A DNA stretch of 64,000 bases from SAR92 clade bacterium H455 (GTDB lineage Bacteria; Pseudomonadota; Gammaproteobacteria; Pseudomonadales; Porticoccaceae): assembly GCA_024802545.1 (NCBI GenBank), contig CP103416.1, forward strand, positions 496,001 to 560,000. The letters run 5' to 3'. Position numbers and translations under genes: made by a program. A model generated the notes under the pieces. That model had not been told where the DNA came from, searched no databases, and saw only the letters and a list, made by a program, of their open reading frames with translations. Positions within the stretch are counted from its first letter, which is position 1. Each line of letters opens with the position of its first letter. Shown here one piece after another: positions 1 to 64,000 of the stretch.

Positions 1-1476
1 AAACAGCATAGAGGTGTTGTTACTGGCCCGGCCCATGGAACCAAACATGGATCTGTAGTGCACCGGCTGGGGTGTGGGAATCGAAGCATTGGGGTCACCC
101 ATAGGTGCCGCCGCGATCATGCCGCCTTTAATAATAATCGCTGGCTTAGTGCCGAAAAAAGCCGGTTTCCAAAGTACTAAATCCGCCAGCTTGCCGGTAT
201 CAATGGAGCCCACCTCATGGGAAATGCCGTGAGCGATGGCCGGGTTTATGGTGTATTTGGCGATATAGCGTTTAATACGATTATTGTCATTGGCACTGCT
301 ATCTTGAGCCAATGGACCGCGCTGAACTTTCATCTTGTGGGCGGTCTGCCAGGTTCTGATAATCACTTCACCGACTCGGCCCATAGCCTGAGAGTCTGAG
401 GCAATCATGGAAAAGGCACCCAAGTCATGGAGTATATCTTCGGCGGCAATGGTCTCTCGGCGAATGCGCGATTCGGCAAAGGCCACATCTTCGGCAATGT
501 TGGGATCCAGGTGATGACAGACCATCAACATATCTAAATGCTCGTCCACAGTATTGATGGTGTAGGGCCTTGTTGGATTAGTTGAGGAGGGCAGAATGTT
601 CAGCTCACCACAGGCTCTAATAATATCCGGGGCATGACCGCCGCCGGCCCCTTCGGTGTGATAGGTGTGGATGGTGCGACCGTTGATGGCCGCTAATGTA
701 GCTTCGACAAAACCGGACTCATTGAGGGTGTCAGTGTGAATCGCCACCTGTACATCGGTCTCGTCGGCAACATTTAAACATTCGTTAATTGAGGCCGGGG
801 TAGTGCCCCAGTCTTCGTGTAGTTTTAAGCCCATCACGCCCGCTTCAATCTGTTCTCTTATAGGTTCCGCCTGGCTCGCATTGCCCTTGCCCATGAGGCC
901 AATATTCATTGGCGCTGTGTCTGCAGCTTCGAGCATACGGTGGATATTCCAGGGTCCCGGGGTGCAGGTTGTAGCATTGGTGCCAGTGGCTGGACCGGTG
1001 CCGCCGCCGAGCATGGTGGTGACACCGGACATCAGTGCCTCGTCAATTTGCTGGGGGCAGATAAAATGAATGTGGGAATCGACACCACCGGCGGTGAGGA
1101 TATGGCCTTCACCGGCGAGCACTTCAGTGCCCGCCCCAATAATAATATCGACGCCGCTCTGGGTGTCGGGGTTGCCGGCTTTCCCTATAGCCGCAATGCG
1201 TCCTTTTTTAATCCCCACATCGGCTTTAACTATGCCCCAGTGATCGATGATTAGCGCATTGGTAATCACTAGGTCGACAGTCTCTGCACTGGGTCGCTGG
1301 CTCTGGCCCATGCCGTCGCGAATCACTTTGCCGCCGCCAAATTTAACTTCGTCGCCATAGAGGGTGAAGTCTTTTTCTACCTCTAACCAGAGCTCGGTAT
1401 CCGCCAGGCGAACTTTGTCTCCGGTGGTGGGGCCGAACATTTCGGCATAGGCCTGTCTTGAAATGGATCTTGGCAT
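1..1476 (-). CDS. ureC: Urease subunit alpha (UreC), 3' end beyond left edge
   Basis: Catalytic subunit of the nickel urease that splits urea into ammonia and carbamate in the cytoplasm. The window holds the first 492 codons; the family is about 567 residues, so only the C-terminal part is missing. The start [17 protein letters not shown] is typical. Visible active-site elements are His135 and His137 (SHIHF), the lysine that becomes carbamylated (Lys218 in [12 protein letters not shown]), the [15 protein letters not shown] stretch, the mobile-flap MVCHHLDP segment and the aspartate in ASDSQAMGR. It follows ureD, ureA and ureB on the same strand with short gaps, as in a standard urease operon; ureE, ureF and ureG would be expected further left. 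No lesion is seen in the visible part. Confidence 0.97.
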
Positions 1477-1498
1477 TGGTTACTCCTGGCCTGTGCTT

Positions 1499-1864
1499 TT
1501 ATTTTGTGTTTTTAGATTGGCGTTCGAGGCGATCTGTGGTGCTCTCTTGCACGCCACCCTCTACCTGACCCATGACCTTACCCTGGAATCCATAGATATG
1601 CCCAGTGCCGCCGTACTCGACCAATTCAATGGTGCGCTCCTGTCCCGGTTCAAAACGCACCGCAGTACCGGAGGCAATATTCAGTCGATAACCGAGGGTG
1701 GTTTCCCGCTCAAAAATCAACGCGTCGTTGACCTCAAAAAAATGATAATGGGAGCCGATCTGAATTGGTCGATCGCCGATATTGGCCACTGAAATAGTGA
1801 CCAGATTGCGCCCAGTATTGAGTTCGATATCGCCAGGGGCAGTTTTAAATTCTCCGGGTATCAT
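1499..1864 (-). CDS. ureB: Urease subunit beta (UreB)
   Basis: Small structural subunit of urease, 121 residues. It opens with MIPGEF, contains the conserved [11 protein letters not shown] and [18 protein letters not shown] segments, and has the typical end of the domain at GFQGKVMG followed by a variable hydrophilic tail. The ATG at 1864 has an AGGAG ribosome-binding site just upstream, partly over the end of ureA, so ureA and ureB are probably translationally linked. It lies 22 bases before ureC. Family length is about 100 to 125 residues, so it looks complete. Confidence 0.96.
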
Positions 1865-1873
1865 GCTTGTCTC

Positions 1874-2176
1874 CTAGATAATCGGATTGTGGACGGTGAC
1901 AAGTTTGGTGCCGTCGGGGAAGGTGGCTTCAACCTGCACGTCATGAATCATATCTGGAATACCGTCCATGACGTCGTCGGCACTGAGCAAGGTACGGCCA
2001 AAGTCCATCAACTCAGCCACAGTGCGGCCATCGCGAGCGCCTTCGAGAATCGCGCCGCTGATAAAGGCAATGGCTTCTGGATAGTTGAGTTTTAAACCGC
2101 GGGCCTTGCGCCGCTCGGCCAAAAGCGAGGCGGTAAATAACATCAACTTATCTTTTTCCCGGGGGGTTAATTCCAT
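1874..2176 (-). CDS. ureA: Urease subunit gamma (UreA)
   Basis: Smallest urease structural subunit, 100 residues, exactly the usual length when translation begins at the ATG at 2176 ([14 protein letters not shown]). A TTG two codons upstream is possible but unlikely. Family segments seen include [20 protein letters not shown] and a C-terminal [20 protein letters not shown]. It sits 14 bases after ureD and just before ureB in the urease operon. Together with UreB and UreC it makes the (alpha beta gamma)3 apoenzyme. Confidence 0.96.
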
Positions 2177-2190
2177 GGTCAACTCACAAT

Positions 2191-3054
2191 TTAGGTGGCC
2201 CAGATACGAGGCGAGCAGGATGATTTATCCAACCATTGACTGCGCAGCTGAGTCCACATCTGGGTAAAAATATCTAGTATCGGCTCGATTTGACTGCCCA
2301 ATACTCTGAGTACCAGAATGTCGTCGACCAGGGTGAGGCCAATCGAATCCGAGTATTGGTGGCAATGCAAAATGTGTTCCAGTTGATCCCGTTCTGTCTG
2401 GCTGCAGGGCGCAGCAATCAGGCTGCCCTGCATGGGCATTCCCCGCAGGCCGCTGGGTGACATGATCAGTGCGCTGTCATGGGTGCAGAGTTGCTCCACT
2501 AATCGCAGTTCACCGTCTAATCGAATCTCCGTGCTACTGGTGATGGCGCCCTTATCGAAGACTTCACGATTAGCCGGGCGTCCAAAACAGTGCACTTCCC
2601 AACCGATAAAACGCCCTCCTGGTGCAATATCAATTTGTGTCTTTAAAACGGACTGGGCACCGGGGAAAAAAATATTCTGTTGCGGCAGCCATTCCACCAC
2701 CGCATCTTTAGCCACACTGATTTTTTGTGTCTGGTGGCTGACCAGATCGCTCTTCGATCTATAGAACTTGGTGGCACCGGGGGTGGTGATCAAACAGTGC
2801 GAATGCTCTGCAGCCTGAAGCTTTATTTCAAGGGTATCACCCCCCACCACGCCGCCTGGTGGGTGAAGTATATAGCTGTGGCAGATATTGCCTTCGGGAT
2901 AGAAGGGGCGTTGCAGGGTCAGTGGGCCACGCTGCTTTTTGCGCACTAGGCAGGTTTTGTCTCGACGAATGGCATAGTCGAGTTCGAGCTCGGCAAGCCA
3001 TCCGCTGGAGGGCTTTTGTTGAGGAACGGCTAGCTCAGCACTGGGATTGCTCAT
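2191..3054 (-). CDS. ureD: Urease accessory protein UreD
   Basis: Chaperone that binds apo-urease and, with UreF and UreG, directs nickel into the active site. It is 287 residues, normal for the family, with the typical [12 protein letters not shown] segment near residue 65, [11 protein letters not shown] near 90, and [15 protein letters not shown] near 120. First gene of the operon ureD-ureA-ureB-ureC on the minus strand; ureF and ureG are not in the window. The promoter should lie in the 170-base gap to the phosphoribosyltransferase gene, where a small palindrome is seen. Confidence 0.95.
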
Positions 3055-3109
3055 GGTCTAATTGGCTCGATGGCTTTAACAGACTATAACCAGTGCAATA
3101 ACAGTGCCA

Positions 3110-3132
3110 CCTAATTAGAGAGCTTAATTAGG
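3110..3132. promoter_or_regulatory. Palindrome upstream of the urease operon
   Basis: CCTAATTA at 3110-3117 is mirrored exactly by TAATTAGG at 3125-3132 across a seven-base spacer. It lies 56 bases before the ureD start in the only gap that can hold the urease promoter. AT-rich palindromes of this size can be operators but also arise by chance, so this is only a candidate. Confidence 0.25.
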
Positions 3133-3224
3133 AATGGTGTTTTGGGATGGGCCTGTGTTCCGCAGGAGCGGGATCTCTATCAGGCAGGCCTGATGGAGAT
3201 TGGAACTAAGTTGCGCGTTTAAGA

Positions 3225-3794
3225 TTAGCTTTTAATTAAAGGCGCCATATTATCGATCAGTTGGGCCAGCTCAGGCTTATGCTGACGAATTTCATCGGCA
3301 CTCAGACCATGGAGCTCGTGGGGGAATACCAACCACTCTTCGGTTTCGTGAATATAGTAATCCGGTGGACCGTCGGTTTTGTTGTTATTGGGCTTGTAGT
3401 AGGGCGTGGCGATGCGAATCTGCGGAGTATTTTTCTTGCAGGCATTTTTTAGGTCCACTATGGCCTGTTGAATAGACAGTCCGGTGTCATGGACATCATC
3501 GACAATCAGCAGAGAGTCCTCAGCTTCGAGCTGGCGAATAATATAGCTCAGTCCGTGGACATGAACGGTTTTGCTGCGTTCGCCCTCACGGCTGTATGAA
3601 GAGGTACGGATGGCAATATGATCCGACTCTATGCCCAGGACATCGAGAAACTCCTGCACGGCAATGCCCACTGGTGCGCCGCCGCGCCAAACCCCCACTA
3701 TATAGTTGGGTCTGTAGCCACTTTCAAAAACTTGCCAGGCCAGTTTGTAGGAATCTTCGAGTAGTTGTTGGGCTTGAATATAGCGCTTTGACAT
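3225..3794 (-). CDS. Purine-type phosphoribosyltransferase
   Basis: Predicted to join a purine base (hypoxanthine, guanine or xanthine) to PRPP to give the nucleotide. The 189-residue protein has the type I fold signatures: a VGVWRGGAPVG loop near residue 35 and the PRPP-binding motif LLIVDDVHDTGLS near residue 95, with the two acidic residues and the Thr/Gly loop present. The ATG at 3794 (MSKRYIQAQQ) is preferred over a TTG at 3809. It sits between the urease operon and a TonB receptor gene, with a purine-type permease nearby, which favours purine salvage. Substrate choice cannot be told from sequence alone; it could also be xanthine-specific like Gpt. Confidence 0.85.
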   Translation of the reverse strand: MSKRYIQAQQLLEDSYKLAWQVFESGYRPNYIVGVWRGGAPVGIAVQEFLDVLGIESDHIAIRTSSYSREGERSKTVHVHGLSYIIRQLEAEDSLLIVDDVHDTGLSIQQAIVDLKNACKKNTPQIRIATPYYKPNNNKTDGPPDYYIHETEEWLVFPHELHGLSADEIRQHKPELAQLIDNMAPLIKS

Positions 3795-3873
3795 TAGAGG
3801 TGGATCCAAAATTATTTAATCAACTAGCCTGCCATATTAGCACAATCAGCTGTTGGCTAATTATCAGGTGGAT

Positions 3874-3909
3874 AAAAAAACCCGGACTAATCAGTAGCCC
3901 GGGTTTTTT
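3874..3909. terminator. Rho-independent terminator, probably bidirectional
   Basis: A run of A, then CCCGG, a 12-base loop, CCGGG and a run of T. It lies just after the end of the TonB receptor gene (minus strand) and before the phosphoribosyltransferase start, so on the minus strand it would end the receptor transcript. Confidence 0.85.
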
Positions 3910-3937
3910 CTTACTGCTTACAACCACTAACGTGGAT

Positions 3938-6238
3938 TTAGAAATCCATAGAGAAGCGCGCCATAAACTGACGTGGACCAATCAGCTCATCGCCAGTTGC
4001 GCCAACACCAAAGACATCGGTAAAGCGCGCATTGATACCAGCTTCATCAGTCAGATTCTTACCGATCAGCTCAACGCGCCAGTCTTTGCCCTCTGGACGA
4101 AGACCAACAATCAGATCAATCACGTTGTAGCTAGGCACAATGTCAGTCGCATCATTATTGAAGATACGGTGCTTGAACTCACCTCTGTAGGTGTACTGCA
4201 GGCTGCTGTTCACTTCACCCCAAGAGGCGATTTCAGTGTTCCAGTTGAGTGCGATGTTACCGGTAAACTTGGGCGTCTTAGCCAGCTCATTGCCGTTAAC
4301 ATTTTGTACTGCTGCGGAGCGAGCTACCTGGATTTCATCGCTGAACAGATTGAAGCCTTGGCCGATTAGAGCATTGCCAGCAGCTTCTGACTGAACGTTG
4401 TCCAGTGCCAGATGATCGCCAGTAATTTCAGTTTCCAACCAGGCTAAACGCACATCGAGAATCAGTGACTCAGACAAGAAAGCAGACAGCTCAAGCTCAG
4501 CACCAAAAATTTCTGATTTTGGAATATTGCCCACACCGCCCTGGAATACTTCTGGGTCAGTAGCCTGATACTGCAGGCCTTCATAGTTGTAGTAGAAGGC
4601 TGCGGTATTGACGCGCACGCGACCGTCGACCAGATCAGTTTTCAGGCCCACTTCGTAAGCATCGACTATCTCTTCGTCAAAAGTTGGCAGCACCACAACA
4701 GGTGCAACAGCGGACTCAAGACCGTAAGTTAGGTTTGAACCCCCGGGCTTAAAGCCGCGAGTGTAAGAACCATAGGCCATAGTGCTGTCGTTAAAGTCAT
4801 GCTCAACAACAAAACGGCCAGTGACCTTTTCGCTGCTCATTTCAATAATATCTGTGCCGGCACGACCATAGAAATTGGTTACCGCACTGTAGACTTCATC
4901 TTCGGTGTAGCGCATGCCGAACACTGCACGCCACTCGTCGTTGAAGTTCCAGGTACCCTGAGCATAGATAGAGGTGGAATCACGCTCAGGCTTGGAGTCA
5001 GAGATAAAACCGATCTCAGCACTGTCGTCATAGGAGAAAACTTGATCCAGAGTGAAGGGATCAAAAGTACCGTTGAAGTTAAAGTCGAGCAACTCGAGAA
5101 TGCTGATTTCTACTTCTGTATCCAGATAGAACAGACCTGCTACCCAATCTAATTTTCCAAACAGCGGATCCACTGACACCAGGTTTATTTCCTGAGTGAT
5201 GGTGGTTTGCTTGTTAGTTTCTGGCGTGTACACACTTGGCAGCTGAGCGAACGGCGCTAGCACTGCAAGGTCATTGCGATCGTTGTCGCGATTGATCAGC
5301 ACATCATCATTCTGGTAGCTGCTCAATGATTTCAATGTAAAGGAGTCAAAGTCCCATTCCAGCACTGCACTGTAGAGCTCGGAGGTCAGCTCGTAATCAG
5401 CGCGAGAATCCTGACGCAGCTCACGTGCATCTGGCGTTGGATCGAGCAGCCCTTTCTGTGCAGCGCCGTTGCGATCTTCGTCAAAGTATTGTGCGGTGAA
5501 GTTAGCGCGGAAGTCATCGCTGGGCTCGTAGAGCACACGAACGCGAGCAGACATACTGTTGGCGTCATCGAGATCCTGACCCAGGGTCAGGTTTTCAGTA
5601 AAGCCGTCGCGTTTGTTAGAGATAACCGATGCACGCATGGCCAAGGTGTCAGATAAGGGCAGGTTGTATGCTGCGCGCGCTTTCACCAAGCCATAATCAC
5701 CCAGAGTCAGGTCGGCTTTGCCGAAGCTGCTATCAATAGAGGGTGCAGTAGTGATGATATTGATCGCACCGCCAGTGGAGTTCTGACCGAACAGCGTGCC
5801 CTGGGGGCCGCGCAATACTTCAATGCGCTCAAGGTCGAGAAAATCCGTTTGCAGAGCAAAGGGCGACGCCACGTAAATGCCATCTAGGTGGTAGGAGACA
5901 GAAGGGTTGGCAATCGCGTTCTGGTTAGCTTCGTTACCGACACCACGAATAGTGATAACCGTTTTAAAGCCTTCATTTTTGGCAATATTGACGCCCGGTG
6001 CAACGGCACTCAGGTCGACAAAAGAGGCTATCTGACGGTTATCTAAATCCGCGCCGCCTAAAACAGTAATCGCTTGAGACAGATCCTGCAGACTCTCGCT
6101 ACGTTTTTCAGCAGTGACCAACACCTCTTCAAACATTAAGTTTGGATCTTGGGCTATAACATTGCCACCGAATGCTACTGAGAGTGCTGCTGAGATGGCC
6201 AAAGACAGTGCTTTGAGGGGAAGGCGCGGATGTTTCAT
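3938..6238 (-). CDS. TonB-dependent outer membrane receptor
   Basis: Predicted 766-residue outer membrane transporter energised by TonB/ExbBD. The start at 6238 (MKHPRLPLKALSL) follows a CAGGAG ribosome-binding site and gives a clean signal peptide ending near VIAQ. The plug begins with FEEVLVTAEKRSESLQD, which doubles as a TonB-box region, and holds LERIEVLRGPQGTLFGQNSTGGAINI. The C-terminus ends with Phe (FSMDF), as expected for a beta barrel. Neighbours are a phosphoribosyltransferase, a divergent purine permease and urease genes, so a purine, ureide or related nitrogen compound is a reasonable but unproven substrate. A strong palindrome lies upstream of the start. Iron or vitamin uptake is not excluded. 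Confidence 0.93.
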   Translation of the reverse strand: MKHPRLPLKALSLAISAALSVAFGGNVIAQDPNLMFEEVLVTAEKRSESLQDLSQAITVLGGADLDNRQIASFVDLSAVAPGVNIAKNEGFKTVITIRGVGNEANQNAIANPSVSYHLDGIYVASPFALQTDFLDLERIEVLRGPQGTLFGQNSTGGAINIITTAPSIDSSFGKADLTLGDYGLVKARAAYNLPLSDTLAMRASVISNKRDGFTENLTLGQDLDDANSMSARVRVLYEPSDDFRANFTAQYFDEDRNGAAQKGLLDPTPDARELRQDSRADYELTSELYSAVLEWDFDSFTLKSLSSYQNDDVLINRDNDRNDLAVLAPFAQLPSVYTPETNKQTTITQEINLVSVDPLFGKLDWVAGLFYLDTEVEISILELLDFNFNGTFDPFTLDQVFSYDDSAEIGFISDSKPERDSTSIYAQGTWNFNDEWRAVFGMRYTEDEVYSAVTNFYGRAGTDIIEMSSEKVTGRFVVEHDFNDSTMAYGSYTRGFKPGGSNLTYGLESAVAPVVVLPTFDEEIVDAYEVGLKTDLVDGRVRVNTAAFYYNYEGLQYQATDPEVFQGGVGNIPKSEIFGAELELSAFLSESLILDVRLAWLETEITGDHLALDNVQSEAAGNALIGQGFNLFSDEIQVARSAAVQNVNGNELAKTPKFTGNIALNWNTEIASWGEVNSSLQYTYRGEFKHRIFNNDATDIVPSYNVIDLIVGLRPEGKDWRVELIGKNLTDEAGINARFTDVFGVGATGDELIGPRQFMARFSMDF

Positions 6239-6552
6239 TCTGACTCCTGGAAATAAAATGAGTGGATAAATTAAGCTCGATACAATGTTCTGGTGCAAAT
6301 GAAAAATTGGTGTACGCATTTTGCACCATTTTCGATCAAAATGGTGTCAATTCAGTATTATATAGTTGTTTCTATTTACTCTTTATACATAGAGCAATTA
6401 GCTTGCCAATAGATGAAAAATTAACGTCAAGCCTGGGGTTTTTTTCACCGCTAGCTATGCCGCTATGGGTTGCTTTATGATTGCGTCAGAACTGGCCCAA
6501 GTTGGCTAATAAAAGATTGCTGAAAAATAGAAATCAAGACGGATAAAACTCT
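6239..6552. other. Divergent intergenic region, receptor / purine permease
   Basis: No credible gene. This 314-base AT-rich gap must hold the promoters of both divergent genes and contains the palindromic array at 6292-6346. Confidence 0.6.
6292..6346. promoter_or_regulatory. Candidate operator array between receptor and permease genes
   Basis: CACCATTTT at 6324-6332 is repeated in exact reverse complement, AAAATGGTG, at 6338-6346 with a five-base spacer. GGTGCAAA at 6292-6299 also pairs with TTTGCACC at 6320-6327, so two palindromes overlap. The array is 54 to 108 bases upstream of the receptor start. No regulator gene lies next to it. It could instead form a hairpin in the transcript. Confidence 0.5.
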
Positions 6553-7851
6553 ATGAATGCATTGCTAGATAGACTCTTTCAACTCCACGCCAAGGGCACC
6601 ACCGCAGGCACTGAATTGATTGCCGGTGTCACCACCTTTATCACCATGGTCTACATCATCTTTGTAAATCCCCAGATGATGGCAATGACAGGCATGGATC
6701 ACGGCGCCGCCTTTGTCGGCACCTGTTTGGCTGCGGCACTGGCCTGCTACATTATGGGCCTCTATGCCAACTGGCCGGTGGGTCTGGCCCCGGGCATGGG
6801 GCTGAATGCGTTCTTCACTTATACAGTGGTTGGCGAAATGGGTTACAGCTGGCAGATCGCACTGGGTGCGGTATTTATCGCCGGTGTGCTGTTTGTGATT
6901 ATGAGTGTCACCCGCCTGCGTCGCTGGATGATGGACAGCATTCCCCTGAATATGCGCATCGCCATGGGTGCAGGTGTCGGGCTCTTTGTCGGCTTTATCG
7001 GCCTTAAGAGCGGCGGCATTATTGTTGCCAATGGCGCAACCTACCTTTCCCTTGGTGACCTGACAAAAAGTGAAACCCTGTTGGCGACCATGAGTTTTCT
7101 CGTGATTGCGATTCTGTCTATTCGCAAAATCCCGGGTGCGATAATCATCGGCATCCTTAGCATCACCACCATTGCTGCGTTGATGGGTTTGGTACAGATC
7201 GATGGTCTGGTTGCAGCGCCTCCGAGTCTGGCCCCGACCTTTATGCAGCTGGATATAGTGGGCGCCTTTGATGTGGCCATGATCAGTGTGATTATCGCCT
7301 TTCTGTTTGTGAACCTATTTGATACCGCTGGCACCCTTTTGGGTGTCGCGAGTCGCAGTGGCTTAATTGATAGCCAAGGCAATGTGCAGAATATTGATCG
7401 CGCTCTTAAAGCAGATAGTAGCGCCAGTGCAGTGGGTGCCTTTTTTGGCTGTGCACCGGTTACAAGCTATGTAGAAAGCTCCGCTGGTGTTGAAGCCGGT
7501 GGTCGCACCGGTCTTACTGCGGTGGTGGTGGGCAGCTTATTTTTGTTGGCGATTTTCTTTTCGCCTCTGGCTGCAGTAGTGCCAGCTTACGCTACGGCAG
7601 GTGCGCTGATCTATGTGGCGATTCTGATGCTCTGCGGTATGGAAGCACTGGATTGGTCCGATATGAGTGAGGTGCTGCCGGCACTGGTGACCATCGTCAT
7701 GATCCCTCTGTCGTTCTCCATCGCCAATGGTATAGCCCTGGGTTTTATTACCTATGTGGCAGTGAAGTTTTTTGCAGGAAAGCGTTTGGATATTACTCTG
7801 GGTGCTTGGTTTTTAGGAGCGATCTTTTTGGCTAAGTTTACTTTTTTGTAA
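6553..7851 (+). CDS. NCS2-family purine permease (AzgA/PbuG type)
   Basis: Inner membrane proton symporter predicted to import adenine, guanine or hypoxanthine. The 432-residue protein begins with the family hallmark of an N-terminal amphipathic stretch then TELIAGVTTFITMVYIIFVNP, followed by about 12 to 14 membrane segments. The conserved GLAPGMGLNAFF motif (near residue 77), NLFDTAGTLLGVASRSG (near 255) and the TSYVESSAGVEAGGRTGLTAVV loop region (near 300) are all present. It faces the TonB receptor gene across a shared promoter region, and a purine phosphoribosyltransferase lies beyond. An intact IS element sits 41 bases after its stop. Confidence 0.93.
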   Translation: MNALLDRLFQLHAKGTTAGTELIAGVTTFITMVYIIFVNPQMMAMTGMDHGAAFVGTCLAAALACYIMGLYANWPVGLAPGMGLNAFFTYTVVGEMGYSWQIALGAVFIAGVLFVIMSVTRLRRWMMDSIPLNMRIAMGAGVGLFVGFIGLKSGGIIVANGATYLSLGDLTKSETLLATMSFLVIAILSIRKIPGAIIIGILSITTIAALMGLVQIDGLVAAPPSLAPTFMQLDIVGAFDVAMISVIIAFLFVNLFDTAGTLLGVASRSGLIDSQGNVQNIDRALKADSSASAVGAFFGCAPVTSYVESSAGVEAGGRTGLTAVVVGSLFLLAIFFSPLAAVVPAYATAGALIYVAILMLCGMEALDWSDMSEVLPALVTIVMIPLSFSIANGIALGFITYVAVKFFAGKRLDITLGAWFLGAIFLAKFTFL

Positions 7852-7955
7852 TAGTTTTTCTAGATAGAGAACTCTTCTATAAAAGCCTAATTTGGACTTC
7901 CCAGACTTTTCTAGACACTCAAAAGAGTTAAAATGTAACTCAAAGAGAGGGTCAT

Positions 7956-8234
7956 ATGAGCAAGGGAAAACGCTACACACAGCAGTTTAAAGAAGAGGCC
8001 GTTAAGCAGATTGTCGAACGAGGCTATTCTGTTGCTGAGGTCGCGGAGCGACTCGGCATCTGTACAAAAACCTTATACCATTGGAAGGCCTCCATGCACG
8101 GCAGCCCGCAGCAGATCAAATCTTCCGACGACCAGGCTGAGATCATTCGCCTTAAAGTCGAGTTGATGCGTGTCACGGAGGAACGCGACATTCTAAAAAA
8201 GGCCGCAAAGTACTTTGCAAGCCAGCCCGAGTAA
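7956..8234 (+). CDS. IS3-family transposase OrfA
   Basis: DNA-binding first reading frame of the element, 92 residues. Residues 10 to 50 form a helix-turn-helix (EEAVKQIVERGYSVAEVAERLGI is the core region), followed by a leucine-heptad coiled coil near residues 62 to 85. An AGAGAGG ribosome-binding site precedes the ATG. A slippery heptamer A AAA AAG at 8195-8201 lies near the 3' end in the right phase for -1 slippage into orfB, which would make the OrfAB fusion transposase. Confidence 0.93.
   Translation: MSKGKRYTQQFKEEAVKQIVERGYSVAEVAERLGICTKTLYHWKASMHGSPQQIKSSDDQAEIIRLKVELMRVTEERDILKKAAKYFASQPE
8195..8201 (+). promoter_or_regulatory. Programmed -1 ribosomal frameshift heptamer
   Basis: A AAA AAG in the orfA phase, so both tRNAs can slip back one base. 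After the slip, translation enters the orfB frame and reads through to the residues that precede the orfB ATG (the path KYSFIRDNQGEFSIK is typical of IS3 fusions). Confidence 0.8.
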
Positions 8235-8281
8235 AGTACTCCTTCATTCGTGACAATCAGGGTGAGTTTTCAATTAAAACG

Positions 8282-9103
8282 ATGTGCCGTGTATTCAAAC
8301 TGCACCGCAGCGGGTTTTATGCGTGGCTACAGAAACCGCTCTCGGATAGAGCAGTTGAGGATCAACGGCTGCTAAAACTGGTTAAGGAATCTTACATGGC
8401 CAGTGGTGGCACTTATGGCAGCCCCTGGATTCATCGTGACCTGCGCGAGGCTGGCGAAAGCTGTAGCGTTCACCGAGTTGCTCGAATCATGCGAGAAAAC
8501 CGCTTAAAAGCGCAGATAGGCTACAAGCGCCGTTACATCAAAGGCGGCAAGCCGGCGAAGATAGCAGCTAACTTGCTTGATCGTCAGTTCAATCCTGAGC
8601 ACCCGAATCAGGCTTGGGTCAGCGACATTACTTACGTTCGAACTTACGAAGGGTTTTTGTATGTGGCTACGGTTTTAGATTTGTTTTCGCGTCGCATTGT
8701 AGGCTGGTCAATGGATAAACATATCGACCGCCATCTGGTGATCAACGCTTTGCTTATGGCGATCTGGCAGCGACAGCCAAAAGGTGAGGTGCTCATTCAT
8801 AGCGATCAAGGAAGCCAGTATGCCAGCTCTGATTACTTGGCATTTGTGAAGGAGCATAATCTCATACCTTCGATGAGCCGGCGTGGTAACTGCCATGATA
8901 ATGCGGTTGCTGAGAGCTTCTTTGCCACGTTTAAAAAGCGTGTGACAAAACGGAAGATCTACTCGACAAGGGATGAAGCGAAAACTGAGATATTTAATTT
9001 TATAGAGATGTTTTACAATCCGATAAAACGCCACACTCATACAGGCGGCGTATCGCCTGCTAAGTTCGAAGAGGCGTATTTTTTGGAGTCAACCAGTGTC
9101 TAG
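8282..9103 (+). CDS. IS3-family transposase OrfB (DDE integrase core)
   Basis: Catalytic part of the transposase, 273 residues from the internal ATG, normally made as the OrfAB fusion. An HTH_21-like region (YGSPWIHRDLREAG) precedes the rve integrase core. The catalytic triad is visible as Asp in WVSDITYV, Asp in IHSDQGSQY and Glu in NAVAESFFATFK. The stop codon at 9101-9103 lies inside the right terminal repeat. The frame is undamaged. Confidence 0.94.
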   Translation: MCRVFKLHRSGFYAWLQKPLSDRAVEDQRLLKLVKESYMASGGTYGSPWIHRDLREAGESCSVHRVARIMRENRLKAQIGYKRRYIKGGKPAKIAANLLDRQFNPEHPNQAWVSDITYVRTYEGFLYVATVLDLFSRRIVGWSMDKHIDRHLVINALLMAIWQRQPKGEVLIHSDQGSQYASSDYLAFVKEHNLIPSMSRRGNCHDNAVAESFFATFKKRVTKRKIYSTRDEAKTEIFNFIEMFYNPIKRHTHTGGVSPAKFEEAYFLESTSV

Positions 9104-9508
9104 GAAAGCCTGGGAAGTCCAATTAATCCAAATACCATTGGTTACCTGACAGTCGATACTATCCAGGGCCATATGGATTGTCAGGCCAAGGCCAATCAGT
9201 CGGGTCTTGGGAATAAAACAAAGCAGTGTATAAAGCCCGATAAACCACAGCTGGTGCAGCGGGTGAAAACCAATGCTGCAGCGTGTGGGGTCATAGATCG
9301 GATTGGCCAGCAGATGGTCAATATCCACCAGCATGGTGGCCACCAGAATAAAGTAGGCGAGCTGCCATTCCTTTCTAAACCATTTGTCTCTAAACCATTT
9401 GTCTCTAAGCCATTGTCCCCCAAACGATTGCTTAGGAAGCCATTGCTTGCGCGCCAATAGGCCCACCAATAAGGCTGGAATCAAAAAATGTAGGGCAAGA
9501 TGCAGCAC
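9089..9508 (-). CDS. DUF6122 family membrane protein, C-terminus altered by the IS
   Basis: Small inner membrane protein of unknown function, 139 residues from a GTG start (MLHLALHFLIPALLVG). The family signature DIDHLLANPIYDPTRCSIGFHPLH is clear near residue 65, and three or four membrane helices are likely. The reading frame runs into the IS right end: residues 130-139 (WTSQAFLDTG) are encoded by the IS. Removing the IS and one ATT copy would place TAG (7887-7889 read on the minus strand) right after Asn129, so the original protein ended there. Residues 25 to 50 hold repeated DKWFR units from a 15-base DNA repeat. The enlarged protein may still work. Confidence 0.8.
   Translation of the reverse strand: MLHLALHFLIPALLVGLLARKQWLPKQSFGGQWLRDKWFRDKWFRKEWQLAYFILVATMLVDIDHLLANPIYDPTRCSIGFHPLHQLWFIGLYTLLCFIPKTRLIGLGLTIHMALDSIDCQVTNGIWINWTSQAFLDTG
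9374..9450. repeat. Degenerate 15-base tandem repeat inside the DUF6122 gene
   Basis: Two near-identical units (CTAAACCATTTGTCT) at about 9374-9403 are followed by two or three diverged units up to about 9450. On the minus strand they encode the RDKWF-like repeats in a cytoplasmic or periplasmic linker between the first two membrane helices. Confidence 0.8.
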
Positions 9509-9706
9509 AGGATTAGGACTCTTTTTTACGAAATCTTGGTTACGAGCTTATAGGGTTCAGCCCATTGGTGACTAGCCTACAGTATCGAATTCAGTGCCAC
9601 AATCATTGGCACCACTCCTCGCAAATTATACCTGAACAGCGGATATTTTTGGCCGCGCCGGATCTTTTTGGCAGACTCCTCTGGTTTCCGCTATTAATAA
9701 ATGTAC

Positions 9707-9723
9707 TGTCATTTTTCATGACA
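9707..9723. promoter_or_regulatory. 17-base palindrome upstream of the secreted protein gene
   Basis: TGTCAT and ATGACA flank the five-base spacer TTTTC, 81 bases before the ATG of the duplicated-domain secreted protein. Its size and place fit a dimeric regulator site. The rest of the 296-base gap (9509-9804) shows no gene. Confidence 0.35.
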
Positions 9724-9804
9724 AAACATGGCTAGCCTTTAGCCTGTTTTGAGGAGGCTATTCATATATAAATATAACGAAATAGACAACCGAGGGGAAC
9801 GAAC

Positions 9805-10590
9805 ATGAAAACTATATTAACGACAATTGCGACTGCAGTATTAGGCGTACTTATGACAACGGCTACGCTTGCTGATGATCACGCGGCACCACGAACAAGT
9901 GCCCTAGAAGTGTATTTTTGCAGCTTCGCCGAGGGCAAAGATATGCAGGACTTAGAAAAGGTCGCTGCCGGCTGGGATGAATGGGCAGATGACAATTTCA
10001 CTGAAACTTACACCGCTTACATCCTGTCTCCTGCGCTAGTTCATGGGGCAGACTTTCCCTATGATTCTCTGTGGTTGGGTGTGGCAGAGAACCATGAAAC
10101 TATGGGTACGAGCATGGATGATTGGGCCGCTAAAGGCGGGCAATGGCAGAAAAAATTTGACGCCGTGTCTACCTGTGGCAGCCATGCACTGATGACCAGC
10201 ATTGAAGCTAAACCCTATGACAAGCTAGGGGAGGCGGGTTACGTACAAATTTCAGCCTGTCAGTTCAAGACGGATATGAATTTTGCCGAGTTGACAGCAG
10301 CGGACAAGCAGTGGAACGCGTGGATGGATGAGAATGCTATGCCCGGTGGTATCTATCGTTGGATACCGGGCGTTGGCGCGCCAAGACCGGACAAGACTGA
10401 TTACTATACTGTCTATCTTGCTGAAAGCTTAGGTGATCGAGGCAGGGCCCACGATATGATGATGGCCGGAGGCTTCCAGGTTTGGAATTCACTCTATGGC
10501 AGTCTTGCGGAGTGCGACAATCCTCGTGTGTGGAGCGCACAGCCTGCTGGTGGTGCAGTAGCAGAGATGTCTGTCGCGGACAGTAAGTAG
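9805..10590 (+). CDS. Secreted protein with duplicated domain, function unknown
   Basis: A 261-residue exported protein not assigned to a known function. A signal peptide (MKTILTTIATAVLG to TLA) predicts cleavage after Ala23. The mature part holds two related halves of about 90 to 100 residues. Each starts with a Cys-x-Phe (Cys39 and the ACQF segment), has a Trp-x-x-Trp-x-Asp-x-Asn motif (WDEWADDN and WNAWMDEN), a Tyr-rich strand, and ends with a second Cys (STCGSH and AECDNP). The pattern suggests a periplasmic alpha-beta (ferredoxin-like) dimer-in-one with one disulfide per half. GAGGGG lies a good distance before the ATG. A terminator follows, so it is probably monocistronic. Confidence 0.8.
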   Translation: MKTILTTIATAVLGVLMTTATLADDHAAPRTSALEVYFCSFAEGKDMQDLEKVAAGWDEWADDNFTETYTAYILSPALVHGADFPYDSLWLGVAENHETMGTSMDDWAAKGGQWQKKFDAVSTCGSHALMTSIEAKPYDKLGEAGYVQISACQFKTDMNFAELTAADKQWNAWMDENAMPGGIYRWIPGVGAPRPDKTDYYTVYLAESLGDRGRAHDMMMAGGFQVWNSLYGSLAECDNPRVWSAQPAGGAVAEMSVADSK

Positions 10591-10607
10591 TCAATAGTAA
10601 AGCTGTG

Positions 10608-10644
10608 AAAACCCCGCAATGGATGGTATTTGCGGGGTTTTTTT
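10608..10644 (+). terminator. Rho-independent terminator
   Basis: AAAACCCCGCAA pairs with TTGCGGGGTTTT across a short loop and ends in seven T. It closes the secreted protein gene and, read the other way, could end the GPH transporter operon. Confidence 0.9.
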
Positions 10645-10682
10645 ATGCGCCGAACTAACCCAGCGATGGGTCAAATAGTGCC

Positions 10683-12116
10683 TTATTCTAAGGCCTGCTC
10701 TAAATCTAAGACCCTAGTGTTTAGCGCATCACGGATCTCCCCGTGACGCTTGGCGTCGATATCGTAGTGGGAGAAAATATAGGCCGATATCAACACAATC
10801 ACTGACAGGCCAGGGCCAACATATAAGGCTAGACGGCTGAGCATCTCGGGCGTCACATCGGCAATGCTGGTGACCCGATCAAAGCCGACAAACTCCACAG
10901 TTAAACCAGCAATAAAGGCACCTATGCCAAAGGTCACTTTCGAAGTGAACATCATTGCCGAATTTAGAATTCCCTCCTGGCGCATGCCAGATTTTAACTG
11001 CACTTCGTCCGCCACGTCCGGCAACATAGAGCCGATTAGATTGAGGTGGGAGATAACGAAAGTCTGGTGCAGGATCACAAAGCCACTGATGGCCAGCACC
11101 AATGCGTTGGTGCCACTGGGTGGCGTGATGCCATAGAAATGCAGGATCGCTGGCAGCGGGCCAATCACTGCAGTGGCTACTGACAAGTAGACAATGGTTT
11201 TCGGTTTACCAAAGCGCCGTGCGCCCGCCATGGAAAGCCAAGCGGCGGGAATCAGTGAGATAAACACACAGATCATGGTCATGCCGATTTGCACGCTGCT
11301 AAAACCGTAAAAGAAATTATTGATATGCAGTATCAATGTGCTGCCGACACCGCCGGCGATGGCGCCTATTAGCGTGCCGCCAATGAGTATTCGGGCTGAG
11401 CGCACATGGAGCAAATTCCACAGATCGATAAAGGCTAAATACCAGGCTCGCTGCTGTTGTACAGGAGAGGCTTTAGCCAGATGTGGGATATAGGATTTCG
11501 TGGCGAGTATGGCAATGAGCATGCCGACGAAAGACAGGCCTGCGGCGATAAAGCCAATGCTGCGATAACCGTCGACAATTTGCCCGCTGGCCACGGCCAT
11601 TGGAATCAGTAAAAACCAGGCGCTCATCTGCAAACTGAGTCCGCCGCCATAGGCGGTGATGGTGCGAAACACTGCAATGCTAGTGCGCTCGCTGTAGTCC
11701 TGAGAGAGTTCCGCGCCCAGGGCCATATAGGGCACTGTGTAAAAGGTCAGGCTAGTGCGGGCAATTACCGCCATGCTCAGGTACCAGGCAAATAGCTGTA
11801 ACTGGCTGAGGTCTGCTGGCGGATTAAACACTGCCACCAGAGAGAAGCAAAAGGGCACCACGGCGGCAATCATAAAGGGGTGGCGACGACCCCATTTGCG
11901 CGATAAAAAGTTATCTGAAATTTGGCCGACAATGGGGTCGGAAATGCCGTCAAATACCAGTGCCAGGAGCGCTGCCAATCCGGCTAAACTCGGGGCAAGG
12001 CCGAGCAGTTGTGTGTAGTAAAAAAACAGAAAGAATTGAAAGCAGGTGTCTTTGGCTGCCCAGGCTAGCTGGCCGCAGCCATAGGCAAATTTTGCGGTGG
12101 CGCTGAGCGCGCGCAC
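10683..12116 (-). CDS. GPH-type MFS transporter (MFS_2)
   Basis: Predicted cation symporter of the glycoside-pentoside-hexuronide group, about 477 residues and 12 membrane helices. Family features are FLLFFYYTQLLGL-like helix 1 (here FFLFFYYTQLLGLAPS), the D-G-x-x-D-P motif (VFDGISDPIVG), and RWGRRHP-type loop (KWGRRHPFM). A GTG at 12116 overlaps the stop of the upstream dehydrogenase gene (TAGTG), which fits translational coupling; a TTG at 12191 would need a 76-base overlap and is less likely. Third gene of the decarboxylase-dehydrogenase-transporter operon, so its substrate is probably the organic compound these enzymes handle. Substrate unknown. Confidence 0.85.
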   Translation of the reverse strand: MRALSATAKFAYGCGQLAWAAKDTCFQFFLFFYYTQLLGLAPSLAGLAALLALVFDGISDPIVGQISDNFLSRKWGRRHPFMIAAVVPFCFSLVAVFNPPADLSQLQLFAWYLSMAVIARTSLTFYTVPYMALGAELSQDYSERTSIAVFRTITAYGGGLSLQMSAWFLLIPMAVASGQIVDGYRSIGFIAAGLSFVGMLIAILATKSYIPHLAKASPVQQQRAWYLAFIDLWNLLHVRSARILIGGTLIGAIAGGVGSTLILHINNFFYGFSSVQIGMTMICVFISLIPAAWLSMAGARRFGKPKTIVYLSVATAVIGPLPAILHFYGITPPSGTNALVLAISGFVILHQTFVISHLNLIGSMLPDVADEVQLKSGMRQEGILNSAMMFTSKVTFGIGAFIAGLTVEFVGFDRVTSIADVTPEMLSRLALYVGPGLSVIVLISAYIFSHYDIDAKRHGEIRDALNTRVLDLEQALE

Positions 12117-13300
12117 TAGGAATTCACGCGAGGGTTTAAGTGGTCTTCTGCTACCTGCTTTGCCGCTATAGCTACCGCCGATGGATCGCAAAACGGTTGC
12201 TCAAACTGACTCTGTAAAATGCCCATAAACTGGTCTGCTCCCATTTCCTGCAAGATTTCAAAGGGCCCCTTATCCAAACTGGTCGCTACCGTCCAGGCCA
12301 GATCTATGGTCTCTGGGGCGGCTACCTGTTTCTCGGCGATGAGGATGGCGGCGAGAATTAATTCGCTGACCAATGAGTTATAAATTGGGCTCAAATCTAT
12401 TTTTGGCTGATAGAACTCGGGCTGCTGATAGCTTGGCTTAGGATAGTTGTAGAATCCTTTACCGGTCTTCAGTCCAAGAGTATTTTGCTCAATAAAAGGA
12501 CTTAGAAACTGCAGGATTTTTGCTTGGAAGCCCAGTGGATCTGGCTCTCGACGCTCTCTAGCCCAGCCGTCACGGATCACGTTGAGGCCGAGATAATCCA
12601 TCAATCCAAAAGGGCCTATGGGGGTGCTGCGATTAAGCATCCAGGCCAGATCCACTTCTTCTGGGGTGGCCACGCCTTCGATCACCAGCTTTAAACCTTT
12701 GCTCAGTAGTGGGCCAAACATGGCATTGAAGATGTAGCCGGGATTTTCTTTTTTCGACAGCATCGGCACACAGTTCAGACTTAGCACATAGCGCCGCAAT
12801 ATAGAGATGGTCTCTGAGGATGTGCGCGGACCGCCGACTATATCCACCAGAGTTGAACCCAGGTGAGAGTGTAGGGCGGCAAACCTGTCGCCGCGCTCAA
12901 GCACATCCTCAATCTCGGACACCAGTAGGGCCGAGGTGTTGGTGGTAATAATCGTTTCGGCTGGAAAAACGCGGTCGAGATGGGCGTGAGTATCACGCTT
13001 TATATCCAGTTCTTCGGTGATCGATTCGCTGACCAAATCAATACTATCGGCAATCGACTCTAGGTCCCTGTGCAGGGTCACTAGTGTTAGGGCCTGGTCT
13101 ATATTCTCCTGCCGGCAGAGTCCGGCGGCGACTATGCTGTCGCCAAACTGCCGCTGCCTGTCATTGACCTGATCAAGGGTCTCCTGGGAAATGTCATAGA
13201 GCGCCACTCTGTAACCCACCAACGCGGCGAGCAGAGAGTTGTAACAGCCCATTGAGCCAGCGCCTATATAGCAGACGGTATTAATCTCAGGAATTTTCAT
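12116..13300 (-). CDS. 3-hydroxyacyl-CoA dehydrogenase family protein
   Basis: NAD-dependent oxidation of a 3-hydroxyacyl-CoA (or related 3-hydroxy acid) to the 3-oxo form. The 394-residue protein has the Rossmann motif GAGSMG near residue 14, Asp36 (YDIS) for NAD selection, the SITEELDIKRD segment, the catalytic-His region (AALHSHLG in place of the usual THFFNP-type motif), and NPGYIFN, then a C-terminal dimerisation domain with TPIGPFGLMDYLGL and GKGFYNY. The sequence HSHLG is unusual for beta-oxidation enzymes and suggests a different substrate. Lies 12 bases after the decarboxylase-like gene and overlaps the transporter gene. Confidence 0.88.
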   Translation of the reverse strand: MKIPEINTVCYIGAGSMGCYNSLLAALVGYRVALYDISQETLDQVNDRQRQFGDSIVAAGLCRQENIDQALTLVTLHRDLESIADSIDLVSESITEELDIKRDTHAHLDRVFPAETIITTNTSALLVSEIEDVLERGDRFAALHSHLGSTLVDIVGGPRTSSETISILRRYVLSLNCVPMLSKKENPGYIFNAMFGPLLSKGLKLVIEGVATPEEVDLAWMLNRSTPIGPFGLMDYLGLNVIRDGWARERREPDPLGFQAKILQFLSPFIEQNTLGLKTGKGFYNYPKPSYQQPEFYQPKIDLSPIYNSLVSELILAAILIAEKQVAAPETIDLAWTVATSLDKGPFEILQEMGADQFMGILQSQFEQPFCDPSAVAIAAKQVAEDHLNPRVNS

Positions 13301-13311
13301 TTTTATTCGAC

Positions 13312-14124
13312 TTATTTGAGCGTTCGGGTAAATCGTTCGGGCAGCACAAGATTGGTGCTGCCTTTGGTTACTACTGCTGGCAGATAGCCCAGTATAGGTA
13401 GTTCGGCCAGTGCGTTGACTATGTGAAACTGGGTTGGGTTTTGCTCCCAGGTGAGATGCTTCCAGTCGACCTTGCCTTCACCCAGTTGGACTTCGCTGAC
13501 GGTGCTTTCCGAGGGGAACAGCGTGGCTTCATTGATCGCCGTGCCAAAGCCGCCTGCTGCAGCCAGATAGCGACAGCCCATGGGGTTGTCTCGTCCTTCT
13601 TGCATCTCGGCGCCGAGTTTCAGTTCGGCTTCTGTAGGGGCGCGCAGGTTGTCGATGGAGAGATCTATGATCTTGTGTCCGAAGTGACTGGCATTGGTGC
13701 GCCACTTGCCGCCAATCAAGCTGTGGTCTGGTATGTCAGCGTAAATCTTTGGAATACCCTGTAATTCGCGCCCGGCGAGTATAGGGTCCGTGAGGTTTTC
13801 CCAGACCACCAAGGTGTAGGTGCCGCGCAGGGTATCTTTTTCGCCCTTATGGATCACCGCAGCGGTGACGCCAATCAGGTTGTAGCCGTGACCCGCTAGC
13901 CAATCGATATTTTTACTGCAGGCGTAGGTGACCGTAATAACCGCCTCTTCGTCTACTTCATAGGGCGCGGGCAGATAGGCGGCAAGTTTTTCTCTGTCGG
14001 TAATGTAGGAGATCGTCATGGCCGTGACATCGTGATACCAACCGCTGCTGTTGGGGTGCATTGGCCGCGGGCCGAAATGTGCGGGCATCATGTAGCTTGC
14101 GCGAGGGTCTAGTGTAAAGCTCAA
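13312..14124 (-). CDS. Acetoacetate decarboxylase-like protein
   Basis: Member of the acetoacetate decarboxylase (ADC) superfamily, 270 residues. The Schiff-base lysine of the family matches Lys126 in GRELQGIPKIYAD, preceded by the conserved Glu and Gly. N-terminal MMPAHFGPRP is typical of proteobacterial members. Translation seems to begin at a TTG (14124); the next ATGs, at codons 12 and 13, would remove conserved sequence. ADC-like enzymes include decarboxylases, aldolase-dehydratases and hydrolases, so the reaction is uncertain. With the dehydrogenase and transporter downstream it suggests breakdown of a 3-oxo or branched compound. Confidence 0.85.
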   Translation of the reverse strand: MSFTLDPRASYMMPAHFGPRPMHPNSSGWYHDVTAMTISYITDREKLAAYLPAPYEVDEEAVITVTYACSKNIDWLAGHGYNLIGVTAAVIHKGEKDTLRGTYTLVVWENLTDPILAGRELQGIPKIYADIPDHSLIGGKWRTNASHFGHKIIDLSIDNLRAPTEAELKLGAEMQEGRDNPMGCRYLAAAGGFGTAINEATLFPSESTVSEVQLGEGKVDWKHLTWEQNPTQFHIVNALAELPILGYLPAVVTKGSTNLVLPERFTRTLK

Positions 14125-14142
14125 AATAGTTGCTCTCTAATA

Positions 14143-14172
14143 GGCTAGTTTTGGTCGGGCTAGTTTTGCTCG
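14143..14172. repeat. Two-copy 15-base tandem repeat
   Basis: GGCTAGTTTTGGTCG is followed at once by GGCTAGTTTTGCTCG, and a third partial GGCTA at 14173. It is just upstream of the decarboxylase-like gene start on the minus strand. Confidence 0.85.
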
Positions 14173-14243
14173 GGCTAATGGCGGTGAATAATTCAGGCCC
14201 GCATAAATCCAGTTGCGGGACAAATATAGATATATAAAGTAGG

Positions 14244-14272
14244 TAGGTCAACTTGTTTAATGATTTGACCTA
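14244..14272. promoter_or_regulatory. Candidate operator upstream of the decarboxylase operon
   Basis: TAGGTCAA at 14244-14251 and TTGACCTA at 14265-14272 form a perfect inverted repeat with centres 21 bases apart, that is two helical turns. It lies 120 bases before the decarboxylase-like start. The TetR-family gene at 17171-17845 is the nearest regulator, but the spaced arrangement is not the usual TetR pattern. Confidence 0.45.
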
Positions 14273-14556
14273 TTTATCCGGAATAAATCAAATACATAAT
14301 CAAAAATACACAGCAGTATGTAATTAAATCGTTTAAATACAGCCGTTTATAGAATATTTGTGGGCTGTATTGATGAATTTCAGGATTGTTAGGGCTTTTA
14401 ATATTAATAATTAAATAGATATTATACCTGTTTACATGCCAACTTTTGGTTGCTATGGTAAAAGAGCTAATGCAAAGATCGGTCGCAGCACGAACAGCAT
14501 GACGACCGTCGATTATAAAAAAGACAAAACTTAAAGTAATGCTCAAGGGGATCATC

Positions 14557-17025
14557 ATGTTAAGAACACCAATTACAGTGCTCAGCGCGGCGATTGCCTG
14601 TGCTTGTGCCATGCAAGTTCAGGCTCAGCAAGTTTCAGGTTTGATGGAGGAGATTATTGTCACCTCTCAGAAGCGCGAGCAAACTCTGCAAGACACGCCT
14701 GTTGCAATCACAGCCTTCACAGGCGACCAGATGTCCGATTTGGGCATTGTTTCAATTCAGGATATTTCCAACTTCACGCCGAGTATGTCCTATCAGGAAG
14801 CCGCTGGTGGCGGAGAAGGCAATCGAATTTATATCCGCGGCATTGGCCGTGAGACCAGTGTGTTGGGGACAGAGCCGGGCGTAGGAATCTACACCGATGG
14901 TTTCTACAGTAATGAATCCGGTGCGCTGTTAGCCGGTGTCGATCGCATCGAACGTCTTGAAGTTGTGCGTGGCCCTCAGGGCACACTTTACGGCAGAAAC
15001 ACTACAGGTGGCGCAATCAATGTTATCTCTAAACGCCCCAGTGAAGAATTTGAAGGCACTATTCGCTTTAATGCGGGCTCCTACAGTTCTAGAGTTGGCC
15101 AGTTCACTGTATCAGGGCCGATCAATGAGAAGGTGCGTTATTTTGCGCACCATTCAAAGACCACTCAGGATAGCTTCTATACCAATGTATCCGGTGACGA
15201 CCCAATAGGTCGCGATGAGTCTTACTCCGAGGTCCAGTTAAATGTGGATGTTACTGATAACGTCAATTGGAACTTCCGTGCCACTGACGCAAGCTTTGAT
15301 AATGAAACCATCGGTTTCCAGAATCTCGGTGCTAATTTCACTACTGGCCCATTAAAGCTAGGTGAGTTGGTGGTTAACCCTGAGCTGTTTTCATCTCTGG
15401 CAGTATCACCCAGCGCGGCTGATCCCTTTGATATAGATTCCGATTTCCAGGGTTCGGTGCACCTGAGTGATAACTATAACTTTCAATCTACTTTAGATAT
15501 TGAACTGGATAGCATGACTGTGCGCGTACTCAATGGCTCCTCTGAGATGGAATGGACGGGAGAGAAGGACTATGACGGCACTTCCAGCCTAGTCTCCTAC
15601 ACTGAAGAAATTACGCAGATTGAAGAATACACCCAGCATGAAATTCAGTTTATTTCTAAAGGCGATGGCGCGGTTAGCTGGGTTGCGGGTCTGTTCTATT
15701 ATGACAGTGAGTTGCTTCAGCCTTACACCTTGCATGATTATGACAATCCCTATTTAACCAATGTTATTACACTGCCTACCTATGCACCCAAAGCCAATCC
15801 AGAGCAGGCGTTTTACTCTCAGACTGGTGAGTTAGACGCGCAGACTACAGCTATCTACGGACAGCTGGACTGGCAGGTGAATGAGGATCTGGTGATTACT
15901 GCAGGCTTGCGTTACAGCGAAGATGAGAAAAGCGGTAGTGAGCAGCAGCAGGTTATTATCGATACTCTCGGTTGTGGCTTTAACTACTATCCTGGAACCG
16001 GCAATCCGTTCTTGTTGCCGTTTTATGCACCGGCTGACTACAGCACCTTCGTGACCGTTGGCAACCTATACCCCGGCGGTCAATTCGCTGATGCTTGCCC
16101 GACTGACGGTGAAGATCGTTTCGCGCTTGAATACACTAACAAGTCAGCTGATCACAGTGCCAAGTGGGACTCGATTACCTGGCGCATAAACGCCAATTGG
16201 GCAATCAATGATTCCAGCCAAGCCTATGCCACAGTCTCTACCGGTTATAAGTCTGGTGGTTTCCGTCTCGGCGGTATGCAGGATGACCCAGCCACAGCGG
16301 TGAATGAGTCGATTGTTGATGAAGAGACGCTGACTTCATTCGAGGTGGGTTATAAGGGTGCGATTACTGACAGCCTAAACGTCAATGCTGCCGCTTACTT
16401 CTATGACTACTCCGATATGCAGGTCGAGTTGGATATTCTCAATCCGGATTCAGGTATTTCCACTTCAATGCTTGCCAACGCTCCTTCAGTGGATGTCTAT
16501 GGGTTTGAAATGGAAGCCACTTGGGCCGCTACGGATAATTTAACCCTGCTTGCCAGTTACTCTTATAACGAGTCTGAAATCACTGAAGAGTTTCTTGTTG
16601 GCGATCTTAAGACCTACGTCTTCAACCCGGCAACCCTGCAGAATCCGCCGCTTATAAGAGACGCCAAAGGCAATGAGTTAAATCGCTCACCAAAGAACAA
16701 GGTCGCCATTGGCGCTTTTCATGTGCAGCCATTTGACGCGGGAACCCTGCTGACTTCGGCGACCTATAGCAGTATCGATAAGCAGTTTGTCTCTATCCAC
16801 AACGATGATATTGAGTCGATTGATAGTTATGCCAAGTTCGATGCGCGTATTTCCTGGAAGGCCGGCAGTGGTAAGTATGAAATCTCCGCTTACGGCGACA
16901 ACCTCACTGACGAGCTGAGCTATGCCAATGGTTACTCGGTGGGTAATCAGCAGTTGGGTAATAGACTTTCTGGTCGCGCTATTGCACCTCGTACTCTGGG
17001 TGCTGAGTTGGTGTTCTTCTTTTAG
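14557..17025 (+). CDS. TonB-dependent outer membrane receptor
   Basis: Large outer membrane transporter, 822 residues from the ATG at 14557, which has AAGGGG six bases ahead; an ATG at 14539 lacks this. The signal peptide ends near VQAQ. The plug has EEIIVTSQKREQTLQDTP, GIGRETSVLGTEPGVGIYTDGFY and RIERLEVVRGPQGTLYGRNTTGGAINV. The barrel ends LGAELVFFF with a terminal Phe. It is divergent from the decarboxylase operon and followed by a TetR gene on the other strand. The plug resembles receptors linked to complex organic substrates in oligotrophic marine bacteria; the ligand is unknown. Confidence 0.93.
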   Translation: MLRTPITVLSAAIACACAMQVQAQQVSGLMEEIIVTSQKREQTLQDTPVAITAFTGDQMSDLGIVSIQDISNFTPSMSYQEAAGGGEGNRIYIRGIGRETSVLGTEPGVGIYTDGFYSNESGALLAGVDRIERLEVVRGPQGTLYGRNTTGGAINVISKRPSEEFEGTIRFNAGSYSSRVGQFTVSGPINEKVRYFAHHSKTTQDSFYTNVSGDDPIGRDESYSEVQLNVDVTDNVNWNFRATDASFDNETIGFQNLGANFTTGPLKLGELVVNPELFSSLAVSPSAADPFDIDSDFQGSVHLSDNYNFQSTLDIELDSMTVRVLNGSSEMEWTGEKDYDGTSSLVSYTEEITQIEEYTQHEIQFISKGDGAVSWVAGLFYYDSELLQPYTLHDYDNPYLTNVITLPTYAPKANPEQAFYSQTGELDAQTTAIYGQLDWQVNEDLVITAGLRYSEDEKSGSEQQQVIIDTLGCGFNYYPGTGNPFLLPFYAPADYSTFVTVGNLYPGGQFADACPTDGEDRFALEYTNKSADHSAKWDSITWRINANWAINDSSQAYATVSTGYKSGGFRLGGMQDDPATAVNESIVDEETLTSFEVGYKGAITDSLNVNAAAYFYDYSDMQVELDILNPDSGISTSMLANAPSVDVYGFEMEATWAATDNLTLLASYSYNESEITEEFLVGDLKTYVFNPATLQNPPLIRDAKGNELNRSPKNKVAIGAFHVQPFDAGTLLTSATYSSIDKQFVSIHNDDIESIDSYAKFDARISWKAGSGKYEISAYGDNLTDELSYANGYSVGNQQLGNRLSGRAIAPRTLGAELVFFF

Positions 17026-17091
17026 AGCGTTGTTAACCAGTCTCTACAAAGGCCTCTCCAAAAAAATAGGCAGTTCGATACTGCCCAAAAC

Positions 17092-17129
17092 AAAAAAGGC
17101 TGCAAGTTTTCACTTGCAGCCTTTTTTTA
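17092..17129. terminator. Bidirectional rho-independent terminator
   Basis: AAAAAAGGCTGCAAGT pairs perfectly with ACTTGCAGCCTTTTTT around a TTTC loop. It separates the convergent receptor and TetR genes and works in both directions. Confidence 0.93.
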
Positions 17130-17170
17130 TTGTCGACGAGTTATTGTTCTGACTCGTATTTTGCTCTGCG

Positions 17171-17845
17171 CTATTTGTCCTCGGACTTGCCAAGCAGCAT
17201 ATTTACCATCATCGCGGCATGCTGTTCCACTACGCCTTCGTCGTAAGAGCTGAAACCAAAGAGTAATTTACACTCTGGCTCAAAGGAGAATATGGTCGCC
17301 GAGGCACTCACCATAATGTAATACCAGTGGGCAAACTCGCGCTCACTGAGATCGAGGCTCTCGGTGATATGCTTGGCTAACAAGCTGAGGCTAGGGTGTT
17401 TGTGTTTGGTGACTAGATACTTAGTTCGCCAAGTATCCTGGCGTGCTTCCTGACTGACAAAGCGGCTGAGTACCGGGTGCTCAGAGTAGTAGCGAACATG
17501 GAAGCGAATCAGCAGGGCGACACTTTCTCGTTTCGGCAGATCTTTTAGAATCACCAAACGCAAATCCAGCTCTCGCACCAGGTCGGCAAACATCTCATCG
17601 GCCACTACCATCCAAAGACTGTCTTTGCTTTCAAAGTGATAGCTGAGCATGCCGCGCTTAACCTCGGCGGCGATCTCTATATCTCGCACTGAGATGGCAT
17701 CAAAGCCCTGTTCCGCAAACATCGGAGTAGCTGCCGCGATAATGCTGGCGCGAGCCACTTCGGTGCGCTCTTGAATACGGCGTTTGCGTACCCGAGGCGC
17801 CCTGTGTTGAGGGACTTTTAGGTTGGAAGTTTTAGGTGATATCAT
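17171..17845 (-). CDS. TetR/AcrR-family transcriptional regulator
   Basis: A 224-residue one-component repressor-type regulator. The N-terminal helix-turn-helix is seen around residues 30 to 75 (ASIIAAATPMFAEQGFDAISVRDIEIAAEVKRGMLSYHF region: typical GFDAISVRDIE and YHFESKD). The C-terminal ligand domain resembles TetR_C groups that sense acyl-CoA or aromatic ligands. Convergent with the TonB receptor and next to the alpha/beta hydrolase pair; it may control either. No clear continuous palindrome is seen in front of its own start. Confidence 0.88.
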   Translation of the reverse strand: MISPKTSNLKVPQHRAPRVRKRRIQERTEVARASIIAAATPMFAEQGFDAISVRDIEIAAEVKRGMLSYHFESKDSLWMVVADEMFADLVRELDLRLVILKDLPKRESVALLIRFHVRYYSEHPVLSRFVSQEARQDTWRTKYLVTKHKHPSLSLLAKHITESLDLSEREFAHWYYIMVSASATIFSFEPECKLLFGFSSYDEGVVEQHAAMMVNMLLGKSEDK

Positions 17846-18005
17846 TTAGTATTCAGCTTACAGCAAATTAAAGTATCAAAATACCGTAGTCCCAAAAAAA
17901 TTACACGCTTAAATCGGTAGATACCCGGATTTAAGCGACAAAACCAGCCCTCCTTCCGATTTTTAGTTCCCAATAAACAGGCAAGTGGCGAATTAGCTAC
18001 CTGTA

Positions 18006-18947
18006 TTAAGCCTTAATCAAGGGTAGTAAGAAGGCCTGATAGTGGGCAACCACCTGTGCTGGCGCTTCAACCTGAGGGTAGTGGCCGATCTCAGGTAGCT
18101 CTGCGACATAATCCAGGCGACAGTTAAGCTCTCGATAGCGCGCAACCATATGTTTACCTGACACTGGATCCACTGAGCCATTAATTAATCCCAGGGGGAT
18201 TGTCGATTGTTGCATGGCCGAAACCCAGCGCTCGCGATGCTCTAGGCGATCGCGGATATAGGTAATCAGATTATGAAAGATATGTTTGCCATTATTAATA
18301 TTAATCAGCCACCAAAAGTTCTCTAACTCCTCTTTCGAGGGTTTGCTCTTGGCGCCAAACACCGAGCTAAAGTTGCGGCAGAATTTTGCATAACCAGTCA
18401 ATCGATTGAGCAGTCCGCCTATGGGGCTCAACAAGAGTTTTTGCGTTAACAGTGCGCGATGGGTTTCGGGAAACAGGCCGCCATTTAAAAAACAGCATGA
18501 GAGCCATTCACCGGCGCCACTTCCTTCAAGCTGGCGGGATAAAAGTTCTTGGCCAACCGTATCACCATAGTCATGGGTCAGTACATGAAACTGTTTTAGC
18601 TGTTTGGTTTGTACCAATGCTTCAACCAGGTCGGCCTGGCCATGAATGGAGTATCGATGTTTGTTGGGTTTGTCGGAAAAACCAAAACCGAGCATATCCA
18701 CGGCGATCAGTCGATAATCTTTTGCCAGGAGCTGCCACATGGGCTGCCAGTCCCAGCTGGAAGTTGGAAAGCCGTGTAGTAGAAGAATGGTTGGCTGCTC
18801 AAGCTCTTGGTCGCCAGCCTTTTGCTTGGGGCTTTCATCAATAACAAATAATGAGTGACCCAGCAATTCCACAAGCTCACCGCGCTCACGCCACTGCTCT
18901 GGTTCGCTGTGAGCCTTTTCAAAAACCTTTTTTATCGCCTGACTCAT
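18006..18947 (-). CDS. Alpha/beta hydrolase with Asp nucleophile (MEST/epoxide hydrolase-like)
   Basis: A 313-residue alpha/beta-fold enzyme. HGFPTSSWDW near residue 58 forms the oxyanion region, and the nucleophile elbow THDYGDTVG puts Asp126 at the nucleophile place, as in epoxide hydrolases and haloalkane dehalogenases, not Ser as in esterases. The C-terminal His is in EIGHYPQVEAP. Resemblance is closest to MEST-type proteins. Its ATG overlaps the stop of the dehalogenase-like gene (ATGA), so the two are translated together and may act on successive intermediates. Confidence 0.8.
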   Translation of the reverse strand: MSQAIKKVFEKAHSEPEQWRERGELVELLGHSLFVIDESPKQKAGDQELEQPTILLLHGFPTSSWDWQPMWQLLAKDYRLIAVDMLGFGFSDKPNKHRYSIHGQADLVEALVQTKQLKQFHVLTHDYGDTVGQELLSRQLEGSGAGEWLSCCFLNGGLFPETHRALLTQKLLLSPIGGLLNRLTGYAKFCRNFSSVFGAKSKPSKEELENFWWLININNGKHIFHNLITYIRDRLEHRERWVSAMQQSTIPLGLINGSVDPVSGKHMVARYRELNCRLDYVAELPEIGHYPQVEAPAQVVAHYQAFLLPLIKA

Positions 18948-20065
18948 ACTGATGCCTCTGGTGATTTTATTGGTCTTTCTCCTGCACTGTTTTTGAAAAT
19001 AAAATCAGCCAAAATCCCAGATAATTTTTCTGCTTTTGCCCACTGAAAGAAATGACCTCCGCCGATAGTGGCATGGGGCTGGCCTCTTGTGCCGGGCACC
19101 TTTGCCAGCCAGGGTTTTTCAAAGCCATTGGTGATCGGATCATTCCCCGCACCGACACATAAAAAAGGTTTTTCAAAGGTTTCAAAAAAATTCCAGGCCT
19201 TTTTCTGCGCCTCCAGTGATGGGTCGGGCATTATTGGCACCTGAGTGGGCATGGCGCGCACCGCCATTTTATACTCTGGGCTGGGGAAGGGCGCTTCATA
19301 GATAGTTGACAGCTGGCTGGGGAATGGCGATATTTTCCCCAGCCCGATTGTACGCATAAAAAGTTCTAGCGCCACAGATAACGGATTGCGTTTTTCCATC
19401 TGGGAGGAGCTAATAATACCAACTGGAACATCTTTGTTCTGCCAGGTATATTTTTGCCAATGGGAAAACTGTCTCAGGCTTGAGTATTTTTCGCCGCCCG
19501 CACCATCCATTTTTCTTATCTGTGCCATCATCGAAAACAGATTTAATTTTTTCTTGGAATTTCGAAATGCGGTGATTTCCTCAACAACTTCTTGAGGCAC
19601 ATCTGGACTGTAGGGTAATCCTGTATTACCAATCGCCACGCGGGCAAAGCGATCGCCGTTATCCGCCACCATGCGCAGGCCAATTAAGCCACCCCAGTCC
19701 TGACCAAAAAAAGTCAGGTTGGTAAAGTCATTTTGTACCAACCACTGATTCATCCAATCCACCTGGCGCTGGTATGTGTAATCTTCCCGCGCTGCAGGTT
19801 TATCGGATTTGCCATAGCCCGGCAGGTCAGGGGCAATTACGCGAATGCCGGCTTTGACTAAATGGGGAATCATGCGTGCGTAGAGATAGCTCCACACGGG
19901 CTGGCCGTGCATGCATAAAATAATTGGGCCATCTTTTGGGCCCTCATCTATATGGTGGATTCTAAGGTCGCTGCCGTCGTGGGTTTTGACTGTGGTGTAG
20001 TGAGGTGCAAAGGGATACTCGGGAATATTGTCAAAACAGTGGTCGGGGGTTCGTAGAATGTCCAT
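18944..20065 (-). CDS. Haloalkane dehalogenase-like alpha/beta hydrolase
   Basis: Predicted to hydrolyse carbon-halogen bonds (or an epoxide) through an aspartyl ester. The start at 20065 (MDILRTPDHCFDNIPEYPF) has GGAG placed well and matches the N-terminus of DhlA-type enzymes. Key residues: HGQPVWSYLY at 53-62, nucleophile Asp123 followed by Trp124 (GQDWGGLIG), an acidic residue in AGNDPIT, and His338 (GGGHFFQW). Trp124 after the nucleophile is a halide-binding feature. At 373 residues it is longer than the usual 300 to 310, mainly in the cap (about 155-240), and HGQP replaces the usual HGEP, so substrate and even halide use are uncertain. Confidence 0.75.
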   Translation of the reverse strand: MDILRTPDHCFDNIPEYPFAPHYTTVKTHDGSDLRIHHIDEGPKDGPIILCMHGQPVWSYLYARMIPHLVKAGIRVIAPDLPGYGKSDKPAAREDYTYQRQVDWMNQWLVQNDFTNLTFFGQDWGGLIGLRMVADNGDRFARVAIGNTGLPYSPDVPQEVVEEITAFRNSKKKLNLFSMMAQIRKMDGAGGEKYSSLRQFSHWQKYTWQNKDVPVGIISSSQMEKRNPLSVALELFMRTIGLGKISPFPSQLSTIYEAPFPSPEYKMAVRAMPTQVPIMPDPSLEAQKKAWNFFETFEKPFLCVGAGNDPITNGFEKPWLAKVPGTRGQPHATIGGGHFFQWAKAEKLSGILADFIFKNSAGERPIKSPEASV

Positions 20066-20418
20066 GCTTTCTCCGCGCATTTATAAGGCTTTTTTTTACA
20101 GGCTGTTTTTTTACAGGCTATTTTTAAAAGCCTGTTTTATTAGAGTCTATTTTCTAAGAGTATAACCCAGCAAAATTGAAGTGACATTTTTACTGACAAT
20201 ACATTTTTAGTCAGCCTGAGCAGGCTCCGTCTCTGCTTGTTTTGAGCGACGTTCCCTCGGGCCTGTCCAATGGGTCACAACTAAGCTTGCATGCTTTTGG
20301 TATGGGGAATAGTCTAAGCTAAGCAGTAACGATAAATCATAATAAATCCAAAGCAAAAAACTGACTTTGGTACTCTCAATAGCAGCTTATGTAGCGCATT
20401 TTACAAAAGGTAAATCAG
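20066..20418. other. Intergenic region between dehalogenase-like gene and thiolase gene
   Basis: About 350 bases with no gene. The left end is T-rich with GGCT(G)TTTTTTTACA repeats and a hairpin at 20113-20135; the rest should hold the two divergent promoters, but no confident boxes are seen. Confidence 0.55.
20113..20135 (-). promoter_or_regulatory. Hairpin in the leader of the dehalogenase-like gene
   Basis: ACAGGCT and AGCCTGT pair around a nine-base AT loop. On the minus strand it is followed by A runs, not T, so it is not a terminator for the genes below; it could be a leader hairpin or the debris of repeat expansion (see the T-rich repeats at 20086-20116). Confidence 0.3.
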
Positions 20419-21654
20419 ATGACTGAAGCATGGATTATTGACGCCTGTCGCACTCCTCGTGGCATTGGCAAGCCGGGCCGTGGAGCCCTCACTACTATTC
20501 ATCCCCAGCGACTGGGCTCCACTGTGCTCAAAGCACTGGCTGAGCGCAATAATGTCAACACGGCTGATGTCGCTGACGTGATTTGGGGCTGTAATGTTCA
20601 ACGTGGCCAAAATGGCAATGACATGGGGCGCATGTCGGCACTGGATGCCGGTTATGACGTGACCTCTAGTGGCGTCACCCTGGATCGTTTTTGCGGTTCC
20701 GGTATTACTACAGTGAATATGGCCGCCGCGTCGATTATGTCGGGCATGGAAGACTTAGTAGTAGCCGGTGGCTGTGAAATGATGTCGGGTTATGGTCTGC
20801 TCAGTGGCGAGATGTCGCCCTTTGTGGATTCAGGCAATGAGCATTTGCGCGAGATGTATGGTCAGTCCCACCAGGGTATCTGTGCCGATACCATCGCGAC
20901 GATTGAAGGTATCTCTCGAGAAGATCTCGATAGCCTCGCTGCCGTTAGCCAGGAGCGTGCCGCTCACGCCATCGCCAATGGTCATTTCGATAAGAGCTTA
21001 GTGCCTGTGTATCACGACGATGGCACTCTGGCATTGGATAAGGACGAGTTTCCGCGTCCCAGCACGACTCGTGAAAGCCTCAGTCAGCTAAATCCATCTT
21101 TTGAAAAAATAGCCCAGATGCCTCTCGATGAAGGGGGCGCTACTTACGCGAAGCTGATGGCAGTGAAATACCCTGATGTGAAAATCAAACATGTACATCA
21201 CGCCGGTAATTCCTCCGGTGTAGTAGACGGCGCCGCTGCAGTACTGTTGGCCTCACCTGATTATGCCACCAAGCAAGGGTGGAAGCCCCGCGCCAAGGTT
21301 TTAGCATTCTGTAATATGGGCGACTGCCCCTCACTGATGCTCAACGCACCAGTGCCTGCGGCCAAGCGCGTGCTAGCCAAAGCGGGTCTAGAAAAAGCCG
21401 ATATAGATCTCTGGGAAATCAATGAAGCCTTTGCTGTAGTTGCGGAGAAATTTATTCGTGATCTGGATCTGGATCGTGACACAGTGAATGTTAACGGCGG
21501 TGCTATGGCTCTGGGTCACCCTATAGGAGCAACCGGTGCCATGTTGATTGGCACTATGGTAGATGAGTTAGAGCGACGCCAACTGAAACGCGGCCTGATC
21601 ACTATGTGTGCCGGCGGCGGAATGGCGCCAGCGATTATTGTTGAACGTATGTAG
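20419..21654 (+). CDS. Acetyl-CoA acetyltransferase (thiolase)
   Basis: Thiolytic cleavage or Claisen condensation of acyl-CoA with acetyl-CoA. The 411-residue protein has catalytic Cys92 (DRFCGSGITT), the NEAFA loop, His367 (GHPIGATGA) and Cys397 (CAGGGMAPA), all correctly placed. The N-terminus MTEAWIIDACRTPRG is typical of thiolases seen in sterol, phenylacetate or fatty acid catabolism in proteobacteria. The next gene starts 11 bases later on the same strand, so both are probably co-transcribed. Confidence 0.94.
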   Translation: MTEAWIIDACRTPRGIGKPGRGALTTIHPQRLGSTVLKALAERNNVNTADVADVIWGCNVQRGQNGNDMGRMSALDAGYDVTSSGVTLDRFCGSGITTVNMAAASIMSGMEDLVVAGGCEMMSGYGLLSGEMSPFVDSGNEHLREMYGQSHQGICADTIATIEGISREDLDSLAAVSQERAAHAIANGHFDKSLVPVYHDDGTLALDKDEFPRPSTTRESLSQLNPSFEKIAQMPLDEGGATYAKLMAVKYPDVKIKHVHHAGNSSGVVDGAAAVLLASPDYATKQGWKPRAKVLAFCNMGDCPSLMLNAPVPAAKRVLAKAGLEKADIDLWEINEAFAVVAEKFIRDLDLDRDTVNVNGGAMALGHPIGATGAMLIGTMVDELERRQLKRGLITMCAGGGMAPAIIVERM

Positions 21655-21665
21655 GAGTTTTTGCC

Positions 21666-22496
21666 GTGAGTGAAGCACAGTCGTTTACACCAGTAGATGT
21701 GGCCATTCAGCCGCGCAATCGGCAGCATGATTTGGCCGAGGCCCTCAAAGGTGACTGGATGCGCAAAGATGTCTTTGCCACGGCCTGGTTCAATGCCATG
21801 TCGATCACCTTTCCTCTCGGCGAGCAGTTTTTTATTAACTCGGTGCGCCACTATCGCGATCGCATTAGCGATCCCAAGCTGCAAGAAGAGATGCGCCAGT
21901 TTTTTAGCCAAGAAGCGGTGCACCTGCGAGAACACCGGCGCTACAACGAAATGCTCTGTGCACTCCGCGGCTATGATCTGGAAAAACTCGAAGGTCCACT
22001 GCGTCGCCGCATGGGTTGGGTGAAAAAGAATGTACCGGCTCGGGAGCAGCTTGCTGGTACTGCGGCAGTGGAACATTTAACCGCGGTGTTAGCGGAGAAA
22101 GCCCTGGGAGATAGCGGTATCTTCGCCGATGCCGATCCCGCCATGCGAGACCTTTGGCAGTGGCATTCCGTGGAAGAGATGGAACATAAGGCCGTGGCCT
22201 TTGATGTCTATCGCGCTATAGGCGGCACAGAAAAAATGCGTCGCGCGGCGATGCGGCGCAGCACCTTGTTTTTGACTTGGGATATTCTCCATGGGGTGCG
22301 TCATATCTTGAAGTGCGACGGTGTGCTCTGGAGTCCGAAAGTCTGGTTCTCGGGAGTCCGCTTTTTGTTTGGTAAACAGGGCATATTGAAGGGCACCTGG
22401 GCACCCTACAAGGATTTCTTCCGTGAGGATTTTCATCCTTGGCAAGAGGACACCAGCCACTTGATTACCCAGTGGGAATTGCAGCAGAGTCATTAA
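21666..22496 (+). CDS. Predicted metal-dependent hydrolase (PF10118)
   Basis: A 276-residue cytoplasmic protein of the uncharacterised metal-dependent hydrolase family (COG3687). It starts at a GTG at 21666, with AGGAG upstream across the thiolase stop. Ferritin-like metal ligands are seen as QEAVHLREHRRYN near residue 78, VEHLTA near 135, and WHSVEEMEHKAVAFDVY near 165; these carboxylates and histidines could form a di-iron site. The family often lies with fatty acid or hydrocarbon metabolism genes; here it follows a thiolase. The chemistry is unknown. Confidence 0.87.
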   Translation: MSEAQSFTPVDVAIQPRNRQHDLAEALKGDWMRKDVFATAWFNAMSITFPLGEQFFINSVRHYRDRISDPKLQEEMRQFFSQEAVHLREHRRYNEMLCALRGYDLEKLEGPLRRRMGWVKKNVPAREQLAGTAAVEHLTAVLAEKALGDSGIFADADPAMRDLWQWHSVEEMEHKAVAFDVYRAIGGTEKMRRAAMRRSTLFLTWDILHGVRHILKCDGVLWSPKVWFSGVRFLFGKQGILKGTWAPYKDFFREDFHPWQEDTSHLITQWELQQSH

Positions 22497-22592
22497 GTTC
22501 TGCGAAAAATAGCTTAAAAGATAGAAAAGTCAGTAAAGAGGCGCGAAAAGACGCCACAATCAGTAACTTTAGTTGGCTGGGGAGTGAGTTAA

Positions 22593-23933
22593 ATGTTGAG
22601 TCTTAATTATCAAGGTAGGTTAGCTGCGCTTTTGCTGACATCGGCGGTGGCTACCGCTTTTATTCTGCCATCCTTTGCCGACAGCTACGAACCCGAAGCT
22701 CTAAAGAGCGGCCGCGTGGACCCCAGCCTGCATCTCCAGCAGGGCAGTAATCAGCAGGTCGCACAACAAATCAATGAGGTTATCTACAAGGCCACCGGCT
22801 TTGGCAATACCTTTATGGTGGTTACCAACGAAGGCAATGTGATTATCGATACTTCTTTGCCAGCCATGGCGCCCAAGCATAAGCAGCTATTGACCGCGGT
22901 AAGTGATGAGCCGGTACACTCGATTATTATTACCCATGGCCACGGCGATCACACCGGCGGTGTGGCACTGTGGCGAGAGCCCCAGACCAAGGTCATTGCC
23001 CAGCAGAATATGGTTGAGTTCCTCAACTATCAAAAGCGCTTGGGCAAACTATTTATGCAGCGCAACAGCGCGCAGTTTGGTTTTGATTTGATTGAAGAGG
23101 ACGAGCCGTCGTCCACAACCAGTCAGAGCGCTGGCGTCAATATGTTGCCCAACACCTTATTTGATCGGCGCCTGCACTTTACTCTTGGTAGCGAACAGTT
23201 TGAAATCCTCCACACCCCAGCGGAAACCTACGATGCTCTGACTGTGTGGATGCCGGAATACAAAGCCGCTTTTGTCGGCGATCTTTTTTACCGTTCATTT
23301 CCCAACATCTACACCTTGCGCGGTACCAAGCCGCGCTGGGCGCTGGACTATATAGAGTCGATTAATCGTGTGTTGGCGCTGCAGCCAGAAATTCTGCTGC
23401 CGAGCCACGGTGAGCCGATTTTCGGCAACGACAATATCCGTCGCGAGATGACCCGTTACCGCGACGCCATCCAATATGTCCATGACCAAACCGTTCAGGG
23501 CATGAATCAGGGCCGCGATGTATTTAGTCTGATGCGCGAGATTAAATTGCCTGCCGAGCTGGATGTGGGCGAAGCCTACGGCTGGGTCTCCTGGTCGGTG
23601 CGCGGTATCTATGAAGGCTATATGGGTTGGTTCGATGGCGATCCGGTGAATATGTATGCCCAGTCCCCTCAGTCGATCTACCCCGATTTGGTGGCCCTTG
23701 CCGGGGGCGCTGTAAAAGTTGTGGCCCTAGCGCAAGAGACTTTAGATGCAGGAGATGCGGTTAAGGCGCTGCTACTTATTGAGGCAGCCCTGGATGCGGA
23801 ACCTGATAACCGAGCTGTGCAGGCTATGCGTCTGCGGATATTGACTGCCCTGCGCCAAGTGTCAGGCAATCTCAATGAGTCGGGCTGGCTCAATCATGGT
23901 ATTAAACAAAGCAAGCGCCAGATGGCCCCTTGA
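22593..23933 (+). CDS. Exported metallo-beta-lactamase-fold hydrolase (alkyl sulfatase-like)
   Basis: A 446-residue protein with an N-terminal signal peptide (cleavage near FADSY, residue 30) and a metallo-beta-lactamase domain. The zinc motif THGHGDHTGG has His115, His117, Asp119 and His120; further ligands are in HTPAETYDAL, VGDLFY and LPSHGEP. The C-terminal part (from about residue 340) has TPR-like helices (DAGDAVKALLLIEAALDAEPDN), as in class III alkyl sulfatases (BDS1/YjcS type), but the sulfatase-specific C-terminal SCP2 domain is absent, so sulfate ester use is only a suggestion. Lies between a thiolase pair and the amidohydrolase gene. Confidence 0.83.
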   Translation: MLSLNYQGRLAALLLTSAVATAFILPSFADSYEPEALKSGRVDPSLHLQQGSNQQVAQQINEVIYKATGFGNTFMVVTNEGNVIIDTSLPAMAPKHKQLLTAVSDEPVHSIIITHGHGDHTGGVALWREPQTKVIAQQNMVEFLNYQKRLGKLFMQRNSAQFGFDLIEEDEPSSTTSQSAGVNMLPNTLFDRRLHFTLGSEQFEILHTPAETYDALTVWMPEYKAAFVGDLFYRSFPNIYTLRGTKPRWALDYIESINRVLALQPEILLPSHGEPIFGNDNIRREMTRYRDAIQYVHDQTVQGMNQGRDVFSLMREIKLPAELDVGEAYGWVSWSVRGIYEGYMGWFDGDPVNMYAQSPQSIYPDLVALAGGAVKVVALAQETLDAGDAVKALLLIEAALDAEPDNRAVQAMRLRILTALRQVSGNLNESGWLNHGIKQSKRQMAP

Positions 23934-24017
23934 TCAATTGGTACCCTCTTGTGGTAAGCAGCAAGGGTATTAGGCAACAGTAGGGAGCAGGCAACAGATA
24001 ACTGAAGAGAAAATCCT

Positions 24018-25952
24018 ATGAATCAATCAAAAGACTCTCAATTAGACGCTTTTCAAACCGACAGCGTTCCAGAGCAGGCCTTAAGCTTCGATACGCTAAT
24101 CACTAATGCCAAAGTGTTTAACAATGGCGAAGCCGCCGTGATTGAAGATGTCGCCATTGCCGGAGGGCGCATTGTTGCTCGCGGTCAAAGCCTTAATCAG
24201 GCCAGCGCTGGCAATGTAATCGATGGCAGTGGCCTGTGGTTGATGCCGGGGTTATTTGATATTCACACCCATTATGATTTGGAGCTCGAAGTGGCCCCGG
24301 GCCTTCCCGAGTCCACCCGTCATGGCACTACATCGGTAGTGATCGCTAACTGCAGTTTAGGGTTGGCCTTTGGCAACCAGCGTGATGGCACCAACGATCC
24401 GATTGTCAGCTGCTATGCCCGAGTGGAAAATATTCCCAAGTCCGTTCTCCGAAGCTGTGCTGATAACTGCACCTGGGACAATCCAAAGGATTATTTGGAG
24501 CATCTGGATACGCTTAAATTGGGCCCCAATGTGGCGGTGTTATTCCCTCATTCAATGTTGCGCATCGACACCATGGGTTTTGACGCCAGCGTCAGCCGCG
24601 ATCCAACCGCGGCCGAAATTGACACCATGAAAGATACCTTGCGCGATGCTCTAAAACAGGGCTATGTAGGACTCTCTACCGACGCACTGCCGTTCCATTA
24701 TCTGGCGGCACAGCCCCACTGTGACAAAACTATCCCCACTCAGTTTGCCAAATATGGCGAGATCAAACAGCTGGCGCAGGTGGTGCGCGAAGCCGGTGCT
24801 GTGTGGCAGGCAACGCCCCCTAAAGACAGTGTGATCGGCACCTTAAAAACTTTTTTGCTCACCAGTGGACGACTCTACGGCAAGCCATTGAAAACTACAG
24901 TAGTGGCGGCATTGGATATTGCCAATAACTGGCGCATCTCCGGTCTGGCCAAACGCTTGGCTAGCGTATTGAACTCGCGCCTTATTCAGGGTGACTTTTA
25001 TATGCAGGCACTGGGTGCGCCCTTTAAGGTTTGGTCCGATGGCGCGGTAACACCGCTTGCGGAAGAGATTCCCGAGCTGCGCCGTCTCAATGAAACGGAT
25101 CTAGAAGACCGTGCCGAACGTCTCGGTATTCTCAATGATCCGGACTATGTTAAAGCCTTTAAAGCCATGTGGATGAAGGGCAAACAGGGCTGGAGTTTGG
25201 CGCGCTTAAAACGCAAAGTTAATCTCGAGGACTACGCCTTTAACCGCACACTGGCGGATATGGATGTGGTGCGCTGCCCGCAGCAGAACTGGCAGGGCAT
25301 GACCTTTCAGGCGCTGTTTGAGCGTATTTTGGCGTTCAAAGCTGGCGAGTTAAAAGAGACCATCAGTCAGAAGGAGCGGGATCTGCTTGAAGCGGACTTT
25401 CTCTGGATTGTCGATGAGGGCGACTTTATGCTGCAGATGCTGAGAAGCTTTGACAATGACCTGAGCTGGAGCACCGTCACCGCCAACCGCGATATGAAAA
25501 CCGTCCGGGAATTGCTGATGCACCCCAATTTGCTGCCCGGCTTTAACGATAGCGGCGCCCACCTGACCAATATGGCTTTTTATGATGTCAATCTGCGTAG
25601 TCTGAAATTGGCAGCTCAGGGCGGCGAAGCCGATGTCAGTTATATGGTCAAGCGCCTGACTAAAGATCCGGCCGATGTCTTTGGTGTCGAAGGTGGCACT
25701 ATTGATCTGGGTGATGTGGCTGACCTGATTTTAATCGACCCGAAAAAGCTCGCCGAATACGATGGCGAGAGTAAGGTGCAGCGTGTTTATCGTGAAGAAT
25801 TCAGTCACGAGCAGTTGGTTAATCGCTCTGATGATGTGGTCAGTTTGGTGATGATTGGTGGTCACACTGCCTGGGAAAACAATGCCCTGTCCAACAACTT
25901 GGGTCACATCCCTATGGGTCGACTACTGCGCTCTGTCTCGTCAATCAAATAG
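24018..25952 (+). CDS. Amidohydrolase of the N-acyl-D-amino-acid deacylase type
   Basis: A 644-residue member of the amidohydrolase_3 family. The metal motif DIHTHYD places His83 and His85; the conserved GLSTDALPF, a possible carboxylated or metal-binding segment after CSLGLAFG, and the late NDSGAHLTNM are present, with the C-terminal ADLILIDPKKL composite beta domain. Family members deacylate N-acyl-D-Asp/Glu or act as dihydropyrimidinase-like hydrolases. No signal peptide is seen. The gene precedes an IclR regulator in the same direction with a short gap and could belong to its regulon. Confidence 0.85.
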   Translation: MNQSKDSQLDAFQTDSVPEQALSFDTLITNAKVFNNGEAAVIEDVAIAGGRIVARGQSLNQASAGNVIDGSGLWLMPGLFDIHTHYDLELEVAPGLPESTRHGTTSVVIANCSLGLAFGNQRDGTNDPIVSCYARVENIPKSVLRSCADNCTWDNPKDYLEHLDTLKLGPNVAVLFPHSMLRIDTMGFDASVSRDPTAAEIDTMKDTLRDALKQGYVGLSTDALPFHYLAAQPHCDKTIPTQFAKYGEIKQLAQVVREAGAVWQATPPKDSVIGTLKTFLLTSGRLYGKPLKTTVVAALDIANNWRISGLAKRLASVLNSRLIQGDFYMQALGAPFKVWSDGAVTPLAEEIPELRRLNETDLEDRAERLGILNDPDYVKAFKAMWMKGKQGWSLARLKRKVNLEDYAFNRTLADMDVVRCPQQNWQGMTFQALFERILAFKAGELKETISQKERDLLEADFLWIVDEGDFMLQMLRSFDNDLSWSTVTANRDMKTVRELLMHPNLLPGFNDSGAHLTNMAFYDVNLRSLKLAAQGGEADVSYMVKRLTKDPADVFGVEGGTIDLGDVADLILIDPKKLAEYDGESKVQRVYREEFSHEQLVNRSDDVVSLVMIGGHTAWENNALSNNLGHIPMGRLLRSVSSIK

Positions 25953-26063
25953 CCCAAAGCAACGCCACTGAGGTGATGCAAGCCGATGTTGAGTCGGCTT
26001 GTGGTTGCGGCGGTGGCCGCGTATTCTCTCAGCCTGCAAAAACCCCTATTTAATGAAGTCCGA

Positions 26064-26888
26064 ATGGAAAATAGCATGGTTAAGAGAACCGATTCCGAAT
26101 ATCTGAGTACCCTTGAGCGTGGCTTGCGAGTGATGCGCTCATTTAGCGCGCAGCGCTCTGAAATGACGATTTCGCAAGTTGCTGTCGAGACCGACCTCAA
26201 CCCTGCCGTGGTGCGCCGCTGTCTTCACACTCTGGAGCAGCTCGGTTATATTGCCAAGCGCGATAATCTATTTTCGTTGACCGCTGAAGTGCTGACCTTT
26301 GGTACTCACTATGTCGAATCGGCCCACCTCGAAACCGCTGTGCGGCCCCACCTGCAGCGGGTTCGCGATATGATGGGTGACAGTTCGTCGATGGCGCTGC
26401 TGTCTCGCGGTGAGGTGCTCTACCTGGTGCATGTTTCGACCGATCGCCGGGTGCAGCTCGATGCCAGCGTCGGAACACGCTTTCCGGCCTACAGCACTTC
26501 AATGGGTAAAGTGTTATTGACCGGGTTGTCGCTGGCTGAAATTGATCGTTACTGTCAACGCATTGGTTTTGTACAAACCACTGACAACACCATTACCGAG
26601 CCGTCGCAACTCAAAGACGTGCTGCGTCAGGTGTCGGAGAAGGGCTATGCCACGGCACTGGATGAGTTGGACTACGGTATTGTCTCAGTGGCGCTGCCGA
26701 TAACCGACGAGCTTGGCCGAGTGATTGCCGCCATCAACTGTTCGACCTCGACATCCCGTGTGTCACTGGATGATATGGTGGCAACACGGCTGCCAGTGTT
26801 GCGCGAAGCGGCCGCCGCGATTGGCGCAGAGATTCGCAATAGTCGTGCACTGGCGCGCGCCATGACCATTTCATCAATTCCTGGATAA
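26064..26888 (+). CDS. IclR-family transcriptional regulator
   Basis: One-component regulator of the PcaR/PobR/PcaU type, 274 residues from the ATG at 26064 (MENSMVKRTDSEYL); an ATG at 26076 is also possible. The N-terminal winged helix-turn-helix (YLSTLERGLRVMRSF, then ISQVAVETDLNPAVVRRCLHTLE) precedes the IclR effector-binding domain, which has the typical RVQLDASVGTRFPAYSTSMGKVLL and GYATALDELDYGIVSVALP segments. Such proteins commonly sense aromatic acids and activate or repress nearby catabolic genes. Two IclR-like operator sites lie at 28531-28565, between the two divergent operons next to this gene. Confidence 0.92.
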   Translation: MENSMVKRTDSEYLSTLERGLRVMRSFSAQRSEMTISQVAVETDLNPAVVRRCLHTLEQLGYIAKRDNLFSLTAEVLTFGTHYVESAHLETAVRPHLQRVRDMMGDSSSMALLSRGEVLYLVHVSTDRRVQLDASVGTRFPAYSTSMGKVLLTGLSLAEIDRYCQRIGFVQTTDNTITEPSQLKDVLRQVSEKGYATALDELDYGIVSVALPITDELGRVIAAINCSTSTSRVSLDDMVATRLPVLREAAAAIGAEIRNSRALARAMTISSIPG

Positions 26889-26917
26889 GCAGCGCTTACC
26901 TAATCGCAGACAACGGC

Positions 26918-27706
26918 CTACGCTATAAATGCTTCAATCGCCTGAGCCACCGCTTTGCTGTGGCTCAAGACAGCCATATGACCGGCCCCAGCAATCTCCA
27001 GCGCACGATGCTCGCTGCCACTGGCAACAAACTGCTCAGCCAGTTCGACGCGTGGCGGCGCCTCATACTCACCGTTGATAAATAGCGTCGGGATCTGTTG
27101 CTGTAGCAATTGCGCATAGACATTGCTGGCAAAGTGGAAGTCATGACCGGCCTCGACGCTTAGGTCCCTGGCGCAATAGCTCTGAGTAATATCATGCAAG
27201 TGCGCACTTGCACCATCGTTCATGCCGAGACGACAATAGGGGTGCTGCAACCACTGCCGTCTCAGTTCGCTTAACTCTCCGGCCAGCGCCAGCGACTTAA
27301 AGTAGGGGAGATCAATGGCATGATGATCAATTCTCTCGGCGCTAAAACCATCCATCACACCACCGCAAATAATCAACTTATGCACTAACGATGGTGCGTA
27401 ACTGGCGAACCGCGCAGCAATGCGCGCGCCCTGACTAAAGCCCAGCACATGAAGCTGTTTCACGTCGATTCGTTGGGCCAGTTCGGCGACATCGAGATGC
27501 TCTTGGCTTAAGTCAGGCTGCAGCGGCGAGGCGCCATAACCGCGTCGGTCAAAGCTGTAGACATCGATGTTTTTGTTCAGGGCGTTGCGCAATTGATCAA
27601 AAATGCGTTGATCCTGTGCCCAGCCATGAATGAGCAGTAGCGCTGGACCGGATGAATTTCCCGATCGCTGTAATGTTGGCAGTGTGCCGAGTTGAGAGGG
27701 GCTCAT
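26918..27706 (-). CDS. Alpha/beta hydrolase (Ser nucleophile)
   Basis: A 262-residue esterase, lactonase or thioesterase-like enzyme. HGWAQDQRIFDQL near residue 26 is reminiscent of BioH and 3-oxoadipate enol-lactonase-type proteins; the nucleophile elbow GFSQG is near residue 93 and the catalytic His is in AGAGHMAVLSH. Its ATG overlaps the stop of the citryl-CoA-lyase-like gene (ATGA), so the two form an operon. In the context of the CoA ligase and VOC dioxygenase genes it may hydrolyse a lactone or ring-cleavage product. Confidence 0.82.
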   Translation of the reverse strand: MSPSQLGTLPTLQRSGNSSGPALLLIHGWAQDQRIFDQLRNALNKNIDVYSFDRRGYGASPLQPDLSQEHLDVAELAQRIDVKQLHVLGFSQGARIAARFASYAPSLVHKLIICGGVMDGFSAERIDHHAIDLPYFKSLALAGELSELRRQWLQHPYCRLGMNDGASAHLHDITQSYCARDLSVEAGHDFHFASNVYAQLLQQQIPTLFINGEYEAPPRVELAEQFVASGSEHRALEIAGAGHMAVLSHSKAVAQAIEAFIA

Positions 27707-28473
27707 AGGGCGTCAGGGGTATAGTCCACGGCGTCTTGCGCCCCTTGCCACATAGCGTGCGCAGCGGGATTATTCATCTCTTCGGCAATATGGCCAACCA
27801 GCCCAGCACAGCGTGCGGTGAGCACAATGCCGCGCATCATCTGCGATGGAATACCGGCCTCGGCCAGGACTGCACCAATCGCGGCACTAATATTAGTGAC
27901 CAGTGTTTTACCGGTCTGCTGGCACAGAGTTTGCTCTAGTAGACGCATCAGAGCGAGATATTCACCGCTACTGCCGGAGTTTTCGGCCAGACTTAGTAGG
28001 CGTTCTACTCGCGGATCGGTCTCTTTATGAATTGGGTGACCAAAACCCGGTAAGGGTTTTTTCTGAGTGCGGTGTTGCTGAATAATCGCCACCGCCTCAG
28101 CCTCGGCATCCTCTGCAGCATGCATTTGCTCAAGCAATTGGCCGCAGGCGCTAGAGGTTCCAGCATAGCGATCGCCAACACCGAGCAGCCCAGCGGCGAT
28201 GGCACCCTGGTAGCTCTCTGGCGCGCCGTAATGGGTCAGTCGTGCTGCCACTGCTGAGGGCACTAGCCCGTGCTCCATAATGGTTACCATGACACTATTA
28301 ATTAGTTCAACCTGCACGGGGTTTGGCTGGGTGCCTAAGGATTGGTAAAGGAAGGCGGTCACAAAATCCATTTTGCCGATAAAGTCCGTTACCAGGTTTT
28401 TTCCTCTCACCTCAATCGCATCTGCACTGAAGCCGCAGATGCTGGTTGTACCGCGCGCTGAATTGTCGACCAT
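27703..28473 (-). CDS. Citryl-CoA lyase / citrate-synthase-like protein
   Basis: A short (256 residues) citrate-synthase-fold enzyme that has only the catalytic core, like stand-alone citryl-CoA lyases. The start at 28473 (MVDNSARGTTSICGF) follows GGGGAGA at good spacing; a start 102 bases earlier lacks this. Residues matching the citrate synthase site are MEHGLVPSAVAARL near residue 75 and LPGFGHPIHKETDPR near residue 150, with GLVGHIAEE near the end. It should make or break a carbon-carbon bond between acetyl-CoA-like and oxo-acid-like parts. The promoter region carries two IclR-like palindromes. The natural substrate is not known. Confidence 0.85.
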   Translation of the reverse strand: MVDNSARGTTSICGFSADAIEVRGKNLVTDFIGKMDFVTAFLYQSLGTQPNPVQVELINSVMVTIMEHGLVPSAVAARLTHYGAPESYQGAIAAGLLGVGDRYAGTSSACGQLLEQMHAAEDAEAEAVAIIQQHRTQKKPLPGFGHPIHKETDPRVERLLSLAENSGSSGEYLALMRLLEQTLCQQTGKTLVTNISAAIGAVLAEAGIPSQMMRGIVLTARCAGLVGHIAEEMNNPAAHAMWQGAQDAVDYTPDAL

Positions 28474-28530
28474 TTTATTCTCCCCAATGTGAACCAAATT
28501 TGCGTTCTTAGAATAACACAGGCATAGTGG

Positions 28531-28545
28531 TTTCGTATAACGAAA
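28531..28545. promoter_or_regulatory. IclR-like operator, site 1
   Basis: TTTCG-TATAA-CGAAA, an inverted repeat of the form often found for IclR-family regulators. Centre at 28538, 65 bases before the lyase-like start and 77 before the receptor start. Confidence 0.7.
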
Positions 28546-28548
28546 ACG

Positions 28549-28565
28549 TTTTCGGTATGCGAAAA
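28549..28565. promoter_or_regulatory. IclR-like operator, site 2
   Basis: TTTTCG-GTATG-CGAAAA, a second palindrome with the same five-base spacing. Its centre at 28557 is 19 bases from the centre of site 1, so two dimers could bind on nearly the same face of the helix. The join between sites is itself a 14-base palindrome, CGAAAACGTTTTCG (28541-28554). Confidence 0.7.
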
Positions 28566-28614
28566 CATTCGTCAAAAAATAAAAAAAATATAATAATTAA
28601 ATAGAGGCGTTGTT

Positions 28615-30837
28615 ATGAAGTATTTTTCGCAATCTGTTCTAGCTGCGGCAATCTTAGTTCCAATCTATATCGTGCCGGTGCAAGCCCAGCCAACATTAGA
28701 GGAAATTGTCGTCTCTGCGCGCAAGCGTGCTGAGTCGCTCGAAGATAGTCCGATCTCGGCAACGGCCTTTACCGAAGACGCAATCCGTCAGGCCGGTATC
28801 CAGTCGGCGCAGGATTTCGTCAACCTGACACCAAATGTGACCCTGGTGCAGACCCAGAATGCGGGTAATTCATTCCTTAATATTCGCGGCGTATCTCAGG
28901 CGCGCAACAGTGAAATGAGTGCTGCTGTCTTGATTGATGGCGTGCTGATGTCTAATCCGGCTCAACTTAACCAGCAGCTGTTTGATATTGAGCAAGTTGA
29001 AGTGTTGCGTGGTCCACAGGGTGCGCTCTATGGCCGCAATGCGATTGGTGGCGCCATTACCATCACTACCAAAGCGCCTTCGGACGACGTTGAGGGTGTA
29101 ATAGAAGTGGGTGCAGGTTCCGGCGGTTCCAGCAACCTGCGCGGCTCGATCTCTGGGCCGGTTGGCGATAGCGACAATGTCCACTTTCGCCTGTCGGGCT
29201 CTTATACGGATACCGACGGTCACTTGAAAAATACCTACCTTAACCAGATGGCCGATCCGGCCACAGACCAGTCAATGAGATTCCGTCTCAACTGGGATGT
29301 CAGCGACAGCATGTCGGTTGACTTTAGACTCAGCCATTCGGCTCTCGAAACCCAGGCGCTCTATTTTGTGATCGACGCCGAGGCGGACGACACCGATCTG
29401 GATATTCGAGTCAATAACCCAGGTAACAATGAACGTAATTTCCTCAGCTCGTCTTTAAAAGTGGAGTGGGACACCGACGGTGGCACCTGGACCTCAATTA
29501 CTGCCTATGACGATCTCGACGAAGTGCTATCTGGCGATCAGTTTAGCTTTACTCCCCGCGCCGAGTCCTACTTTAACTACGACGCTTTCGGCCAGTTTAT
29601 CAACAGTCTCACCGGCGACAGCGTCACCGATTTAAGCCAAAATCAGTATCTCGAGGTTGAGTCGCTGTCTCAGGAAATTCGCTACACGTCCCCTGACGAT
29701 CAAGCGCTCAAGTATATTGTTGGCGCCTATGCCATCTCAACGGACCGTTATATTTCCACCGGCAACCAGATTGACCGCGGCTTGGGTGTTTTCGATGTCT
29801 ATAAAGATTTCCGTCCCTCGGTTTTTGTCGATCCCACTAACATATCGCCACAGCTGAATATTCTTGCTGATACGCAGGATAACTTTGCCTGGGCTGTATT
29901 TGGTCAAGTGTCAATGGATTTGAGCGAGACCGTCGAGCTGTCGGCGTCGGTGCGCTATGACCGTGACACCCGCGAAAATACCACGGCGACACCAGAGCTT
30001 TACAACACCTCTGGTCTCGATCTGCAGTTTGGTGACGCGCGCAAAGAGTCTTGGTCAGAAGTGCAGCCTAAATTGACTCTGCGCTGGCAGCCTAAAGAAG
30101 ATACAACCTATTACGCAGACTACAGTCGCGGTTTCAGAAGTGGTGGTTTTAATCAGACCGGCGTAGGCGAAGCTGTGCCAACGGCAGGCGTCTCGGATGT
30201 GTTCGATGCCCAGGTTGCACAAACCTTTGAGGTGGGAGCCAAGTCGTTCTTTATGGATCGTCGCATCAGTGCGTCGCTGGCTCTCTATCGCACTGATTTC
30301 GACAATGCCTACTTCTTCCTCTTTGACCCGGGCACGAGCACCCAGAACCTCGGCACCATCGATGAAGTAACCTACAGCGGATTGGAGCTGGAAGCCAATG
30401 CACTGATCAGTGATAGTCTCAGCGCCTACATTGGCATAGGCATCACCGATTCAGAGATTAATAAGGCGGCCGATCCAAGCCATGTTGGCAATCAAGCGCC
30501 ACTGGTTTCCGAGACCACGATGAACATCGGTGCCACCTATCGCCGCAATACTGGCCTGTTCGGTGGCGCAGCTGACTTTATCGGTCGCTTTGACTATCAG
30601 TACACCGGTGAAACCTGGTGGGAGCCGGGCAATGTCACCAGTCGTAGCCCAGTTACTGTCGTTGATTTCCGTGTTGGCTTTGAAGCGGAAGGCGATTGGT
30701 CACTGATGTTGTGGAGCAAAAATGCCTTTGATGAGGAATACAATACTGAATTCTCTCCAGGTCCTGCGCCCGGTTACAATTTCCTATGGAAAGCACTGCC
30801 CAATCGTTGGGGCGTTGAATTTATGAAGCGTTTTTAA
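28615..30837 (+). CDS. TonB-dependent outer membrane receptor
   Basis: Outer membrane transporter of 740 residues with a signal peptide ending near VQAQ and the plug start LEEIVVSARKRAESLEDSP. Plug hallmarks are NIRGVSQARNSEMSAAVLIDGV and VEVLRGPQGALYGRNAIGGAITI. The C-terminal strand ends WGVEFMKRF with Phe last. It is the first gene of an operon with a VOC dioxygenase, a flavoprotein and a CoA ligase, so it probably imports the compound these enzymes degrade. Two IclR-type palindromes lie 50 to 85 bases upstream. Confidence 0.93.
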   Translation: MKYFSQSVLAAAILVPIYIVPVQAQPTLEEIVVSARKRAESLEDSPISATAFTEDAIRQAGIQSAQDFVNLTPNVTLVQTQNAGNSFLNIRGVSQARNSEMSAAVLIDGVLMSNPAQLNQQLFDIEQVEVLRGPQGALYGRNAIGGAITITTKAPSDDVEGVIEVGAGSGGSSNLRGSISGPVGDSDNVHFRLSGSYTDTDGHLKNTYLNQMADPATDQSMRFRLNWDVSDSMSVDFRLSHSALETQALYFVIDAEADDTDLDIRVNNPGNNERNFLSSSLKVEWDTDGGTWTSITAYDDLDEVLSGDQFSFTPRAESYFNYDAFGQFINSLTGDSVTDLSQNQYLEVESLSQEIRYTSPDDQALKYIVGAYAISTDRYISTGNQIDRGLGVFDVYKDFRPSVFVDPTNISPQLNILADTQDNFAWAVFGQVSMDLSETVELSASVRYDRDTRENTTATPELYNTSGLDLQFGDARKESWSEVQPKLTLRWQPKEDTTYYADYSRGFRSGGFNQTGVGEAVPTAGVSDVFDAQVAQTFEVGAKSFFMDRRISASLALYRTDFDNAYFFLFDPGTSTQNLGTIDEVTYSGLELEANALISDSLSAYIGIGITDSEINKAADPSHVGNQAPLVSETTMNIGATYRRNTGLFGGAADFIGRFDYQYTGETWWEPGNVTSRSPVTVVDFRVGFEAEGDWSLMLWSKNAFDEEYNTEFSPGPAPGYNFLWKALPNRWGVEFMKRF

Positions 30838-30854
30838 GTTAGGGGAAATAATCG

Positions 30855-31397
30855 ATGACTGCTCAATTACAAATAAAAAGTGCGCTGCACCACAATGCAT
30901 ATGTCACCAACGATATGCCAGCGGTGCGCGAATTTTACGAAGAGGTAATCGGCTTCGAGCTCGCTGCCACCTGGTGTGAAAAAGCTGATCTGTTTGGTAA
31001 AGAGCGTGTGTACATGCACTGCTTTTTCGATATTGGCAATGGCGCGGCACTGGCATTCTTCCAGTTCCGCGACGCCGAAGATCACGCTGAGTTTGGACCG
31101 GAATTAGCGCACTCGGCCTTCCGCCATTTAGCCATGGTGGTCGATAAAGAAACTCAGGATGGTATTCGTGATCGTCTGGCGGCAGCAGGTTATACGGCAC
31201 CAGACACCTACATACTCGATCATGGTTACTGCTATTCGCTGTATGTCAAAGATCCTGCAGGGCTGCTGATAGAGTTTACCGTTGACCACGACGATGCTGA
31301 GGCAATCAATGCACAGAAAAAAATTAATGCACACGCCGATCTGGCACGCTGGTTAGGTGGCGATCACAGGCCAAACAATGAAAATTTTCATCGCTAA
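30855..31397 (+). CDS. VOC-family protein, probable extradiol-type dioxygenase
   Basis: A 180-residue vicinal-oxygen-chelate (glyoxalase/dioxygenase) protein. The 2-His-1-carboxylate set is visible: His12/13 (LHHNAYV), His91 (RHLAMVV) and Glu140 (GLLIEFTVD), with a Tyr-Cys-Tyr stretch before the last strand. A single-module VOC protein of this length could be an iron or manganese dioxygenase acting as a dimer, or a glyoxalase-like isomerase. It starts 17 bases after the receptor gene and 9 bases before the flavoprotein gene, in a catabolic operon, which favours a ring-cleaving or quinol-processing role. Confidence 0.82.
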   Translation: MTAQLQIKSALHHNAYVTNDMPAVREFYEEVIGFELAATWCEKADLFGKERVYMHCFFDIGNGAALAFFQFRDAEDHAEFGPELAHSAFRHLAMVVDKETQDGIRDRLAAAGYTAPDTYILDHGYCYSLYVKDPAGLLIEFTVDHDDAEAINAQKKINAHADLARWLGGDHRPNNENFHR

Positions 31398-31406
31398 GGA
31401 AAAATT

Positions 31407-31985
31407 ATGAGAGTAGCAATTGCATATCATTCAGGCTACGGCCACACCGAGCGCCAAGCGCAGGCCGTCGCCGCTGGCGTCAATGCCGTCGAGGGTGTCG
31501 CAGCAGATCTAGTGCCGGTAGAGGATTTGGTCGATGCTGAGTCATCCGCTTGGGCTGCACTGGATAAAGCCGACGCGATTATATTCGGGTCGCCCACCTA
31601 TATGGGTTCAGCCAGTGCCGCTTTTAAAGGGTTTATGGATGCCACCTCATCGCGCTGGATGGAACAGCGCTGGGCTTACAAAATTGCCGCCGGTTTCACT
31701 AACTCCGGTTCGCAAAATGGCGATAAACAAAACACGCTGGTGCAATTTTGCACTCTCGCGGCACAGCACGGCATGGTTTGGGTCAATCTCAATTTGATGC
31801 CCGGCAACAATCATTCTGCGGGATCAAAAGACGATCTCAACCAATTGGGTGCGTCGCTGGGCGCAATGGCGCAATCCAATGTTGATGCCGGCGCCGACAC
31901 AGCGCCAGGCAAGTCGGATCTCGACACCGCCGCAGCTCTGGGCTCGAATGTCGCCAACGCCGTGCTCAGGTGGAACAAACCATAA
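31407..31985 (+). CDS. Flavodoxin-like NAD(P)H:quinone reductase (WrbA-type)
   Basis: A 192-residue flavodoxin-fold protein. The FMN phosphate loop is AYHSGYGHTERQA near residue 6, the isoalloxazine loop GSPTYMGSASAAFKGFMD near 60, and the GFTNSGSQNGDKQNTL segment near 95 is typical of NADPH-dependent FMN reductases of the WrbA/PnpB type, which turn benzoquinones into hydroquinones. Lies between the VOC dioxygenase and the CoA ligase, a setting that suits removal of a quinone formed in a ring-oxidation step. Confidence 0.87.
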   Translation: MRVAIAYHSGYGHTERQAQAVAAGVNAVEGVAADLVPVEDLVDAESSAWAALDKADAIIFGSPTYMGSASAAFKGFMDATSSRWMEQRWAYKIAAGFTNSGSQNGDKQNTLVQFCTLAAQHGMVWVNLNLMPGNNHSAGSKDDLNQLGASLGAMAQSNVDAGADTAPGKSDLDTAAALGSNVANAVLRWNKP

Positions 31986-32021
31986 CACTGCGGTTTTACC
32001 AAACAGCTAAAGGGTAACAAT

Positions 32022-33341
32022 ATGATGTACGACGCTGCCGTGGAAACACGGCCGGTAGAGGAGCAATTTGTCCGCGATAATGAGCTGTTTAAACGCCAGC
32101 TGGACTATTTGTTACACCACTCCGACTTTTACAAAGCCAAGTTGGCCGAGGCTGGAATCACCAGTGCGCGGGATATCAACGGCCTGGAAGATATTGCCAA
32201 GCTACCGTTTACTGAAAAAGACGAAATCCGCGCAACCCAAGCCAGCTGCCCGCCCTATGGTGCACATCTGGCTGTGGACCCCGCTCAATTGCGCCGCGTC
32301 TTTAGCACCAGCGGCACCACTGGTGTGCCCTGCTACCTGGGGTTGACTCAGTCTGACCTGGATATGTATGCGACCAATGTGGCGCGCGGATACACCGCTG
32401 CAGGGTTCAGGCCTGGCCAAGCAGTAGTGGTCGGCTTCAATGCTGGCCCCTTTGTCGCCGGTGGCGTCTATTACGGCTTTGATAAGATTGGCTGCAATGT
32501 GATTCCGGTTGGTACCGGTAACACCGAGCGCATGGTAACGGCGATACAGCGTCTCGGTGCCACGGGTGTAAGCTGTACGCCTTCATATGCTCTGTATTTG
32601 ATTGAATGGTGCCGGGATAATGGCATTGCCCCAGAATCGCTTGGCTTGAAAAATATGATTACTGCCGGCGAGCCTGGTGGTGGCGATCCGATGATTCGAG
32701 GTCAGATTGAATCTGCACTGGGTTGCCGAGTGCGCGAGTCTATGGGTATCGGCGATATTTCCCTGTCGGTGTGGGCCGAAGACGACGACGGCAATGGCAT
32801 GAGCTTTATGGCCAGAGACTTCGTTCATGTGGAGCTGATTGACAGTGACTCTGGACAACCCATTCCATGGGTTGATGGTGCTCAGGGTGAGTTGGTCTAT
32901 ACGGCACTGCAGCGCCAATCGATGCCGTTGCTACGCTTTAGAAGCCGCGATCATGTGGTGGTCAATATGAACGAAAATCCCACTGGTCGAACCGGTCCGC
33001 GAATCAGATGTATTGGCCGCACTGACGATATGTTGATCGTGCGTGGGGTTAACTTCTTTCCGACGGCACTGCGTTCAGTACTGCAAAATCACGGGCAGCA
33101 GGTTTCTGGGATGTTTCAGGTTCAACCTTCCGTCAAAGGTGTCTCGCAACCATCTCCACTGCCTATCTCGATTGAACTAGGGAAGGGCGTCGGCGCACCG
33201 CCAAGCGATCTGGCCGACAGTATCAAGCGCGAGATCAGAGAGCGTTTGTTAGTTTCCTCGGCGATCACAATGGTGAACTATGGCTCCATGCCTCGTGAAA
33301 CCTACAAGTCGAAGCTGGTGGATTACAGCCAGGCAGTCTGA
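32022..33341 (+). CDS. Phenylacetate-CoA ligase-like AMP-forming ligase
   Basis: Adenylate-forming CoA ligase of the PaaK group, 439 residues. The P-loop motif STSGTTG is at 95-101, then GLTQSDLDMYA, and later GEPGGGDPMIRG, RESMGIGDIS and RTDDMLIVRGVNFFP, which resemble PaaK motifs for adenylate and CoA binding; MPRETYKSK supplies a C-terminal lysine. It should activate an aryl or aryl-alkyl carboxylic acid with ATP and CoA. Last gene of the operon; a strong terminator follows. The exact acid is unknown. Confidence 0.88.
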   Translation: MMYDAAVETRPVEEQFVRDNELFKRQLDYLLHHSDFYKAKLAEAGITSARDINGLEDIAKLPFTEKDEIRATQASCPPYGAHLAVDPAQLRRVFSTSGTTGVPCYLGLTQSDLDMYATNVARGYTAAGFRPGQAVVVGFNAGPFVAGGVYYGFDKIGCNVIPVGTGNTERMVTAIQRLGATGVSCTPSYALYLIEWCRDNGIAPESLGLKNMITAGEPGGGDPMIRGQIESALGCRVRESMGIGDISLSVWAEDDDGNGMSFMARDFVHVELIDSDSGQPIPWVDGAQGELVYTALQRQSMPLLRFRSRDHVVVNMNENPTGRTGPRIRCIGRTDDMLIVRGVNFFPTALRSVLQNHGQQVSGMFQVQPSVKGVSQPSPLPISIELGKGVGAPPSDLADSIKREIRERLLVSSAITMVNYGSMPRETYKSKLVDYSQAV

Positions 33342-33372
33342 GTAACAATCGGTTCAGCACTGACCGACCCAT

Positions 33373-33397
33373 GCCCCGCTCTTGCGGGGCTTTTTTT
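33373..33397 (+). terminator. Rho-independent terminator of the IclR-linked operon
   Basis: GCCCCGC, a short loop, GCGGGGC and seven T. It lies 32 bases after the CoA ligase stop. Confidence 0.93.
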
Positions 33398-33699
33398 ATC
33401 CGCGACCTTCGCTCTGATAATGAGGCCCGTCTGATGGTTGGCGCTCATAAAGCTTAGGTAAATAACCGATTGGCTGATAAATAGAGTGCTCCAGTGGCCA
33501 ATAGGCACTGCCTCTTTTCACAGTCCTGAGGTAGAATCCGCGCCGCTTGCTAGGTTCATCTCTGTTGTCGATTAATACGCCGCGCCTGGTGTACAGAATA
33601 AAATCGGCTGTGTCGTTGTTTGATAATCAGCTAAGCTCAACCCATAGGGCAACGAGCCCCGTTGCATCCCAGCTGCCAACCCCAACCCTGTTAAATCCT
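33398..33699. other. Gap before tamA
   Basis: About 300 bases without a supported gene. The tamA frame is open for 51 codons further upstream but looks unlike a protein start, so this part is treated as leader and promoter. Confidence 0.5.
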
Positions 33700-35454
33700 A
33701 TGCGCGCTAAACTCCTATTTTTACTCTTGGTCGGCTGCTCGGTACAGTCCACTTGTATGGCGCTGTCGCTGTCCAAACTGCCGTTTGTAGGCAGTGATAT
33801 CAACATCCTGGTGCCAGGCAACAAGCCGTTACAGAGCGTACTGATCGACGAATTGACGCAACAGCGTGCCACTAACCGCCAGCTGCAGCAGTACTTAAAG
33901 CCCAACAAAATTGCCCGCTATGAAATCCAGCTGCTCACCGCGCGCCTGCGTGCTGAAGGGTACTATGCGGCCGAACTGAGCTTTGCCCTCAAAGAGCAGC
34001 AGATCGTCTATTCGGTTGACCCAGGTCCGCTATATCGCATTGTGCAACTGAGTATTGAACTGCCGCCCGGTATCAGTGTTGCCGATAAGCTTGTTGCCCT
34101 GAATCAGGGCGATGCGCTCAATGCCGCAGCTGTACACAACGCCGTAGAGACTCTGCGGCACTATGTTGCCAGTGAATACTGTCTCTATAAGGTCAATGTT
34201 CGCTACAGCGCCAAGGTATTGCACGCCAGTCATTCGGCAGAGCTGAGGCTTATTCTAGAGGACAGTCCGGCAGTCACTATCGGCGAGATCAGGTTTCACG
34301 GATTGCAGACTGTGGAGGAAAGCTATCTGCGCCAGCGCCTGCCGTTTAAGTCGGGTGACTGCTATAAAACCGCCGCCCTCGACCGCGCCCAGTTGCAGCT
34401 GATGCAAACCAGCCTGCTGGTGCGCACGGACATTCAGCCTAGCCAGCCAGTCGATGGGCTTGTGCCGATCTCTATCCGGATTGCCGAGCGCGTGCACCGC
34501 ACGCTCAGTGCCGGTATAGGGTTTCAGACTGACAACGGCGTCGGCCTGTCCCTCGGTTGGGATCACCGAAACCTGATGGGCAGAGCCGAAAATCTCAGTA
34601 TCGATAGTCTGTTGTCCGCCACTGAGCAGCGTATTGAAACTACTCTCACAGTGCCACTTTTTCGTCAGCCCAAACAGAGTATCAGCCTGTTCAATACAGC
34701 TCAGCGCATAGACAGCGACGCCTTCAATTCCCAATTGGCGATTCTGGGTGTCGAGATCGCCAGAGCGCTAACGCCGAGGCTGCGCGCCAGTGTTGGTGTT
34801 GAGCTGGAGTTTTCTCAGATCGAGGACAATTTTGCCGATGACAGTTTCACCTTGATATCACTGCCCCTGTCGCTGAATTATGATCGCCGCGATAATCCGC
34901 TAGACCCGCGCCATGGCTGGGTGATGGGCGCTGTGGTTCGCCCCTATCAGGATCTTGGTGGCGCTGGCCGCAAGTTTCTCCAGTCCACAGTGGCGGCCAG
35001 CGGTTATCACAGCTTTGACCGTCTGCCCTGGCAGCCAACTCTGGCCCTGCGCCTAGCCATGGGTGCGATCAGCGGTATTCAGGGTAACCAGCTGCCGGCC
35101 AATCTGCGCTTTTACTCAGGTGGCGGCGGCTCGGTGAGGGGCTACCCGTTCCAGACCCTTGGCTCAATCACTGACGGCACCCCTGATGGTGGGCTGTCAT
35201 TTACCGAGCTGTCATTTGAAACTCGCGTGCGCTGGGGCGCTGATTGGGGCGCCGTGGCATTTATTGACGGCGGCTACGCCTTTGCCGAGGCCTCACCGCA
35301 ATTAAATGCGGAACTGCTCTGGGGTGCCGGACTGGGGCTGCGCTACTACACCAGCTTTGCCCCTATTCGCTTTGATATAGGGGTGCCGCTTAACCAGCGC
35401 GCCGAAATGGACGACAGTTTTCAGCTCTACATCAGCATTGGTCAGGCATTCTAA
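33700..35454 (+). CDS. tamA: Translocation and assembly module protein TamA (Omp85 family)
   Basis: Outer membrane beta-barrel partner of TamB, needed to insert certain outer membrane proteins and move phospholipids. From the ATG at 33700 (MRAKLLFLLLVG) the protein is 584 residues, matching the family. It has a signal peptide, about three POTRA domains (to residue 260, with the VTIGEIRFHGLQTVEESYLRQRLPFKSGDCY segment in the last), and a 16-strand barrel with the Omp85 lid-loop motif VRGYPFQTLG near residue 480. Its stop overlaps the tamB start (TAATG). A clear ribosome-binding site is not seen. Confidence 0.93.
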   Translation: MRAKLLFLLLVGCSVQSTCMALSLSKLPFVGSDINILVPGNKPLQSVLIDELTQQRATNRQLQQYLKPNKIARYEIQLLTARLRAEGYYAAELSFALKEQQIVYSVDPGPLYRIVQLSIELPPGISVADKLVALNQGDALNAAAVHNAVETLRHYVASEYCLYKVNVRYSAKVLHASHSAELRLILEDSPAVTIGEIRFHGLQTVEESYLRQRLPFKSGDCYKTAALDRAQLQLMQTSLLVRTDIQPSQPVDGLVPISIRIAERVHRTLSAGIGFQTDNGVGLSLGWDHRNLMGRAENLSIDSLLSATEQRIETTLTVPLFRQPKQSISLFNTAQRIDSDAFNSQLAILGVEIARALTPRLRASVGVELEFSQIEDNFADDSFTLISLPLSLNYDRRDNPLDPRHGWVMGAVVRPYQDLGGAGRKFLQSTVAASGYHSFDRLPWQPTLALRLAMGAISGIQGNQLPANLRFYSGGGGSVRGYPFQTLGSITDGTPDGGLSFTELSFETRVRWGADWGAVAFIDGGYAFAEASPQLNAELLWGAGLGLRYYTSFAPIRFDIGVPLNQRAEMDDSFQLYISIGQAF

Positions 35455-38400
35455 TGGGCAGACTGCTGGCGTCTGTTGTGACCCTACTCAAATCTGCGCT
35501 GTCAGTCTGCTGCGCGACACTGCTGGCCTTTGGCGCGCTGATCCTGCTGGCTCTGGGCACCGAAACTGGACGTTCACAGCTGAGCCAAATCGCGCTGGCG
35601 CAGCTCAACGCCAGTGATGAACTACAAATTCATATCGACGACCTGCGGCTGCCCAGTCTCTCTGAATGGCACCTGGCCGAACTGCTGGTCGAACGCGATG
35701 GTCAAGTGCTGCTGCAAATAGAAAATCTGTCTCTGCGCTGGCGACCTCTGGGGCTGTTTAGGCAAGAGTTAATTGTTGAGCAACTGCAGATCGAAAGGCT
35801 GCGCTTCAACAGCAGCGCGCCAAAGCAACCAGCGACCACTACGGCTCCATTTAACGGCCTTTCTATGCCGTCGCCGCTGCAGTTTATTGGCCTTGAGGGG
35901 CTGATAATTGGACACCTCGAGAGTGCCGCCCTGCCCGGAACTGGACTGTTTGGCGAGCTGCTGTGGCGCGCCGGACAGCCACTGCAGCTGGTGTTAAATG
36001 CCAGCACTCTTGAGCCCTATCTCGGTCACCCGCTTAGCGCCGCCGCGAAGCTTGAGCTGGCGGAAGATTTGTCGCTGTGGCGGTTGGAGTATTTAGATCT
36101 GCTAATTGACAACGAGCGCGGGCAGCACATCAGTGGTGCTTTGCAGGCCGGGCAGTTGGATTTCACTGTCAGCTTGCAGCGCTTTCCCATCGACCTGCTG
36201 GCACAGCTACCACAGGTGCAAACCGCCCACCCGGCGGTCGCAGAGTTCTTCAGTCAGGGTCCACATCAGACAGAGGTCAGTGCCACTGCCAATATTGGCG
36301 GCAGCTTGGCCGCGCCAAGCGTCAAGGTGGAGGTCAAGCTTGAGGGCCACTACAGTCAGAGCCCCTTGAGCCTGCACCTGCTGGCCGAGGGGCGGCTGCA
36401 TGGCCCGCTCAGCGATCCTCTTGGCGACTTGCGGTTGGTCGGTCGCGGCAGTTATCAGCAGCAGCAACTCAGTCTTGAAGGTCGTCTGCGCAAAACCCCA
36501 GGTCGCATGCTGATCGACAACCTGCAGCTGACTGCCGACCTGGGCAGCGCCTCGCTGCAGGGTGCCATCGAACTTGACAGCTTAGCTGCGGATCTGCAGA
36601 TAACCCTAACAGATGCTTCGCTGGCGCTGTTGGCTCTAGCTGGCACAGAGCTGCCTGCGGATCTGAGTGGACAGGTTAATGCTCAGCTGGGCCTTGTCGG
36701 GCTACTGAGCAAACCTAGATTAAAGGGTGAGCTGAGAGTGGCGGGGCAGTATTTGGCTATGCCGTTTAACCTGCACGCCAAGGGCATCACGGATGGCCAG
36801 CAAAGCCATCTCGACAGCCTTGAGCTGAGACTGTTTGATAAGCCGACTCTGGAGCTGGCAGGGGATTACTCTGCGGCCCAGTTTGACCTCTCAATGCAGG
36901 TCAATCAGTTGCCTGCGGAGCTTCTTCATGCCGCCGGCTGGGAGTTGCCCGAGGGCCATTTTCAGGGTCTGCTAAGACTCTCGGGTTCGCCGCAACAGCC
37001 GCAGCTTAACGGTGACCTGCAGTTTGCTACACAGCTGCCAGTGTTTGATGATCAGGGCGAAGAGCAACTCGCCAATTGGCTTTGGCAGCTGCGGGTGGCA
37101 ACCGAGCAGCAGAGCCTCAGGTTAGTCTCGCGGTTTCAGCGCCACAACAGCACTCCTGGCGAGTTGGTCTTGGCGCTGCCGCTGCAACCCTACATAGGCT
37201 ATCTGTCACAGCCGACTGCTGGCGCCGATCTGCCGCTTGCCCTGTCGCTTGAAGGGCTCCTCGATCTAGAGTCGTTGTCATTTTTAATTGATCAGGATAT
37301 TCAGCGTCTGCAGGGTCGAGTGCAGGCTGATTTAAAACTCGGGGGAACCCTCGCCGAGCCGATGATTGAGGGCTATCTGGAGCTGGTTGGGGGTGCCTAT
37401 AAAAATCATCTCAGTGGTACAGAAGTGCATGAGATCGGCTGTCATTTAGGCGCGGCAATATCTGCTGACCAACATATCAGACTGGTCGTCGAGCGCTGTG
37501 CCGGGCGCGATGGCAGTTCGGGCAGCTACGTTGTAGAGGGTGATATAGAGCTGCCCAGCCAGTCTAACAGCGGGGCGATCAACCTCAGTTTTCACTCGCA
37601 GCAGGCCAATTTTATTCGCCGCTCTGATATCGAGAGTGAAGTCACAGGTGATCTGCGGCTGAAGGGGGATTTTGCACAGCTCAAGCTGTCGGGTGCCCTG
37701 GATCTGTCGCCCTTTACCGCCGTGCTTGGGGATTCATTATCCAGTGCCGTCCCGGCCCTCAAGGTGGAGGAAGTGTTTGCCCAAGCCGATGCGAAGCAGT
37801 CTGCGGCGGCGCCATTTCCGCTGCCGGCGATTAGCGTTGACCTGGCGATTAGTGCAAGCCAGCAAGCCTACCTTCGCGGCCGCGGTTTAGAGGCGGAATT
37901 ACGCGGCCAAATAGCCCTCAAAGGTGATGTCGAGGCACTTCAGTACGAGGGCCAATTTAAAACTGTGCGCGGTGTCTTTGAGTTGTTTGGCAAGCAGTTT
38001 AGGTTGCAAAAAGGTCAGGTGAGTTTTGCCAACAACAGTATCGCTATGGATATTTCAGGTAGCTATAAAAAGGGCGCGCAACAGATTGATGTGGGGATTT
38101 CGGGCACTCCGGATGACATAGATATTAGCCTGTCTGCGGTTCCGACCCTGCCTGAAGACGAAGTTATCGCATTTATTATTTTTGGTAAATCCCTGGATAC
38201 AATCTCGCCGATCGAAGCGCTGCAGTTAGCCGCGGCGGTTCAGAGTCTGCGCAGTGGCAGCAGTCGGACATTTGATCCCATAGGTTCAACCCGGCAACTG
38301 CTCGGCGTCGATAGCTTAAATATTGGCAGCGGCGCAGGGGCCAATGGCGAGACCGGTTTAAATCTGGGGGTCGGCAAATACCTCAATGAAAAAGTCTACT

Positions 38401-38546
38401 TGGAGGTCGAGCGCACACCCAACCCCTCGCAGCCCTGGAAAGGCAATATCACCATTGAGCTGGCGCCGAATATAACCCTGGAGAGTTCCACAGGCGGTGA
38501 AGCGGGCGTGGGTAGCGCGCAGCTGCTCTGGAAGCGCGACTATTAA
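35454..38546 (+). CDS. tamB: Translocation and assembly module protein TamB (DUF490)
   Basis: Large inner-membrane-anchored periplasmic protein, 1030 residues, that spans to TamA. One N-terminal membrane helix (residues 8 to 32) is followed by long beta-rich repeats and the C-terminal DUF490 domain; GLNLGVGKYLNEKVYLEVERTPN near the end and LPEDEVIAFIIFGKS near residue 900 are typical. It is shorter than E. coli TamB (1259) but within the range of the family. Its start overlaps the tamA stop, so the two are coupled. Confidence 0.93.
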   Translation: MGRLLASVVTLLKSALSVCCATLLAFGALILLALGTETGRSQLSQIALAQLNASDELQIHIDDLRLPSLSEWHLAELLVERDGQVLLQIENLSLRWRPLGLFRQELIVEQLQIERLRFNSSAPKQPATTTAPFNGLSMPSPLQFIGLEGLIIGHLESAALPGTGLFGELLWRAGQPLQLVLNASTLEPYLGHPLSAAAKLELAEDLSLWRLEYLDLLIDNERGQHISGALQAGQLDFTVSLQRFPIDLLAQLPQVQTAHPAVAEFFSQGPHQTEVSATANIGGSLAAPSVKVEVKLEGHYSQSPLSLHLLAEGRLHGPLSDPLGDLRLVGRGSYQQQQLSLEGRLRKTPGRMLIDNLQLTADLGSASLQGAIELDSLAADLQITLTDASLALLALAGTELPADLSGQVNAQLGLVGLLSKPRLKGELRVAGQYLAMPFNLHAKGITDGQQSHLDSLELRLFDKPTLELAGDYSAAQFDLSMQVNQLPAELLHAAGWELPEGHFQGLLRLSGSPQQPQLNGDLQFATQLPVFDDQGEEQLANWLWQLRVATEQQSLRLVSRFQRHNSTPGELVLALPLQPYIGYLSQPTAGADLPLALSLEGLLDLESLSFLIDQDIQRLQGRVQADLKLGGTLAEPMIEGYLELVGGAYKNHLSGTEVHEIGCHLGAAISADQHIRLVVERCAGRDGSSGSYVVEGDIELPSQSNSGAINLSFHSQQANFIRRSDIESEVTGDLRLKGDFAQLKLSGALDLSPFTAVLGDSLSSAVPALKVEEVFAQADAKQSAAAPFPLPAISVDLAISASQQAYLRGRGLEAELRGQIALKGDVEALQYEGQFKTVRGVFELFGKQFRLQKGQVSFANNSIAMDISGSYKKGAQQIDVGISGTPDDIDISLSAVPTLPEDEVIAFIIFGKSLDTISPIEALQLAAAVQSLRSGSSRTFDPIGSTRQLLGVDSLNIGSGAGANGETGLNLGVGKYLNEKVYLEVERTPNPSQPWKGNITIELAPNITLESSTGGEAGVGSAQLLWKRDY

Positions 38547-38643
38547 ACGGTGACTCAGTGACGCTGTTGGTCCTGTTATTTAGGTCGTTCACCTCACAGA
38601 GCTGGATCTGATTTCTTCAAAGCTTGAATATGGTTAGCTAAAA

Positions 38644-39624
38644 ATTATCAAAAAGCGGATATATTTTATCAAACTCTCTTCAATCTTAAGATCACTGATC
38701 GCTATTTGCCTAGTCCCTTTGGCGCTTACCTCCTGTGGCGGAGGCAGCGGTTCGGCCTCAGCTCCGAACTCGACTCCAGCGCCAGTGGAGACTGTTGTGG
38801 AACTACCAACGCAGCCAGATGAACCTGTTGCCGTGACCGACTTAACCGGCAACACTAGCCCGGAGAGCTACGCGGGTTACAACTTGCTCTGGTCAGACGA
38901 GTTTTCCGGCAGCGCCCTGGATAATGCAAAGTGGGGCTATGATATTGGCGGCGATGGCTGGGGCAATAACGAGTTGCAGTACCACGGCACTGAGAATGCC
39001 AGTGTTGAGGGCGGCTATCTGATTATTGAAGCCAGAGAAGAGAGTTTTGGCGGCCGCAGTTATACCTCATCGCGGATCAACACCAAGGACAAATTTAGTT
39101 TTAAATATGGTCGTGTGGATATCCGCGCCGCTTTGCCTTAAGGCAAAGGTCTGTGGCCAGCGCTGTGGATGCTGGGGCAAAATTTCTCTACTGTCAGTTG
39201 GCCCTATTGCGGTGAGATCGACATTATGGAAATGGTCGGCGGCAATGGCTTGGAAAATCGCACAGTGGGCACTGCTCACTGGAATAATGGCGGCGTTTAC
39301 GAGTCTAATGGCACCACTAAGAAGCCCTATGCTCCAGTATCCTATGGCGACAACTATTCCTTGTCTGGCACTGAAACCCTGGCCAATGCCTTCCACATCT
39401 TCGGTCTCACATGGACCCCGGACAGCATTACCTGGTATATAGATGGCGTGCAATATCACTCCATGGCGATCGATAGCAGTGCCAGTTTGTCTGCGTTTCA
39501 GAAAGACTTTTTCCTTATCTTCAATGTTGCTGTAGGGGGTGACTGGCCTGGTTCGCCGGATGCCAACACGGTATTTCCCCAGCGTATGCTGGTTGACTAC
39601 GTGCGCGTGTTCCAGCAGAACTAA
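38644..39624 (+). pseudogene. Broken GH16 laminarinase-like lipoprotein gene
   Basis: Encodes an endo-beta-1,3-glucanase-type (GH16) secreted lipoprotein in one frame but is interrupted. The lipobox region LALTSCGGG and the first beta strands (LLWSDEFSGSALDNAKW, then TSSRINTKDKFSFKYGRVDIRAALP) end at an in-frame TAA at 39139-39141; directly after it the same frame continues GKGLWPALWMLG and the catalytic motif GEIDIMEMVG (Glu at 39214 and 39229), on to VDYVRVFQQN. No ATG starts the signal-peptide frame; only ATT (38644), ATA or TTG codons do. An ATG at 38630 in another frame would join it after a one-base change. One or both lesions suggest loss; a C-to-T change (CAA to TAA) would explain the stop. 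Confidence 0.85.
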
Positions 39625-39758
39625 TAATAGTCTGGCTTATAAATACCCTCTATAACCTATTCTTTCAAGAATGCGGTATAGCTGCATGAGCTCATGCCTG
39701 TTATCCTCAGCGGCAGCACAAAAAGCCCCATAATAAAAACTATAAAGAGGAACAGGCC

Positions 39759-41072
39759 ATGCGTTCGAAGGCTGCCTTATCCATATTTACCCTAGTATTA
39801 TTCTGTCTCACCGCCCAGCTAGCTGCAGCTGACCAACAATTAGTAACATCAGAACCTATGCAAGGCGTGCCTCCAGCACGCAACTCCCAGGTCACCATGC
39901 ACAATTTTCGCGACTACCCGATGAGCAAGTGGGCCTTTCAAAATATCGGCGCGCCACTCAACACTGTAGTGATTCCCCGTCAGGGCAACATTGCTCAGCT
40001 CCCCGGGCCATCGCAATCTCAGCTCGGTGCCAAGCTTTTCGCGACCGCCGCCGGTGAGCAACAGCCCTTTGATCAGATATTCGAAGACAATTATGGCGAC
40101 GGTGTTGCAGTTATCCAGGGCCGCAAGCTGCTTCATGAACGCTACTTCCACAGCTTTAATCCCCATGCTCAGCATATTTGGTTCTCCATGAGTAAATCCC
40201 TCGCCAGCAGCGCCTTTGGTCTGCTTGTGGAGCAGGGCAAGGTAAAGCTGGATAAATCCCCCGCAGACTATATTCCTGAGCTCAAGGGCAGCGGCTTTGA
40301 GCGCGTCACCATCCAACAGCTGCTGGACCATGCCACCGCCTTGGATTTTAAGGAAACCTACACCGACATGACCTCAGATTTTGCCCTTTATTATGCGCCT
40401 GCATTAAATATGGGCTGGCTCCCTGGTGCCCGAGATGTGCAGCCGAATAATAGTGAGATCTATGGTGTGCATGATTTTCTCAGCCGCTTTATTAAGCCCG
40501 ATCCCAAGCGCGAGCCCGGTGATAACTTTGACTACAACTCGAGCAATGCCGATGTGCTGGGCTGGTTGATTGCGCGCATCAGCGGACAGCCATTCCACGA
40601 CTTTATTCAGCAGAATATCTGGGCCAAACTTGGTGCCGAACACGACGCTATCATTGCCGTGGACAGAGCCTATATGCCTGCAGTCACCGGCGGCATGAAC
40701 AGCACACTAAGAGACGCGGCACGCTTTGGCATGATGATTCGTGACTCGGGCAAATTTAATGGCCAGCAGATTATCCCCGCTAATTGGGTTGATACCACCT
40801 TAGATGTCAGCGATCAGTTAAAGGCCAATATGACCGCCAACAGCAACTATAAAGAAGAGGCCTGGTCTGCTTACCACAATATGTGGTGGATTCTCGATGC
40901 GAGTATTGGTGAATTCGCCGCCGTCGGTATTCATGGCCAGGTTATCTATATCAACCGCAAGGCCGACACCGTGATGGTCTGGTTCTCCAGTCAGCCAGTG
41001 GCTGGTGCTGCGCGCAACGAAAGCTTTAGAGCCAAGCTGAGAGCGGCGCGGGAGATGGCTGCGGGGCTGTAG
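39759..41072 (+). CDS. Exported serine hydrolase (beta-lactamase class C / 6-aminohexanoate hydrolase-like)
   Basis: A 437-residue penicillin-binding-protein-fold hydrolase with a signal peptide (cleavage near LAAAD, residue 24). The Ser-x-x-Lys motif is SMSK at 143-146, the second motif is DYNSSNAD (Tyr-x-Ser), and a late HGQ replaces the KTG motif. This set is typical of esterase or amidase members such as NylB, not of true beta-lactamases. Stands alone between the broken GH16 gene and the transporter gene. AAGAGGAA is placed well before the ATG. Substrate unknown. Confidence 0.86.
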   Translation: MRSKAALSIFTLVLFCLTAQLAAADQQLVTSEPMQGVPPARNSQVTMHNFRDYPMSKWAFQNIGAPLNTVVIPRQGNIAQLPGPSQSQLGAKLFATAAGEQQPFDQIFEDNYGDGVAVIQGRKLLHERYFHSFNPHAQHIWFSMSKSLASSAFGLLVEQGKVKLDKSPADYIPELKGSGFERVTIQQLLDHATALDFKETYTDMTSDFALYYAPALNMGWLPGARDVQPNNSEIYGVHDFLSRFIKPDPKREPGDNFDYNSSNADVLGWLIARISGQPFHDFIQQNIWAKLGAEHDAIIAVDRAYMPAVTGGMNSTLRDAARFGMMIRDSGKFNGQQIIPANWVDTTLDVSDQLKANMTANSNYKEEAWSAYHNMWWILDASIGEFAAVGIHGQVIYINRKADTVMVWFSSQPVAGAARNESFRAKLRAAREMAAGL

Positions 41073-41092
41073 CTGCGGCGATCATTCTGTGT

Positions 41093-41121
41093 CCCAGCCA
41101 CCTAGGCGGCTGGGTTTATTA
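41093..41121 (+). terminator. Probable terminator after the serine hydrolase gene
   Basis: CCCAGCC and GGCTGGG pair around an eight-base loop, followed by TTTATTA. The T tract is short, so this is a weak one. Confidence 0.6.
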
Positions 41122-41321
41122 CGTAGAGGTCGTTGCTATCTTGTACGAAAGCATGATGCCAGGGCGTCACTTTTGAGACTGCTTTTTCCTCCCGTTCCGC
41201 ACCAGTACTACCTCCTAGAAATCAACTACCTCCATATATCCCGCCAAGATGCCAATTGTTGGCTATAAATACCCTGATCGCCTTCCCTCAACACAGCAAG
41301 CAAGTATCAGGTAATTTAGAA

Positions 41322-42650
41322 ATGGTTGGACTGACAGATCCGATGATGGTTTCCGCCATTATCCTGTGCACCACTTTTCTCGGTATTTTCACCGAACAGT
41401 TTCACGGTATCGAACGGGCAAAATTTGCCATGGCCGGTGCCGGGGCGATTATTGTCGCCGGACAGTATTTTGGCTTTTACTCACCGCAGCTGGCCCTCGA
41501 AGCCATCGATTGGAATGTGGTGTTTCTGCTGGCGATTATGATGCTGATTGTGTCGATCATGATCAGCACCGGGGGCTTTGATCATCTGGCTCAATATCTG
41601 GCTCGGGTCAGCGGTGGTTCACAGCTCAAATTGCTGATTCTCCTGGGCACAGTAGTCACTGTGATCTCGCTGCTGATAGACAATGTCACCACGGTGATTA
41701 TCTTTGGGCCGCTGATTATTATGATCTGCCGTTCCATGGGTATTTCACCGGTTCCCTATCTACTCTCCGCGGCACTGTTGTCAGATACAGGCGGTGTTGC
41801 AACTCTGGTGGGCGATCCACCAAATCTGATGATCGGTTCGGCTGCGGGGATCAGTTTTAATACTTTTATTGTGCATATGGGACCGCCAGTTCTATTAGCA
41901 TGGTTAAGCATATTATTGGGCATGCGCTTCCTGTTTAAAAAAGAGCTCACTAGCCCCATAGTCCACAGCTTTGATCAGGTGGTTGAATACACAAACCGTC
42001 GCCTCTGGCATAAATCCCTATTTGTTATGTTGGTAATGGTGGTGCTGTTTGTGGTTCACCATCGCATTGGTTGGCAGCCTTGGTTGGTGGCCGCTGCTTG
42101 CCTAACACTGCTGGTGTTTATGTCACGGACCATTGAGCTTGAGGCGGTGACCATGCATCTTGAAACACCGCTGCTGATTTTCTTTATCTCACTGTTTGTG
42201 GTGATCGGCGGTGTCGAGCACTCGGGACTGTTGGAGGTGATTGGCGATCAGTTTCGCGATGCGATTGCTGAGCACCCGAAACGAGCGGCGCTTCAGCTTC
42301 TCTGGGTGGCGGCAATCTTTTCGGCGCTGATCGATAATATTCCTTTTACTGCGGCGATGATTCCGGTGCTATCCGGGCTACAGCAAGATGGTATCAATGT
42401 CAGCGTGCTCTGGTGGGCGCTAGCCATGGGTGTGGGTATGGGGGGCAATGGCTCTCATATAGGCTCTACGGCCAATGTTTATATTGTTACAGTCTCCGAG
42501 CGTCTGGCGCGGCAGACTGGCAAGCCCGAGTTGGCGATTACGCCGATGCTGTGGATACGCAAAGGGACGCCGGTGATGTTGGTGACCCTGGTGATTTGCA
42601 GTCTGTTTATTGTCTTTGGCTACGATTATTTGTTTGTGCCCAACCTCTAA
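41322..42650 (+). CDS. ArsB/NhaD-superfamily ion transporter
   Basis: Inner membrane transporter of 442 residues from the ATG at 41322 (MVGLTDPMMVSAIIL); a TTG 66 bases upstream is less likely. About 11 to 12 membrane helices. Family features are NVTTVIIFGPL, the two re-entrant loop motifs SDTGGVATLVGDPPNLMIGSAA and MGVGMGGNGSHIGSTANVYIV, and DNIPFTAAMIPV. The match is to arsenical pump/citrate-type or NhaD-like sodium proton antiporters. The ion carried is not clear from sequence. It stands alone. Confidence 0.86.
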   Translation: MVGLTDPMMVSAIILCTTFLGIFTEQFHGIERAKFAMAGAGAIIVAGQYFGFYSPQLALEAIDWNVVFLLAIMMLIVSIMISTGGFDHLAQYLARVSGGSQLKLLILLGTVVTVISLLIDNVTTVIIFGPLIIMICRSMGISPVPYLLSAALLSDTGGVATLVGDPPNLMIGSAAGISFNTFIVHMGPPVLLAWLSILLGMRFLFKKELTSPIVHSFDQVVEYTNRRLWHKSLFVMLVMVVLFVVHHRIGWQPWLVAAACLTLLVFMSRTIELEAVTMHLETPLLIFFISLFVVIGGVEHSGLLEVIGDQFRDAIAEHPKRAALQLLWVAAIFSALIDNIPFTAAMIPVLSGLQQDGINVSVLWWALAMGVGMGGNGSHIGSTANVYIVTVSERLARQTGKPELAITPMLWIRKGTPVMLVTLVICSLFIVFGYDYLFVPNL

Positions 42651-42671
42651 TGGGCTTTTAGATATTAGACA

Positions 42672-44201
42672 TTAAGTGTTGCCTGTTGCTGTGGCGGCCG
42701 ACTCCTTGTCAGGCGCGCGCAGCAACAAGACCATGGGTAACATGGCCAGCACCACCCACATCATCAGCTTAAAGTCGTTCAGATAGGCAATGGTCGCGGC
42801 CTGTCGATTGATCTCCATATCCAATAGCATCAGCCCCGAAATCGCTTCGTTATGGAAAATCTGTGGCAACTGCTGCAGTCCCATGCTGGTGACATAGGGG
42901 GTGATATTCTCACCCAAATAGGCGTGCTGGGTTTGCACGCCGCGGGCAAGTAATACAAAGGCGACGGAGACGCCAATACTGCTGCCAAAATTGCGCACCA
43001 GACTAAATAGTCCCGCCGCTTCAGCACGATATTTTGGTTCCAGAGTCAGGTAGGCGAGGATGCTCAGAGGCATAAACACAAATCCGAGGCCAAAACCCTG
43101 CATAAAGCCTGTGCTAATAATCAAATGGGCCGGCACAAAGGTGTCGAACTCCACCATCAGCGAGAGGGAATAGGCGGTAACCGACAGGCCAAAGAATACC
43201 AGTGCTCGGGGGTCAAAACGATGCCCATACTTACCCAATAGAAACATCGACAGCATGGTGCCAAGGCCCCGGGGTGCCAGAATGGTGCCCACATCGAATA
43301 CTGGGTAACCCATAATATTCTGCAGATAGTTTGGCAGCAGGGCCATGGTGGCGAGCAGAATCAAGCCGATAAAAAACATGAATACTAGAGCGGTGGCAAA
43401 GTTGCGGTCGCGAAGAATTGCCGGTGGTATAAAGGGGTTTTTAGCAGTGCGGGTGTGCACTACATAGACCCAGAGTGACGCCAGCACTGCCGTACAATAG
43501 ATCTGTATTTCCAATGAGTCGAGCCAGTCGAGATGGTGGCCGCGATCGAGAATTAGCTGAATAGAGGCGATAAACATCGCCAGGGCAAAAAAGCCCAGTC
43601 CATCAAAAGGTCGATCTTCGCGCTCAGTTTCTGGCATCAGGCTGAGAATAATAAACAGCACCACTGCGCCGAAGGGCAGATTGATATAGAACACCCAGCG
43701 CCAGGAATAATATTCAGTGAGAAAGCCCCCCAGAGTAGGCCCCAAAATAGGCCCGATCATAATGCTCACAGCCCACATGGCCATGGCTTTACCGTGGTCT
43801 TCCTTGGGGTTTATGTCGAGCATAATCGCTTGCGATAGGGGCACCAGTGCGGCGCCAAACAGGCCCTGCAAAATACGAAAGGCAATCATCTCGTTGAGTG
43901 AACTGGCTGCGCCGCAGAGCAGTGAGGTCAAGGTAAAACCGGCGATGGAAATAACAAAAATGTTTTTCCGCCCGTAACGCCCGGACAGCCAACCTATAGG
44001 CAAAGTCATAATCGCCGACGCCACTATATAAGAGGTCAACACCCAAGCCAGTTGATCCTGAGTGGCGGACAGGCTGCCCTGCATATGAGGCAGGGCTACA
44101 TTGGCAATGGTAGTGTCGAGCATTTGCATAATAGCAGCCAACATCACCGCCAAGGTCACCGCGGATTTGGCCCGCGGCGTCAGCTCAATTTGAACGGACA
44201 T
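42672..44201 (-). CDS. emrB: DHA2-family multidrug efflux MFS transporter (EmrB-like)
   Basis: Inner membrane drug proton antiporter with 14 predicted helices, 509 residues. The family motifs LDTTIANVALPHM near residue 28, GWLSGRYGRKNIF near 70 and RILQGLFGAALVPLSQAIMLD near 110 are present, with the antiporter motif C region GPILGPTLGGFL. It lies 34 bases after the membrane fusion protein gene and should form a tripartite pump with it and a TolC-like channel. Confidence 0.92.
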   Translation of the reverse strand: MSVQIELTPRAKSAVTLAVMLAAIMQMLDTTIANVALPHMQGSLSATQDQLAWVLTSYIVASAIMTLPIGWLSGRYGRKNIFVISIAGFTLTSLLCGAASSLNEMIAFRILQGLFGAALVPLSQAIMLDINPKEDHGKAMAMWAVSIMIGPILGPTLGGFLTEYYSWRWVFYINLPFGAVVLFIILSLMPETEREDRPFDGLGFFALAMFIASIQLILDRGHHLDWLDSLEIQIYCTAVLASLWVYVVHTRTAKNPFIPPAILRDRNFATALVFMFFIGLILLATMALLPNYLQNIMGYPVFDVGTILAPRGLGTMLSMFLLGKYGHRFDPRALVFFGLSVTAYSLSLMVEFDTFVPAHLIISTGFMQGFGLGFVFMPLSILAYLTLEPKYRAEAAGLFSLVRNFGSSIGVSVAFVLLARGVQTQHAYLGENITPYVTSMGLQQLPQIFHNEAISGLMLLDMEINRQAATIAYLNDFKLMMWVVLAMLPMVLLLRAPDKESAATATGNT

Positions 44202-44234
44202 TGACGACCTCTAAGCTCACCAAACTATGGATCA

Positions 44235-45263
44235 TTAATTGGTCCAGGGCAGCTGGCGACTGTGTCCAGTATCCACCTTTACCCGTGCGCTCATGCCGGT
44301 AGTAAGGCCGATAGGGGCATCTGAGATCAGCGGGTCTATGGCCAGATTGACGGTGATACGCTGCACCACCTTGACCCAATTGCCGGTGCTATTTTGCGCT
44401 GGCAGCAGGGAAAACTCCGAACCAGTGCCTGGTGTAATGCTGGCAACACGACCCAGCCACTGATGGTCAGGATAGGAGTCCACATTAATCGTTGCCATCT
44501 GGCCCACCTGCAAATGAGTCAGGTCGGTCTCTTTAAAATTCGCCTCAACCCAGATATAGCTGTCGTCCACTAGGCTAAATAGCGGCGCGCCAGCAATAAT
44601 ATATTCGCCTTTTTGGATCGAGAAATTCGCCACCACGCCGGAGGAGGGGGCGACGATATGAACATGGCTGAGATCTAGTCTGGCCCTGTCGCGCTCGGCC
44701 AGGGCGAGCAGATAGCTGGGATGCTGTTCCAGGGGCAGATCAATATCAATCAGTCGCGCCTTGACCACCTGTAGTGCCTGAGTGGTCACTTGCATCTCGT
44801 TGATAGCGTCGAGATAGAGATACTCCGCCTGATCCACTTCCGCAGCAGAGACGGTTTTCCGCGCCAGCAAACTATTTAAGCGATTGAACTCTCGGAGATA
44901 ATAGTCGTGCTGCGTTTTGCTTTGATCTAGATCCGCCAGCTTATTGAAGTAGTCAGCCTTTAGACTTTCCACATCGCCACCGACTTTAACCAGATTGGCC
45001 TCGGCTCGCACCAGTGCGATTTGATAGGGCTGATCGTCGACACGAAACAGCAGCTGCCCGGCTTCAACCCGGCTGTTATCAGTAACCGACACCTCTACTA
45101 CCTTGCCAGAAATCTCACTGGCGATAGACATCATGCCAGCCTTTAAATACGCGTTATCAGTCTCCATATAGCGGCCACCGATCATATAGAAATAGATCGC
45201 CACCGCGGCGATGATCAATGGTCCGGCGAAAAGCGTTAGTGTACGTTTAAGTTTGTCTGACAA
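44235..45263 (-). CDS. emrA: HlyD-family membrane fusion protein (EmrA-like)
   Basis: Periplasmic adaptor of the EmrAB pump, 342 residues from a TTG at 45263. An N-terminal membrane anchor (LFAGPLIIAAVAIYFYM) is followed by the ETDNAYLKAGMMSIASEISGKV biotinyl-lipoyl-like motif, a coiled-coil hairpin (about 95 to 195, with NRLNSLLARKTVSAAE), and a beta-barrel part ending TTGMSARVKVDT. TTG start and AGGA some 11 bases ahead are unusual but no better start is seen. Co-directional with the MarR gene upstream. Confidence 0.9.
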   Translation of the reverse strand: MSDKLKRTLTLFAGPLIIAAVAIYFYMIGGRYMETDNAYLKAGMMSIASEISGKVVEVSVTDNSRVEAGQLLFRVDDQPYQIALVRAEANLVKVGGDVESLKADYFNKLADLDQSKTQHDYYLREFNRLNSLLARKTVSAAEVDQAEYLYLDAINEMQVTTQALQVVKARLIDIDLPLEQHPSYLLALAERDRARLDLSHVHIVAPSSGVVANFSIQKGEYIIAGAPLFSLVDDSYIWVEANFKETDLTHLQVGQMATINVDSYPDHQWLGRVASITPGTGSEFSLLPAQNSTGNWVKVVQRITVNLAIDPLISDAPIGLTTGMSARVKVDTGHSRQLPWTN

Positions 45264-45326
45264 GGCCTGTATTCCTGTTTTAGTTGTTATTTTTGGGGCG
45301 TAAATTGTGTCTTGTAACTGAATGTT

Positions 45327-45356
45327 TTGTGGTTAAGTGCTTTGTGGTTAAGTGCT
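45327..45356. repeat. Perfect 15-base tandem duplication
   Basis: TTGTGGTTAAGTGCT occurs twice in a row in the gap between the MarR and EmrA genes. Confidence 0.95.
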
Positions 45357-45360
45357 CCGG

Positions 45361-45816
45361 CTATTTTATATCGGCGTTTTGAGCGCTGAGATTGGCGCGC
45401 ATACGCCGCAACAAGTCAGTTAGTTGCTGTTCTTCGCGGGCAGAAATCCCCTTTAATGCGGACTCTCGAACCTCTTTTCCCACCAACTTAATTTTTTCTA
45501 TTAGGGGTTCAACTTTGTCTGTGATAAACACTCTTTTGGCGCGACGGTCCTGTGTGTCTTGGCGACGCTCAACCCAACCATCTCGCTCCAGCCGGTCCAC
45601 CAGACCAGTCATGGTAATGGCGGTAACACCAATAATGTCCGCTAGGCGCTTTTGCTGGGCGCCATTTTCCCGAGACAATAGAACTAGAACCGACCACTGG
45701 GAGCGGGTGAGATTGTATTCATCAGCGCGGCGCTCAAAATTCCAGCGCATCATGCGAGCGACGTCGTGGATAACAAAACCCAGAGTATCGTTGTTGGCTA
45801 TATCGGCATTGCTCAT
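45361..45816 (-). CDS. MarR-family transcriptional regulator
   Basis: A 151-residue winged-helix regulator. The MarR core runs WSVLVLLSRENGAQQKRLADIIGVTAITMTGLVDRLERDGWVERRQDTQDRRAKRVFIT, in the usual order of helix-turn-helix and wing. It is the first gene before emrA and emrB on the same strand, so it probably controls the pump in response to a toxic compound. Confidence 0.92.
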   Translation of the reverse strand: MSNADIANNDTLGFVIHDVARMMRWNFERRADEYNLTRSQWSVLVLLSRENGAQQKRLADIIGVTAITMTGLVDRLERDGWVERRQDTQDRRAKRVFITDKVEPLIEKIKLVGKEVRESALKGISAREEQQLTDLLRRMRANLSAQNADIK

Positions 45817-45973
45817 AGAGATATATTGCGATAATTAAGAGGAGGCTTATTGTAAGTATGCTAACTAATTTAAGCAATAGCTTTGTTGATAGAGAAATAA
45901 TGCTATCCCTGTAGGGTAAATCGCTCAAACGCGGTAAGCTAAAGCCAAAGACAAGCCACTAGAACAGAAGAGT

Positions 45974-46001
45974 CGAACACTATGAGCCGAACAGTATGAG
46001 C
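45974..46001. repeat. 14-base tandem duplication at a start codon
   Basis: CGAACACTATGAGC is followed at once by CGAACAGTATGAGC; each copy contains ATGAGC. The second ATG (45996) begins the DUF2237 gene. The first (45982) starts a five-codon frame that ends in a TGA overlapping the true start (ATGA). Confidence 0.95.
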
Positions 46002-46364
46002 CAGACCAATGTCTTTGGAGACGCAATCGAAGAGTGCTGCAGCAACCCCATCACCGGATACTTTCGCGATGGTTTCTGCCGCACCGATAAATATGACCGC
46101 GGCTCCCACACCGTCTGTGCGCAAATCACCGATGAGTTCTTAAAGTTCTCCAAATCCAGGGGTAATGATCTGTCGACACCGCGCCCAGAGTTTGAGTTCC
46201 CCGGCCTGGTTGCCGGACAGTCTTGGTGTCTTTGTGCATCGCGCTGGTTGGAAGCCTATGAGAGCGGCTGTGCGCCGAAAGTATTCCTGCGACGTAGCAA
46301 CAGCATGGCCCTTGAGATTGTGCCCATGGAACTGCTTAAAACGTGCGCGGCGGATTTGAATTAA
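45996..46364 (+). CDS. DUF2237 family protein
   Basis: A 122-residue conserved protein of unknown function, complete for the DUF2237 (PF09996) family. NVFGDAIEECCSNPITGYFRDGFC at the N-terminus and SHTVCAQITDEFLKFSKSRGNDLSTPRPEFEFPGL are characteristic; Cys14, Cys15 and CLCASRW near residue 80 may bind metal. The start region is a 14-base duplication and the stop lies in a 22-base triple repeat. It has no clear ribosome-binding site. Confidence 0.88.
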   Translation: MSQTNVFGDAIEECCSNPITGYFRDGFCRTDKYDRGSHTVCAQITDEFLKFSKSRGNDLSTPRPEFEFPGLVAGQSWCLCASRWLEAYESGCAPKVFLRRSNSMALEIVPMELLKTCAADLN

Positions 46365-46409
46365 GGGCCCGGCGGATTTGAATTAAGAACCCAGCGGATT
46401 TGAATTGGG
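46349..46409. repeat. 22-base tandem repeat, three copies, across a stop codon
   Basis: GGCGGATTTGAATTAAG at 46349 and 46371 and a variant at 46393 recur every 22 bases. The DUF2237 stop codon lies in the first copy. Confidence 0.93.
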
Positions 46410-46460
46410 CTCTCAATAATAAAATAAAAATAATAATAAATAACACAGGCTGAAACCCCT

Positions 46461-47093
46461 ATGAGCTTCTATGACAAATATATTTTGCCGTCCTTTCTTA
46501 ACTGCGCCTGTGGCGCTAAACCGATTCTCTACCAGCGTGGCAAAGTAGTGCCTCTAGCGGAGGGTCTAGTTCTCGAAGTGGGAATCGGCTCGGGGCTAAA
46601 TATCCCCTTTTACGATGCCGGAAAAGTTGACAAAGTTATAGGGCTAGATCCCTCCCCAGAGCTCAATGAGATGGCCCAGAAAGTGGTCAGCAAGACGGCC
46701 GCGGAGAATGGTTTAGACGTGGAAATCATTCTTGGCAGTGCTGAGGCCATGCCCTTTCCCGATGATCATTTTGATAGCGTAGTAATCACTTACACACTCT
46801 GTACCATACCCGATGCAGCATCTGCTAATCTTGAAATACGCCGGGTGTTAAAGCCCGGTGGCAAGCTTATGTTCTGCGAACACGGATTGGCACCCGACGC
46901 TGGCGTGGCCAAATGGCAGAGTCGTATCGATCCTTTATGGGGCAAAATTGCCGGTGGCTGTCACCTTAATCGCGATATTCCCGCACTGATTAGCAGCGCC
47001 GGTTTTACTATTCAAACTCTGGAGCAGATGTATCTGCCGAGCACCCCAAAATTTGCTGGTTACAATTATTGGGGTGTGGCAGTTATCGCTTGA
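46461..47093 (+). CDS. Class I SAM-dependent methyltransferase
   Basis: A 210-residue methyltransferase. Motif I is LVLEVGIGSGLNIPFY near residue 35, the acidic residue after strand 2 is IGLDPSP, and the Methyltransf_11 pattern continues with GSAEAMPFPDDHFDSVVITYTLCTI and EIRRVLKPGGKLMFCEHG. The end (GGCHLNRDIPALISSAGF) is like METTL7/thiol or phospholipid methyltransferases. Convergent with the cusA gene. Substrate unknown. Confidence 0.88.
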   Translation: MSFYDKYILPSFLNCACGAKPILYQRGKVVPLAEGLVLEVGIGSGLNIPFYDAGKVDKVIGLDPSPELNEMAQKVVSKTAAENGLDVEIILGSAEAMPFPDDHFDSVVITYTLCTIPDAASANLEIRRVLKPGGKLMFCEHGLAPDAGVAKWQSRIDPLWGKIAGGCHLNRDIPALISSAGFTIQTLEQMYLPSTPKFAGYNYWGVAVIA

Positions 47094-47118
47094 TCTAAAC
47101 CAGCTGCAACGGTCAGTC

Positions 47119-50100
47119 TCAACGCTTTTTAGTGAACTTGGCCGAATTGACTTGGGCGAAGAGTACCGGCAATACCAGCAGGGTCAGACCCAGCGCACTG
47201 ATCATGCCGCCAACCATTGGCGCTGCGATGCGACTCATAATCTCTGAGCCGGTCCCGCTACCGTAGAGAATTGGTAGCAGGCCGAGAATAATCGCCGCAC
47301 CGGTCATGACCACTGGCCGCACACGTAGCCCTGCGCCCTGCATTACCGCGGCAACCATATCCTCCGCGACCAGTTCACGCCCCTCTCGGAGCGCGCTCTC
47401 CTGTTGATCCCTCCAGGCCTGATTAAGGTAGACCAGCATTAGTACGCCGATTTCCACTGCGACTCCGGCCAGCGCAATAAAGCCAACCGCAACGGCAATG
47501 GAAAAGTTGAATCCCTGCCAGTACATCAACCAGATACTGCCGACTAGGGCAAAGGGCAGGCTGCCGAGAATCAGCGCAGCATCGCTGACGCGGCGAAAGT
47601 AGATCAACAGCAGTATCAAAATAATGCCCAGCGTAAGCGGCACCACATACAGCAGCTTGGCTTTGGCACGCTGCATAGAGTGGTACTGACCCGCCCAATT
47701 GATTGAGTAGCCTGGGGGCAGCTGCAACTGTTGATCCACGACTATCCGTGCCTGCTCGACGTAACTGCCGACATCAATCTTCTCTATATCGACAAACACC
47801 CAGCCATTAATACGCGCGTTCTCGCTCTTTATCATCGCCGGGCCATCTTCAATGCGGACGCTGGCAATATCCCCAAGCACAAACTGTTGGCCGTTGGCGT
47901 TGATTATTGGCAGTAGCTCAAGCTGCTCCGGTGAGTCGCGATAATGCTGCGGATAACGCAAATTGATTGGATAGCGCTGTAGCCCTTCAACGCTCTGACT
48001 GACATTGGTGCCGCCCACGGCAGCCGCGATCAGCTGGTGAACTTCGGCTATATTCATCGCAAAACGCGCGGCGCGCTGGCGGTCAATATCAATGTTGATA
48101 TAGCGACCTCCGGCAACCCGCTCGGCGTAGACCGATGCGCTGCCGGGCATGCGCTTGAGAATGGTTTCCAGCTGCACACCGATGGCCTCAATCTGGCTGA
48201 GTTCCGGCCCCGCAATTTTGATGCCCACTGGCGTTTTAATGCCGGTGGCGAGCATGTCGATGCGGGTTTTAATCGGCATCACCCAGGCATTAGAGAGGCC
48301 GGGTATTCTCACCAAACTGTCTAGTTCCTGTTTCAGGCTTTCGAGGGTGACCCCGTCGCGCCACTCACTGCGATCTTTCAGCTGGATAAAGGTTTCGATC
48401 ATCGACAGCGGTGCCGAATCAGTGGCAGTGTCGGCGCGGCCGACTTTGCCAAATACCGATTTTACTTCCGGAACAGTTCTAATTAGCCGATCGGTCTGTT
48501 GCAGCAGTTGCCGCGCCTTGCCCACTGATATGCCGGGATAGGTGGTGGGCATATACATTAAATCGCCCTCGTCCAAAGGCGGCATAAATTCGCTGCCAAT
48601 TTTATCCAGCGGCCATAGCACTGAGGCCATGGCTACCAGAGCAAGCATTAAAGTTGTTTTCGGAAAGGCTAGAACAGTCCGCAACAGTGGTCTATAGCCG
48701 GCTATCAGCCAGCGATTAATGGGGTTCTGTTGTTCGCTGCGAATCTTGCCGCGAATAAAATAGCCCATCAGCACAGGCACCAGCGTAATTGACAGCGCCG
48801 CCGATGCGGCCATGGCATAGGTTTTGGTGAAGGCCAGCGGCGAGAACATCCGGCCCTCCTGGGCTTGCAGGGCAAACACGGGTAAGAAGCTGACGGTAAT
48901 AATCAGTAAGCTGAAAAACAGCGCCGGGCCCACTTCGGTCGCCGACGCGGCGACAATCTGCCAGCGATTGTCTTTTGTCAGTGGCGTCTTCTCCATATGC
49001 CGATGCATATTTTCGATCATCACTATGGCGCCGTCGATCATCGCGCCAATGGCGATGGCAATACCGCCAAGGGACATAATGTTGGCGTTGACGCCCTGCA
49101 GATGCATAACAATAAAGGCCGTCAGAATACCCACAGGCAAGCTGATAATAGCCACCAGGGAAGAGCGCAGGTGAAATAAAAACACCATGCAGACCAGGGC
49201 CACCACGGCAAATTCTTCCACCAGCTTGTGCCATAAATTAGTCACCGCGCGTTCGATCAGCCCCGAGCGATCGTAGACCGTGACTACCTCGACACCCTCT
49301 GGCAGGCTCTTCTGTAGCTCTGCCAGTTTGGCTTTAACCCCCTCAATAGTGGTCTGGGCATTTTCACCAAAGCGCATCACTACCACTGCGCCAACCGTTT
49401 CGCCTTCGCCATTGAGCTCGCTGATGCCGCGCCGCATCTGCGGACCCAGGCCAATCTCGGCAATATCCTGCAATAATAGTGGCGCGCCGTTTTGAATAAC
49501 GCCAAGGGGAATGTTGCCCAGGTCTTGCTGGCCTTTAATATAGCCGGAGACGCGGACCATATATTCTGCTTCGGCCATCTCGATTACCGAGGCGCCAACT
49601 TCTTGATTGCCGCGCTTTATTGCCATCTCGACATGGGCCAGTGGAATACCATAGGCGCGCAGTTTGTCTGGATTCACTGTGACCTGATACTGTTTGACCA
49701 TGCCGCCGATGCTGGCCACTTCTGAGACACCGGGTATAGTCTGCAGCTCATACTTTAAAAACCAGTCCTGCAGACTGCGCAGCTCGCTGATGTCGTGCTG
49801 GCCTGTGCGGTCGACCAATGCATAGAGGTAGACCCAACCCACGCCAGTGGCATCAGGGCCGAGTTGCGGTTTTGCCTCTGCGGGCAGCGCTGGCGCGACC
49901 TGGCTGAGATATTCGAGCACCCGGCTGCGCGCCCAATAGAGGTCTGTGGCCTGGTCAAAGATTACATAGACATAGGAATCGCCAAAGAAGGAATAGCCGC
50001 GTACAGTCACCGCACCGGGAACCGAGAGCATGGCGCTGGTCAGCGGATAGGTCACCTGATCTTCAACTACCTGTGGTGCCTGGCCAGCGTAGCTGGTCTT

Positions 50101-50247
50101 AATAATTACCTGCACATCAGAGAGATCGGGAATCGCGTCCACTGGGGTCTGTTTTACCGAGTAGAGGCCGCCGGCAATGAGGATAAATGTGGCCAGCAAT
50201 ACCAGCAGGCGCTGTCTGATCGACCAGCAGATAATAGCCTTAATCAT
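47119..50247 (-). CDS. cusA: Cu(I)/Ag(I) efflux RND pump CusA (HME family)
   Basis: Inner membrane heavy-metal RND pump, 1042 residues from the ATG at 50247 (MIKAIICWSIRQ) with AAGGAGAG before it; the 29 extra codons upstream encode a repeat read in another gene and are not part of it. The FMPPLDEGDLMYMPTTYPGIS motif is that of the copper/silver subgroup, and the helix IV acidic motif and IAIGAMIDGAIVMIENMHRH are present. With CusB it should drive metal from periplasm to outside. No outer membrane channel gene is next to it. Confidence 0.94.
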   Translation of the reverse strand: MIKAIICWSIRQRLLVLLATFILIAGGLYSVKQTPVDAIPDLSDVQVIIKTSYAGQAPQVVEDQVTYPLTSAMLSVPGAVTVRGYSFFGDSYVYVIFDQATDLYWARSRVLEYLSQVAPALPAEAKPQLGPDATGVGWVYLYALVDRTGQHDISELRSLQDWFLKYELQTIPGVSEVASIGGMVKQYQVTVNPDKLRAYGIPLAHVEMAIKRGNQEVGASVIEMAEAEYMVRVSGYIKGQQDLGNIPLGVIQNGAPLLLQDIAEIGLGPQMRRGISELNGEGETVGAVVVMRFGENAQTTIEGVKAKLAELQKSLPEGVEVVTVYDRSGLIERAVTNLWHKLVEEFAVVALVCMVFLFHLRSSLVAIISLPVGILTAFIVMHLQGVNANIMSLGGIAIAIGAMIDGAIVMIENMHRHMEKTPLTKDNRWQIVAASATEVGPALFFSLLIITVSFLPVFALQAQEGRMFSPLAFTKTYAMAASAALSITLVPVLMGYFIRGKIRSEQQNPINRWLIAGYRPLLRTVLAFPKTTLMLALVAMASVLWPLDKIGSEFMPPLDEGDLMYMPTTYPGISVGKARQLLQQTDRLIRTVPEVKSVFGKVGRADTATDSAPLSMIETFIQLKDRSEWRDGVTLESLKQELDSLVRIPGLSNAWVMPIKTRIDMLATGIKTPVGIKIAGPELSQIEAIGVQLETILKRMPGSASVYAERVAGGRYINIDIDRQRAARFAMNIAEVHQLIAAAVGGTNVSQSVEGLQRYPINLRYPQHYRDSPEQLELLPIINANGQQFVLGDIASVRIEDGPAMIKSENARINGWVFVDIEKIDVGSYVEQARIVVDQQLQLPPGYSINWAGQYHSMQRAKAKLLYVVPLTLGIILILLLIYFRRVSDAALILGSLPFALVGSIWLMYWQGFNFSIAVAVGFIALAGVAVEIGVLMLVYLNQAWRDQQESALREGRELVAEDMVAAVMQGAGLRVRPVVMTGAAIILGLLPILYGSGTGSEIMSRIAAPMVGGMISALGLTLLVLPVLFAQVNSAKFTKKR

Positions 50248-50257
50248 AGAGCTCTCC

Positions 50258-51619
50258 TTATTCCTGATGCTGGCTGTGATCCATGGCACTGTGATCCATG
50301 GCACTGTGATCCATGGCACTGTGATCCATGGCACTGTGATCCATGGCGCTGTGATCCAGAGCTTCTTGATCCATCACCTTATGACCCATTCCATCTGCAG
50401 CCTCGGGCGCTGACAGACGCATCAAGCCAGCATTTTTATTTGACTCTGAGTCGAGTAAAAACTGTGCCGATATCACTACCTGATCCCCAGCCTCGATACC
50501 GGAGCGGATTTCGGCAAATTTTTCATTCAGATGGCCGAGCTGCACCGCCACCGATTTAAAGCCTCCGCCAGCCAGTGCCAGCACAACCCGATTCTCTGTG
50601 GCGGTGCGGATAACCGCGTCTTTTGGCACCAAGACACTGATCTCATGGGGCTTGGCTGCAATTTCAACCTCGGCAAACATATTTGGTTTCAGCTCGCCAT
50701 TGCTGTTGGCTAGGCGGATACGCACGCGCAGAGTGCGGGTGGTTGCATCTAGAGCGGGGTAGATATAGTCAACCACGCCGCGCCAAATTTTTCCCGGATA
50801 GGAATCCACTTTAATACTGACCGCTGCACCCCTGTTGAGCTGATCGGCCTGGCGTTGAAATACCTGGGCTTCAATCCAGACTTCATCCAGCGCCGCAATC
50901 GACATCAATGTGGTTTCTGGCTTGATAAAAAAGCCTTCGCGAATACTGAGGTTGTGCAAGATGCCAGACTGCGGCGCGTAAAAAGTCACGGTCCGCTGCA
51001 CCTGACGATTCTGGGCAAGTTGGCGAATAAAGTTGTCGTCGATATGGAAAACCTTGAGCCGGCTTTCTGAGGCTTCGATCAACTGCGCATTGCCACTGCT
51101 CAGGGCGAGTAAAAACTCTTTCTGTGCATTGACTATTTGCGGAGAGTAGAGCGCATAAAGGGGCTCGCCTTTCGCTATGGAACTGCCACTTGAACGCGCA
51201 TACAGTGTTTCGATCCAGCCTTCTGCACGCGAGTGGATATGCACTATGCGCTCTTCATCGTACTGCACATAGCCGACCGTGCTAATGCTTGAATGCATCC
51301 TGTCACGTCTCGCCGGAGCTGTGCGTACCGCCAAATTATTGATCAGTGCTGGACTGATAAAAACGCCACCTGTGGCAGCCGCTTCTGCATCGATAGCGGG
51401 CTCGCTGTAAACCGGAATAAGATCCATACCCATTGGCGACTTGCCGGGTTTGTCGCGCCTATAGTTGTCGTCCATAGGGGCTACCCAGTAAGCCGGCTTG
51501 TCGGGTTTGGCCTCAGCCGACAGCGATTGATCAGTCTTATTGAGTAGCAGTGCACTGAGTGCAGCGCCAATTAAACCGCCAACCAGTACACCGGCGACAA
51601 CCTTATTAAATATTTTCAT
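50258..51619 (-). CDS. cusB: CusB-type periplasmic adaptor with MDHSA repeat tail
   Basis: Periplasmic adaptor of the Cus pump, 453 residues. An N-terminal membrane anchor or signal, a metal-binding YWVAPMDDNYRRDKPGKSPMGMDLIPVY stretch (near residue 43), the barrel-sandwich and membrane-proximal domains, and GLMRLSAPEAAD near residue 405 are seen. The last 30 or so residues are LDHSA then five MDHS units, ending QHQE, encoded by 15-base repeats. Met and His are copper ligands, so this tail may catch Cu(I)/Ag(I) or Cu(II). A start with GGGAGT upstream is at 51619. It lies 10 bases before cusA. Confidence 0.92.
   Translation of the reverse strand: MKIFNKVVAGVLVGGLIGAALSALLLNKTDQSLSAEAKPDKPAYWVAPMDDNYRRDKPGKSPMGMDLIPVYSEPAIDAEAAATGGVFISPALINNLAVRTAPARRDRMHSSISTVGYVQYDEERIVHIHSRAEGWIETLYARSSGSSIAKGEPLYALYSPQIVNAQKEFLLALSSGNAQLIEASESRLKVFHIDDNFIRQLAQNRQVQRTVTFYAPQSGILHNLSIREGFFIKPETTLMSIAALDEVWIEAQVFQRQADQLNRGAAVSIKVDSYPGKIWRGVVDYIYPALDATTRTLRVRIRLANSNGELKPNMFAEVEIAAKPHEISVLVPKDAVIRTATENRVVLALAGGGFKSVAVQLGHLNEKFAEIRSGIEAGDQVVISAQFLLDSESNKNAGLMRLSAPEAADGMGHKVMDQEALDHSAMDHSAMDHSAMDHSAMDHSAMDHSQHQE
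50276..50356. repeat. 15-base tandem repeat encoding the MDHSA tail
   Basis: TGATCCATGGCACTG-type units repeat about five times with near-perfect identity. On the minus strand each encodes Met-Asp-His-Ser-Ala. Confidence 0.95.
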
Positions 51620-51741
51620 TGAGTGACTCCCGTAACATTGAAGCTATAACAGCAGAGCTCTGCGGCAGAGTCTCGCGTTGTGGGCTCTACTTGGACTATC
51701 AGCAGCTGCGAAACCTGAATTTCAGGCGCAACTATCCTGTC

Positions 51742-52143
51742 TTAGCTGGCAATGGGGGGTCTGAGTCGAGAGGGGCTGTCGGGCGCTAGGTGGGTTTGAT
51801 TCCGATGGGCAACAATGGCGGAGGGCTGTAGCTTGCCACTGAAAATTAATGCGGCGCTGGTTAGAGCGAAGTTATTACAGTTTAGCATGTCACATGAACT
51901 GGCATCGCAGCAGTCACAGGCCGGCGCGCTGGCAGACAAGTCGGTATTCAGATCCATACTCTCTATAGCGTGGCCCATATTGTGACCACTGTGGTCGGAG
52001 ATTTCAGTCGCAGGCTGTGCGTGATCCATGGAGCAGTCTGCATTCACCGGCAATATCTGGGCAACAAAGATCAGCAGCAGTATATTGAATAACTGCTTAA
52101 CGCCTGTGTATTTGCGCTTAGACCCGATTGATTGCACCAGCAC
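51742..52143 (-). CDS. Exported Cys/His-rich protein, probably copper-linked
   Basis: A 133-residue protein, start uncertain (GTG at 52143 or 52137). A hydrophobic segment LFNILLLIFVAQILPV is a likely signal peptide, cleaved near NADC. The mature part is rich in His, Met and Cys (DHSGHNMGHAIESMD and ACDCCDASSCDMLNC), which suggests metal binding in the periplasm. Family not recognised, but small proteins of this type occur before cusBA-type operons. It is on the same strand as cusB with a 122-base gap. Confidence 0.65.
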   Translation of the reverse strand: MLVQSIGSKRKYTGVKQLFNILLLIFVAQILPVNADCSMDHAQPATEISDHSGHNMGHAIESMDLNTDLSASAPACDCCDASSCDMLNCNNFALTSAALIFSGKLQPSAIVAHRNQTHLAPDSPSRLRPPIAS

Positions 52144-52539
52144 CTGACGTTTACCTACCTTAATGATTGAAGTTTCTAAGATACACTACATCGGCCGAAG
52201 TTCAACCTTTATGCAACAGACTTTGTTACGCTGCTGCAGGCGCGCGCCGCCTTATATTTAAGGTCTTAATTAAGGCAAAGGTCGCAGCAAGGTTCTAGAT
52301 CCAGAGTGCTGCGTGGATCGTCATAGGCATTGGCCGCTGTTCACCCTATTCTGAGGTTCTCTGTGCCGATGCATTCGCCCAACCTCAATGAGGCAGTCGA
52401 GCAACCTAAGGCAACAATATGTAAGGTTTTCAGATACCTCAGTGAGCAATGGAGAATACTTTCTCGTTTGCTGATTTAGGTGTTACATTGATACGTGAAA
52501 TTGAAATGCTAATAAAAATAAAAATAATCGAGGTATTCA
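52144..52539. other. Intergenic region between metal resistance and MFS genes
   Basis: 396 bases with no gene. Only an AT palindrome CTTAATTAAG (52265-52274) and an AT-rich stretch near 52500 are visible; both divergent promoters must be here. Confidence 0.55.
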
Positions 52540-53847
52540 ATGACCGACCGATCTTTGCCTGAAGGGGCTCCTGCAAAGTCGCCTGAATCAACAGCTACTC
52601 CTGTATCCAATAGTTATCGCCGTTATGTATTGGTTCTGTTAACGCTAGTCTACGCGCTTAATTTTATTGACCGCCAGATTCTGGTTATCCTGCAAGAGTC
52701 GATCAAAGTGGATATGGACCTTTCTGATTCTCAGCTCGGTCTGCTCACCGGTTTTGCCTTTGCCATCTTTTACGTCAGTGTGGGTATTCCGATTGCCCGC
52801 TGGGCAGATGTGGGCAACCGCCGCAACATTGTCTCTATGGCGGTAGCTGTGTGGAGTGGTATGACCGCACTTTCTGGTTTTACCCAGAATTTCTGGCAGC
52901 TGCTGTTAGCGCGAATCGGTGTAGGTGTCGGCGAAGCCGGCGGCAGTCCTCCGTCACATTCGATGATTTCTGATTACTATCCGGTTGAGAAACGAGGCAG
53001 TGCGCTGTCGTTTTACTCTACCGGTGTCTATCTGGGCATCCTGTTTGGCTTTCTCATCGGCGGCTGGATTAACAGTGAGTTTGGTTGGCGCGTGGCCTTT
53101 TTTGTGGTCGGTGTGCCGGGCTTTTTGGTGGCACTACTAGTTCGTCTAACGATTCGCGAGCCGGTCCGTGGTGGTCTTGAGGGCCGAGCCCTAGAAGCGC
53201 CAGCAACCTTTGGCGAAACTCTGCGCGCACTAAAAAACTTTGGTTCTTTCAAATTGTTTGCCATTGCCGCTGGTCTCAATGCCTTTAGCAGCTATGGTAT
53301 TGGCAACTTTACCCCCTCGTTTTTAATTCGCTCCCACGGTTTCACCAGTTTAGAGGTGGGCACCAGCTTGGCACTGATCACCGGTATAGGCGGCGCGCTG
53401 GGAACTTATATGGGCGGTGTCTTGGCCGATCGCTATGGTGCTAACGACAAGCGCTGGTATCTGTGGATCTCGGGAATTCCCGCAGCCTGCAGTGTGCCGC
53501 TGATGCTTACCGCGGTATTTATTGGCGATCCGAGATTGGCATTGGCCTTCTTGTTTTTTGCCACCATGCTGGGTGCCTTTTATCTGGGGCCAACCATTGC
53601 TATTTCTCACACCCTAGTGAGCCCAAGTATGCGTGCCATGGCCTCGGCTATTCTGTTCTTTATTCTAAATCTTATCGGTTTGGGCTTAGGGCCGCTGGTT
53701 GTGGGTATGATCAGCGATATGCTGGCCCCCGCTTACGGCTCTGAGTCACTGCGTTATGCCTTGGGCATAGTCTCGTTTGTCAATTTGATCTCGGCGGCGT
53801 TCTTCTTTCTGGCAGCGCGTAAATTACTTGCGGATCTCAAGGCATGA
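52540..53847 (+). CDS. MFS transporter (Spinster-like)
   Basis: A 435-residue, 12-helix inner membrane transporter. FIDRQILVILQESIKVDMDLSDSQLGLLTGFAFAIFYVSVGIPIARWADVGNRR is the typical start of spinster-type MFS proteins, and GVGEAGGSPPSHSMISDYYP follows near residue 130. These transporters carry organic acids, sugars or lipids; the substrate here is unknown. Its stop overlaps the start of the glucosaminidase gene by four bases (ATGA). Confidence 0.88.
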   Translation: MTDRSLPEGAPAKSPESTATPVSNSYRRYVLVLLTLVYALNFIDRQILVILQESIKVDMDLSDSQLGLLTGFAFAIFYVSVGIPIARWADVGNRRNIVSMAVAVWSGMTALSGFTQNFWQLLLARIGVGVGEAGGSPPSHSMISDYYPVEKRGSALSFYSTGVYLGILFGFLIGGWINSEFGWRVAFFVVGVPGFLVALLVRLTIREPVRGGLEGRALEAPATFGETLRALKNFGSFKLFAIAAGLNAFSSYGIGNFTPSFLIRSHGFTSLEVGTSLALITGIGGALGTYMGGVLADRYGANDKRWYLWISGIPAACSVPLMLTAVFIGDPRLALAFLFFATMLGAFYLGPTIAISHTLVSPSMRAMASAILFFILNLIGLGLGPLVVGMISDMLAPAYGSESLRYALGIVSFVNLISAAFFFLAARKLLADLKA

Positions 53848-54590
53848 TGAATTTTCTCCGCAGTAAGGTACTTTTTGCTGTCTTGTTAGTCGCCGTGATC
53901 AGCCTCTACAGTATGGGAGCGGATCGCAATCCGCTGCCAGAATTTAGTGGTTACAGCGATGTGAAGCAGAAAAAATTGGCCTTTTTTGACTATATGATGC
54001 CGCTGGTTTCTGCCGGTAATCAGTCGATTATCGAGCAGCGTGGCGATCTTTTGGAAATGGCCGCTGACGCTGATCAACTATCATTTTTTCAGCAGCGCAA
54101 GTTGCTGCAGTTGGCTGAACATTATGGCGTGGATACAGAGGCTGCAGAGAGCCAGCAAATCATCGATCAGCTATTACTCCGCGTTGCACCATTGCCGCCC
54201 TCATTGGTTCTCGCCCAGGCCGCCATAGAGTCGGCCTGGGGAACGTCGCGCTTTGCCCGTCAGGGAAACAATTTGTTCGGTCAGTGGTGTTATCAGAAAG
54301 GCTGTGGTCTGGTGCCTCTGCGCCGTTCGGCAGAGAGCAAGCATGAGGTGGCCAAGTTTGATTCCGTCGCCGCTGCAGTGGAAGCCTATCTCCACAATTT
54401 GAATACCCATCGCGCCTATAAAGACTTGCGCGTGCTTCGCGCTGAGTTGAGCACAGCTGAGAGCGGTGCTAATGGTCATCAGCTGGCACAGGCACTGCTC
54501 TATTACTCAGAGCTGCGTCAGGTCTATGTGGACGAGGTGCAGGCGGTAATTAGAATTAATAAATTGCATGGCTATGACGAGCTTTACTAA
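53844..54590 (+). CDS. Bax-like glucosaminidase-domain protein
   Basis: A 248-residue exported cell wall hydrolase-type protein. An N-terminal hydrophobic segment (VLFAVLLVAVISLY) acts as anchor or signal. The glucosaminidase domain (about 115 to 245) has the catalytic Glu129 in AQAAIESAWGTSRFARQGNNLFGQW and YHFS-like later repeats. E. coli Bax is the nearest known type. Coupled to the MFS gene and 33 bases before the M19 dipeptidase gene, so it may serve peptidoglycan recycling or turnover. Confidence 0.87.
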   Translation: MMNFLRSKVLFAVLLVAVISLYSMGADRNPLPEFSGYSDVKQKKLAFFDYMMPLVSAGNQSIIEQRGDLLEMAADADQLSFFQQRKLLQLAEHYGVDTEAAESQQIIDQLLLRVAPLPPSLVLAQAAIESAWGTSRFARQGNNLFGQWCYQKGCGLVPLRRSAESKHEVAKFDSVAAAVEAYLHNLNTHRAYKDLRVLRAELSTAESGANGHQLAQALLYYSELRQVYVDEVQAVIRINKLHGYDELY

Positions 54591-54622
54591 ATAGCTGCAC
54601 TAAATAAAAAGAGCAGATTAAA

Positions 54623-55786
54623 ATGAAAAAATATTTCGGTCTTTTTATTCTAGTCCTTTTGGTCTCTCTGAGTCTTTTTCTTGCGTTCTTTCCGGCCATT
54701 TTGGATGAGCGGCAAAACGTTGTGGTTGAGCATCAGCCCTATGAGATTTCCCCCCAGGCTCAAGAGCTACACAGCAGTTTACTGGTTGGTGACTGGCATG
54801 CAGATAGCCTGTTATGGATGCGTAATTTAAGCGAAGAATATGACTACGGGCATTTGGATTTTCCGCGCATGCAGCAGGGCAATTTAGGGCTGCAGATGTT
54901 TACCACGGTGACCAAATCCCCCAGTGGTCAAAATTATGAACTCAATCAGACCGATGCCAGCGACAATATTACCCTGCTGGCCATGGCCCAGCGCTGGCCC
55001 ACAGCAACCTGGACTAGCCTGGCTGAGCGCGCTCTATTTCAGGCGGACAAGCTGCATAAGTTGGCTGCCCATGATCCGGAAAATTTAATGTTGGTGCGAT
55101 CGCGCATTGAGCTGGCAGAGTTTCTTCAGCGCCGCCAGAGCAATCCAACATTGATTGGCGGCTTGCTGGGCACCGAAGGTTCTCACGCACTGGATGGTGA
55201 TCTGGCAAATATTCAGCGACTGTACAATCGTGGCTTTCGCATGATGAGCCTGCAGCATTTCTTTGATAATAAGCTCGGCGGTTCACTCCACGGCACCAGC
55301 GGGGCAGGCTTAACTCAGTTTGGGCGCGATGCGGTGACTGAGATGCTGCGCCTTGGAATTATGCTGGATATGTCGCACTCCTCAGAGCAGGTGGTGCGCG
55401 ATACGTTGGCACTTAGCGATAAGCCGCTAATCGTCAGTCACACCGGTTTTCAGGGCCACTGTGATTCGCCGCGCAATATCAGCGATGGCCTTATGGAGCA
55501 GATCGCCGCTGCAGGTGGTTTGATCGCCGTGGGCTTTTGGGATGGCGCTATCTGTGGCAATAGCCCGGCTACCGTGGCTGAGGCGATTGTCTATGGCATT
55601 GGTCTAGTGGGTGAGGATCATATTGCTTTGGGTTCTGATTTTGATGGTTCGGTGACCACATCTCTCGATGGCAGCGAGCTGGCTGCGATAACTCAGGCAC
55701 TATTAAAAGCCAATCTCAACGAGCAGCAGATCCGTAAGGTGATGGGCGAGAATATGCTCGTCTACCTGCAGACCTATCTGTTCTGA
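54623..55786 (+). CDS. Membrane dipeptidase (peptidase M19)
   Basis: Zinc dipeptidase of 387 residues, predicted to be exported through an N-terminal hydrophobic segment (LFILVLLVSLSLFLAFFP). Metal site segments are GDWHADSLLW near residue 56, GGLLGTEGSHAL near 180, MLDMSHSSEQV near 250, VSHTGFQGHC near 275, and ALGSDFDG near 335. These match renal dipeptidase-type enzymes that split Xaa-Xaa dipeptides, including some D-amino acid and beta-lactam bonds. Same direction as the glucosaminidase gene. Confidence 0.9.
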   Translation: MKKYFGLFILVLLVSLSLFLAFFPAILDERQNVVVEHQPYEISPQAQELHSSLLVGDWHADSLLWMRNLSEEYDYGHLDFPRMQQGNLGLQMFTTVTKSPSGQNYELNQTDASDNITLLAMAQRWPTATWTSLAERALFQADKLHKLAAHDPENLMLVRSRIELAEFLQRRQSNPTLIGGLLGTEGSHALDGDLANIQRLYNRGFRMMSLQHFFDNKLGGSLHGTSGAGLTQFGRDAVTEMLRLGIMLDMSHSSEQVVRDTLALSDKPLIVSHTGFQGHCDSPRNISDGLMEQIAAAGGLIAVGFWDGAICGNSPATVAEAIVYGIGLVGEDHIALGSDFDGSVTTSLDGSELAAITQALLKANLNEQQIRKVMGENMLVYLQTYLF

Positions 55787-55797
55787 TTGACTGAATA

Positions 55798-56097
55798 CTA
55801 AGGCTGGCTCTGCTCAAGCGGAATATTTAATAGGTACTGGGCCACGGCGAACTGGGTCTCTGGATCGAGATAATTTTGCGCTAGCATCTGCGGATAATCC
55901 GGGTGGATTTTAAACGGCGCATTGATACTGTTAACAGCACCCTCAGCATTACCCGAAACAATATTGTGTTCAGTCACACCGTTGAGCTTGCCGAGGCCAT
56001 CGATAAGATGTTTTTCTTGCGCCAATATTATGTCATAGTCAAACGATGAAAGGGCGAGGTCAATAATAGCCACTAAATTTACATTCGAGGGATACAT
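55798..56097 (-). CDS. Hypothetical protein
   Basis: A 99-residue frame from an ATG at 56097 (MYPSNVNLVAIIDLALSSFDY) that ends LLNIPLEQSQP. It has natural-looking composition and a helix-prone N-terminus, but no family was recognised and no ribosome-binding site precedes it. The start is two bases from the divergent DUF4399 start. A longer frame further left reads antisense through that gene and is not supported. Confidence 0.45.
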   Translation of the reverse strand: MYPSNVNLVAIIDLALSSFDYDIILAQEKHLIDGLGKLNGVTEHNIVSGNAEGAVNSINAPFKIHPDYPQMLAQNYLDPETQFAVAQYLLNIPLEQSQP

Positions 56098-56098
56098 T

Positions 56099-56605
56099 AT
56101 GTTCAAGCTTTTAGGTTGCTCAAAAATTCTGTTGTTGGCTACATCGGCAATTTTTTCGATCACGGCCTTTGCCGGCGGCCATTTACCCGGCGAAAAAGGT
56201 GCACATGACCACTCTGACCAGCACCACGACCATGGCAGCATGCAGGCTGCGCTGGCAGCGCCAGAGGCCAAGGTCTACTTTATTCAGCCTGACGACGGCC
56301 AGGTATTTAATAGCGGTGAGGTAAAAGTGGTTTTCGGGATAGAGGGAATGTTGGTGGCACCCGCAGGCACGGATACGCCTAATTCAGGTCATCACCATCT
56401 GCTAATTAATGTTGCAGAGATGCCTGATATGAGCATGCCACTGCCGGCCTCGGACAATGTTCGTCACTTTGGTAAGGGGCAGACTGAGACAACCCTTAAC
56501 CTAGCTCCGGGAACTCATCGCCTGCAGCTGTTGCTCGGTAACTATGCGCATATTCCCCACAACCCGGCGGTATTGTCTGAAGTGATTGAAATTACTGTTA
56601 AGTAG
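56099..56605 (+). CDS. DUF4399 family exported protein
   Basis: A 168-residue protein with a signal peptide (cleavage near AFAGG, residue 25), then a His-rich linker (AHDHSDQHHDHGSM), and the DUF4399 domain: VYFIQPDDGQVFNSGEVKVVFGIEGMLVAP, GHHHLLINV, RHFGKGQTETTLNLAPGTHRLQLLLG and HNPAVLSEVIEITVK. The His clusters suggest metal binding, but no function is known. GAGGGAT lies before the ATG. A strong terminator follows. Confidence 0.9.
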   Translation: MFKLLGCSKILLLATSAIFSITAFAGGHLPGEKGAHDHSDQHHDHGSMQAALAAPEAKVYFIQPDDGQVFNSGEVKVVFGIEGMLVAPAGTDTPNSGHHHLLINVAEMPDMSMPLPASDNVRHFGKGQTETTLNLAPGTHRLQLLLGNYAHIPHNPAVLSEVIEITVK

Positions 56606-56634
56606 ATAGGGTAAGGATTAGATAGGTAGCACAT

Positions 56635-56667
56635 AGACCGGATCAGGGCTGATCCGGTCTGGTTTTA
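56635..56667. terminator. Rho-independent terminator between convergent genes
   Basis: AGACCGGATCA and TGATCCGGTCT form an 11-base perfect stem with a GGGC loop, followed by GGTTTTAT. It is between the convergent DUF4399 and glutaredoxin-like genes. Confidence 0.85.
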
Positions 56668-56695
56668 TACACAGACAATATTGTTTACCTAGCCC

Positions 56696-57064
56696 TTATT
56701 TGCCAAGCATCTTGGTAAATTCGCCACTCTCAACCAGCGCATTTAAATCACTGTTGCCGCCGATTAAAACACCGTCCACAAAGATCATCGGAAAGGATGG
56801 CCAGCCGGTCCACATCTTTAGGGCGTTGCGCCTGTACCACAGAGAAAAGTAACTACCGTATTCCAAATAGACATGTTCAGCACCCATAGCATCGAGGGTT
56901 TTTCGCGCTCTTTTTGGAGCTGGGTTTTGTGCCATACCGACCACGACAATTTTATTGTTGGCAATTGCCTGCTGAACCTCGAGAACTATATCGAGATTCT
57001 TGGTCGCAACAGTCTCCCGTATCGCCGGATGGATCTTTGCACTGTCGAGAATATGTCTGCTCAT
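56696..57064 (-). CDS. Glutaredoxin-like protein without active-site cysteines
   Basis: A 122-residue thioredoxin-fold protein. Residues 38-51 read KIVVVGMAQNPAPKR, so the CPxC redox motif of glutaredoxin is replaced by NPAP; the later TxP motif region (GWPSFPMIFVDGVLIGG) with its cis-proline and the GG turn are kept. No Cys occurs in the whole protein, so it cannot be a normal thiol reductase; an Fe-S or glutathione-binding scaffold role is possible. AAGGA precedes the ATG. It is 45 bases from the thioesterase gene. Confidence 0.85.
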   Translation of the reverse strand: MSRHILDSAKIHPAIRETVATKNLDIVLEVQQAIANNKIVVVGMAQNPAPKRARKTLDAMGAEHVYLEYGSYFSLWYRRNALKMWTGWPSFPMIFVDGVLIGGNSDLNALVESGEFTKMLGK

Positions 57065-57109
57065 GATAAATCCTTATCTAAGTTTTATTAGTTTTGTGTA
57101 TCTCTATTT

Positions 57110-57913
57110 CTATTTTTTGGCTTTGTCATAAACTCCAACCAGCTGTCGGCTCAATGCCAGCAGCTCACCATTGGGGTGATAAATTTTCGCTTCGGTGTGG
57201 GCATAGCCGAGATCCGCCTGGACTACCTCACAGTGGTAATAGAGATAATCGTCCGCTGCCAGCTCTGTTCTGGGCTGTATAAATTCCACATTCCAAGTAA
57301 TCGAGCTGGTCGGTGCCGGCTGGCTTAACATGGGCATCACCGCCGGTGGCCAGGCATCAATCAGTGCCAGTATGGCACTGTCGGAAAATACCTCGGGGCG
57401 GTCTTCAAAACGCACCCAACCACTTATTACAGCCTCATTGCTGCCGCTGTAGGGCATGGCGGTGCTGGTAAATCTGGTGTCTAAATATTCTACAAAGCCG
57501 GGTGCTACGCCTTTTATAAAGGGCATTTTTATTCCTTCTTGGGGCGTTTTTTCAAACTGTATCGGTGCCTGGCTGAGGCGAATACCGGAAACCCGCTGAC
57601 GACTGAAGCAGGCGACCACCTGAGTTTTGACCGCGCCGTTTTGCAACAGCTGACCTTCGACCTGAATAACCGAGCGTCCTTCGGAGAGTATTTTATAGGT
57701 CAGCTCACAGAGCTCACCCTCAATGGCGGCACCGCAGAAATGAATATTGATGGTGCGCAGATCGCAGTCTTTGAGACCGGTCTGGGTTTCTATATAGGTC
57801 AGTACCATGGCCGTAGTCAGGCCGCCAAAGACACTGCGTCCCTGGCCCCAGCTGTCGTCAACTGTCAGTTCATTGGTGGTTTTGGCGAGTTCTTCGTAAT
57901 AGGAGTAATTCAT
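57110..57913 (-). CDS. Acyl-CoA thioesterase (double hotdog, TesB-like)
   Basis: A 267-residue thioesterase of the TesB-like type. The first hotdog shows WGQGRSVFGGLTTAMVLTYI near residue 22 and FCGAAIEGEL; the second, SGWVRFEDRPEVFSDSAILALIDAWPPAVM near 165 and NVEFIQPRTELAADDYLYYHCEV. The acid residue of the TesB site is Asp in DSAILALIDAWP. It would hydrolyse medium- or short-chain acyl-CoA. AAGG precedes the ATG. Located next to the glutaredoxin-like gene. Confidence 0.88.
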   Translation of the reverse strand: MNYSYYEELAKTTNELTVDDSWGQGRSVFGGLTTAMVLTYIETQTGLKDCDLRTINIHFCGAAIEGELCELTYKILSEGRSVIQVEGQLLQNGAVKTQVVACFSRQRVSGIRLSQAPIQFEKTPQEGIKMPFIKGVAPGFVEYLDTRFTSTAMPYSGSNEAVISGWVRFEDRPEVFSDSAILALIDAWPPAVMPMLSQPAPTSSITWNVEFIQPRTELAADDYLYYHCEVVQADLGYAHTEAKIYHPNGELLALSRQLVGVYDKAKK

Positions 57914-58130
57914 TTGTTACCTTAATGAAATAAAGCTGTCACTGTTATGGCAGTGATCTTATGAAGGGACTTTTTTGTCCAAGATTTAGGCAGAGACTAT
58001 AGCATTGCCTGTAGATTAAATGGCTCAATCAGTGACTAGCCGGACAGACCACTTCGAGCTAGTATTACAGGCTAATTATTAAGCTGACATTTAAAACAGT
58101 ATTTAAAAACAACAATAAGAGCACAACGCC

Positions 58131-59411
58131 ATGACTGTTAACTTCACCGATAGCCTAACGCTTCCCTGCGGCGCCACCATTCCTAATCGCTTTGCCAAAG
58201 CCGCTATGACCGAAGGTCTGGCCGGTGCCGATGGCGTACCCGGAATCGAATTGGAAACCCTCTACGGTATTTGGAGTGACGGGGGTTCTGGTATGTTGCT
58301 GTCGGGCAATATTCAGATTGACCGCGACCATCTTGAGCGTCCCGGCAATGTGGTTATTGACTGCCCACCTAGCGCTGAAATGCACCAGGCACTGTCACGC
58401 TGGGCTACTGCAGCAACCCGCAATGACAATCACTTTTGGGCGCAAATTAGTCATGCGGGTCGCCAGACACAGAAAAATGTTAACCCTAATCCAAAGGCGC
58501 CTTCTGCAGTCAAGCTGGGCTTGCCCGGCGGTCAGTTTGGTGAACCGGTGGCTTTAACCATTGCTGAAATCGAGGAAATTGTGCGCCGCTTTGCAGTCTG
58601 TTCCGCGGCGCTAAAAGATGCCGGATTTACCGGTGTTCAGTTGCACGCAGCCCATGGTTATCTGCTCTCTCAGTTTCTCAGTCCAAGGAGTAACCAACGC
58701 ACCGATAACTATGGCGGCAGTCTCGCCAATCGCGCCCGGGCACTGTTAGATGCGGTAGCCGCCGTTCGCAAAGCCGTGGGTCCAGAGTTCCCGGTGGCAG
58801 TGAAACTGAACAGCGCCGATTTTCAGAAAGGGGGTTTTGACTTTACTGAAAGCCTACAGGTCGTCGAGTGGTTGGAGCAGGCCGGTGTTGATCTGATCGA
58901 AATATCTGGCGGCACTTACGAGCAGCCTAAGCTGCTGGGGCTAGAAGGTATGGAAGCGGAAGAAAAACAAGAGGTGGCTGAATCCACCATGGTTCGGGAA
59001 GCCTATTTTGTCGACTTTGCTCTGGCGATGCGCAAGCATGTCAAAGTACCGCTGATGGTGACTGGTGGCTTTCGTCAGCGTCTGGCGATGCAACAGGCAT
59101 TAGATAGCGGCGGTGCCGATTTGATTGGTTTGGGTCGCCCCATGTGTGTGATGACTGATGCACCTAACCAGCTGATTAATGGTTTGGCAGAACTGCCGCG
59201 CTACGAAAATGGCCTCTCGCTATTTCCCTCATGGCTGTCATTTTTACAGAGCTGGAAACCACTGCGCGCCATGGCTGCTTTTGCTACTCAGTACTGGTAC
59301 TACAGTCAGATTGACGCCCTCGGCCGCAGCGGTCAGGCGAATCCATCTCTGAGCGTTTTTGCGGCCACTAAAGAGACCATGGCACTGCAGAAAAAACTTA
59401 CCGCTAAATAA
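58131..59411 (+). CDS. NADH:flavin oxidoreductase (Old Yellow Enzyme family)
   Basis: FMN enzyme of 426 residues that reduces alpha,beta-unsaturated carbonyl or nitro compounds. The TIM barrel pattern includes FAKAAMTEGLA, WAQISHAGRQT near residue 105, GFTGVQLHAAHGYLLSQFLSPRSNQRTDNYGGSLANRAR near 165-205, and VTGGFR and LIGLGRPM near the end. Members of this sub-type often act on aromatic or steroid-like compounds. The end (ATQYWYYSQIDALGRSGQ) is an extension beyond the plain barrel. Confidence 0.91.
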   Translation: MTVNFTDSLTLPCGATIPNRFAKAAMTEGLAGADGVPGIELETLYGIWSDGGSGMLLSGNIQIDRDHLERPGNVVIDCPPSAEMHQALSRWATAATRNDNHFWAQISHAGRQTQKNVNPNPKAPSAVKLGLPGGQFGEPVALTIAEIEEIVRRFAVCSAALKDAGFTGVQLHAAHGYLLSQFLSPRSNQRTDNYGGSLANRARALLDAVAAVRKAVGPEFPVAVKLNSADFQKGGFDFTESLQVVEWLEQAGVDLIEISGGTYEQPKLLGLEGMEAEEKQEVAESTMVREAYFVDFALAMRKHVKVPLMVTGGFRQRLAMQQALDSGGADLIGLGRPMCVMTDAPNQLINGLAELPRYENGLSLFPSWLSFLQSWKPLRAMAAFATQYWYYSQIDALGRSGQANPSLSVFAATKETMALQKKLTAK

Positions 59412-59414
59412 CTA

Positions 59415-61013
59415 TCAGCAGGAGATGAGGGGCCATATTTTAAGGTTGTTCATCTTTATTTTTTCTGCGTCCACCAAAAAGCGCACCAAGATAAAGTAAA
59501 TATCCAGATCAAAGCGATCATCACTGGGAGTGGCTGACTGTTGGTCGCTCTTGATTAAGTTTTCGGTTAAGTTCTCGGTTAAGCCTTTATTTAAGTTCAT
59601 ACCCATAGGCGCATCAGCTAGCTGATAGCCATGGTCATAGAGATCTTCGATCAGGGTCAGCTTGGCTATATAGCGCCAGTTGTGGACTACATGAAAGGCC
59701 GCATGTTCTGGATCCTGCATATCCCGCTCTTCAATCAAAATCGGACCTGGATAGGGCCACATTTTTAGCTGGTAGGTTTTCAGTGCGGCGCTGACCCGTT
59801 CGTTATAGTTCTCTGGGCTCTCCGCGCCGTGGCAGGCGCCAAAACATTTTTTCAGTTGGGCGCGAAAGCAGGGTTTTTGATTTGCTGGTGCCGCTGCAGT
59901 GGCAGATTCTAGTCCGAGCAATTTATGGCAGAGAAAATAATGGTCGGCGAGTTTTTCAATTTGTTTAGATGCCTGACGCGGCGAGCGAAATAAGCCAAAG
60001 CGTTCTTCGGCGCTATCTGACTCGTTGGCGGTTTCCAACTCAACCGCTTCGATGGCAATGCGCTGATAGCCATTGCTGTCCTCGTCACAGCGATATTGGT
60101 AGAGCTTTTTGGTTTTGCGTAGGCGACGGTTATACAGCGGGTGCAGCGCTTTAATCTGATTGCTCTCGCGAATCTGCGCACCCAAATCGGTGGGCGTTTT
60201 ATCAAACTCTATATGGGCCAGCTTATTATTGATCTGCAGATCTTTGGGGTTGCTGTGATCTCCGGAAAAATGACTCATCACTCGCGTGCGAATATTGACG
60301 CTCTTGCCCACATAGAGCAGTGCGCCATTGGCATCGTAAAAATAGTAGACCCCAGCGCAGGCGGGCAATTTTTTCAACGCGCTGGCTTTGAGTAATGGCG
60401 GCAGTGCCGGGTTTTTTAATAGGCTAGCGCAGGTGGCACTGATCTCTTCTTCGGAAAACAGCGCCGAGGATTTAAGAAAAAATCGCTGGATCATTTCCGC
60501 GTCATCCATTGCCCGATGACGATTTTCAATGGGCAGCTGAAAACGCTGAATAATCTGATCTAGGCCGTGGCGTTTAAACTGCGGATAGAGGCTGCGACTG
60601 AATTTCACCGAGCACAGTGGCTTGGCGTTATAGCTGACACCAATGCGCTCAAATTCATTTTTTAGAAAGCTGTAATCAAAGCGCGCATTGTGGGCCACCA
60701 GAGTGCGGCCATCTAGATAGGCGAGCAGTTTGTCAGCCACCTGAGAAAACAGCGGTGCGCCGCGCAAATTGCTCGGAACTATGCCGGTGAGCTTTTGAAT
60801 AAACGGTGGCAGCATGGTTTCTGGGTCGATAAAAGACTGCCAGCGTTCAATGACTGCACCCTGTTCAACGATCACCAGACCAATTTCAATAATCCGGTGA
60901 TGAGTCGCCTTGCCCCCGGTGGTCTCGAGATCGAGCAAGACCATTTTTTCCGGGAAGCCAGCAGATAGAGCTGCAGGTGTAGGGGTTTCTTCATCCAACC
61001 AATTTAATTGCAT
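59415..61013 (-). CDS. DnaQ-like 3'-5' exonuclease fused to GIY-YIG nuclease
   Basis: A 532-residue two-nuclease protein. Residues 20 to 190 are a DEDDh exonuclease (VLLDLETTGG with Asp28 and Glu30, HNARFDYSFL, HRAMDDA). Residues 215 to 310 are a GIY-YIG domain of the UvrC/Cho type (CAGVYYFYDANGALLYVGKS, then RTRVMSHF, with the catalytic Glu in RESNQIKALHP). The rest is an uncharacterised C-terminal region. Such fusions are known in gammaproteobacteria, probably in DNA repair. The C-terminus has a short LTENLTENL repeat. Confidence 0.88.
   Translation of the reverse strand: MQLNWLDEETPTPAALSAGFPEKMVLLDLETTGGKATHHRIIEIGLVIVEQGAVIERWQSFIDPETMLPPFIQKLTGIVPSNLRGAPLFSQVADKLLAYLDGRTLVAHNARFDYSFLKNEFERIGVSYNAKPLCSVKFSRSLYPQFKRHGLDQIIQRFQLPIENRHRAMDDAEMIQRFFLKSSALFSEEEISATCASLLKNPALPPLLKASALKKLPACAGVYYFYDANGALLYVGKSVNIRTRVMSHFSGDHSNPKDLQINNKLAHIEFDKTPTDLGAQIRESNQIKALHPLYNRRLRKTKKLYQYRCDEDSNGYQRIAIEAVELETANESDSAEERFGLFRSPRQASKQIEKLADHYFLCHKLLGLESATAAAPANQKPCFRAQLKKCFGACHGAESPENYNERVSAALKTYQLKMWPYPGPILIEERDMQDPEHAAFHVVHNWRYIAKLTLIEDLYDHGYQLADAPMGMNLNKGLTENLTENLIKSDQQSATPSDDRFDLDIYFILVRFLVDAEKIKMNNLKIWPLISC
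59560..59598. repeat. 12-base tandem repeat inside the nuclease gene
   Basis: TTAAGTTTTCGG, TTAAGTTCTCGG and a decayed third unit. It encodes the LTENLTENL part on the minus strand. Confidence 0.8.
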
Positions 61014-61033
61014 TTAATAAAATCACTATTCTG

Positions 61034-62110
61034 TCACTCAGCGACAAAACCCTTCCAATTTCTCATGTATTCAACAAAGGTATCACTTAGCCCTTCGCTG
61101 CGTAAATGCTCTGGCGAAACCGGATTAGCCACTGGCTTGAAATCGCCATCGGCTTGCATCTGCAATGGGTAGTCGTGGTGCAAAATTGCGCCGCGACCCA
61201 AGAGGATAAAATCGATATCAGCTGCCATGGCCTGACGAATTTCGTCTGGTGTGCGCAGTTTGCCGGCTATGCCCAGGGCAATATCGCCACGCTCGAGCTC
61301 GGTGAAATAGGACAGCAGGGTACGGCCCTTGAACTCTTCTTCCACTGGCTCTTTGAAAACATCCCACAGGGACATATCGAGAAAATCGATTTTGCCATCA
61401 CTGAGAATTGTCTGCGTAAAGGCAAGCATATCGGTGAGTTCCACATCGAAGCGTTCCGGCGACAGGCGCAGGCCGAGAATAAAGCCAGGGCTACAGCGTG
61501 CTCGTATACCGTCGATAATATCGCGAATCAGTCGTCCGCGATTTTCCAAGCTACCGCCGTACTGGTCTTCCCGCTGATTGATGGTGCCACTTAAAAATTG
61601 CGCCAGAATGTAACCGTGGGCGCCGTGTAGTTCGACCCCCTCAAAGCCGGCCTTTTCGGCGCGCTCGGCTGCGGCAATAAAGTCTTCGCTCAGCTGCTCC
61701 ACTTCTTCGGTGGTCATGGCGCGGGCGCCAGTCTCTTCGTTGTCCGATGGGCAGAGGGGTGGTTCACCAATCAAGTCTGCGGGGGAGCGCATGCCGGCAT
61801 GATGGAGTTGCACCAGGGAAACACTGTTATGTTGTTTAATGCCATTGGCAAGACGGGTTAGACCTTCGAGATGGTGATCGGAAAAAATACCCAGCTGACC
61901 TGGAAACCCTTGCCCTACAGCCTGCACATGCGCGGCGCAGGTCATGGTTAGCGAGAAACCACCCTCGGCGCGCTTGGTCAGCCAGTGATATTCGTCGTCG
62001 GATAGCGTGCCATCAACATGACTCTGGGAGTTGGTCAGTGGCGCTAAAATAAAGCGGTTTTTGAGTGTTGCGCCAGAGCTCAGATTAAGTGGCTGGAAAA
62101 TGTCGGTCAT
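61034..62110 (-). CDS. NADH:flavin oxidoreductase (Old Yellow Enzyme family)
   Basis: A second OYE-like enzyme, 358 residues, distinct from the one at 58131. The barrel has LKNRFILAPLTN, VSLVQLHHAGMR near residue 100, GFEGVELHGAHGYILAQFLSGTINQREDQYGGSLENRGR near 160-195, and ILLGRGAI near the end. It ends near a typical DTFVEYMRNWKGFV. Plain single-barrel length fits yeast OYE and bacterial YqjM-type enzymes. Substrate is unknown. Confidence 0.91.
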   Translation of the reverse strand: MTDIFQPLNLSSGATLKNRFILAPLTNSQSHVDGTLSDDEYHWLTKRAEGGFSLTMTCAAHVQAVGQGFPGQLGIFSDHHLEGLTRLANGIKQHNSVSLVQLHHAGMRSPADLIGEPPLCPSDNEETGARAMTTEEVEQLSEDFIAAAERAEKAGFEGVELHGAHGYILAQFLSGTINQREDQYGGSLENRGRLIRDIIDGIRARCSPGFILGLRLSPERFDVELTDMLAFTQTILSDGKIDFLDMSLWDVFKEPVEEEFKGRTLLSYFTELERGDIALGIAGKLRTPDEIRQAMAADIDFILLGRGAILHHDYPLQMQADGDFKPVANPVSPEHLRSEGLSDTFVEYMRNWKGFVAE

Positions 62111-62260
62111 AGAATTCTTCTTATTATGTACGAATTTACTGATGGCTTAATTTGACCCCGTGAACATAGCCGCTGGACAGTTATTGGCTTGCTGGATTTT
62201 CACTGAATTTACTTTTCGCGCTTACTATACAGGGTTAATGTGCGAGGTTACTTTCCTGGC

Positions 62261-64000
62261 TTACTCTCCAGGTCGATAGCGTCGATTAATTTTATCCTTA
62301 CGCAACTCTGGATCAAATAGCGGGTCGTGCAAAATCTCTGCGGCATAGTCCTCGGCTTGATCTGCGTAGTGGGGAGATGCTGTATCCAGAGTTGCTGCAC
62401 CAAACTGATGCACACCACGAATTTTCTGTACCCCCTCAGCATCCCAGGAGACAAAATAATAGAGGCCGTCGCCCGCTATATTGGTTTGATAGCCGTCCTC
62501 CTCCATACCCCGAGCATAAATAGCGCGCAATGTATCTGGGCCACCGCCTACTGGCAGGTTGAGGTCGCCGCGCACATGGCGGTTAATATCACCCCAGAGT
62601 GGATCTATACGACCTGTGGCGGCCATCAGTCTGTCGGCACAGTAATAGAAGGCTTCGGCCACATCAGGTGTCGGCTCGCCCTTTTGCTCGGCCAGCCATT
62701 CGGCACCGATCACACAGGTGGACATTGCCGCACCGCGATTTTCAATATCAGTGGATAGATCCCAGTCGCGAATCATAGCCTGGGCATCCACATAGTATTG
62801 CTCTTCAGAATCAGCCAGAGGCAGGTTGATGGCCCCCTGCAGGAAACCCACGGCCCGAGAATTGGGACTGTATTTTTTGTCGTGCTTAATCTGGGAGAAC
62901 TCCTCCTCAGAGATTGGGCTGAGCTCGGCAAACATCTCCAAGCCGCGCACTGCGCGATTGGTCATGCGTGTGGGGAAGCCATCTTCAAGGCGATAGTCGG
63001 CTATATTTGGATTGCTGCCTTCTGCAGTGATAAAGAACGGGCTCTGATTGGCGCTGTGAATCCAGCCAGACTCGGGATTAATCACCTGAGGCAGTTCGTC
63101 GAAAGGCATGTAGTCCTGCCATATCAGGTTGCTATCGTCGCCGGGCAGATACTGGCTCCAGTCGTAACCTGCAACCCGGACGGGCGTCAGGGAGTTGTGC
63201 ACAAACATAATATTGCTGTCGCGGTCGGCGTAGACAAAGTTAAAGCTGGCAAAGCTGTGAATGCGCAGGGCATCGCGCCACTGCTCGAGGTTTTGCGCTT
63301 TGTTCATGGCCAGCCACTGCTCTACTTGACGCATCTTGCCCATGCCCGCATAGCGAATGGCGTAGGTACCGTGATCAGTTTGCAGCACCGGGCCATGGGC
63401 TGAACGCAGGCCTAGCTCGGTGGCCGTCCAGGGTAGGAAGCCCCATAACTTAACCTTAATCTCCAGCTCGGCGGCTTCAAGGTCGTGCCACTGGCCATCC
63501 ATGCGATAGCGCAGTGGATCTTCAGGATCTATATCCAGCACATAGACATCCACCAGATCCGGTTTGTTAACTGTCGCGCCCCAGGCAATATTTTCATTAA
63601 AGCCGACACCTATGGTGGCGCTGCCGGGAAATAATCCACCCATAGCATTTAAGCCCTCACCACTTTGTATATGCGCCTCGTACCAGGCCACAGGTCCTGT
63701 GGTTGGTTGGTGGGAGTTAATGGCTAGACGTGTTGCGCCGTCGGTGCTGTTGGCCGGTGAAATGGCCGAGGCGTTGGAGCCTATAGGTAAATTGTTATAG
63801 GTGACACCATTGGCGGTGCTGATGGGCTGTTGGCGCTCGCTGCTCATCACCTCCTTTAAGACGCCATCAAAGCCGTAGAAGAGGATATGGCGGAACATAT
63901 AACCGGCGATAATATCTTTGCCTGTAATCGGCAGCTCGGCCACGGCTCGCTCTGGGTTGATGGCAGCATAGTAATTTAGGCCATCGGCATAAGCTTCTAT
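62261..64000 (-). CDS. Penicillin acylase-family N-terminal-nucleophile hydrolase, 5' end beyond right edge
   Basis: The window holds the last 579 residues of an Ntn acylase (penicillin amidase / AHL acylase family). The autocatalytic cleavage site is visible as IGSNASAISPANSTDG, where the Ser after Gly becomes the new N-terminus of the beta chain; then GVAWYEAHIQSG-like and GVGFNENIAWGATVN follow, all typical. The frame is open to the edge, and a signal peptide and the alpha chain should lie outside. Family members hydrolyse beta-lactams, N-acyl-homoserine lactones or lipopeptides; which one cannot be told. Confidence 0.9.
   Translation of the reverse strand: MEAYADGLNYYAAINPERAVAELPITGKDIIAGYMFRHILFYGFDGVLKEVMSSERQQPISTANGVTYNNLPIGSNASAISPANSTDGATRLAINSHQPTTGPVAWYEAHIQSGEGLNAMGGLFPGSATIGVGFNENIAWGATVNKPDLVDVYVLDIDPEDPLRYRMDGQWHDLEAAELEIKVKLWGFLPWTATELGLRSAHGPVLQTDHGTYAIRYAGMGKMRQVEQWLAMNKAQNLEQWRDALRIHSFASFNFVYADRDSNIMFVHNSLTPVRVAGYDWSQYLPGDDSNLIWQDYMPFDELPQVINPESGWIHSANQSPFFITAEGSNPNIADYRLEDGFPTRMTNRAVRGLEMFAELSPISEEEFSQIKHDKKYSPNSRAVGFLQGAINLPLADSEEQYYVDAQAMIRDWDLSTDIENRGAAMSTCVIGAEWLAEQKGEPTPDVAEAFYYCADRLMAATGRIDPLWGDINRHVRGDLNLPVGGGPDTLRAIYARGMEEDGYQTNIAGDGLYYFVSWDAEGVQKIRGVHQFGAATLDTASPHYADQAEDYAAEILHDPLFDPELRKDKINRRYRPGE

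Follow-up and report, generated by a model that had tools for sequence, protein, structure and literature searches.

Do the divergent genes around an IclR-type regulator in SAR92 clade bacterium H455 belong to one catabolic pathway, and on what class of compound would it act? A preliminary description of the DNA analysed here (a stretch of 64,000 nucleotides, the window) had proposed eight genes and, between the divergent operons, two IclR-like palindromes. Each of the eight genes was confirmed as an open frame of the family named there, two of them with corrected starts, and both palindromes proved to be real. The features are as follows:

24018-25952, plus strand: amidohydrolase (open frame, left of the core)
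26076-26888, plus strand (open frame 25986-26888): IclR-family regulator, PcaR/PcaU/PobR-like (PF01614, 5e-36; PF09339, 1e-13)
26918-27706, minus strand: alpha/beta hydrolase (PF12697, 7e-19)
27703-28473, minus strand (open frame 27703-28575): citrate-synthase-fold, citryl-CoA-lyase-like protein (NF004868, 296.9 bits; cut-off 193)
28532-28563, no strand: predicted tandem operator of the IclR type (a pair of TTCG-N5-CGAA palindromes with a centre-to-centre spacing of 19 bases)
28615-30837, plus strand: TonB-dependent outer-membrane receptor (TBDR; PF00593, 5e-35; PF07715, 7e-21)
30855-31397, plus strand: single-domain VOC protein (PF00903, 1e-11)
31407-31985, plus strand: WrbA-like flavodoxin-fold protein (NF002999, 89.6 bits; cut-off 141; PDB 3d7n, 1e-44)
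32022-33341, plus strand: PaaK-like acyl-CoA ligase (adenylate-forming; TIGR02155, 231.7 bits; cut-off 646.3; PDB 2y4o, 1e-54)

For the lyase-like gene, the most likely start is the ATG at 28473 rather than 28575, because GGGGAG lies upstream and relatives have a methionine near the same place. The IclR start is probably near 26076, since the proteins of relatives begin at the corresponding residue. The rightward genes are separated by 17 (TBDR-VOC), 9 (VOC-WrbA) and 36 bases (WrbA-PaaK), and the lyase-like and hydrolase genes overlap by 4 bases. The core consists of the IclR, hydrolase, lyase-like, TonB receptor, VOC, WrbA-like and PaaK-like genes (26076-33341).

A genome scan with an alignment of the VOC protein found 16 loci. 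Co-occurrence in relatives had been set beforehand as the point on which the proposal could fail; among the 16 VOC loci, the lyase-like, IclR and WrbA-type genes each occur in 13 and the PaaK-like gene in 11. The TonB receptor is at least 42% identical in 14, and the weakly conserved alpha/beta hydrolase (30–69% identity) is present in 11; it was not found at L039, L041 or L046, and the WrbA gene is missing at L045. At L043, the receptor and VOC genes are present, and the lyase, ligase, hydrolase, IclR and WrbA-like genes have no match. The order IclR>, <hydrolase, <lyase, TBDR>, VOC>, WrbA>, PaaK> is kept in 12 of the 14 gammaproteobacterial loci, some of which lack single genes, and spans Porticoccaceae, Halieaceae, Woeseiaceae, K189A, Lysobacterales, Chromatiales and other records. 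In alphaproteobacterial relatives, a family III CoA-transferase replaces the PaaK-like ligase. VOC homologues of 53–55% identity are found in three genomes (G244, G264 and G283) without the lyase gene, and two distant VOC relatives sit with a CoA-transferase and an HMG-CoA-lyase-like protein. The proposal withstood this check, and the data support one conserved gene cluster tied to IclR, which has a TonB receptor of its own as well as an aromatic-type dioxygenase and occurs in marine bacteria and others.

The preliminary description is borne out in part: its single cluster stands for this core, but the amidohydrolase included in it does not belong: it occurs at one of the 16 loci, the same-genus locus. 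The other window neighbours tested (thiolase, PF10118, metallo-beta-lactamase-fold and haloalkane-dehalogenase-like genes, and the next gene rightward) show no recurrence outside L034. The amidohydrolase and the first four of these neighbours, all leftward and each at no more than one of the 16 loci, were dropped as pathway members.

The two palindromes, TTCGTATAACGAA at 28532 and TTCGGTATGCGAA at 28551, form the pattern TTCG-N5-CGAA-N6-TTCG-N5-CGAA, which lies 52–83 nt before the TBDR start and 59–90 nt before the lyase-like start. A lone palindrome is not rare (three in the window against 0.88 expected, a number reached in 4 of 100 shuffles). The pair is rare, with one occurrence at up to two mismatches against 0.02 expected; at that threshold the window holds no second copy, by the amidohydrolase gene or elsewhere. 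In each of three whole genomes the perfect tandem operator occurs once; only perfect matches count here, because at up to two mismatches a reversed control pattern (3, 3 and 2 matches) outnumbers the operator (2, 1 and 1). The tandem operator is present in 13 of the 16 VOC loci, exactly the 13 that carry both the lyase and IclR genes, and 100 Markov shuffles produced none; the three others are poor negatives, as they include L037 (a 5.4 kb contig) and L048 (which begins within the receptor gene). The same tandem site is found in Niveispirillum (L057) and on an Aminobacter MSH1 plasmid (L050). IclR-family tandem sites are reported 18–22 nt apart in the accessible part of PMC8222616, and the 19-nt spacing in the window, upstream of both operons, falls within this range. 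Binding of IclR to this site, like the sign of any control that it exerts, is presumed.

The VOC residues H13, H91, E140, H123 and Y130 are invariant among 20 aligned sequences. We take H13, H91 and E140 to be the 2-His-1-Glu metal site and H123 and Y130 to be the catalytic His and Tyr, roles assigned from BphC-type enzymes. With both the metal site and the catalytic pair, the protein passes the residue test for a type I extradiol (VOC) dioxygenase, and we propose that it is a putative extradiol or hydroquinone-type ring-cleavage dioxygenase.

The lyase-like protein had been called a citryl-CoA-lyase-like enzyme. Subfamily score and fold bear out this name: the protein passes the NCBIfam 'citryl-CoA lyase' subfamily NF004868, and the top fold match of its model (pLDDT 74) is the citryl-CoA lyase 6hxp (TM 0.69). 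The chemistry is another matter, because two residues of the citrate-synthase triad are missing: the catalytic His is replaced by Tyr103 (HGG to YAG) and the Asp by Ser196 (NVD to NIS), and His146 and DPR are retained. None of 20 aligned lyase-like sequences has His or Asp at these two positions, which we take to correspond to the acetyl-CoA-enolising H274 and D375 of pig citrate synthase. For this reason the name is no guide to the reaction of the protein. A defence-system reading was dropped, as neither the lyase-like nor the VOC protein has a PADLOC match.

The WrbA-like protein falls below the cut-off of the WrbA equivalog NF002999, and its best PDB match, 3d7n, is WrbA-like; a full WrbA (343.5 bits with NF002999) adjoins the VOC gene in L048. 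We propose that the window protein is a putative NAD(P)H:quinone reductase. The PaaK-like ligase likewise fails the phenylacetate-CoA ligase equivalog TIGR02155. For the alpha/beta hydrolase, hydrolysis of the ring-cleavage product is proposed.

Taken together, the core is, by a modest margin over even, best explained as a conserved catabolic regulon for a quinone- or hydroquinone-type aromatic compound, with uptake and reduction followed by hydroquinone-type opening of the ring, hydrolysis, activation with CoA and cleavage of a C-C bond. The compound would be imported by the TonB receptor, and its hydroquinone form would be made or maintained by the WrbA-like flavoprotein. The VOC enzyme would then open the ring next to a hydroxyl, and the hydrolase would act on the product. 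The remaining acid may be converted into a CoA thioester by the PaaK-like ligase, or by the CoA-transferase in alphaproteobacteria, and the thioester into central metabolites through cleavage or other reshaping by the citrate-synthase-fold protein. IclR would sense a pathway compound and, by way of the intervening tandem operator, control the two divergent operons. Two FAD-monooxygenase queries (one from L055, one from L027; E <= 1e-6) returned no hydroquinone-making monooxygenase from the window or the 16 loci, and a single MaoC query returned no hydratase. That the lyase-like protein lacks residues normally used by its proposed chemistry counts against this explanation.

Genes of MetE-like zinc enzymes accompany the cluster at 12 of the 16 VOC loci, and the zinc ligands of MetE-type methyltransferases (HxC, E and C) are present in nine aligned companion proteins. 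A search with a positive control found no MetE-like genes in the genome of the window; G000 and G159 lack the family, and G221 and 10 of 14 control genomes have it. L045, which has no MetE-like genes, carries a VanA/Rieske O-demethylase-like gene after the ligase gene. Elsewhere, the lyase family occurs with a VOC protein, an FAD monooxygenase and CoA activation in Rhodococcus BX2, and with LigB and CoA activation in Aminobacter MSH1. At five of a further 12 lyase loci from the order (L025 and L028–L031), its neighbours are CoA activation and an intradiol dioxygenase, and some other members sit with beta-oxidation-type genes. The neighbours of weaker relatives were examined in 10 of the 38 plasmid records matching the VOC protein, 5 of the 158 matching the lyase and 3 of the 372 matching MetE; some records are unannotated, and the neighbours yielded substrate classes and no single compound. 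A more specific version of the regulon is offered tentatively, as it is probably not correct: an undescribed pathway for methoxylated or methylated quinones or hydroquinones, in which folate-free MetE-like demethylation in most carriers and VOC ring opening would be followed by a new C-C cleavage by the citrate-synthase-fold enzyme without His and Asp, the lyase module having been joined to VOC, LigB and intradiol enzymes across lineages.

A catechol- or flavonoid-type substrate, cleaved in its A-ring as in the fde and ifc pathways, with the WrbA-like protein merely guarding against quinone by-products, appears doubtful. According to the accessible part of PMC11069340, an FAD monooxygenase comes first in naringenin (fde) and isoflavone (ifc) degradation, and the A-ring is then the target of a glyoxalase-type protein, FdeC/IfcB; the ifc cluster holds an alpha/beta hydrolase gene whose disruption left daidzein degradation unaffected. 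VOC genes do sit with FAD monooxygenase and hydrolase genes in L055, L064 and L067. However, the FAD monooxygenase that marks fde and ifc is the enzyme for which the two queries had no match in the window and the 16 loci, the VOC protein of the window is partnered by lyase-like, PaaK-like and WrbA-like proteins and a TonB receptor, and its best solved match is titled a homogentisate dioxygenase, FdeC/IfcB being likened to it by description and not by sequence.

Unlikely, in our judgement, is a role in clearing toxic quinones by the reductase, VOC protein and hydrolase instead of in growth. Operons of the mhq type, for which quinone detoxification is the proposed role, hold a reductase, a dioxygenase and a hydrolase together, the set that the core recalls. 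With a TonB receptor at the same operator as a CoA ligase and a C-C-lyase-like protein, the cluster points instead to uptake and full breakdown, and an mhq operon has itself been linked to lignin biaryl degradation (accessible part of PMC12673573). That the genes form a loose catabolic assembly with no single pathway is very improbable and, as far as the core goes, largely refuted. The core is incomplete at several loci, and the amidohydrolase and the genes to its left recur in the genus only, but the core order and operator recur across many families.

No title or abstract opening in the literature searched, in which subscription journals are thinly covered, described this gene combination. 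A guess from a single genome has become a defined regulon of marine and other bacteria, traceable by its distinctive operator. The cluster ties core MetE-like proteins to aromatic catabolism and suggests that part of the so-called citryl-CoA lyases work downstream of aromatic ring cleavage instead of on citryl-CoA. If the substrate is an algal or lignin quinone, marine carbon turnover would gain a further route.

Several known systems resemble parts of the cluster. The best PDB match of the VOC protein, by sequence and by fold, is 9u42 from Acinetobacter, also a single-domain VOC protein and a homogentisate 1,2-dioxygenase by its database title, from which the function is taken, as the paper behind it was not found. 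It carries the same residues at positions H13, H91, H123, Y130 and E140 (TM 0.72 on the query), but its 24% identity is too low for transferring the substrate, and, unlike the homogentisate route, the cluster has no gene for fumarylacetoacetate hydrolase or maleylacetoacetate isomerase. Hydrogenobacter citryl-CoA lyase (6hxp) shares the fold, the His of the GxGH motif and DPR with the lyase-like protein and differs in the His and Asp described above. The PcaU/PcaR/PobR regulators resemble the window IclR in sequence and, as far as the accessible part of PMC8222616 goes, in their TTCG/CGA-type operator, whereas the cluster has no beta-ketoadipate genes and its IclR scores under the cut-off of the subfamily model TIGR02431 (249.3 against 284.75 bits). 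On plasmid pUSP2 of Aminobacter sp. MSH1, LigB replaces the VOC protein, a CaiB-type CoA-transferase replaces PaaK, a TRAP transporter is present, and, unlike in the window, no TonB receptor is annotated in the stretch. That plasmid nevertheless shares with the window IclR and the same tandem operator, a citryl-CoA-lyase-like protein, CoA activation and a ring-cleavage dioxygenase, and it also carries a MetE/UROD-like protein and an FMN reductase.

All open reading frames and family assignments of the preliminary description were found in the window, whose host genome (G000) is a single 2.96 Mb contig. The features that matter here are as follows:

26076–33341, core cluster of IclR, alpha/beta hydrolase, lyase-like, TonB receptor, VOC, WrbA-like and PaaK-like genes
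28473, most likely start of the lyase-like gene (ATG, with GGGGAG preceding)
28532–28563, candidate IclR site between the divergent operons, TTCG-N5-CGAA-N6-TTCG-N5-CGAA
28615, start of the TonB receptor gene, 141 bases from that of the lyase-like gene

Elsewhere in the window, an open reading frame at 8282–9103 reads by eye as an IS3-type transposase OrfB. Another at 50258–51619, whose C-terminus carries several MDHSA repeat units (by eye), adjoins an RND-pump-like frame, and the pair looks like a metal efflux system.

Three aligned VOC proteins served as the query for a scan of species genomes; 88 pattern matches yielded 16 confirmed loci, in which genes were counted using the window proteins as queries (E ≤ 1e-15). 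Besides VOC itself (16 of 16, by construction of the locus set), the TonB receptor was matched in 15 loci, 14 of them likely orthologues because the match in L045 is just 26% identical and lies elsewhere in the locus. The IclR, lyase-like and WrbA-like genes were each found in 13 loci (the last with only 33–35% identity in L048 and L049), and the hydrolase and PaaK-like genes in 11 each; absences are upper limits, since contig ends cut several loci, L037, L041 and L048 among them. Missing genes aside, 12 of the 14 gammaproteobacterial loci share one gene order, L037 and L043 being the exceptions; in L045 the receptor and WrbA are absent from their usual place. A polysaccharide-deacetylase-like gene adjoins VOC in L037 and lies about 4 kb away in L043 (40–43% to an L061 protein). 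The PaaK-like match at L044:6234–7551 is split in two, each piece in a different frame, which may reflect a disrupted gene or an assembly error.

The amidohydrolase, formerly counted as a pathway member, occurred in one of the 16 loci and is dropped. The other left-hand neighbours were no commoner (thiolase, PF10118 and dehalogenase-like, one locus each; MBL-fold, none). These genes belong to a block at 18006–25952 (alpha/beta hydrolase, haloalkane-dehalogenase-like, thiolase, PF10118, MBL-fold and a 644-aa amidohydrolase); the same-genus locus L020/L034 has all of them apart from the MBL-fold gene, and none of the tested genes was found at any other of the 16 VOC loci.

Within the order (293 genomes), just three, G000, G159 and G221, hold a lyase-like protein of at least 60% identity, and the same three alone hold a VOC protein of at least 75% identity. 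The chance of this overlap is about 2e-7, with identity limits chosen post hoc and with G000 and G159 congeneric. Three genomes of another family possessed VOC proteins of 53–55% identity and no lyase at E ≤ 1e-20. In L082, L083 and L084, VOC proteins of 53–55% identity were seen without a lyase-like gene, the first adjoining a carboxylesterase gene. The closest named carrier is a Porticoccaceae MAG (L034, the assembly of G159; VOC identity 94%). Two of the five sampled genomes of the window's own genus carry the cluster, which is thus patchy there.

The earlier label "citryl-CoA-lyase-like" holds for the subfamily score, which exceeds the NCBIfam cut-off, and for the predicted fold, which is like that of citryl-CoA lyase, but not for the catalytic motifs: relative to the citryl-CoA lyase structure 6hxp, HGG reads YAG and NVD reads NIS. 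We therefore do not classify this protein as a citryl-CoA lyase. An alignment of 20 relatives restored neither the histidine nor the aspartate, while the GxGH histidine, the DPR arginine and one further arginine were invariant. Distant homologues in the same order (L014–L018, 25–30% identity) retain HGG and NID, marking the motif loss as a subfamily trait.

Twelve other lyase loci of the order were retrieved with long flanks. In five (L025, L028, L029, L030 and L031) the lyase-like gene is accompanied by a LysR regulator, a family III CoA-transferase, an intradiol dioxygenase and a TRAP transporter, a conserved set that is likely another ring-cleavage pathway using the same lyase family. L027 has a FAD monooxygenase close by, as well as a VOC protein of 36% identity. 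In Rhodococcus BX2 a family member lies with a FAD monooxygenase and a VOC enzyme, and in Aminobacter MSH1 with LigB. Ring cleavage is the setting of only part of the family, as the neighbours are of beta-oxidation type in L023, L026 and L051 (the last without a ring-cleaving enzyme), include acyl-CoA dehydrogenase, MaoC and another VOC protein in L052, and were not recognised in L022. Distant VOC relatives (32–36%) in L066 and L086 stand beside a family III CoA-transferase and an HMG-CoA-lyase-like protein (with LeuC/LeuD also in L066), which suggests a C–C lyase acting at the same stage.

In the VOC protein, His13, His91, Glu140, His123 and Tyr130 are invariant across 20 aligned sequences (identity down to 28%), and their presumed roles are those of the corresponding residues in type I extradiol enzymes. 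Among solved chains, 9u42 is the closest both by sequence (profile 9e-16) and by fold (model pLDDT 86). Its entry bears the title homogentisate 1,2-dioxygenase from Acinetobacter and the molecule name "Glyoxalase"; a literature search for a paper on it found none. The WrbA-like protein scores under the family cut-off, its nearest solved chain being a WrbA-like protein, and a full WrbA adjoins the VOC gene in L048. The PaaK-like protein is an adenylating ligase; a family III CoA-transferase replaces it beside the lyase gene in L049, L057, L050 and L055.

The reading that employs every conserved core gene is an order in which the compound would be imported, reduced as a quinone, cleaved as a hydroquinone-type ring, hydrolysed, activated with CoA and finally split at a C–C bond. 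We lean slightly towards a quinone/hydroquinone substrate class together with this order. Neither the window nor the 16 loci gave a match for an entry monooxygenase (two FAD-monooxygenase queries, E ≤ 1e-6) or a hydratase (one MaoC query). A literature search of titles and abstract starts, covering few subscription papers, returned no description of this gene set.

Companion genes were counted as well. With queries drawn from L035 and L038 themselves, MetE-like 1 was found in 8 of the 16 loci, MetE-like 2 in 10 and either in 12. Both kinds are core MetE-type proteins, and the nine that were aligned have the HxC/E/C zinc ligands; according to PMC7857596, folate-independent core MetE-type enzymes can be methionine synthases. 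G000 and G159 lack the family; the same search did match the copy in G221 (the assembly of L035) and gave hits in 10 of 14 control genomes. In L045, which gave no MetE-like hits, the gene immediately following the PaaK-like one (12096–13154) encodes a Rieske oxygenase whose C-terminal domain is of the vanillate O-demethylase type; no relative of it was found in the other 15 loci or the window. Both observations would be consistent with a substrate that is methylated in most carriers but, in the window's genus, either non-methylated or handled differently.

The two IclR-like palindromes reported between the operons, TTCGTATAACGAA and TTCGGTATGCGAA, are indeed present in the 141-base gap, their centres 19 bases apart. 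Each of the 13 VOC loci that combine lyase and IclR has the tandem site, and it was not found in the remaining three; of these only L043 is a fair negative, because the L037 contig measures just 5.4 kb and L048 starts within the receptor gene. None arose in 100 Markov shuffles of the 267 kb. G000, G159 and G221 each hold one perfect site, at this promoter (matches on both strands count once, the pattern being its own reverse complement). G000 has one additional match with two mismatches; as a control, the reversed pattern matched 3, 3 and 2 times per strand in the three genomes at up to two mismatches, so that looser matches are meaningless and only the perfect sites carry the argument. L049 and L057 have two sites each, and the Aminobacter MSH1 plasmid (L050) one, adjoining its IclR gene; neither the Rhodococcus locus L055 nor any of the intradiol loci (L025, L028–L031) has one. 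The core cluster is very probably one regulon. In PMC8222616, tandem sites 18–22 nt apart are described for the IclR family; the spacing of the putative operator fits this range, and its half-sites are similar to the PcaU/PcaR type.
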